From the IMG/VR virus record IMGVR_UViG_3300027883_000013, positions 1 to 32,261 of that record: DNA of 32,261 nt. One strand, written 5' to 3'. The position numbers and the translations under genes are program-made. Origin of the DNA: a virus. Positions 1-32,261 of the stretch are shown piece by piece (positions within the stretch are counted from its first letter, which is position 1; each line of letters opens with the position of its first letter). The notes under the pieces were generated by a model, which saw only the letters and a program-made list of their open reading frames with translations, was not told the DNA's origin and ran no database searches.

Positions 1-726
1 AGCGGTTGTACCTACTTCACTAATACCACCAAGTTGACTTCGTGTTTCTCCAAGTTTACCTAAGAATTTACCAGCTCCTATTGTAGCTATACCCATTACC
101 CCACCAAGAGTTGATGTAAGTAATGATGCGGTTTCTAATACACCACCAATGGTGTCCTTTATACCTTCATATACTTCTAATTGTTTATTTAAGAACTTTT
201 GTTGCTTTTCGGACATTTTAGCAGTCTTTTCTGCTATCTCACCTTGGTCTTTTGCATTTTGTGTTAACTCTTCACTAATACTACTATCGGCTTCAACTAT
301 ATCTAATAACGTCTGACGTTCTGCTTTTAATTTACCTAATGATATTGTTTCTTCACCTGTTAGAGCTAGTATTTCTTTATTTTTATCTGCTAAGTTATTT
401 AAAGATTCTTGAGCTTCAGGACCCAAACTTTGTTGAGCTTTAAGTCGTTTTCTATCTAACTCTACTAAAGAAGATTGTAATCCTGTTAACCCTTTTAATT
501 TACCTTCTTGTTGAATTAGGGCATCAATGGTGGTTTTATTTTGTTTACCAATTTCACCAATTTCCATGTTTATTTCTTTCAGAAGTGAAACATGCTCTTT
601 ATAAATGTCCAGTTTTCTGACATTCGCTCTATCCTCCTTGTCAACTTGCTTGAGCAAGTCATCAATTAGAGCCAATTGTATCTTTCTTTGGTCGTTTAGC
701 TTCTGAAGGTCATTTAGTTCGGGCAT
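1..726 (-). CDS. Probable tape measure / tail hub protein, N-terminal part (3' end outside window)
   Basis: Reading the minus strand from the ATG at 726 gives 242 uninterrupted codons to the window edge, so the gene continues beyond it. The protein starts MPELNDLQKLNDQRK. Its first ~190 residues are charged and helical with heptad-like spacing (runs of K, E, Q, L, I), as in a long coiled coil. From about residue 195 it becomes Gly/Ala-rich and hydrophobic (GGVLETASLLTSTLGG, then GGVMGIATIGAGKF), resembling the membrane-active helices of tape measure proteins. Position supports this: it follows sheath, tube and a gp26/gp51-like chaperone pair, where tape measures usually lie. A tape measure sets tail length inside the tube and is ejected at infection. 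No good Shine-Dalgarno precedes the ATG. It could instead be another coiled-coil hub protein, because most of it is unseen. Confidence 0.75.
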   Translation of the reverse strand, partial: MPELNDLQKLNDQRKIQLALIDDLLKQVDKEDRANVRKLDIYKEHVSLLKEINMEIGEIGKQNKTTIDALIQQEGKLKGLTGLQSSLVELDRKRLKAQQSLGPEAQESLNNLADKNKEILALTGEETISLGKLKAERQTLLDIVEADSSISEELTQNAKDQGEIAEKTAKMSEKQQKFLNKQLEVYEGIKDTIGGVLETASLLTSTLGGVMGIATIGAGKFLGKLGETRSQLGGISEVGTTA

Positions 727-742
727 TCTAGGGTTTTATATT

Positions 743-952
743 TTATGCATATTTTTTTAAATCAGCCTCTAGTTGTTTAGCTAGTTTATCTATTTCTATC
801 ATTCGTTTAATAATAGGTGGTGGAACTTCTTTGTTATTTTTTACCTTATTTAATGCTTTGTTAGTTGCATTTGATTTTAAACCATCAAAGAATGCGTCTG
901 AAAACTTCTTTGCTGCTCCAAATAACCCTTCGTTTGTTTTTTGTTTTGACAT
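743..952 (-). CDS. Small basic protein between chaperone genes and tape measure
   Basis: A 69-residue ORF with ATG at 952, ending 16 bp before the next start. It is lysine-rich and probably helical: residues ~8-30 form an amphipathic stretch (GLFGAAKKFSDAFFDGLK), then a proline break (PPP near residue 45), then a second helix ending in KQLEADLKKYA. No signal peptide or membrane segment is seen. I do not recognise a family. Its place between the gp51-like frame and the probable tape measure suggests a small tail-assembly factor, but that is inference from context only. It follows the terminator-like hairpin at 994-1031, so it may have its own promoter or depend on read-through. The upstream sequence is AT-rich, with a TATAAATA box at 980-987 on the opposite strand. 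Confidence 0.7.
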   Translation of the reverse strand: MSKQKTNEGLFGAAKKFSDAFFDGLKSNATNKALNKVKNNKEVPPPIIKRMIEIDKLAKQLEADLKKYA

Positions 953-978
953 AAGTAATGTGTTTATACTTTATACTC

Positions 979-990
979 TTATAAATATTG
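979..990 (+). promoter_or_regulatory. TATAAATA box (opposite strand to genes)
   Basis: TTATAAATATTG between the gp51-like frame and the small 69-aa gene. It matches the T4 late-promoter core on the plus strand, whereas all genes here run on the minus strand; the minus strand reads AATATTTATA. Function uncertain. Confidence 0.3.
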
Positions 991-993
991 GAT

Positions 994-1031
994 AAAAAAA
1001 AAGTAAGGATTATTTTCTAACCCTTACTTTT
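994..1031 (-). terminator. Rho-independent terminator after the gp51-like frame
   Basis: A 10-bp inverted repeat: AAAAGTAAGG at 999-1008 pairs with CCTTACTTTT at 1022-1031, with a 13-nt loop. On the minus strand the hairpin is followed by nine T before an A, the classic terminator layout. The stop codon of the upstream frame lies in the loop, so the last codons form one arm. Confidence 0.75.
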
Positions 1032-1261
1032 GATTGCCTTTCAGCCTTTTTGTATTCAGCTGATTCTTTTTTCTTTAAATCTACCAACTTTTTGAAATAG
1101 AACTTTCTCCATTGTACTGGCATAAAGTAAACATCTTTCCAAGTAAATCCATTACCAAATTGTATAAGTTCCCAAATTTGGTCGTGTAATTGAATTGAGT
1201 AGTTACTCGGCAGGGTAAAAAAACCCGGCCCCAAAGGGGATGTCGAGCGCCTCCTCCTCAC
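1010..1261 (-). CDS. gp51-like tail/baseplate-hub assembly protein (second half of a probable chaperone pair)
   Basis: An 83-codon frame overlapping the 3' end of the gp26-like gene by 59 nt in the +1 frame. Opened alone, it would use GTG at 1261, with a GGAG 7 nt upstream as a possible ribosome site. However, its first 15 residues (MRRRRSTSPLGPGFF) are only an alternative reading of the upstream gene's tail. The recognisable part starts at TLPSNYS and continues through QIWELIQFGNGFTW, KDVYFMPVQWRKFYFKKL and a basic C-terminus. That pattern (Y.NGF.W.DVY.MP...RKFY.KKL) resembles the gp51-like proteins of T4-like phages, which help assemble the baseplate hub. It may instead be made as a fusion by +1 slippage on seven T at 1217-1223, giving about 321 residues, like lambda G/GT. 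Family call moderate; expression route uncertain. Confidence 0.65.
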   Translation of the reverse strand: MRRRRSTSPLGPGFFTLPSNYSIQLHDQIWELIQFGNGFTWKDVYFMPVQWRKFYFKKLVDLKKKESAEYKKAERQSKVRVRK

Positions 1262-1976
1262 CCGTTAACTCCGATGTGAAGTTGAACTTTAAATCCATAT
1301 CTGGACTGATTTCTTTAACATATTTTCTGAATGCCTTAGTATCTAGTGCTAAGAATGAGTTTTGTACCCATTTAGTAATGAAACCCCTATCGTTATTACC
1401 ATCTACCGATTGAATCATATACTTTAAACGAGTAGTTACATCAAATGTAGTATCTCCCTTTCCTTTGTATAATCTAACCAATGCTTGGTTTTCTTTTGAA
1501 ATTTCTAACTCATCACCATGTGTAAGAAGTTTGAATTCTACATCAGCTCCACTTTTTGGTAATTTAAATTTATAAAGATTTTCAGAATTTAATAACTTTT
1601 CATTAAAATCTTTAGTCTTTACCTTAGATAAATCAATAGTTACCGTTTGTTCTTCTAATGTAGATGGGTCAGTTATCTCTACTTTGTAGTCTGCACCATA
1701 CCCCAATACTCTAGTTGCTAATAGAATAGCGTTTTTATCTCCTATCAGAATATCGTTTATATTTAAATCAGGTTCTACAACTACTGATTCAAACAACTTA
1801 TCTAATACTACACCCTTTTTAATTAAGGATTGTGATGCAAGAATATCTTCTTCTCTTGCAGTCATATACTTAATTTCAATATTTCCTTTTTTTAGGGGAT
1901 GTCCTTCTGGGTATCCCAAACCTTTAGATGGTAAATCAATTACCTCAGTTGGGAATTCAAATTTATTTTCGCTCAT
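1203..1976 (-). CDS. gp26-like T4 baseplate hub / tail assembly protein
   Basis: A 257-residue protein, starting at ATG 1976 with AAGG 7 nt upstream. It shows features of the T4 baseplate protein family (gp26): an early PSKG.GYPEGHPL.KG segment, then IEIKYMTAREEDIL at about residues 35-48, a central part ending in a long helix, and a C-terminus IPFGAGFFYPAE like the FF(W/Y)P ending I know from gp26 relatives. T4 gp26 is about 208 residues, so this is somewhat longer. gp26 takes part in building the hub on which tube and tape measure assemble. Neighbours fit: the tube gene is upstream, and the gp51-like frame and probable tape measure are downstream. The gene is separated from the tube gene by a strong hairpin at 2034-2062, so it probably starts a new transcript. 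Its last 60 bp are unusually GC-rich and contain a candidate slippery site. Confidence 0.82.
   Translation of the reverse strand: MSENKFEFPTEVIDLPSKGLGYPEGHPLKKGNIEIKYMTAREEDILASQSLIKKGVVLDKLFESVVVEPDLNINDILIGDKNAILLATRVLGYGADYKVEITDPSTLEEQTVTIDLSKVKTKDFNEKLLNSENLYKFKLPKSGADVEFKLLTHGDELEISKENQALVRLYKGKGDTTFDVTTRLKYMIQSVDGNNDRGFITKWVQNSFLALDTKAFRKYVKEISPDMDLKFNFTSELTGEEEALDIPFGAGFFYPAE
1214..1226 (-). other. Candidate +1 ribosomal frameshift site (run of seven T)
   Basis: In the upstream frame the minus strand reads GGG TTT TTT TAC CCT, then stops four codons later. After Phe253 a one-base forward slip re-pairs tRNA-Phe on TTT and continues ACC CTG CCG into the gp51-like frame. A sequencing indel in the homopolymer, or independent GTG initiation, would also explain the overlap. 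Confidence 0.45.
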
Positions 1977-1995
1977 AATTTAACCTTTATTAGTT

Positions 1996-2012
1996 GTATA
2001 TATAAGTATATC
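1996..2012. promoter_or_regulatory. AT-rich box upstream of the gp26-like gene
   Basis: GTATATATAAGTATATC, about 20-35 nt before the gene start and just after the strong terminator, so a promoter is expected here. A nearly identical box occurs at 5403-5420. Confidence 0.4.
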
Positions 2013-2033
2013 GAAATGAAAAAGTTATAAAAT

Positions 2034-2062
2034 AAAAAAGGTTCTCACTAAGAGAACCTTTT
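2034..2062 (-). terminator. Strong Rho-independent terminator between tube and gp26-like genes
   Basis: A perfect 11-bp inverted repeat: AAAAGGTTCTC at 2036-2046 and GAGAACCTTTT at 2052-2062, with a 5-nt loop. On the minus strand it is followed by a T-rich run (TTTTTTATTTTAT). It lies about 30 bp after the tube stop codon, so it probably ends the high-level sheath/tube transcript. Confidence 0.88.
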
Positions 2063-2090
2063 CAAAATATAGATAGTAGTAAATAATATC

Positions 2091-2579
2091 TTAAAATTCC
2101 AATATTGCGTAATCGTAAGAAAGAGTTAATTCGATATCAGCAGGGTCATTAGAAGTAAAATCCAAATCATTGAAGTTAGCAGCTTGAATAAACGCTCCTT
2201 TCAACTTCCATTGTTCGATTTTATCACCAACAGGTCCTAACATATAGAAATCTATATCTTTTTTATAGAAATCTGCATATCCTTTTCTACCAGTTAAAGA
2301 TTCGTATCCTAATCTTACCCATTCCATTACTTGTTGAGCGCCTGAAGGTACGATTGGGTCATACATTGTTATTGTAATGTCTTGCCATTCGCCTTTACCT
2401 TGTAGTTTTCTATAAGTGTTGATGTGGTCTAATTTCACCGTCTCAAAGTTTATCGAAGGTCTACTTGCAGTTTTTATAAGGTATGATTGAATTCCATCAA
2501 TCTCCATTATATACCTGTTCTTCATCTTCGGTTCGAAGTTGGTGAACATCATTTCGTTAAATTCTAATACTTCTGCCAT
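2091..2579 (-). CDS. Tail tube protein (gp19-like)
   Basis: A 162-residue protein, almost the same length as T4 gp19 (163). It starts MAEVLEFNEMMFTNFEPKMKNRYIMEIDGI and carries the expected tube-fold pattern: an early NRY.MEIDGI strand, a middle TASRPSINFETVKLDHIN segment, WQDITITMYDPI, and a C-terminal DIELTLSYDYAIL strand. Tube proteins stack as hexameric rings around the tape measure to form the channel through which DNA passes. The gene follows the sheath gene by about 50 bp and is followed by a strong terminator, so sheath and tube are probably co-transcribed in large amounts. Upstream is an A-rich leader with GGGA about 12 nt before the ATG, not an ideal ribosome site for such an abundant protein. 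Confidence 0.95.
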   Translation of the reverse strand: MAEVLEFNEMMFTNFEPKMKNRYIMEIDGIQSYLIKTASRPSINFETVKLDHINTYRKLQGKGEWQDITITMYDPIVPSGAQQVMEWVRLGYESLTGRKGYADFYKKDIDFYMLGPVGDKIEQWKLKGAFIQAANFNDLDFTSNDPADIELTLSYDYAILEF

Positions 2580-2631
2580 TTTTTTATTTTCCCTTTTATA
2601 CTAATAAATATTAGTTATTCATTTTTTTGTT

Positions 2632-4926
2632 TTATGCTGAGAACGATGCTCCAGTTGGTAAGATGTTGAAATCAATTACAATGAATTCAGCTGTCTTAGC
2701 CGGTTGTAAGAATATCTGTCCAGCAAGTATGTTTCTATCAACCACATCCGGTCCGTTGTTAGATTCATCCATAACTACTTTAAATGCGTACAATCCTTGT
2801 CTTTGTTGAATTCCTTCTAAGTAAGGTTGTACAGTATTAATGAATCTACCTCTTGTCTGAGCCGTATTTTGTTCAAATACTAAGAATCGAGATGTAGAAG
2901 CCACAAACTTCTTAACGTTGATTAATAATCGTCTAACATTGATTCTATCCAATGCCGATGCTTTATCTTGCAACGTTTTCTGTCCAAATGCTACAATACC
3001 TTGTCCAGGGAAAGAAGCGATTGGGTTTACTTTGTTTTCATATAAAGTATCTCTTTCAGAGTGTGTTAATCTATTCAATACACTAACTGCTCCTATAATA
3101 CCTCCTCTATTCAAACCAGCAGGTGCGAACCATTCAGCTGCAATAGCGTCATTTGCTGCATATACTGCGGGTAGTAATACTGAAGGTGGAACTGAGATTA
3201 GTTTATTTGTATTCGAATCTACTGTCTTAACCCAAGGGTAATAAGAACCTATATAGTTTGAATCAATTGCGTTAGCCTGAGTTGTTACCTGAGTTATTGT
3301 ATCGTTTACTGATGTTAAATCAGCTATATAGAAACAATCTTGTCTAGCTTCAACCATATCCAATACATCAGTTACAACTGCTGGGTGTAATCTTCTTACA
3401 ATACCAGGAGTTACTACCATATTGATATCATACTCATCAGCGTTTGAAATTGCGTTTATACTTTTAGCGTATGCTTTTGAACCAAACTTAGTTGAATCAG
3501 TTAAATCAAATCCTTGCGAATTTCCAGTTGAAATTGAAGAACCTAAAGCGATTTCTCTATTCGGGCTCATTCCATCAAATCCACCTTGGAAACCAACAGT
3601 GAATTGTCTCTTAATCATATCAGCAGAATTTGAACCAGTCATTTCTAATGTTAAACCAACTCCACTTACATTCCCATCAAATCCAAACACTGCGTTAGAA
3701 CCAACTCCTACACTTTCAGGTAGAGGATTCATATAGTTAGCGTTATCATCCTTTACACCAATTGATTCGAAATCGAATCCAGCATAAAATTGTGGGTTAC
3801 CAGTGGTGTTAGATTCTGAACCTGTTTGGTAAACAGCTGCAGGAACGATAGTTTCAACAGTTGCTTTAATTGGGTTAGAATAAGCTCCATGTCCAAATGG
3901 TGCAGCAGATACAGGGTATGAACCTTGCTCTCCTACTTCTACTCTAATATACTTAGAGTTGTTTATCCAATCACCATTTTCAGTAATTTTTCCATTTGAA
4001 TCAATAGTACTATATCTATCACCAATTACTCTAGCAATATAATTTGCTGAGCCTGGATCTAAGTTAACATTATTAAATGATTCTATTACTGATTTTCTTT
4101 TATCTGTATCTGAGTAAGAACGGATAGTTAATGAGAATACTGAATAATCAGTACCACCATCTTCACCAGCTGCCTTCACACCAGATATAGAAACTTTAAA
4201 TCTTTTATTTTCACCATTACCATGTCCTAATGTATGGAAACGGAATAAATCATATCTTTCACCGGAGATTAATTGTGATTTTACATATGGTGTTACTGCC
4301 GTACTAGCATCGTAAGTAAAGTTTTGAGTTGGTAATACAACTGCTTGAATTACATTCTTATCAGTTATACCATCATATGCATTCTTAAAGTAAGAATATG
4401 AATATGCATCTTTCGAACCTCTTGGATTGGAACCAAATACATCAGTTACATCATTATTATCGGTTGATGATAAAGATGAAGATACTTCTCCAATACCACT
4501 ACCACTAACAACGAATGAACCAGTTGCAGTTCCATCTGATATAGTGAACCCACCAAATCCAACTTCTTCATCACCACCATGTGTTGAGTGAAGTGTTGAA
4601 ATTAATTTAAGTCCAGCTGAACCAGTTACTGCAATACCAATAGGTGCTACTTGACTATAACCATCTACACCTGCTACTCTAACAATAGTTGCACTTCCTG
4701 CTTCCCTTAAATAGTTCTGCACTGCATACTCTGTATAGTAAGTACCATCCGGTGTACCAAATTTTTCTTCGAACTCCGATTGTGTTCGAACTACTGTGGG
4801 AACAAACGCTGGGCCTTTCTTAAAAGGTCCAATGAACGCTGCTCCTATTTCTCCAACCCCTTGTGCTAAGAACGAAAGGTCATTTTCTCTCGTAAATACT
4901 CCAGGTGATACAATTCTTTCTGCCAT
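2632..4926 (-). CDS. Contractile tail sheath protein (gp18-like)
   Basis: A 764-residue protein with the sheath signature at both ends. The N-terminus reads MAERIVSPGVFTRENDLSF, followed by GEIGAAFIGPFKKGPAFVP and YAVQNYLREAGSATIVRV, the conserved first domain. The C-terminal ~240 residues contain PPSVLLPAVYAANDA, GLNRGGIIGAVSVLNRL, INPV-like VNPIASFPGQGIVAFGQKTL, INVRRLLINVKKFV, and FQ-like FEQNTAQTRGRFINTV, ending in a beta-strand handshake arm (TAEFIVIDFNILPTG). The sheath surrounds the tube and contracts to drive it through the envelope. T4 gp18 has about 659 residues; the extra ~100 lie in the middle (about residues 110-480), the part exposed on the outside in known sheaths. ATG 4926 is preceded by GGAG at a 5-nt spacing, the best ribosome site in the window, in keeping with high expression. 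Confidence 0.96.
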   Translation of the reverse strand: MAERIVSPGVFTRENDLSFLAQGVGEIGAAFIGPFKKGPAFVPTVVRTQSEFEEKFGTPDGTYYTEYAVQNYLREAGSATIVRVAGVDGYSQVAPIGIAVTGSAGLKLISTLHSTHGGDEEVGFGGFTISDGTATGSFVVSGSGIGEVSSSLSSTDNNDVTDVFGSNPRGSKDAYSYSYFKNAYDGITDKNVIQAVVLPTQNFTYDASTAVTPYVKSQLISGERYDLFRFHTLGHGNGENKRFKVSISGVKAAGEDGGTDYSVFSLTIRSYSDTDKRKSVIESFNNVNLDPGSANYIARVIGDRYSTIDSNGKITENGDWINNSKYIRVEVGEQGSYPVSAAPFGHGAYSNPIKATVETIVPAAVYQTGSESNTTGNPQFYAGFDFESIGVKDDNANYMNPLPESVGVGSNAVFGFDGNVSGVGLTLEMTGSNSADMIKRQFTVGFQGGFDGMSPNREIALGSSISTGNSQGFDLTDSTKFGSKAYAKSINAISNADEYDINMVVTPGIVRRLHPAVVTDVLDMVEARQDCFYIADLTSVNDTITQVTTQANAIDSNYIGSYYPWVKTVDSNTNKLISVPPSVLLPAVYAANDAIAAEWFAPAGLNRGGIIGAVSVLNRLTHSERDTLYENKVNPIASFPGQGIVAFGQKTLQDKASALDRINVRRLLINVKKFVASTSRFLVFEQNTAQTRGRFINTVQPYLEGIQQRQGLYAFKVVMDESNNGPDVVDRNILAGQIFLQPAKTAEFIVIDFNILPTGASFSA

Positions 4927-4935
4927 ATTATCTCC

Positions 4936-4950
4936 GTTTATTAAATAAAC
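4936..4950. repeat. Palindrome just upstream of the sheath ribosome site
   Basis: GTTTATT-A-AATAAAC, with perfect 7-nt arms around one base. It abuts the GGAG before the sheath start. It could be a weak mRNA hairpin or a protein-binding site, but AT-rich DNA makes such palindromes by chance, so support is modest. Confidence 0.3.
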
Positions 4951-4963
4951 AATTTAGTTATTA

Positions 4964-4980
4964 CAAATATAAATATAACT
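4964..4980. promoter_or_regulatory. AT-rich box upstream of the sheath gene
   Basis: Plus strand CAAATATAAATATAACT; minus strand contains TATATTTG, which fits the TAnnTTTG -7 element known for Bacteroidota. It lies about 40 nt before the sheath start. One match in AT-rich DNA is weak support for either promoter type. Confidence 0.35.
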
Positions 4981-4999
4981 AAAACGTTGAAACCATTAA

Positions 5000-5389
5000 T
5001 TATTCTCCACCACCATCTACTGGTGTTGGTGTTACTGAACCTGTTGACCAAGGTAACGCCTCTGAACTGATTTCTTCACTAGCATCATCAACCTCATCAA
5101 TCTTCTTTTGAATTTGTTCTGAGATGTGGTCCCAGTATCCACTTGGACCTGTTACTGATGCCGATACCCAACCGATTACTAACTCTTCAGTTAGTTCTCC
5201 GAAAGCTACAAATTCATCAACTGAACCAGAATTAAAGTCTATTGGTGTTGCTCCTACAAATCTACCCTCAGTACCAGTAGTACCATCAGTTCCTATAAGT
5301 TCCCAACGTGCATGTAGTACAACATTTTCATGCTCACCTACTGTTTTTTTAGTCATTTGGGTTATTCCCCAAGAATAAGTTACTGCCAT
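5000..5389 (-). CDS. Conserved T4-like phage tail-region protein of unknown function
   Basis: A 129-residue protein, starting at ATG 5389, reading MAVTYSWGITQMTKKTVGEHENVVLHARWELIGTDG in short segments. It has a beta-rich N-terminal part (alternating hydrophobic residues, VVLHARWEL), a GATPIDF...FVAFGELTEELVIGWV middle, and a helix carrying HISEQIQKKIDEV, then an acidic, proline/glycine-rich tail. I recognise this type of protein from structural gene blocks of marine T4-like phages, where it has no established role; I cannot name the family with certainty. It lies just upstream of the sheath gene. The leader contains AT-rich boxes at 5403-5420 and 5449-5460. It is probably a minor virion protein or assembly factor. 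Confidence 0.8.
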   Translation of the reverse strand: MAVTYSWGITQMTKKTVGEHENVVLHARWELIGTDGTTGTEGRFVGATPIDFNSGSVDEFVAFGELTEELVIGWVSASVTGPSGYWDHISEQIQKKIDEVDDASEEISSEALPWSTGSVTPTPVDGGGE

Positions 5390-5402
5390 TTTTATTGTCT
5401 TT

Positions 5403-5420
5403 TATATATATAAGTATATA
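5403..5420. promoter_or_regulatory. AT-rich box upstream of the 129-aa gene
   Basis: TATATATAAGTATATAGG, about 15-30 nt before the start at 5389. It shares TATATATAAGTATAT with the box at 1996-2012; two such long matches in separate gaps suggest a shared control element. Confidence 0.4.
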
Positions 5421-5448
5421 GGTTGTTCTCCAAACGGAAAACTAACAC

Positions 5449-5460
5449 CTATAAATATAA
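5449..5460 (+). promoter_or_regulatory. TATAAATA box (opposite strand to genes)
   Basis: CTATAAATATAA in the 94-bp gap between the 80-aa and 129-aa genes. It looks like a T4-type late core but points away from the downstream gene. Confidence 0.3.
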
Positions 5461-5483
5461 CCAAATTTAGTTAAACACAAATT

Positions 5484-5726
5484 TTATTCGATACTTCCAC
5501 TTGTTTCTGCCCAACTTGATGATACGTGATTCCAAGCTTCTATTACAAACGCAGATTCACTAGCTATCAAATGTGCTTCATTGAAACCATCGTAGTGAAC
5601 ATCTTCGTGCCGTCTACTAATTTCAACACCATCTTCCATAAAAGAAACTCTCTTTACAACATCTATTGAAGGATTTTGTACGTTTATTTCTAATTTGTTT
5701 AAAACTATTATTTTTTCTAATGCCAT
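5484..5726 (-). CDS. Small protein of unknown function after the S74 fibre
   Basis: An 80-residue protein starting at ATG 5726, only 4 bp after the stop of the giant fibre gene, so translationally linked to it. The sequence (MALEKIIVLNKLEINVQN, then VVKRVSFMEDGVEISRRHEDVHYDG) suggests a small beta-sheet protein with charged turns and a Ser/Trp-rich end (AWNHVSSSWAETSGSIE). There is no signal peptide, membrane helix or motif I recognise. The tight coupling suggests a fibre-associated factor, such as a chaperone or tip component; that is inference from position alone. Confidence 0.7.
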   Translation of the reverse strand: MALEKIIVLNKLEINVQNPSIDVVKRVSFMEDGVEISRRHEDVHYDGFNEAHLIASESAFVIEAWNHVSSSWAETSGSIE

Positions 5727-5730
5727 TTTA

Positions 5731-8700
5731 TTATTTTTTTAATAATTCTTTCATCATCTCTTTTAACTCAGAGAGTTCCGACTTTAAATATTCAATTTCT
5801 TCTTTTTGGGATTTAACTATATCATTTTGTTCGTTGATTGCATTAACTAATAATGGAGTTAATCTATCGTAATCAACAGTCATATAATCATATCCCAATC
5901 TTTCAGCTTTTGGAGCAGGATGTACAATTTCAGGAAGAACTGATTTAACATCTTGTGCAGATACACCGACTTGTAGTTCAGTTCCACGCCACCCAATCAT
6001 ATTAGCTTCCTTATTGTTTCTATAATAGAAACCATTAAGTTTACCAACTTTATCAAGAGCGTTTTCAATATCACCTTCCTTATCCTTCAATCTCATATCA
6101 GAATAGTAAGCGATTACGTTACCCTCTGCGTATAAGTTATCGTTAATTCTAAGACCCCAACTTTCAGTTCTTGCTTTCCAACTACCATTATAATGAATGT
6201 AGAAGTGAGAGTTGTGAATAGCCTCACATAACCACTCATTATTTACATCATTGTATAAACCAGTTGAACTACTGTTGTTGTGCATTAGTAGTGAACGACC
6301 ATTCATAGACCATCCTTCCCATCCGTTTATACTACCATATGTAGAAACAGTTCCATATTGTCCACCTTCATCTGCAACTGAACGCATTCCGTATCCTCTA
6401 TCTTGGAAGTAGAAACCAGTAGAACCTTGAGCTCTGAACCAATCATTTGCCAATACATACCTAAGTTGTGATGTAGATGCTGGATTACAATAATATCCAG
6501 TACTATTTGAATCATAGTAAATACCAGCATACATTGCCCCACCATTACCATTGTTCTCATCAAGAACAGGAATAGTTCTCCAACTTCTCCATCCACTCCA
6601 AGTACTTCTGAATCGCAAGTTGGAAATTGGTCCACCAACCATCTGCCAACCATAATTTTGTGTATTACTCATACTACCGTGGAATGCCTGCATCCCTACC
6701 CAGTGAGATGTACCCGATGGTTGGTTACCTGGATTACTCCAAGAATCAATGAAACCAGAACCCCAAGTTGCAACAACGTTCATATCTTGTCTACCCCATC
6801 CCATTGCACCAGTCCAATAGTTAACATCACCAGTTTGACGAGGTCTAGCTCTATAATATGCAGCATTGTTTCTAGAAGTACCTGGTTTATTAATATAAGC
6901 CATTGTTCGATTACTTACACCTTCGAAACTCGTAGAGTGTGCAGATGCGCCATTGAAAAAATAAGCAGTACTATTCGAATCATAAATGATTGGTGCTCTT
7001 AATGAAGAAGCTGCTTGTAATGAGTTATTTACATATACGTTATTTGCTCCTAATGGGTCAGTAGCGTTGTTAACAGACATTACCTGAGTTGCCATATTGT
7101 AATCGTTGTAGAAACGCATACCATTGTAGTTAGAGTTTGCTCCAAACTTAATACCAGTATGGAATGCGATTCTTAAATCAGGATATCTATAAGACCAACC
7201 ACCACTTTCTCTATAAATTCCGTATGCTGAACTTCGGTTATTAGCGAAGTAGATACCATATGTTGTATTTGTGGATACAGCTTGTCTATTTCGTAAATCA
7301 TTAGAACGTAAATCGTTAAAATTTGATGTGGAATTAGGGTTTGCGTAATAAGCAGTATCATTCGAATCATAAAATGTTGGTGCTCTGAACGAATTACTAG
7401 CAAAACTATTACCACCAGTATCAATCCACCATTTAGCAGGATAAGACCAACCTACACCAACACCATAGTGGGGGTTTTGATTATTATCATAGTGACCAAT
7501 TGATAGTTCATTTGGATTAGTATTTGCAATACCAATATTCCACTTTCTATATCCACCAGCAGTTAAACCACCCATCATTGATAATACAGCACCATGTGTT
7601 GTATTACCATTTCTAGCATAAGCGTTAATATATAAATGTGGATAGTATGGTGCATTAACCAACATACTATATCGGTTACTATCGTTGTAAACAGATGTAC
7701 TTCCATTTGTATAAGTAACCTCAGGTCCCGTCATAAGGGTATATCTACCTTGACTTCCAATAAAGTGAGCGGTGGATAATCTTGAGTTACCATCTCCATT
7801 AAAGTAGTATCCAGTATTATGGTCATAGAAAATACTAGCTCTTACTTGGTCTCTCATATACACACCATATGATTGAGTTCGTAATTGGTATGTACCATTG
7901 TACATTAACTCTACATAAGAATTTCTATACATTAATATAGCCCACTCATTTTCAATATCGTTGTAGATACCTGCTGCATTTGAATGGTCATGCATAAATG
8001 TCCAATTACCATTGATTGAATATCCACCCCATCCACCTCTAGTAGATGAAGTTTGAACAGTACCATAGTTACCAGTTACTGTATCTCTACCTACTCTAAA
8101 TTCTAATGTACTATTATCAGAATAGAAATAAGTACCATTATCATTTTGGTGTCTAATTGCCCAACTTCCACCAGCATCTAATAAACCAATTTCGTTTGAA
8201 TTAGTTGCGTATAGATAACCCCTAACAGAGTTACCAGAAGTTGTTAAAATAATTTGTGATGTAGTAGAACTACCAGAATATAATCTAAATCTAGATGATG
8301 AATCAGAATACCAATGCATTCCAGTTGCTTGGTTGTATAAACCTTCTCCACTATTATCATTTCTGAACCAGTTTCTTGCGTAAATCTCAGTTGCTCTTAT
8401 AGATGTATTAAAATTTGAGGCGCCAGCTGGGTTAGAATAATATCCACTATTATCATAATCGTAATAGATTGGTGAACGATGTTGGTTGAATGCATAAACA
8501 ATACCATCAGTATCAGACCTCCAAGCTTCTCTATTTGATGAATAGAAAGTTCTCGTTCTTCGACCTGAATAGTAGTTCAGATAAATATCATTTCCATTAT
8601 ATGAATCAATATGTAAGTTACCACCTAAGTATATTCTACCATTATTATTTACTGATTCAATGGTTGCTCCGTTTTCAATATCAACACTATTAAATCTAAC

Positions 8701-11700
8701 ATTTCTCATTCGAGCATCACCTTGTGAACTACCAAAGTAGTATGCGGTGTTTTCTCTTTCGTAGAAAATGTTAGCCCTTACATCATTCATATAAGATGTA
8801 GAGGCGAAGTTACCATAGTAACCAGTATTATTTGCATCGTAGAAAATATCTGCTGCTATATCTGCTTCAGTTTTGTAAATTATCCTATCAGCGGTTCCGA
8901 AATCTCCAATATTTTGTGCTCCCGGTGATTTGTTTATATATGCCCAACTTCTATTTGGTGTACTATCAGTATAAGTTACATCTCTCGTAGTTCTAACTAT
9001 TGCTTTACATTGAGTATAATATCTTGCTTCAGCGTAAACTGGTACATATCTAATATCACCACTAATTGTTACAGGTGAACCAATAACAACTCTGAAATGA
9101 TTGTTACCATAAATATTAGCATCAACTAATCTTACTTGGTAAGCGTTGCTGTATCCCCAAAATACTTGGTATTTCTTTACTGTTCCCCTACCATAATAAT
9201 TTTCATGCAATTCAACTTCAAATGTACCAGTACCATTCCAATCGTTATAATCCATTGAAATTCTAGCAATCTCAAATCTACGAGCTTGATTTCCACTTGC
9301 AGCAATTGTAGTATTTATTGCCACAGTTTTTAATGAACCTACTGTGAAATCATCTCCTAAATTAACATCACCATTTAAAGTTAATGTACCTTGTAAAGTT
9401 AAGTTATTAAGATTAGATGTTGAATGTGGGTCTAAATAATATCCAGCATTATTGTAGTCATATACTATTCCAGTTCTTACTTGGTTATAGAAGTTACCTA
9501 CTTCTGCAGTAAGTTGCGCGTTTCCACTACCACCATCACCATAGAATATAAATTCTGCACCTGCTCCGTTTGGATTACTATCAGATACTCTAATTTCAGC
9601 ATCAAACGATGCGTTAATGAATCCAATTCTATTACCTTGTAAGGTAAGAGTGTTCATATGAGATTGACCTGCAGGATTTACATAATATCCAGTACTATTA
9701 TAATCTCTGAATAAAGTTCCTCTAACTTCTTCGGTTGTTACAATTCTACCACCACCCCAAGAACCTTTATAGTTACCGGCTTCAAGTATTATTATACCAT
9801 GTGAAGCTAAATTATTTGCACCACCTTTTGAACCAGCGTTTTGATGTGACCAATATAAACCATATGCATTTGAGGTTGAGTTACCATCATTAGGAAGTTT
9901 ATATGAAGTACCCATATTAAATATGGTTTGTATTCTAGTGGATGTATATAATCCAGTAATACCAACTCCATAATTTCCAGTCATTTGAATACCACCACTA
10001 AAATTAGCAGCAATATTTCCATTAGCAGGGTCTACATAATATCCTGTACTATTGTAATCTCTGAATAGCGAACCTCTTACCTCAGAAGTTACTACCAAAC
10101 TATTTGATAATGCTGCTCTAAATCCACCATTGTTGATAATCAATAAACCATGGTCAGTTAAGTTATTAGCTCCACCTAATGAACCAGCGTTTGGATGAGA
10201 CCAACCAATACCATACATATTAGAAGTTGCTGTACCTGCCGAATTAGGTCTATATGATGAACCCATTGCGAATACTAATTGTAAACGAGAGGCTGAATAT
10301 GTACCAGTTACACCAATACCATAATTATTAAATGTATGATATGAATCTTGATTAGATACATTCCATTTAGATGTTGATGCCCCATCGAAATAATATCCAG
10401 TATTGTCTGTATCATATAATAGTGGTGCACGTAAAGACCCAACAAATTGAGAATAACTTCTTGTTATTTTTGCAACCTGAATATAACTACTACTTTGTGA
10501 GCCCATAAAGAACCAACCAGTTGTATCGTTTGCTTCAGCATATTCTACAAAAGATGTTTGATGTCCACCTGCGATTGCTGCATCTGATTTACCTTGACCT
10601 GGTCTAGCATAACCTCTTATTGATATGTAATGATTCCAATTATCATATCCTTTATATACAGTATAACCTGAACTAGCATATCTACTACCTACAAAATAAT
10701 TACCTCTAACTGTTCCATATGCATTTAATGAAATACCTGATGTATTTGGGTCTAAATAATAGTTAGTATCGTTTGAATCATAGAAAATTGGTGCCCTAAC
10801 ATCAGATGTGTGTGAAAAGAAATCTGAATTCATACTAGCTACAACATTTCTACCATAGTTATGGAAATCTAATTGACCTCCACTTGCCCCAGCAGTTGTT
10901 TTTCTACCAGTAATACCAGCATATTCTCTTAATGTACCACCACTATCTTTTAATTCAAAGAATAGAGATGCACCAGCGTTAGTATCACCATTTGTATGAT
11001 TTGTTCTTTGTAAATTCAATACACCAAAGGTTGAACCATCTGCAAATGAATTTCCACCCTTTCTCATTGCGAATGCAACTGGAGTAGAATCACTATAATG
11101 ATGGAATAATGCAGTTGATGTTGTTCCGAATCTTAATGGTTCAGAACTTTGTAATTGTAATGCACTTTGATTTGATGTACTATTAGGGTCGGTATAATAT
11201 CCAGTATCGTTTCTATCATAATAAATTGGTGAATCAATTCTACTATTAATAAGAGTTTGACCATCACCTCTAATAATCATATTCCACGTACCACTTAAAC
11301 CACCATCTCTGAATGAAATATCCTCTCCTCCAGATGTTGCTATAATTAAGTGTGCATCATTTGTATCAGTTGCTTGAAGATATCCTCTTTGGTTACCAGC
11401 ACCAGTGTATAGATAAATTGGTGCACCACCTTCTAATCTTAATTGATTATTAATATCAGTACGATACATTTGTGTAGTACTAGCTCCATGAAAGTAATAT
11501 CCGGTATCATCTATATCATAGAATTGTTTAGAACGAATATCATTTTGATTTATCACAGACCCACCCAATACCATTAACTGCTTATTGAAGTAGAAGTTAG
11601 GTCTATCGGTATAAATGTGAGCGTGGCTTGTATTAGCAGGTCCGAACTCAATATATCCAGATGGAGTAGTATTTCTCATACCCCAAGATCCAGCGTGAAT

Positions 11701-14700
11701 GTAGTAACTACTATTTCCGAAATCTAGTCTATTAAATCTAGAAGTTGAAGCAGGGTCTGCGTAATATCCAGTATCGGTATAATCATAGAAGATTGGGGCT
11801 CTCATTGAGCCATATGTAATCAAGTTTGAACTATAATCTAATAGTAATCTTTCTTGAGGTAAATCAGCAGCAGTACCAGAAACACCAGTTCCTGATTTAA
11901 CACCAATTACAAAATCACTTCGTTCAGAACCAGGGGTATCTTTATATTTACCACCAATCCAAATATGAGGTGCAGTATCATAATTAGTAACACCACTATA
12001 ATTTAATAATCCATTAATTGCAATACCAGCATAATAAGGTGCAGCTGTACCTGTTCTTGTACTAGATGGACCTATAACCATACTATATGTATTATTATCC
12101 ATTTGAGTACTACCAGCGGTGTATGATGAAACTCTTAATCTACCACCTGCGTTATTTGTAGCTTGTACTTGTTTATCACTTAAATTTAGTCTATTGAAAC
12201 GAGATTGACTGGCAAAGTTTCCAAAATAATCAATATCATCGGAATCATAAAAGATTGGTGCTCTTGATGATGTAGATGAGTATGTATTACCTGAAGTATC
12301 TACTCTGAATCTATAACTTGTACCAATAGTAAATTGTAGATTACCACCCGAGTTTGCATTGTTATCAGGTGATTCATATATTTTCCAACCACTACCACCT
12401 AACCATTCAATACCTTCACTAGAACCAGGGTCATTTATTGTAATATGATTAACGTTACTTAAAGTACCATTATTCATACTAATATTCAACATCTGAGATG
12501 TTCCTGCTGGGTCTACCCATCTTCCAGTATCATTTCTATCATAGAAAATTTCAGCATTTAATCTACCTAACGTAAATTGTGCAAATGAAGATGATGAACC
12601 AGCATTCCAAATCCAATGAGTTGGTGTTCCACCAAGTGCTGCACGATAGTTAATATACATTGATGTTGAACCACCAAATAACATTTCGTTACCACCTGAT
12701 TTAAATGATAGATAACTACCATTCGAATCTATATAATTATTTGTATTATCTAAATAAACTCTTGCGAATTGAGGAGAATCAGATGTACGAACATTTTGGT
12801 TCATATTATAAGCATATGGTTGAGATACACTATCTAATACCTGTCTCCAACTATCCCAAGTTGTAGCACCAGTCCCTAACCTACTCCATAATCTACCATT
12901 AGCAGTATATGAAATCTGAATTGGATATCCTCCACTTAAATCAGAACCACCACCATAACTTCTCCAATGCATTTGTCCGTTATACGAACCACCATCACTC
13001 AATCCATTGGTTGCATTACTTTTGAAATCAAAGTAAACACCCTTTTCTTTACTATTTGGTAAATCATTTGTACCTCTAGTATCATTTGAATCAACTGCCT
13101 CTGCTCTATCAGCAGTACCACTTACATTTCCTACAAAATTACCAGCAGTTACCTGATTAAATTCAACATCATCGGATGTACGAACATTTTGGTTCATTGC
13201 GTATAACTCATTATCACCATGTCCAGTATTAAGGAAGGTTGAGTTTATACCACCACTAAATGTTGCTTCACCTGTTTTGTTAATCTCTAATAATGATTGT
13301 GCTGCATATTCAGCCTGTCCACCACTTGAATGATATCCAATTTGATAATTAGCAAATCCACCACTATATCGTAAACCACTAAACCATTCTTGTCCACTAT
13401 AAGATACATCAGTAAATAAAGTACCAATTGCTCTACCTTCATAACCACTCATATTAATCATAGCAGTTGCGGCAGGAGAACCAGCCGTATTAGTTGCTAT
13501 AATATTTAAAGAAGTTCCAGTGTTTCCACTATCACCAACTGTTAAATTATCAAATGTAGGTGAATCGGTTGTACGAACATTTTGGTTCATATTATAAACC
13601 TCAGTTGCACCTTGTCCAGTATTAATAGTACCAATATTAACTAAGTTACGAGATGTATCAATTACCTCTGTACCATTTAGTTTATATCCAAATACTGCAT
13701 TTACACCACCATCATCTAAGATTTGGAAGTGTATTTTGTTTCCATCTTCTGGTTCGTAGAAATCTAATCCTTCAGGTGTAGCTTTAATAGCCATATCAAT
13801 TCCAGTATCCGAAGAACCATTGAAAAAGATTGTTGGATTTGCTACTCCACTTAAATAAAGATTATTTGATTCTAAACCATCATCTGCAAACCATCTATCA
13901 GCTGATTCATCCCAAAAGAATTTTTTAGTTGCTGATGAACCTCTTAATACTTCAATACCACCATCCTCTGAAGGAGTACCAGTTGTAAAGTTTGAATTAA
14001 GAGTTATAATATTATCAGCCAACTTAATTGTTTCTGTATTGACTGTTGTTTCTGTACCTGTGACTATTAAATCACCAGTTATTGTTAATGTCGTACCATC
14101 AAAAGTAAGATTACTTTCAACAGTTGCGTTTGGTGCTGAACCATTAAGTGTAATTAATCCATTATCAGTTGTACCAGTTAAAGATAACACTCCAGAAGAA
14201 CCAGATGTTCCACTCGTCCCAGATGTTCCACTCGTTCCAGAAGTTCCACTTGAACCTCCACTCCCTGCAGTACCATCAGTACCATCTATTCCAGATGTTC
14301 CACCAGAACCACTTGTACCACCACTACCAGCAGTACCATCAGTACCACTTGTACCGCTTGTACCACTTGTACCAGCAGAACCGCTTGTACCTTGTTCACC
14401 ATCTTCACCTTGTTCTCCACTCGTACCACCAGAACCTGAAGTTCCTCCACTACCAGCACTACCAGCAGTACCAGCAGTACCACTTGTTCCACTTGTTCCA
14501 CTTGTTCCGCTTGAACCACCAGAACCACTTGAACCACCAGAACCAGATGTACCTCCACTTCCAGATGTACCTCCACTACCAGCAGTACCATCACCACCAC
14601 CAGCACCTGTTATACCAGATGAACCACCAGAACCACTTGTTCCACCAGTTCCACTTGAACCTCCACTTCCGGCAGTACCATCAGTTCCATCTGCTCCAGA

Positions 14701-16209
14701 TGTTCCGCTTGTTCCACTTGAACCACCAGAACCTGCTGTACCATCTATACCATCTCCTCCTCCTACACCAGATGAACCACCAGAACCACTTGTTCCACCA
14801 GAACCACTTGTACCACCAGAACCACTTGTTCCACTACTTCCTGATGTTCCAGAAGTACCAGATGTACCATCTTCACCATCACCACCATCTTCACCATCAG
14901 TTCCATCTACACCATCAGTACCGTCTACCCCATCATTACCAGATGTACCACTTGTACCAGATGTTCCACCACTACCAGAAGAACCTCCACTTCCAGAAGT
15001 TCCACTTGAACCCCCGCTTCCAGATGTACCTCCACTTCCAGATGTACCACTTGAACCACCAGACCCAGAACTTCCACCAGAACCGCTTGTTCCACTTGAA
15101 CCACCACTTCCAGATGTTCCACCACTTCCAGAAGTTCCACCAGAACCAGAAGTTCCAGAAGTTCCACCAGAACCAGATGTTCCAGATGAACCAGATACAC
15201 CGCTTGAACCAGATGTACCACCAGAACCGCTTGAACCTCCACTACCAGAAGTACCAGAAGTACCAGAAGTACCACTTGTTCCACTTGTACCAGAAGTTCC
15301 ACTTGTTCCAGATGTACCAGCAGTACCAGCTGCAGGTTCCCATTCTGAACCAGTGTATCTAAATATGTTAGTATCGGTTGAGTTGTAATATAATTGTCCA
15401 AGTTGACCACCAGCAGGTTCTGAACTAAATACTGGAATTACTATCGAATCTTTGATTAGTAATGAACCTGTAAATTGATGTGTATCGGTTGATTCATCAC
15501 CAAATACATTCGAACCAGATGCATAAATTACCGATGATGATATAAATGTTGTTAATAATTCTTGTGAAGTTATTCTACCTGTTACTGATAAGTTATTGCC
15601 AACACTTAAATCGTTATCAATTGTTAAATCATTACCAATTGTTAAATCATTTTGTATATCAGCAGAACCGGTTACTGTTAAATCGGTTCCTACTTGTGCA
15701 GTTGCTTTGAATATACTACTACCAGTTACGATAAGATAATCTCTTATAGTCACACCAGCTTCTACTCTTAATCCACCATCGGGTGAAATTATAGCTTCAA
15801 TTGAACCTGATTTTAATCTATCGATATCACCTAATGCATCAGCAGGTATATTATATAATCCACCACCATCACCTTTATATAAAGATGCTGATAATTCACC
15901 GATTATATTTGTATCTACATTTACTTCGAATGAAGTTCCATTTAAAACTGATGCGGTAGCTGAACCAACAGCCAATCTACCAATATCACCAGTAAGTGCG
16001 GTTGTTGGGATATTATTTAAATCCGAACCATCTCCTCTGAAAGAACCCGTATATGATGATGCCGTTATTCCACCTTCGACATTCAAAGACGTATTAATAT
16101 CAACCGATGCGGTTGATATATTTAATTGTTCTACACCTTGAACGTCAATCGAAAGTAAACTTTGACTGACTTGATTTATTCCATTTGGATTCTTTCCGCC
16201 GTATTTCAT
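5731..16209 (-). CDS. Giant tail fibre, 3492 aa, with collagen-like tract, Tyr-Asp repeats and S74 self-cleaving chaperone
   Basis: One open frame of 10.5 kb starting at ATG 16209 (GAGG 3 nt before it). Order of parts: residues 1-125, two GDG..L.NIP units; ~210-250, the FISSSVIYASGSN...TDTHQFTGS module also found in the other fibre; ~293-673, a Gly-X-Y tract of GTS/GSS/GSG triplets without proline; ~715-885, a TETTVNTETIKLADN module; three MNQNVRTSD segments; a pyocin-knob-like segment (~1030-1125, ending TTWDSWRQVL); 17 Tyr-Asp repeats (~1215-3245) separated by varied globular inserts; a second knob-like segment (~3105-3220). The C-terminus carries SDMRLKD...GVSAQDVKSVLPE...VDYDRLTPLLVNAI, an S74 intramolecular chaperone, then a coiled coil. 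Ser3370 and Lys3375 match the S74 catalytic spacing, so cleavage before Ser3370 should release ~123 residues after trimer folding. Role: host adsorption fibre. Receptor unknown. Confidence 0.93.
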   Translation of the reverse strand: MKYGGKNPNGINQVSQSLLSIDVQGVEQLNISTASVDINTSLNVEGGITASSYTGSFRGDGSDLNNIPTTALTGDIGRLAVGSATASVLNGTSFEVNVDTNIIGELSASLYKGDGGGLYNIPADALGDIDRLKSGSIEAIISPDGGLRVEAGVTIRDYLIVTGSSIFKATAQVGTDLTVTGSADIQNDLTIGNDLTIDNDLSVGNNLSVTGRITSQELLTTFISSSVIYASGSNVFGDESTDTHQFTGSLLIKDSIVIPVFSSEPAGGQLGQLYYNSTDTNIFRYTGSEWEPAAGTAGTSGTSGTSGTSGTSGTSGTSGTSGSGGSSGSGGTSGSSGVSGSSGTSGSGGTSGTSGSGGTSGSGGTSGSGGSSGTSGSGGSSGSGGSSGTSGSGGTSGSGGSSGTSGSGGSSGSGGTSGTSGTSGNDGVDGTDGVDGTDGEDGGDGEDGTSGTSGTSGSSGTSGSGGTSGSGGTSGSGGSSGVGGGDGIDGTAGSGGSSGTSGTSGADGTDGTAGSGGSSGTGGTSGSGGSSGITGAGGGDGTAGSGGTSGSGGTSGSGGSSGSGGSSGTSGTSGTSGTAGTAGSAGSGGTSGSGGTSGEQGEDGEQGTSGSAGTSGTSGTSGTDGTAGSGGTSGSGGTSGIDGTDGTAGSGGSSGTSGTSGTSGTSGTSGSSGVLSLTGTTDNGLITLNGSAPNATVESNLTFDGTTLTITGDLIVTGTETTVNTETIKLADNIITLNSNFTTGTPSEDGGIEVLRGSSATKKFFWDESADRWFADDGLESNNLYLSGVANPTIFFNGSSDTGIDMAIKATPEGLDFYEPEDGNKIHFQILDDGGVNAVFGYKLNGTEVIDTSRNLVNIGTINTGQGATEVYNMNQNVRTTDSPTFDNLTVGDSGNTGTSLNIIATNTAGSPAATAMINMSGYEGRAIGTLFTDVSYSGQEWFSGLRYSGGFANYQIGYHSSGGQAEYAAQSLLEINKTGEATFSGGINSTFLNTGHGDNELYAMNQNVRTSDDVEFNQVTAGNFVGNVSGTADRAEAVDSNDTRGTNDLPNSKEKGVYFDFKSNATNGLSDGGSYNGQMHWRSYGGGSDLSGGYPIQISYTANGRLWSRLGTGATTWDSWRQVLDSVSQPYAYNMNQNVRTSDSPQFARVYLDNTNNYIDSNGSYLSFKSGGNEMLFGGSTSMYINYRAALGGTPTHWIWNAGSSSSFAQFTLGRLNAEIFYDRNDTGRWVDPAGTSQMLNISMNNGTLSNVNHITINDPGSSEGIEWLGGSGWKIYESPDNNANSGGNLQFTIGTSYRFRVDTSGNTYSSTSSRAPIFYDSDDIDYFGNFASQSRFNRLNLSDKQVQATNNAGGRLRVSSYTAGSTQMDNNTYSMVIGPSSTRTGTAAPYYAGIAINGLLNYSGVTNYDTAPHIWIGGKYKDTPGSERSDFVIGVKSGTGVSGTAADLPQERLLLDYSSNLITYGSMRAPIFYDYTDTGYYADPASTSRFNRLDFGNSSYYIHAGSWGMRNTTPSGYIEFGPANTSHAHIYTDRPNFYFNKQLMVLGGSVINQNDIRSKQFYDIDDTGYYFHGASTTQMYRTDINNQLRLEGGAPIYLYTGAGNQRGYLQATDTNDAHLIIATSGGEDISFRDGGLSGTWNMIIRGDGQTLINSRIDSPIYYDRNDTGYYTDPNSTSNQSALQLQSSEPLRFGTTSTALFHHYSDSTPVAFAMRKGGNSFADGSTFGVLNLQRTNHTNGDTNAGASLFFELKDSGGTLREYAGITGRKTTAGASGGQLDFHNYGRNVVASMNSDFFSHTSDVRAPIFYDSNDTNYYLDPNTSGISLNAYGTVRGNYFVGSRYASSGYTVYKGYDNWNHYISIRGYARPGQGKSDAAIAGGHQTSFVEYAEANDTTGWFFMGSQSSSYIQVAKITRSYSQFVGSLRAPLLYDTDNTGYYFDGASTSKWNVSNQDSYHTFNNYGIGVTGTYSASRLQLVFAMGSSYRPNSAGTATSNMYGIGWSHPNAGSLGGANNLTDHGLLIINNGGFRAALSNSLVVTSEVRGSLFRDYNSTGYYVDPANGNIAANFSGGIQMTGNYGVGITGLYTSTRIQTIFNMGTSYKLPNDGNSTSNAYGLYWSHQNAGSKGGANNLASHGIIILEAGNYKGSWGGGRIVTTEEVRGTLFRDYNSTGYYVNPAGQSHMNTLTLQGNRIGFINASFDAEIRVSDSNPNGAGAEFIFYGDGGSGNAQLTAEVGNFYNQVRTGIVYDYNNAGYYLDPHSTSNLNNLTLQGTLTLNGDVNLGDDFTVGSLKTVAINTTIAASGNQARRFEIARISMDYNDWNGTGTFEVELHENYYGRGTVKKYQVFWGYSNAYQVRLVDANIYGNNHFRVVIGSPVTISGDIRYVPVYAEARYYTQCKAIVRTTRDVTYTDSTPNRSWAYINKSPGAQNIGDFGTADRIIYKTEADIAADIFYDANNTGYYGNFASTSYMNDVRANIFYERENTAYYFGSSQGDARMRNVRFNSVDIENGATIESVNNNGRIYLGGNLHIDSYNGNDIYLNYYSGRRTRTFYSSNREAWRSDTDGIVYAFNQHRSPIYYDYDNSGYYSNPAGASNFNTSIRATEIYARNWFRNDNSGEGLYNQATGMHWYSDSSSRFRLYSGSSTTSQIILTTSGNSVRGYLYATNSNEIGLLDAGGSWAIRHQNDNGTYFYSDNSTLEFRVGRDTVTGNYGTVQTSSTRGGWGGYSINGNWTFMHDHSNAAGIYNDIENEWAILMYRNSYVELMYNGTYQLRTQSYGVYMRDQVRASIFYDHNTGYYFNGDGNSRLSTAHFIGSQGRYTLMTGPEVTYTNGSTSVYNDSNRYSMLVNAPYYPHLYINAYARNGNTTHGAVLSMMGGLTAGGYRKWNIGIANTNPNELSIGHYDNNQNPHYGVGVGWSYPAKWWIDTGGNSFASNSFRAPTFYDSNDTAYYANPNSTSNFNDLRSNDLRNRQAVSTNTTYGIYFANNRSSAYGIYRESGGWSYRYPDLRIAFHTGIKFGANSNYNGMRFYNDYNMATQVMSVNNATDPLGANNVYVNNSLQAASSLRAPIIYDSNSTAYFFNGASAHSTSFEGVSNRTMAYINKPGTSRNNAAYYRARPRQTGDVNYWTGAMGWGRQDMNVVATWGSGFIDSWSNPGNQPSGTSHWVGMQAFHGSMSNTQNYGWQMVGGPISNLRFRSTWSGWRSWRTIPVLDENNGNGGAMYAGIYYDSNSTGYYCNPASTSQLRYVLANDWFRAQGSTGFYFQDRGYGMRSVADEGGQYGTVSTYGSINGWEGWSMNGRSLLMHNNSSSTGLYNDVNNEWLCEAIHNSHFYIHYNGSWKARTESWGLRINDNLYAEGNVIAYYSDMRLKDKEGDIENALDKVGKLNGFYYRNNKEANMIGWRGTELQVGVSAQDVKSVLPEIVHPAPKAERLGYDYMTVDYDRLTPLLVNAINEQNDIVKSQKEEIEYLKSELSELKEMMKELLKK
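5830..6110 (-). other. S74 peptidase / intramolecular chaperone domain
   Basis: Residues ~3367-3460 of the fibre. Ser3370 begins SDMRLKD, with Lys3375 five positions on, matching the Ser/Lys dyad known from endosialidase-type chaperones. Downstream hallmarks are LNGFYYR, GVSAQDV, LPEIV, YMTVDYDRLTPLLV and a C-terminal coiled coil. Confidence 0.9.
6470..12560 (-). repeat. Seventeen-copy Tyr-Asp fibre repeat
   Basis: A recurring ~22-residue motif, consensus AxIFYDxNDTGYYxDPxSTS, at roughly 70-200 residue intervals across two thirds of the fibre. Strong copies lie near 11800, 11230, 10790, 9470 and 7370. Degenerate copies include the one near 12560 (TGRW in place of TGYY) and the one near 12250 (IDYF). 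The inserts between copies differ in sequence and length, so the repeat probably marks conserved shaft joints between variable globular modules. Confidence 0.9.
9665..10340 (-). repeat. Tandem duplication of a ~110-residue fibre module
   Basis: Two adjacent units (10340-10020 and 9995-9665) align end to end: YGIGVTGTYSASRLQ with YGVGITGLYTSTRIQ; MYGIGWSHPNAGSLGGANN with AYGLYWSHQNAGSKGGANN; then HGLLI/HGIII, and VRG.LFRDYNSTGYYV in both. Confidence 0.88.
14191..15332 (-). repeat. Collagen-like Gly-X-Y tract of the S74 fibre
   Basis: About 380 residues of Gly in every third position, with Thr, Ser, Gly, Asp, Glu and Ala in X and Y and no proline. The middle carries acidic triplets (GVDGTDGEDGGDGEDG). 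The DNA is built from 9-nt words with mixed synonymous codons. Long frames on the other strand here are by-products of this composition. Confidence 0.95.
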
Positions 16210-16219
16210 TAACCTCTAT

Positions 16220-16552
16220 TTATGATATCTCTAATACCGATACTATAACATCTGCCGAACTATTAACATTAGATGTTACAGTTATCGAATCGTTTGCTTC
16301 TAAAACTATTTTTTGGTCACCACCAACTAAAACTGTTGATGAACCATTTGGGATAACTGCTCCTTTTACTAAATATTTAGTAACACTAGCAGAGCTATCA
16401 GTTATTTGTACATCTACATAAATGTTTTGAGATACAATATTTGCTACATTTACACCAATCACAGTTGTTGATGTTGCGGCTGGAGTAGTGTAAACCCCTA
16501 ATCCACCTGTTCCAGCAGGTCCTACTATACTATTTTTAAATATATTTGCCAT
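16220..16552 (-). CDS. Small beta-rich virion protein
   Basis: A 110-residue protein with ATG at 16552, preceded by AGGA at a workable distance. It begins MANIFKNSIVGPAGTGG and continues as alternating hydrophobic residues (TTVIGVNVANI, NIYVDVQITDSSASVTKYLVKG, VVxEANDSITVTS-like VLEANDSITVTS), ending VIVSVLEIS. This is the pattern of a small beta-sandwich. I recall short proteins of this kind in structural blocks of marine T4-like phages, but no function is established. Its C-terminal strands resemble those of the 286-residue protein at 29805-30665 (LVLEQQFSLIVSGSTNLTVILSILES), so the two may share a domain. It ends 10 bp before the giant fibre start and is probably co-translated with it. A fibre connector or head/tail decoration role is possible. 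Confidence 0.82.
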   Translation of the reverse strand: MANIFKNSIVGPAGTGGLGVYTTPAATSTTVIGVNVANIVSQNIYVDVQITDSSASVTKYLVKGAVIPNGSSTVLVGGDQKIVLEANDSITVTSNVNSSADVIVSVLEIS

Positions 16553-16558
16553 ATTTTT

Positions 16559-16891
16559 TTATCCTAATGCTATTGAGAATGCTAAAGCAGAATCCAATAC
16601 ATCTACACCATCAACAGAAAAACTATTGTTTGGTAATAAATTTATTGAACCACTTACTTCAATTGAACCACTATTAATAATATTTACACCACCATCAGTA
16701 TTTTCCGTACCAACGTTTAATGTTTGTGTTACAGTTAAATTAGTAAATTCAGCTTGTTCAACTGCGATATCTCCGATAAAAGAACCACTAAATGAACCAG
16801 TATATGAACCAGTAAATGACCCACTTAACTCAGCATACGCTGAAGGAGCCTGTGTAATCGAACCGGAAAAACTGGGTTGGTCTATTCTCAT
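16559..16891 (-). CDS. Short fibre-like protein with GSF repeats
   Basis: A 110-residue protein starting at ATG 16891. Residues ~18-42 repeat SGSFTGSYTGSFSGSFIGD, then FTNLTVTQTLNVGTENTDGG, the same kind of shaft sequence as the N-terminal parts of both giant fibres. The C-terminus (NNSFSVDGVDVLDSALAF) is hydrophobic. It may be an independent small fibre or a remnant of a fibre N-terminus separated by rearrangement; its low complexity allows no firm choice. It lies 6 bp before the next gene, within the small-gene cluster between the two giant fibres. The leader at 16892-16943 is AT-rich and contains TATAAATA on the opposite strand. Confidence 0.8.
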   Translation of the reverse strand: MRIDQPSFSGSITQAPSAYAELSGSFTGSYTGSFSGSFIGDIAVEQAEFTNLTVTQTLNVGTENTDGGVNIINSGSIEVSGSINLLPNNSFSVDGVDVLDSALAFSIALG

Positions 16892-16910
16892 CTGATAATT
16901 ACCTTTTCTT

Positions 16911-16934
16911 TGATATAAATATTAAATAAATATC
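16911..16934 (+). promoter_or_regulatory. Double AT box upstream of the 110-aa GSF protein
   Basis: TGATATAAATATT followed at once by AAATAAATATC, in the 52-bp gap before the start at 16891. It contains TATAAATA on the plus strand, again opposite to the genes. Confidence 0.3.
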
Positions 16935-16943
16935 TTTTAACTT

Positions 16944-17402
16944 CTAAGAAGGTTTGTTTGGCCAAGTAATATCGTATGGGGTAGATTGATTTGTTATATC
17001 TCTTAGTGATTGTCTATATGTTTGCCAATCTGTTAGAGTTGAACCTGATATTGGAGAATCGTTAAATTGTGTCCAATCGCATTCAGATAATAATGAATCT
17101 CTATTACTCCTTACTTCTGACCATTTGATTTCTCTTCTTTTATTAATTGTTTCTGTATCCGCATCGGATATTGTATATGTTTGTACATAAACCGAACCAG
17201 ATAAGGTTGGTGTTACTTCAGTTACATCTTTAGAATCATCACTATCATATCCACTATTTTTTGTTTCAACTGTGTAGATGTTGAATGATTCCAATAAACT
17301 ATCTGCGATAATTGTTGGAAAACTTGTGTTCGGATTCTCATTCTTTAAATTTTGAACCGAATATGGATAAGTTATTGTTGAGCCTGAAACTTTTAAGTAC
17401 AT
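16944..17402 (-). CDS. Tail fibre assembly / tail assembly chaperone-like protein
   Basis: A 152-residue protein starting at ATG 17402. Its last ~60 residues read as the phage tail assembly chaperone family (Phage_tail_APC type): KWSEVRSNRDSLLSECDWTQ, then SGSTLTDWQTYRQSLRDI and a TPYDITWPNKP ending. The W.QLxDxxLs...W..YRQ.LRDI...WP pattern is typical. The N-terminal part is a small beta domain (MYLKVSGSTITYPYSV, NTSFPTIIADSLL). Members are commonly encoded beside tail fibre genes and are thought to help fibre folding or attachment. Here it lies between the two giant fibre genes, 6 bp downstream of the LRR protein, in keeping with that job. Family match good; exact client unknown. Confidence 0.85.
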   Translation of the reverse strand: MYLKVSGSTITYPYSVQNLKNENPNTSFPTIIADSLLESFNIYTVETKNSGYDSDDSKDVTEVTPTLSGSVYVQTYTISDADTETINKRREIKWSEVRSNRDSLLSECDWTQFNDSPISGSTLTDWQTYRQSLRDITNQSTPYDITWPNKPS

Positions 17403-17408
17403 ATCTTT

Positions 17409-18332
17409 TTATTTAAATGTTGCTGGTATTGAACCAAAATTAGTTAAACCACTACAAAAAGCAAAACAATCCGTACCAATTGGAATTGGTGTTCTTTCAA
17501 ATATTTCATCACCATTAGCATCTTCTGGAGTTATACCTGTTAATAAGTTTGATGTAGTTGCCATATTAAATGCATTGGCAAATGTTGTTACTTGTTGGTT
17601 ACCATTAAAAAATTCATTTGGTATTCCAACCACCTTTCTACAGTTTCTAAAAACTGATTCAAAGTTTACTACCAATGGGTTATTATCAAATAACCCAATT
17701 GGTATTGTTGTTAAATTTAACAATGCGTTAAATGTACCAGAAAAAGATGTAACACTTGGATTATTATCAAATAATCCACTTGGTATTGATGTGATTCCTG
17801 TACAAAATACAAATGTGTTAACGAATGAATTTACATTTGATGCATAATCAAACAACCCAGTTGGTATAATAGTAATACCAGTTTGTCTAAATGTAGAGTT
17901 AAATCGTTTTACAGTATTTAAACCATCATTTAATATTGCGTTATTAGACCCATCTGCAGGGATTGTTGTTAAATTACCACATCCATAGAAATCAATTTCT
18001 TCAAATTGAACTACACCCCAATCATCAATTGATTTGTATAAATTTTTATATGATGGATTATTACCTACACTAAAACCTGGACAATATCCACTAACTATAA
18101 TTTGATAAGTACCAGCTGATGTATATGTGTGAAATCTTGCAGATGCTAACCCTTGTATAATAGTTGAATCTACACTACCATCTCCCCAGCTTACTGTTAA
18201 GTTAGGCTGTACACCACTAGGTGTAGTAATTGGTAACTCAAACTGAGTACCATTAGATGTTGTTTGTATTGTAAATTTAAAAGGTCTCACTTGTCCTGCT
18301 TCTATTGATAATAATCTTCTTGCTATACTCAT
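17409..18332 (-). CDS. PKD-domain plus leucine-rich-repeat (BspA/DUF285-like) surface protein
   Basis: A 307-residue protein starting at ATG 18332, 13 bp after the stop of the 3811-aa fibre. Residues ~20-82 form a PKD-like domain (LTVSWGDGSV, then FHTYTSAGTYQIIVSG). Residues ~110-305 are leucine-rich repeats of the BspA/DUF285 type with an exact 27-residue period: IPTGLFD at 156, IPSGLFD at 183, IPIGLFD at 210 and IPNEFFN at 237, each followed by V..F...F..C..(L/V). Weaker copies flank these (IPADG at 124; IPIGTDCFAF at 283). Such proteins are best known as bacterial surface adhesins. Between two fibre genes, a tip adhesin or receptor-binding role is the obvious guess. There is no signal peptide, as expected for a virion protein. 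Domain calls firm; function inferred. Confidence 0.88.
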   Translation of the reverse strand: MSIARRLLSIEAGQVRPFKFTIQTTSNGTQFELPITTPSGVQPNLTVSWGDGSVDSTIIQGLASARFHTYTSAGTYQIIVSGYCPGFSVGNNPSYKNLYKSIDDWGVVQFEEIDFYGCGNLTTIPADGSNNAILNDGLNTVKRFNSTFRQTGITIIPTGLFDYASNVNSFVNTFVFCTGITSIPSGLFDNNPSVTSFSGTFNALLNLTTIPIGLFDNNPLVVNFESVFRNCRKVVGIPNEFFNGNQQVTTFANAFNMATTSNLLTGITPEDANGDEIFERTPIPIGTDCFAFCSGLTNFGSIPATFK

Positions 18333-18345
18333 AATTCATAACTCA

Positions 18346-21300
18346 TTAACTTATATTATTTGCACTTAGGAATCCATAGTAAGTACTCCCTCCATCATAA
18401 GTATAGAATACTAATATATCTTTTCCATTTGCCGTTAGTGTTGGTGCTACTCCATTTGCCCATTGTATTATTGATGGCCAATTAGTAGTTGCAGTTCCAC
18501 CACTACCATCTTCCATTACCAATGTGAATCCAATTGCACGAGGGCCTGTTGGAGCGTTTGTAATACTAATTGTAATTGTTCCAGTTCTATTAATTCTAAA
18601 ATTATTAGCCGTAGATAAATCTATTGTTGTACCACCAGCTGAGTTTCCTATGTTACTATAATTCTCATGGAATCTAGTAGAGAATGTTGCATCACTTACA
18701 TCTAAATCTCCAGTTACATTTAATAAACCTCCATCAAATGTTAGGTTTGTTTCCGCAGTTGCAGTTCCATCACCATCCATAGTAAGAACTCTATCCGTAC
18801 CATCATCAGTAACTTCTAATAATCCACTTGAACCAGATGAACCACTTGAACCAGATGAACCAGTTTCTCCAGAAGTTCCCGTTGAACCACTTGAACCAGC
18901 AGTACCAGTTGAACCGGATGAACCACTACTACCAAATAAAGTACCATCTAATCCAGAAGTACCAGATGAACCAGCTGAAGAACTTTCTCCAGAAGTACCA
19001 GCAGAACCACTTACTCCACTTGTACCAGAAGTACCTGAAGAACCAAATAAAGTACCATCTTGTCCAGACGAACCAGAAGTACCAGATGTACCATTTGAAC
19101 CACTTTGCCCACTCGTACCGGTTGAACCACTTGTACCAGAAGTACCACTACTACCGAATAAAGTACCATCTTGCCCACTTGTACCACTAAGACCAGATGT
19201 ACCTGCTGAACCAGTCTCTCCAGATGTCCCGGTTATTCCAGAAGTACCACTTATTCCAGAAGTACCACTACTACCAAATAAAGTACCATCTTGTCCACTT
19301 GTTCCAGCAGTACCACTTACACCACTACTTCCACTCGTACCAGTTGAACCACTTGTTCCAGCAGTACCACTACTACCAAATAAAGTTCCATCTTGTCCGC
19401 TTGTACCACTCACACCAGATGTACCATCTTGTCCACTAATACCAGATGTTCCATCAGTACCTAATCCAGAAGTACCAGAAGTTCCTGAAGTTCCTTGAGA
19501 ACCAAAGAATGTCCCATCCCGTCCATCAGTTCCACTTGCTCCACTTGTTCCTGCTGAACCAGTTTCTCCAGAAGAACCAGATGTACCTGAAGAACCAACT
19601 CCACTTGTTCCACTTGTTCCAGAAGTACCAGATGAACCGAATAAAGTACCATCTTGTCCAGATGTACCTGATGAACCAGAAGAACCAGAAGAACCAGAAG
19701 TACCAGCACCAGAAGTACCAGAAGTACCACTTATACCAGAAGAACCAAAGAAAGTTCCATCTTGTCCACTTGTTCCTGAAGTTCCATCCGTACCACTTAA
19801 ACCACTACTACCAGAAGTTCCTGCTCCAGATGTACCAGAAGTACCACTTATACCAGAAGAACCAAAGAATGTTCCATCTTGCCCAGATGTACCAGATGTA
19901 CCAGATGTACCATTTGAACCACTACTACCAGCAGTACCAGTTGAACCAGAAGTTCCACTTATTCCAGATGTACCGCTACTACCGAAGAATGTCCCATCCT
20001 GTCCACTTATACCAGAAGTTCCAGCTGAACCAGAAGAACCAGTAACTCCACTTGTTCCATTCGTTCCAGAAGAACCACTTGTCCCAGATGAACCAGTTGA
20101 ACCAGAAGTTCCATTAGTACCACTTGTACCACTTATACCAGATGTACCAAAAAATGTTCCATCGATTCCATCAGTTCCACTTGTACCACTTATACCACTT
20201 GAACCAGCAGTTCCAGTTGAACCACTAACTCCACTTGTACCAGACGTACCAGAACTTCCAAAGAACGTTCCATCTTGTCCAGAAGAACCACTTGTCCCAG
20301 ATGTTCCCGCTGAACCAGATGAACCAGATGAACCAGCAGTTCCAGTTGAACCACTACTACCACTTGTTCCACTACTACCACTACTTCCCTCAGCAGATGT
20401 TCCAGATGAACCAGATGTACCTGATGAACCAGCAGTACCACTTACACCACTACTACCGCTTGTTCCAGCAGTTCCACTACTTCCTTCGGCAGATGTTCCA
20501 GAGGAACCACTCGTTCCAGAAGAACCAGAAGAACCTGATGTTCCACTACTTCCACTTGTACCATGTGAACCAGTATCACCTTTATCACCAACGGCAACTA
20601 AAGATACAACTACATCATCACTATTTGTAAAAGGAGTATCTGATGAGAAACCTGTATTTGATAAATCACTAAGAGTCCACCAATCACCATTATCGGTTAA
20701 TTCACCTATTGCAAATAATAAGTATTCATCGGTATTGAATTTTTTAGCAATTCTTATATGTGCTTTTACTGCCGAAGTAACGGAATCCATCGTTTCCATA
20801 AACGATTGAATACTTCCTCCATCATCATCAGTTTCACTAATGTAAATTGCAGTACCTATATTTTGTGAAGAGTTATTTATTCTAAGTCTACCAGCTGATG
20901 GTTGTGAATTTCCTATTGCTGATGTAAATGTGTAATCGAATGATGCTCCACCGAAGTTACCATCTTTACCACTTGTACCACTACTTCCTTCTGCAGATGT
21001 TCCACTAGAACCACTTGTACCAGAAGTACCACTTGTTCCACTTGAACCAGATGTTCCACTACTACCGCTTGTTCCAGCAGTTCCACTACTTCCAGATGTT
21101 CCAGTTGTTCCGCTCGTACCAGAAGAACCACTTGTTCCGTTTGTACCACTTGTTCCGCTTGTTCCAGAAGTACCACTACTTCCAGATGTTCCCTCTGAAC
21201 CAGTTGTTCCGCTTGTTCCGCTTGTTCCAGAAGTACCAGCTGAACCACCACTACCAGATGTTCCAGAAGTTCCACTTGTTCCAGATGTACCTGAAGTTCC

Positions 21301-24300
21301 ACTTGTCCCAGAAGTTCCACTACTTCCAGATGTTCCGCTTGTTCCGGCTGAACCAGAAGTTCCATTGGTACCTGAAGTTCCAGATGTACCAGCTGAACCA
21401 CTACTTCCTTCTGCTCCACTCGTACCGCTTGTTCCAGAAGTACCATTCGTACCGGTTGAACCACTACTACCACTACTTCCACTCGTACCAGAAGTACCAG
21501 CTGAACCTGAAGAACCTTGTTCTCCACTCGTTCCACTACTACCACTACTTCCACTACTTCCGCTTGAACCAGAAGAACCAGAACTTCCACTCGTTCCAGA
21601 AGTACCAGATGTACCGCTTGAGCCAGAAGAACCTGATGTTCCACTACTACCGCTTGAACCAGATGAACCAGATGAACCAGATGAACCAGATGTTCCAGAA
21701 GTACCAGAAGTACCACTACTTCCACTTGTTCCAGAAGTACCAGATGTTCCAGATGAACCACTACTACCACCAGAACCAGAAGTTCCAGATGTACCAGCTG
21801 AACCAGAAGAACCAGAAGAACCTGATGTTCCAGAAGTTCCAGATGTTCCGTATTTATCAACTATCTCAATAGTACCTATCATTGATGAATGATTAGTACA
21901 TTGGTAAACTATACTATTGGGAGCATTTTCAGGTACTCTATATTCTAATAATGTTGTTGTAGCTGAATTCCCATTCTCTGGGTCGTTATTTGTTGTACCA
22001 GGTACCACATTAGTATTACCAGTTGCCAATCTTAATGCGAATGGATGACTTGATGTAACTCCATCTAAATCAAAGTAATAAAGTTCGCCTCTTACTAATG
22101 TTAACGTTGGGAAGTTACCAGCATATCCATCAAAAGAAAAATTAAATCCTTCATTTATTACACTATATAATCTCCCACCTTCTCTACCAGAAGTTCCAGA
22201 AGAACCACTTGTTCCAGATGTACCAGATGTACCAGATGTACCAGATGTACCACTTGAACCTGATGAACCAGAACTTCCACTTGAACCTGATGAACCACTT
22301 GTACCACTACTTCCAGCTGAACCAGAAGTACCAGATGTTCCACTTGTTCCAGAAGAACCAGATGAACCAGAAGTTCCTGATGTTCCTGTTGTTCCACTCG
22401 TACCACTTGAACCAGATGTACCAGAAGTACCTCCACTACCAGATGTACCAGATGTACCAGATGAACCAGATGTTCCACTACTACCACTTGTACCAGATGT
22501 TCCAGAACTTCCACTTGTACCACTCGTACCACTTGAACCAGATGTTCCTGAAGAACCACTTGTCCCAGAAGAACCACTTGTCCCAGAAGTTCCAGACGAA
22601 CCACTACTTCCACTTGAACCACCAGTACCAGATGTACCACCAGTACCAGATGTACCACTTACAGCAGTTACATCTCTTTTTTCTAATCTATTTGTACTTT
22701 CGTTTATTACTAATACTGTATCTGAAGTACCTACTTCTAATCCTATAAATTGACTACTTCCCGTTACTACTAAACTACCACTTACTTCAAATCTTCCAAC
22801 GAATGAACCAGTACCATTATTTGGTAAGAAATTTTCTCCTACGAAATCACCAGCGTTTAATGCAAATGAAGCAGTTGCCGCATAAGATGCTGAAAGAACT
22901 GTCATTGATGCCGTTTGGTCATTTCTTACATAATCTTCAGCTGATACAGCGTTTATAGCATAAGATGCAGAAACAGCGTATGATGCTGAAAGTACAGTCA
23001 TTGATGCCGTTTGGTCAGTTCTTACAAAATTTGAAGTATTAAAATCACCAGCGTTTACAGCGAATGAAGCAGTTTCAGCATAAGATGCTGAAAGAACTGT
23101 CATCGATGCCGTTTGGTCATTCTTTACATATTGTGATAAGTTACCTAACTCAGCAAGTGATGCTGAATCAAATCCTAATAAAGATGATGCCGTTTCAGCG
23201 TTTTGTGCACGTATTGCATATGATGCTGAATTAACTAACCCTACTACATCATCTCCTTCTACAAATCCTGCTAATCTACCACCAGTTCCTATTACAGCTT
23301 GTCCACTTGTCAATCCACTAAAGGTTACTCTAACCGATGAACTATTAATAGATTCAATAGCTTGTGGAATAATTTGTCCATTTGAACCAGTTTCATAAAT
23401 TTGAACTACTGGATAATCAATAGCGAAATTATGTTGGAATGTTATTTGAGTTACATCTGAGAATGGGAATACTGCCGTATCACCAAATTGTGTTACAGGT
23501 CTAAATTTGTTTGCATCCGCATCAAATATTAAAATATCTAAATCATCAGGTACATCTATACCAACGTTTTCACCCTGATATGAACCTACAAATGATGATG
23601 TAATTCTTGGTGAGAATACTTCATCAGTTACAGTTATTCTAGATGCAGTTACGTCATTTTGGAAAGTTACATCTCCGAAAAATGTTGAACCACTATCTAT
23701 TGACCTTACTACAAATCCATCATTAGGATTAACCGATGCGGTTACTGAACCACTAAGTATTCTACTTTGGTCTAAATCTACGATTGCATCAGCCGGAATA
23801 TTAAATAATCCCTCACCACTACCACTAAAGAATCCACTTCCAGATGGTATTGTTATATTTCCACTTACAAATAAACTACCTGTAAATTTAGAACCAAGAG
23901 TTGGAGAGTATACTGTAAATCCTTGAGTTGGTTCAACAGATGCACTTATACCACCACTAATAATAAGAGGTAATTCTAAATCTTCTAATGCTTCAGCTGG
24001 GATGTTAAATAAACCCCCACCATCTCCAACGAATAATGTACCACTAATTGAAGTATTTGCAACGAATCCTTTATTTGGAGAAATAGATGCAGTTGCCGAA
24101 CCAGATACTATTCTAGGTAATTCTAAATCTTCAATTGCATCTAATGGAATATTATATAATCCACCACCATCTCCTTGATATAAAGATGCAGTTATTGATT
24201 GTGAAACATGAAGTGAACCACTTAGTTCTACTTTAACTGAACCTGAATTTATATTAGGGTCTAAGTTTTCTACTCTGAAAAACCCTAATGGGTCAACTGA

Positions 24301-27300
24301 TGCAGTTACTGAACCAGTAAATATTTTTGATGAATCAATTGCTAAGTTAGCAATATCAATGTTTGTAATTCCACTACCATCACCAGTAATAACTCCACCT
24401 ACATTTAATGATTCTGAAATATTTACCGAACCACTTAAAGATGTTAATATACTTCCAGTAATTCCAGTATCAAATACTTTAAATTCACCAGTTTCAGAAA
24501 TAGATGCGGTATATGAACCACTTTCTAATGTATTTAATGTAAGTGCTAAATTAGCTATATCAATATCAGTTAAACCACTACCATCACCTTCAAATCTACC
24601 ACCACCACCAACACTTATTGAACCAGATGTTACCAATGAACCAGTTATTATAGAACCACTAATCGGTGCAGTTACTATGAAAGTATCACCACTTGCAACC
24701 GATGCTGTTGCCGAACCACTTGATATAAGAGGAGCAGCTGCTGCTTGTACGTTTTCTAAGTTTGAACCATCACCAAAATAAACTCCACTATATGAACCAC
24801 TAAATGAACCACTTAATACTAAATCACTACTTCTATTTTCGAACCTACTTGATGTTGCCGAATATACTAAGATATCATTATTAGATGCAGTTGCTATTTG
24901 AACATCATGTAAATCACTTATATGAGAACCTAATTGAGGTCTTACTAAAATTTGTATATTATTACCATTTATTCTCTCAACAAGACCAATAGTTGATTTT
25001 AAGTTAGGAGCTTCAGGTTTAACATTTGTTAAACCACCAGGTCTTTCTGAATCTGGATATAGAATATCTCCCTCTGCCCAAGCAGAACCAGTATATTTTA
25101 AACCAGCATCTTCTAAATGAGTTTTGTTAACATCCCTAACCATACCAAACCAAGTAGCAAATCCTTCTTGATTATTATCAATGTTTTCCGTTAAAACACC
25201 TATTAATAGTGATTCTAAATGAGTACCATCTGATATTGATTTTACAACTCTAATACGATTACCTTGTGATGGGTTATTAGGGTCCACCATTACCAATGTA
25301 CCATTAATCAAATCTTCACCTGATTTATTTACTACCTTTGGATAATACAGTTCTTGTCCCATTTGTAGAGATGCACTACCACCAGACATTCCTAAATCTA
25401 ACGTACCTTCAGTTTCATTCCATTTTAGCCTACCAGGTTGAGATGGGAGTGTATTTTCACCAGTAACAAAATCTACAACTGATGAAGTTAAATAAGATGA
25501 TGTTACAAATGGTGATGATAATTTGTCTGCAGATGATATTCCCTTAACATCAAATGTTCCAAATATGTCAGTATTACCACGTAACACATTTTGTGGGATA
25601 ATTGGTATCTCTTCTAATATTTCTATATCACCACCATATGATGATGATGGGTCTGAATAATAATATAATCTTTTTGGTGAAGTACCATCAATTTCTATTT
25701 TAAGATATGCACCACTACTACCAGCTGTTCCGTTAGTTGTTACAGATGTGGTATATTCAGAACCTTCATTATGAATACCATCTATTGTTTGAGATAGTTT
25801 TATCGGATTGTTTGCATTTGATGAATCTGATAAATCAAAGTGATATGTATCACCTACTATAAATTTAATTTTTTCTGGTGTAGACCCATTTATTAAAAAT
25901 CCACTACCATCAATAGTTACTGATTGTGTAATAGGTATAGTTTCTAACTCCACAATAGAATTAGATACATATAATCCACCAGTTACATTTAAATCACCTT
26001 CAATTGATGATGTTGTATTTACCTTGAATCCATACTCAGGATCAGTTGAAGCAGTTACACTACCACTAGCTATAAATGTTCTTTGTTCTACATCAGTAGC
26101 AAGTGCTGATAGAGGTATATCAAATAAATCTCTACCACTACCACTAAACGAACCACTAAATTCATTAGCCTTAACTATATTAGATTCAATAGTATTACTA
26201 ACTAACATAGAACCAGTTACTTCAACAGTATCGTTAATTATTGTTTTAGTTATTGGAAAAGAAAGTACTTTTTGGATTTGCCCACCCATTCCAGAGTGAT
26301 TCAAACACCAATAATAAAGTGTATCAGGCGTATCAAAGTTTATTGCTATACTAACTTCAGAACCATCCGTTCCAGCATCAATACTTCCAGTATCAACACT
26401 ACCAGTAAATGGAGTTCCACTATTATGTGTACCATGTTCTGTTGTTGAAAATCTTAATGGATGTGTAGCATTTGTAGAATCCGATTGATTAAATGTGTAT
26501 GTACTACCACTTACTAAATAAAGTAATGGTTGTCTTATTCCATCTATTTCATATTTGTTACCATCATCAGTAGAAATTACCTTTACTACTTTTTCTAAAT
26601 TATCACTACCATAAGGTGAAGATGCGGATACAAATAAACTACCACTAATAGTTACACTATCTTCAAACCTACCAGTTGAGTTTACTTCAAATCCTTTAAT
26701 TGGGTCAACTGATGCGGTTACCGAACCACTTACAATTCTAAATGCTTCTTCTGTTATTGCAGAACGAGGTATATCAAATAAATCTCTACCACTACCACTA
26801 AATGCAGAACCACTTTGTACTTTAACATCTCCGAAAAATACCGAACCACTATCTATTGAAGTTACTGTAAATTGGTTGTTAAATGTTGAAGCAGTTATAC
26901 TACCACTTGCAATTAATGGTGAGGTTTCTGCTAGTGCCGATAGTGGTATATCAAATAAGTTAGCTCCACTACCACTAAAAGATGAACTAACATTAAGTTG
27001 TACATTTCCACTTACAAATAAAGAACCACTTAATTCGGTTGTTACTGAACCAGTTCCTTGTACTCTAAAGAATCCAGCCTCATCTAAAGATGCTGTTACT
27101 GAACCTGTTGATATTTGTGGTGCATCTTCTGAAAGTGCTGATTGTGGTATATTGAATAATTCAGAACCATCTCCTACAAATCCACTTGATGATATTTTAG
27201 CACTTGCTGATACGTTACCAAATATTTGAGTTTCTCCAAATATTTTTTGTACATCACTACCACTATCATCACCTAATATATTTGAACCAGATGAATATAT

Positions 27301-29781
27301 AACTGAAGAAGATATAAAGTTTACAAATAATTCTTCAGCCGTAATTCTACCACTTACACTTAAATCACCTTGGATTGATGATGAAGTATTTACTTCGAAT
27401 CCTTTATCAGGTGATATTGATGCAGTTGCTGAACCACTTGCTATTTTAAATGCATCTTCTGATAATGCTGATAATGGAATATTATTTAACTCAGAACCAT
27501 CTCCTGCAAATGAACCACTAAATGAACTACTTATTTGGTCTACTATAATTAATGGAACATCTAGCGATTCTAATATAGAAACACTACCACTAAATTCAGA
27601 TTTTACCGAACCTGTTCCAAATACTTTGAATATACCAGCAGGTGATACCGATGCACTTACAGAACCAGTTGTGATTAAATTAGATAATAATGCATCTTCA
27701 ACTAATGCTGAACGAGGTATATTACTTAAACCCTCACCACTACCACTAAAGAATCCACTTGATGTTGGTATTTCTATACTACCTACAAATAAAGAACCAC
27801 TTTCCTCAGAGGTTACTTTAAATTGATTATCTTCTGTTGATGCAGTTACACTACCACTTGCTATAAAAACAGCTTCTCTTGTTACTAAGGCAGTTATAGA
27901 ATCAGTTGCATCATCTGATAATGCTGTAAATGGTATATTAAATAAATTCTCTCCACTACCAGAGTAAGATGAACCACTATTTACTTCAATATTTCCACTT
28001 ACAAAAAGAGAACCACTTAGTTCAGTTGTTACTGAGCCAGTTGATTGTACTCTAAAGAATCCATCAGTTGAAACCGATGCGGTTACAGAACCTGTTTGAA
28101 TTATATTAGAAATAAGTGCATCTTCAGTTAATGCTGAACGGGGTATATTAAATAACTCCTCACCACTACCACTAAAGAATGAACCAGATGATAAAAATAT
28201 CGAACCAGTAAAAGTAGAACCACTTTCTATCGAATTCACTACAAATCCTTCATCAGGTGTTACCGATGCAGTTACCGAACCACTTCTTATAAATGTTGAT
28301 AAAAGTGCATCTTCGGTTAGAGCTGAACGGGGTATATCAAATAAATCCTCACCACTACCACTATATTTTGAACCAGATGATAATGTTATATTTCCAAAGA
28401 AAGTTGAACCACTACCCTCAGATATTACAACAAACCCATCTTCATTTGAAACAGATGCAGTTACATCACCAGATTGTATTGTAGTTGATACTTCAACTTC
28501 TTCAGCTAATGCAGATAGAGGGATATTAAATAAATTTTCACCACTACCACTAAAGAATGAACCACTACTTAGGAATACCGAACCACTAAATGTTGAACCA
28601 CTATCTATTGAGGTTATTACAAACCCAGTCTCAGGATCAACAGAGGCAGTTACTGCTCCACTAATAATTAAATTCGTTTCTAATGCATCTTCTGTTAATG
28701 CTGAACGAGGTATATTAAATAAGTTCTCACCACTACCACTAAATGAAGAACCACTATTAAGATTTACATTTCCACTAACTAATAACGAACCACTTAGTTC
28801 AGTTGTTACTGAACCAGTTCCAAATACTCTGAAGAATCCATCAGTTGAAAGTGAAGCTGTTACTGAACCTGTTGTTATTAAATTTGAAAGTAGTGCATCT
28901 TCAGTTAATGCACTCTTTGGTATATTGAATAAGTTTTCACCACTACCACTAAAAGCAGAACCACTATTAAGTTGTAGGTTACCACTAATAAAAGTAGAAC
29001 CACTTAATTCGGTTGTTACTGAACCAGTTCCAAATACTCTGAAGAATCCATCAGTTGAAACCGATGCGGTTACAGAACCCGTTGTAATTAAGTTTGAAAG
29101 TAGTGCATCATCAGTTAATGCACTTTTTGGTATATTAAATAAATTCTCACCACTACCACTAAAGGCAGAACCACTATTAAGTTGTAAGTTACCACTAATA
29201 AAAGTAGAACCACTTAGATTTGTTTCACCAAATACATCTAATGAACCAGTTATCTTAACCGAACCAGTGAATTCTTGTGTATCGGTTGAAAAATCACCAA
29301 ATTTGTTTGAACCTGAAGAAAATATTATTGAAGATGAAATAATTTCTACAATTAATTCTCTTGCTACAATTCTATTATCAACTATTAAATCACCAGTAAC
29401 TCTAACATCACCAGTAACATCCACATCCCCATCAAATGATGAAGATACGTTTACTAAGAATCCAGTGTTTGGTGAAATTGATGCCGATGCAGAACCTGAT
29501 AATAATCTTACTGCTTCTGGTAGGTTATTTAATTGAGAACCATCTCCAGCAAATGAACCACTAAAAGAACCTGTTACTTGGTCTAATTGTAAAGTAGTAA
29601 CGAATAAACGATTACCATCTGCATCAGAGGCAACAAGCGCAATTGAACCAGATGTAAGTGAACCACTTATAGGAACACCTAAGTTTGGTTCAGCTTCATT
29701 TAATCGTAGATATTCGTACCTATCTTCGGAAACATTAATAGGTTTTACTACTTTAACCTTCCCGCTTAATAATTGGCTCAT
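18346..29781 (-). CDS. Giant tail fibre, 3811 aa, with cupredoxin-like domains and three collagen-like tracts
   Basis: One open frame of 11.4 kb from ATG 29781 (weak ribosome site). Order: residues ~60-2060, about 20 GDG/GSG..L.(N/D)IP units, interrupted by a cupredoxin-like domain (~1060-1173), a degenerate copy of it (~1285-1388) and a beta module with GQELYYPKVVNKSG...NGTLVMV (~1440-1620). Next, a FQHNFAIDYPVVQIYETG module (~2080-2170) and three DQTASMTVLSASYA repeats (~2220-2310). Then Gly-X-Y tract I (~2374-2535), a second intact cupredoxin-like domain (~2536-2643), tract II (~2644-2943), a FDYTFTSAIGN beta module (~2945-3062) and tract III (~3063-3652) with 12 DGT(F/L)FG motifs. The C-terminus ends in a beta domain (TTNWPSIIQWANG, ILVFYTYDGGSTYYGF) that I know from other phage fibre ends. 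No S74 domain is present. Likely a trimeric adsorption fibre; receptor unknown. Confidence 0.92.
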   Translation of the reverse strand: MSQLLSGKVKVVKPINVSEDRYEYLRLNEAEPNLGVPISGSLTSGSIALVASDADGNRLFVTTLQLDQVTGSFSGSFAGDGSQLNNLPEAVRLLSGSASASISPNTGFLVNVSSSFDGDVDVTGDVRVTGDLIVDNRIVARELIVEIISSSIIFSSGSNKFGDFSTDTQEFTGSVKITGSLDVFGETNLSGSTFISGNLQLNSGSAFSGSGENLFNIPKSALTDDALLSNLITTGSVTASVSTDGFFRVFGTGSVTTELSGSTFISGNLQLNSGSAFSGSGENLFNIPKSALTEDALLSNLITTGSVTASLSTDGFFRVFGTGSVTTELSGSLLVSGNVNLNSGSSFSGSGENLFNIPRSALTEDALETNLIISGAVTASVDPETGFVITSIDSGSTFSGSVFLSSGSFFSGSGENLFNIPLSALAEEVEVSTTIQSGDVTASVSNEDGFVVISEGSGSTFFGNITLSSGSKYSGSGEDLFDIPRSALTEDALLSTFIRSGSVTASVTPDEGFVVNSIESGSTFTGSIFLSSGSFFSGSGEELFNIPRSALTEDALISNIIQTGSVTASVSTDGFFRVQSTGSVTTELSGSLFVSGNIEVNSGSSYSGSGENLFNIPFTALSDDATDSITALVTREAVFIASGSVTASTEDNQFKVTSEESGSLFVGSIEIPTSSGFFSGSGEGLSNIPRSALVEDALLSNLITTGSVSASVSPAGIFKVFGTGSVKSEFSGSVSILESLDVPLIIVDQISSSFSGSFAGDGSELNNIPLSALSEDAFKIASGSATASISPDKGFEVNTSSSIQGDLSVSGRITAEELFVNFISSSVIYSSGSNILGDDSGSDVQKIFGETQIFGNVSASAKISSSGFVGDGSELFNIPQSALSEDAPQISTGSVTASLDEAGFFRVQGTGSVTTELSGSLFVSGNVQLNVSSSFSGSGANLFDIPLSALAETSPLIASGSITASTFNNQFTVTSIDSGSVFFGDVKVQSGSAFSGSGRDLFDIPRSAITEEAFRIVSGSVTASVDPIKGFEVNSTGRFEDSVTISGSLFVSASSPYGSDNLEKVVKVISTDDGNKYEIDGIRQPLLYLVSGSTYTFNQSDSTNATHPLRFSTTEHGTHNSGTPFTGSVDTGSIDAGTDGSEVSIAINFDTPDTLYYWCLNHSGMGGQIQKVLSFPITKTIINDTVEVTGSMLVSNTIESNIVKANEFSGSFSGSGRDLFDIPLSALATDVEQRTFIASGSVTASTDPEYGFKVNTTSSIEGDLNVTGGLYVSNSIVELETIPITQSVTIDGSGFLINGSTPEKIKFIVGDTYHFDLSDSSNANNPIKLSQTIDGIHNEGSEYTTSVTTNGTAGSSGAYLKIEIDGTSPKRLYYYSDPSSSYGGDIEILEEIPIIPQNVLRGNTDIFGTFDVKGISSADKLSSPFVTSSYLTSSVVDFVTGENTLPSQPGRLKWNETEGTLDLGMSGGSASLQMGQELYYPKVVNKSGEDLINGTLVMVDPNNPSQGNRIRVVKSISDGTHLESLLIGVLTENIDNNQEGFATWFGMVRDVNKTHLEDAGLKYTGSAWAEGDILYPDSERPGGLTNVKPEAPNLKSTIGLVERINGNNIQILVRPQLGSHISDLHDVQIATASNNDILVYSATSSRFENRSSDLVLSGSFSGSYSGVYFGDGSNLENVQAAAAPLISSGSATASVASGDTFIVTAPISGSIITGSLVTSGSISVGGGGRFEGDGSGLTDIDIANLALTLNTLESGSYTASISETGEFKVFDTGITGSILTSLSGSVNISESLNVGGVITGDGSGITNIDIANLAIDSSKIFTGSVTASVDPLGFFRVENLDPNINSGSVKVELSGSLHVSQSITASLYQGDGGGLYNIPLDAIEDLELPRIVSGSATASISPNKGFVANTSISGTLFVGDGGGLFNIPAEALEDLELPLIISGGISASVEPTQGFTVYSPTLGSKFTGSLFVSGNITIPSGSGFFSGSGEGLFNIPADAIVDLDQSRILSGSVTASVNPNDGFVVRSIDSGSTFFGDVTFQNDVTASRITVTDEVFSPRITSSFVGSYQGENVGIDVPDDLDILIFDADANKFRPVTQFGDTAVFPFSDVTQITFQHNFAIDYPVVQIYETGSNGQIIPQAIESINSSSVRVTFSGLTSGQAVIGTGGRLAGFVEGDDVVGLVNSASYAIRAQNAETASSLLGFDSASLAELGNLSQYVKNDQTASMTVLSASYAETASFAVNAGDFNTSNFVRTDQTASMTVLSASYAVSASYAINAVSAEDYVRNDQTASMTVLSASYAATASFALNAGDFVGENFLPNNGTGSFVGRFEVSGSLVVTGSSQFIGLEVGTSDTVLVINESTNRLEKRDVTAVSGTSGTGGTSGTGGSSGSSGSSGTSGTSGSSGTSGSSGTSGSSGTSGTSGSSGTSGTSGSSGTSGSSGTSGTSGSGGTSGTSGSSGTSGTTGTSGTSGSSGSSGTSGTSGTSGSAGSSGTSGSSGSSGSSGSSGSSGTSGTSGTSGTSGTSGSSGTSGREGGRLYSVINEGFNFSFDGYAGNFPTLTLVRGELYYFDLDGVTSSHPFALRLATGNTNVVPGTTNNDPENGNSATTTLLEYRVPENAPNSIVYQCTNHSSMIGTIEIVDKYGTSGTSGTSGSSGSSGSAGTSGTSGSGGSSGSSGTSGTSGTSGSSGTSGTSGTSGSSGSSGSSGSSGSSGTSGSSGSSGTSGTSGTSGSSGSSGSSGSSGSSGSSGTSGEQGSSGSAGTSGTSGSSGSSGSTGTNGTSGTSGTSGAEGSSGSAGTSGTSGTNGTSGSAGTSGTSGSSGTSGTSGTSGTSGTSGTSGTSGSGGSAGTSGTSGTSGTTGSEGTSGSSGTSGTSGTSGTNGTSGSSGTSGTTGTSGSSGTAGTSGSSGTSGSSGTSGTSGTSGSSGTSAEGSSGTSGKDGNFGGASFDYTFTSAIGNSQPSAGRLRINNSSQNIGTAIYISETDDDGGSIQSFMETMDSVTSAVKAHIRIAKKFNTDEYLLFAIGELTDNGDWWTLSDLSNTGFSSDTPFTNSDDVVVSLVAVGDKGDTGSHGTSGSSGTSGSSGSSGTSGSSGTSAEGSSGTAGTSGSSGVSGTAGSSGTSGSSGTSAEGSSGSSGTSGSSGSTGTAGSSGSSGSAGTSGTSGSSGQDGTFFGSSGTSGTSGVSGSTGTAGSSGISGTSGTDGIDGTFFGTSGISGTSGTNGTSGSTGSSGTSGSSGTNGTSGVTGSSGSAGTSGISGQDGTFFGSSGTSGISGTSGSTGTAGSSGSNGTSGTSGTSGQDGTFFGSSGISGTSGTSGAGTSGSSGLSGTDGTSGTSGQDGTFFGSSGISGTSGTSGAGTSGSSGSSGSSGTSGQDGTLFGSSGTSGTSGTSGVGSSGTSGSSGETGSAGTSGASGTDGRDGTFFGSQGTSGTSGTSGLGTDGTSGISGQDGTSGVSGTSGQDGTLFGSSGTAGTSGSTGTSGSSGVSGTAGTSGQDGTLFGSSGTSGISGTSGITGTSGETGSAGTSGLSGTSGQDGTLFGSSGTSGTSGSTGTSGQSGSNGTSGTSGSSGQDGTLFGSSGTSGTSGVSGSAGTSGESSSAGSSGTSGLDGTLFGSSGSSGSTGTAGSSGSTGTSGETGSSGSSGSSGSSGLLEVTDDGTDRVLTMDGDGTATAETNLTFDGGLLNVTGDLDVSDATFSTRFHENYSNIGNSAGGTTIDLSTANNFRINRTGTITISITNAPTGPRAIGFTLVMEDGSGGTATTNWPSIIQWANGVAPTLTANGKDILVFYTYDGGSTYYGFLSANNIS
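18826..20595 (-). repeat. Collagen-like tract III with 12 DGT(F/L)FG motifs
   Basis: About 590 residues of G-(T/S)-S triplets. Twelve copies of (Q/I/R/L)DGT(F/L)FG occur every ~36-55 residues; each has Gly-Thr-Phe/Leu-Phe-Gly, one residue more than a triplet. Four units also contain a shortened G-x-G step (GAG, GAG, GVG, GLG). Confidence 0.95.
20951..21850 (-). repeat. Collagen-like tract II
   Basis: About 300 residues of GTS/GSS/GSA triplets with occasional GEQG and GTNG. The regular period is broken near its end by a GTSAEG step (two extra residues); the same step occurs twice more in tract III. Confidence 0.95.
21851..22175 (-). other. Cupredoxin-like domain 2 (intact copper ligand set)
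   Basis: Lies between collagen-like tracts I and II. Ligand-like residues are His2579 (SSHPFAL), Cys2628, His2631 and Met2634 (YQCTNHSSMIG). The C-x2-H-x2-M spacing equals that of amicyanin, with the first His 49 residues earlier. Surrounding strands (LTLVRGELYYFDLD; IVYQ; GTIEIV) fit a cupredoxin fold. Confidence 0.75.
22176..22660 (-). repeat. Collagen-like tract I
   Basis: About 161 residues of GTS/GSS triplets with a few GGT/GTG variants at the start, following VTAVSGTSG and ending at GREGGRLYS. No proline is present. Confidence 0.95.
22860..23130 (-). repeat. Three DQTASMTVLSASYA repeats
   Basis: Three copies about 90-100 nt apart, near 23105, 23005 and 22912, each read as V(K/R)(N/T)DQTASMTVLSASYA followed by Ala/Ser-rich residues. 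The DNA is also well conserved across copies. Ala/Ser-rich linker of this kind is common in phage fibre shafts. Confidence 0.9.
25610..25915 (-). other. Degenerate cupredoxin-like domain (all four ligands replaced)
   Basis: Aligns with the domain at 26260-26600: FIVGDTYHFDLSDSSNANNP matches SGSTYTFNQSDSTNATHP, and YYYSDPSSSYGGDIEI matches YYWCLNHSGMGGQIQK. The ligand positions become Asn1325, Ser1376, Ser1379 and Tyr1382, so copper binding of type 1 should be lost while the fold is kept. Confidence 0.75.
26260..26600 (-). other. Cupredoxin-like domain 1 (intact copper ligand set)
   Basis: Residues ~1060-1173. Ligand-like residues are His1107 (ATHPLRF), Cys1159, His1162 and Met1165 (YYWCLNHSGMGG). 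The C-x2-H-x2-M spacing equals that of amicyanin. The domain begins KYEIDGIRQPLLYLVSGSTY and includes DTLYYW just before the Cys, as in blue copper proteins. Confidence 0.78.
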
Positions 29782-29804
29782 TTATTATTAGTCTTAGTAT
29801 ATAA

Positions 29805-30665
29805 TTATTCGTTTGCACTTTCAAGAATAGATAATATTACCGTTAAATTTGTAGAACCTGATACAATTAATGAAAATTGTTGTTCCAATACTAATTTACC
29901 TGCTACAATCGGTGATAATGAATCACCTGCTGGAATAAGTACGTTAGTAATTAAATCTACGGGTTGTTGTCTAACTCTTGTTGGGTTTGATATCGTTTCA
30001 GATATCGCGCCTAATAAATTAACCGATGCTGATATTGAACCTGTTTCTGCTATTAGTGTATTATCAAAAGATTGTGTTACACTATCTTGATAAATCCTAG
30101 CAACATCAACAGAACCAGTTACGGATTCATTAATAAGTATTTGTTCTACCAACTTAGTGGCATAATCTATTGATTGATATGATGATGTAAAATAAGCATT
30201 AGGTATTAAAATCTCACCATTCTTATTATAATAAGAAAGAGCGGCTTTTTTGGATTGTAATGTACCTCCACCAATTAAATCGGCCTCAACACCATCCACA
30301 GCAGTTCTAACATATGCTTCAAAAAAAGAAGATGTAAAACTAAATGGAATTTGTGTTAAATTATTTTGAAAATTAACGTATGCAGCTGATTCTTTTTCTA
30401 TAAATGTTTGGTTTTTTTCTATAAGTGCAGATGCACTAAAAAAACTACCAGTATTACTGATTGAATCTACTTGAGGAACTGGTAAATCTCTGTTACTTGT
30501 TATACTAATAGTAACCGGTTCATTTATAGGTCCAGTATTTGTTATTTGTGCAGATAATAAGATAGTTGAAACTCCCTTTGGGGATGAATAAACTATATCC
30601 TTATCACCTGTCAAAGTAGTAAGTACGGATTTAAATGCGTTTAGTGGTATTAATTCTTCTGCCAT
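29805..30665 (-). CDS. Virion structural protein related to the upstream KC.RD repeat protein
   Basis: A 286-residue protein starting at ATG 30665. Residues 1-55 form a beta domain (DIVYSSPKGVSTILLSAQITNTG). Residues ~78-200 align with the repeat of the upstream gene: ALIEKNQTFIEKESAAYVNF corresponds to LLRDNTSFIQKETIAYLSS, and AYVRTAVDGVEADLIGGG to the DTGYIIDAVATDL.YGGN region, but the conserved Cys and the YGGNER motif are gone. The C-terminal part (SPIVAGKLVLEQQFSLIVSG, TVILSILES) resembles the 110-residue protein at 16220-16552. It looks like a chimera of two structural families. Proteins of this kind occur in structural blocks of marine T4-like phages; the exact role is unknown, probably baseplate or fibre attachment. 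It ends 23 bp before the giant fibre start. Confidence 0.85.
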   Translation of the reverse strand: MAEELIPLNAFKSVLTTLTGDKDIVYSSPKGVSTILLSAQITNTGPINEPVTISITSNRDLPVPQVDSISNTGSFFSASALIEKNQTFIEKESAAYVNFQNNLTQIPFSFTSSFFEAYVRTAVDGVEADLIGGGTLQSKKAALSYYNKNGEILIPNAYFTSSYQSIDYATKLVEQILINESVTGSVDVARIYQDSVTQSFDNTLIAETGSISASVNLLGAISETISNPTRVRQQPVDLITNVLIPAGDSLSPIVAGKLVLEQQFSLIVSGSTNLTVILSILESANE

Positions 30666-30668
30666 ATC

Positions 30669-30682
30669 CTATATAAATATTT
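30669..30682 (+). promoter_or_regulatory. TATAAATA box in the leader of the 286-aa gene
   Basis: CTATATAAATATTT directly before the ribosome region of the start at 30665. So close to the ATG it is unlikely to be a promoter for this gene on the minus strand; it may act in mRNA or be chance. Confidence 0.25.
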
Positions 30683-30698
30683 GATTTCTTTTTTATCC

Positions 30699-32261
30699 TT
30701 AATCTTGCAGCGCTAATGAGAATGGAGTTACAAGTGAGAATAATGATTTGGAGAATGTTCTACCTTCCAATGTACCAGAAGCCTGCTTAATAACAAGACC
30801 CCCACCAATTCTAAAGTCACCAAGTTCGTTACCTGATGTGAAGAATACTCTACCACCACCTATTTCAGTAATTTCTTTATCAGGATCAGGTATACCATCA
30901 CCACCTTGATTAGGAGGTAAAGCTTTGTAAGTTACACCAGCACCTGAGTATGAGAAATCATGCCCAGTCGTAATAATTAAAGAACCAAACTCTTCAACTG
31001 GTGCCTGTCTAGCAACAAATTGGAATTGAGTTCTTAAATATCTATTAGTTTCTGCAGTTTCTAATTTTTGTTCGTTTACAACAACAGCTGCACTTCCGTA
31101 TATACCATTGTAATACGATTCAGCTGCTCTTATACTTCTTTCATTACCACCATAGATAATATCAGTTACGATAGCATCTAAGATAAATCCAGTATCTCTA
31201 TAACATTTTTCTTCATTATAATCAAAGGTAGGGAATGCCGCATTTGTGTACGATATTGCTTTACCTTGCAATTCTTTCTTAGCATTTCTAAGAGCGGTTG
31301 CACCATTGTTATTCAAAAACGCTGGGAATACCAATTGTTGTTGTTTAATTATCTTTTCAGCCAATCCTTTAGAGAAATCAATACCATCAGTTGTTTGTGG
31401 TTTTTGTTCCGTTGTAGCGACTGAAGGAATATAATAGTAGAATGTACCTGCCTGAACTGCTCTTTCATTACCACCATATGTTAAATCGGTAGCAACAGCA
31501 TCAATTATGTATCCTAAATCTCTACTACAACTAACTTCGTTGTATTCAAACTCACTCCAAGACGAACTTAGATAAGCGATTGTTTCTTTTTGTATAAATG
31601 ATGTATTATCTCTTAATAATTGAACACCATTTCTAATTTCATCAGATGGGGTTGTGTAAATTAGATTCTGAACTACATTTTGTGAAGTTCCATTTGCAAA
31701 TCTAATTCCATCAACTGTTGGGTCTAATTGATTTGTCTCTGAAGGTGTTCCTCCATTTGTTGCTCTTGATGGGTATCTCCAATAGTATAATCCTGCGACC
31801 GTACTTCTCTCATTACCACCATAAACTAAATCCGTTACAGCAGCATCTATAATATACCCAGTATCTCTTCTACATTTATCTTCACTATATTTCACATTAC
31901 TCCAAGAAGAAGAAATAAATTCAATTGTTTCATTTTGAACAAAACTTCTATTATTTCTTAACAACTCAGCCGATGCGGATACTTCAGATGGTGGTAAAAC
32001 AAATGTTGTGTTCTCCAATACCTTTCCAGCTAATCTAGCAGAGTAGTTAATTCCATCAATTGTTTGATTTAATTGTCCACTTGCAGTTATTTGGTAGTTA
32101 AGAGTTGCATCTGATGGTTTTTCGAAATAATATTCACCATTTACCTTAGTTCTTTCATTTCCACCATATAAGAAATCAGTAGCAACACCATTTAAGATGT
32201 ATCCAGTATCTCTCTTACACTTATCTTCATTATAATTGAATGTACTCCAAGAAGATGAGAT
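30699..32261 (-). CDS. Repeat-built T4-like virion protein, 5' end outside window
   Basis: The frame is open from the window edge (32261 is the first base of a codon) to a stop at 30699. A TTG at 32018 that could look like a start lies inside a conserved repeat, so the gene extends further upstream. At least four units follow one another: (F/V).Y.E.(K/S)C.RD.G(Y/F)I(L/I)..(V/A).TD..YGGNER, with YGGNER near 32157, 31812, 31468 and 31143, i.e. about 115, 115 and 108 residues apart. One Cys per unit is conserved. The last ~110 residues form another module (GHDFSYSGAGVTYKALPPNQGG, then GGGRVFFTSGNELGDFRIGGG). Both modules are ones I recall from large structural proteins of T4-like cyanophages and relatives, usually annotated only as virion structural protein. 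Probably baseplate-proximal or fibre-anchoring. Confidence 0.88.
   Translation of the reverse strand: MSSSWSTFNYNEDKCKRDTGYILNGVATDFLYGGNERTKVNGEYYFEKPSDATLNYQITASGQLNQTIDGINYSARLAGKVLENTTFVLPPSEVSASAELLRNNRSFVQNETIEFISSSWSNVKYSEDKCRRDTGYIIDAAVTDLVYGGNERSTVAGLYYWRYPSRATNGGTPSETNQLDPTVDGIRFANGTSQNVVQNLIYTTPSDEIRNGVQLLRDNTSFIQKETIAYLSSSWSEFEYNEVSCSRDLGYIIDAVATDLTYGGNERAVQAGTFYYYIPSVATTEQKPQTTDGIDFSKGLAEKIIKQQQLVFPAFLNNNGATALRNAKKELQGKAISYTNAAFPTFDYNEEKCYRDTGFILDAIVTDIIYGGNERSIRAAESYYNGIYGSAAVVVNEQKLETAETNRYLRTQFQFVARQAPVEEFGSLIITTGHDFSYSGAGVTYKALPPNQGGDGIPDPDKEITEIGGGRVFFTSGNELGDFRIGGGLVIKQASGTLEGRTFSKSLFSLVTPFSLALQD
31000..32261 (-). repeat. Four KC.RD/YGGNER protein repeats
   Basis: Unit boundaries lie roughly at 31930, 31575 and 31240. 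Each unit runs from a helix (S.SW..F.YNE.KC.RD) through TD..YGGNER, a Tyr-rich strand and a variable linker to a second helix (LLR.N..F.Q.ETI.F). The copies are diverged in DNA. Confidence 0.9.

Follow-up and report, generated by a model that had tools for sequence, protein, structure and literature searches.

The window, a 32,261-base record of a marine virus of bacteria, encodes on its minus strand a giant tail fiber open reading frame (P0001; positions 18346 to 29781), 3811 amino acids long in one stop-free frame. The other genes of the record form a T4-type tail module and include those for a tail sheath, a gp19-like tail tube, a T4 baseplate protein, and a tail fiber assembly chaperone; the nearest relatives of the sheath belonged to Microcystis phage Mel-JY01 and to an uncultured phage. 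The fiber is made up of a GS-rich repeat shaft, collagen-like GXX stretches, and three domains with a cupredoxin fold. A second giant fiber ORF (positions 5731 to 16209, 3492 amino acids) combines collagen-like repeats with a Peptidase_S74 endosialidase chaperone close to the C terminus, and a 307-amino-acid ORF adjoining the first fiber (positions 17409 to 18332) gave a weak match to BspA-type leucine-rich repeats.

A domain search of the whole record identified three sites, all within the fiber ORF, on the minus strand. The first (d1; about residues 1063 to 1173, positions 26263 to 26595) retains an intact set of metal ligands: H1107, C1159, H1162, and M1165. The codon for H1107, which lies within the motif THPLRF, occupies positions 26461 to 26463, and the ligand loop C1159-L-N-H1162-S-G-M1165 (C-x2-H-x2-M, an amicyanin-type spacing) spans positions 26287 to 26307, with the codons for C1159, H1162, and M1165 at 26305 to 26307, 26296 to 26298, and 26287 to 26289, respectively. 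Residue numbers and coordinates of these four ligands agreed exactly with those of a preliminary description of the locus; all four lie in the single 3811-residue frame and follow the canonical type 1 order H...C...H..M (two His, one Cys, and one Met). Two further copies had been absent from that description. The second (d2; about residues 1281 to 1390, positions 25612 to 25941) is of the same family and has N, S, S, and Y, not H, C, H, and M, in the ligand columns; the third (d3; about residues 2537 to 2642, positions 21856 to 22173) has all four ligands intact (H2579, C2628, H2631, and M2634). Both d1 and d2 are located in the repeat shaft. A collagen-like GXX run borders d3 on either side, and the nearest named relatives of d3 are gp9-type baseplate proteins. 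The entire fiber contains two Cys residues, both of them the Cys of a C-x2-H-x2-M motif (in d1 and d3), which argues that the motif in this fiber is more than chance. Another histidine, H1119 (positions 26425 to 26427), forms part of a THxxG motif that is widely conserved across the domain family and showed no covariation with the metal ligands. It was ruled out as a fifth ligand, being absent from d3, where the site is intact, and present in d2, where there is none.

The AlphaFold2 model of d1, for which 48 window and locus sequences were supplied, had a mean pLDDT of 93.5 and a pTM of 0.86. Eight strands of at least three residues were present (model residues 7 to 17, 20 to 25, 33 to 36, 40 to 44, 55 to 58, 88 to 92, 100 to 105, and 113 to 118), as in a Greek-key β-sandwich with its 7 to 9 strands. 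H1107 (model residue 53) directly precedes a strand, C1159 (105) is the terminal residue of another, and H1162 (108) and M1165 (111) follow in the next loop. As modeled, this placement of ligands on strands and loops matches the layout of blue-copper proteins, and the four residues would meet in space, judging from the topology and from their coupled inheritance described below. In a Foldseek search against the PDB, the best match to d1 was a nitrite reductase from Hyphomicrobium denitrificans (2dv6; E = 5e-4), and the remaining top matches were mostly cupredoxins, rusticyanin among them. VIA-align likewise placed first the N-terminal cupredoxin domain of 6tfo (Z = 9.8; rmsd 2.4 over 101 residues), with two-domain laccases (Z of about 9) and rusticyanin (Z = 8.9) also matching. 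Structure prediction and fold search, with their cupredoxin top matches and Greek-key sandwich, thus uphold the fold that had been proposed for d1 from its sequence. The model of d2 (pLDDT 83.1) had rusticyanin as its top VIA match (Z = 8.1), from which it follows that the ligand-less copy is predicted to retain the cupredoxin fold. Among BFVD models, d1 had close relatives in structure among cyanophage virion proteins, including one of S-TIM5 (TM score of 0.92, 46% identity). Three BFVD entries from Pithovirus-like and Marseillevirus-like giant viruses (A0A481Z6J5, A0A481Z7Q7, and A0A481YVH3) are also β-sandwiches matching the d1 fold, with TM scores of about 0.7.

At the level of sequence, the tie to known cupredoxins appeared weak through d1 and better through a divergent member of the family. 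A Pfam search with d1 returned no match, and the profile PF00127 (Copper-bind) gave weak matches to 5 of 48 family members (best E = 0.027) and a stronger one to a protein of phage P-HM1 (E = 0.0011; 19.7 bits, below the curated cutoff of 21.2); that cutoff was reached by neither d1, nor the 48 tested members, nor the P-HM1 member. The second domain of the P-HM1 protein is a divergent member of the family (E = 1e-8 against the family profile) and matched plastocyanin 1b3i with an E value of 2e-4. No credible relative was found when the domain-family profile was compared with PDB sequences, and matches in PHROGs were to tail, baseplate, and virion families, in which the domain itself is unnamed. 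When the d1 profile was aligned with cellular PF00127 proteins by hhalign, the Cys loop alone was aligned, at about 1 to 2% probability; because the alignment is confined to this loop, direct sequence homology between d1 and cellular cupredoxins is not claimed here.

Like d1, the cupredoxins of PF00127 (amicyanin, plastocyanin, rusticyanin, and pseudoazurin) combine a Greek-key β-sandwich, as recovered by the fold search, with H-C-H-M ligands, but the phage domain differs from them in being part of a virion fiber or baseplate, in having no known redox partner, and, for d1, in falling below Pfam detection. Amicyanin serves methylamine dehydrogenase as its electron carrier. With ligands at His53, Cys92, His95, and Met98 (PMC12723479), it has the same C-x2-H-x2-M spacing as the d1 loop, and the domain had initially been called amicyanin-like on that basis. 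The spacing stands, but the nearest folds listed were the N-terminal domain of nitrite reductase, laccases, and rusticyanin; amicyanin was absent among the matches listed for d1 by Foldseek and VIA, which is uninformative either way. With the likeness limited to loop length and other folds nearest among those listed, we rejected the amicyanin label and classify the domain among cupredoxin folds that bear a type-1-like site. Its best structural match comes from a three-domain enzyme, the H. denitrificans nitrite reductase (2dv6 and 6tfo), to which the matching N-terminal cupredoxin domain is tethered; identity with d1 is 18 to 19%.

The domain proved widespread in phages. A tblastn search with d1 returned at least 279 phage records, whose hosts, where the organism name tells, were Synechococcus, Prochlorococcus, Pelagibacter, and Methylophilales. 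The carrier genes were annotated as gp9 (baseplate-tail fiber connector), gp7 (baseplate wedge initiator), tail fiber, or virion structural protein; the carriers were tail fibers, gp9, and gp7 of cyanomyoviruses and fibers of pelagiphages and of one Methylophilales phage. Each of 12 named phages searched whole encoded one to six copies. Two scans of viral contigs each yielded at least 600 stretches, nearly all of them true relatives; the query was the family consensus protein in one scan, 15 diverse members being too variable to serve as an alignment, and a ligand-free stretch of the domain (see below) in the other. These results bear out the spread of the motif among marine phage proteins that had earlier been suggested. 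The family consensus had no match among plasmids. Within the phylum sampled, a few proteins of bacterial genomes also carry the domain, three of which (L263, L264, and L268) are possibly cellular, with ligands intact in some. In cyanophage PSS2 (L135; record positions 61960 to 62298), a free-standing ORF of about 112 amino acids consists of the domain alone and has lost the ligands (D-A-T-M). An intact domain of P-SSM2 (L238; record positions near 25553 to 25831) has two additional Cys (SYCVDSVC), which may form a disulfide; such a pair is rare in the family. A search of the openly licensed literature on cupredoxin- or plastocyanin-like proteins in cyanophage, baseplate, tail fiber, and virion structural proteins recovered no description of the domain.

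Across this family, the four ligands were retained or lost jointly. A comparison of 50 domains sharing less than 60% identity and aligned at all four ligand columns found all four ligands in 38, exactly three in none, two in one, one in three, and no ligand in eight. The top six of 325 pair correlations between conserved columns were exactly the six ligand pairs, and 10,000 column shuffles gave at most 28 four-ligand domains, as opposed to the 38 observed; phylogeny was not corrected for in this test, and some low-scoring rows were aligned automatically. Where a domain had kept both the Cys and the second His, no columns other than the four ligands were invariant. As a check on selection, a scan was made with the 50-residue stretch between the ligands, which includes none of the four, and all 79 distinct domains recovered from its best 80 loci (those nearest to the consensus) had the complete set. 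Of the 496 Cys in domain-bearing ORFs, 239, or about half, were ligand Cys; the other 257 were spread over 145,387 residues (0.18%). Orthologues of d2, most of which have lost all four ligands, had NSSY, HTSF, FTSY, FASY, or NSSF in the ligand columns, with HCHM retained in the d1 and d3 copies of those chains. In cyanophage gp7 (L133, L134, and L139), a ligand-less domain comes about 182 residues after an intact one, a pairing also formed by d1 and d2 in the fiber. Such all-or-none inheritance, with its correlated ligand pairs, bears the signature of, and is best accounted for by, a single metal site, and a Met inherited alongside one Cys and two His argues for copper as the metal. Since ligand-less copies retain the fold, the site appears to be retained for more than folding; that retention, seen in d2 and its orthologues despite their incomplete ligand sets, also weakens the earlier alternative, by which the ligands merely stabilize a reused fold.

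On balance, we consider it likely that d1 and d3 are cupredoxin modules of the virion fiber with a type-1-like site, holding one copper each in a structural or adhesive capacity. Because phage tail and baseplate domains retain or lose the four residues jointly, ocean phage particles with intact domains probably carry copper. Folding of phage structural proteins takes place in the cytoplasm, a compartment with very little free copper, so that copper loading of virion domains is not assured; the metal would be acquired after cytoplasmic assembly, from the lysate, seawater, or the host surface. Once bound, copper would pin the His-bearing strand onto the Cys-His-Met loop, and such pinning may yield a rigid, protease-resistant side domain facing the host surface. 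The metal would then have a structural or adhesive role for which electron transfer is unnecessary, with the intact site providing metal-dependent rigidity or surface binding of the side domain in fiber and baseplate alike. The d2 domain and the second gp7 domain would be copies in which the fold was retained and the metal given up. The collagen-like stretches suggest a trimeric fiber, which, if so, would hold six metal ions. A bolder version, which we advance tentatively, is that this cupredoxin family unrecognized by Pfam, borne on the tail fibers and baseplates of cyanophages, pelagiphages, and other phages, supplies several coppers per virion as a standing part of the particle, the metal state being used at host contact.

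Other explanations would dispense with copper. The site might be empty in virions, its Cys, two His, and Met forming a polar packing core that needs no metal, as assembly in a copper-poor cytoplasm and the general ability of apo-cupredoxins to retain their fold would allow. We regard this as unlikely: d2 and its orthologues hold the fold despite lacking the ligand set; single substitutions should be tolerated in a packing core, yet none of the 50 nonredundant domains had exactly three ligands; and free Cys is otherwise avoided in domain-bearing ORFs, as its low non-ligand frequency indicates. Since the choice of copper is itself an inference and each domain offers one free Cys, another metal (e.g., zinc) or Cys chemistry such as an interchain disulfide or adhesive bond might be invoked instead; the Met, coinherited with the Cys and both His residues, fits type 1 copper but neither zinc nor Cys chemistry, making this very improbable.

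Two further proposals accept the metal but assign it a different role. A redox device, in which the site takes or gives an electron at the host surface or in the periplasm and so triggers the fiber or baseplate, would draw on the usual job of known soluble cupredoxins (PMC4059628), but neither a partner protein nor any trace of an electron transfer patch in the sequence speaks for it, and a structural role suffices. Electron transfer by the fiber domains is possible and nothing supports it, and we rank this proposal lowest of all. Alternatively, the loaded domain could act as a copper Trojan horse, recognized by a copper uptake or copper-binding protein of the host surface, or virions could serve as copper ligands in seawater. 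Fiber metal sites have also been discussed for marine phages in the case of iron (the HxH sites of T4 gp37, alterophage R22Y, and the Ferrojan or Trojan Horse proposal; PMC11705849), which makes host contact and seawater ligand roles for copper worth testing, and the named carriers here are phages of marine hosts; those iron sites are octahedral HxH sites in an intertwined fiber, whereas the phage domain is a self-contained H-C-H-M cupredoxin. Such a role is improbable, given that receptor evidence is lacking, that the domain also occurs in gp7 and gp9, baseplate proteins with no need for first receptor contact, and that the carriers infect hosts with very different surfaces.

Blue-copper proteins are known chiefly as electron carriers. 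Cyanophages likewise encode one in plastocyanin (petE; PMC5083919), but petE is a host-derived metabolic electron carrier, whereas the d1-type domain is a structural part of the virion. The copper-bearing structural module favored here lends itself to a concrete test, namely, of copper in virions and of the effect of copper on adsorption or particle stability, with the intact and ligand-less copies within one chain as a ready-made control. In viruses that rank among the most common in the sea, selection apparently keeps an intact copper-type site in structural proteins, and this site may bear on the part played by phages in ocean copper chemistry, in parallel to their debated role in that of iron.
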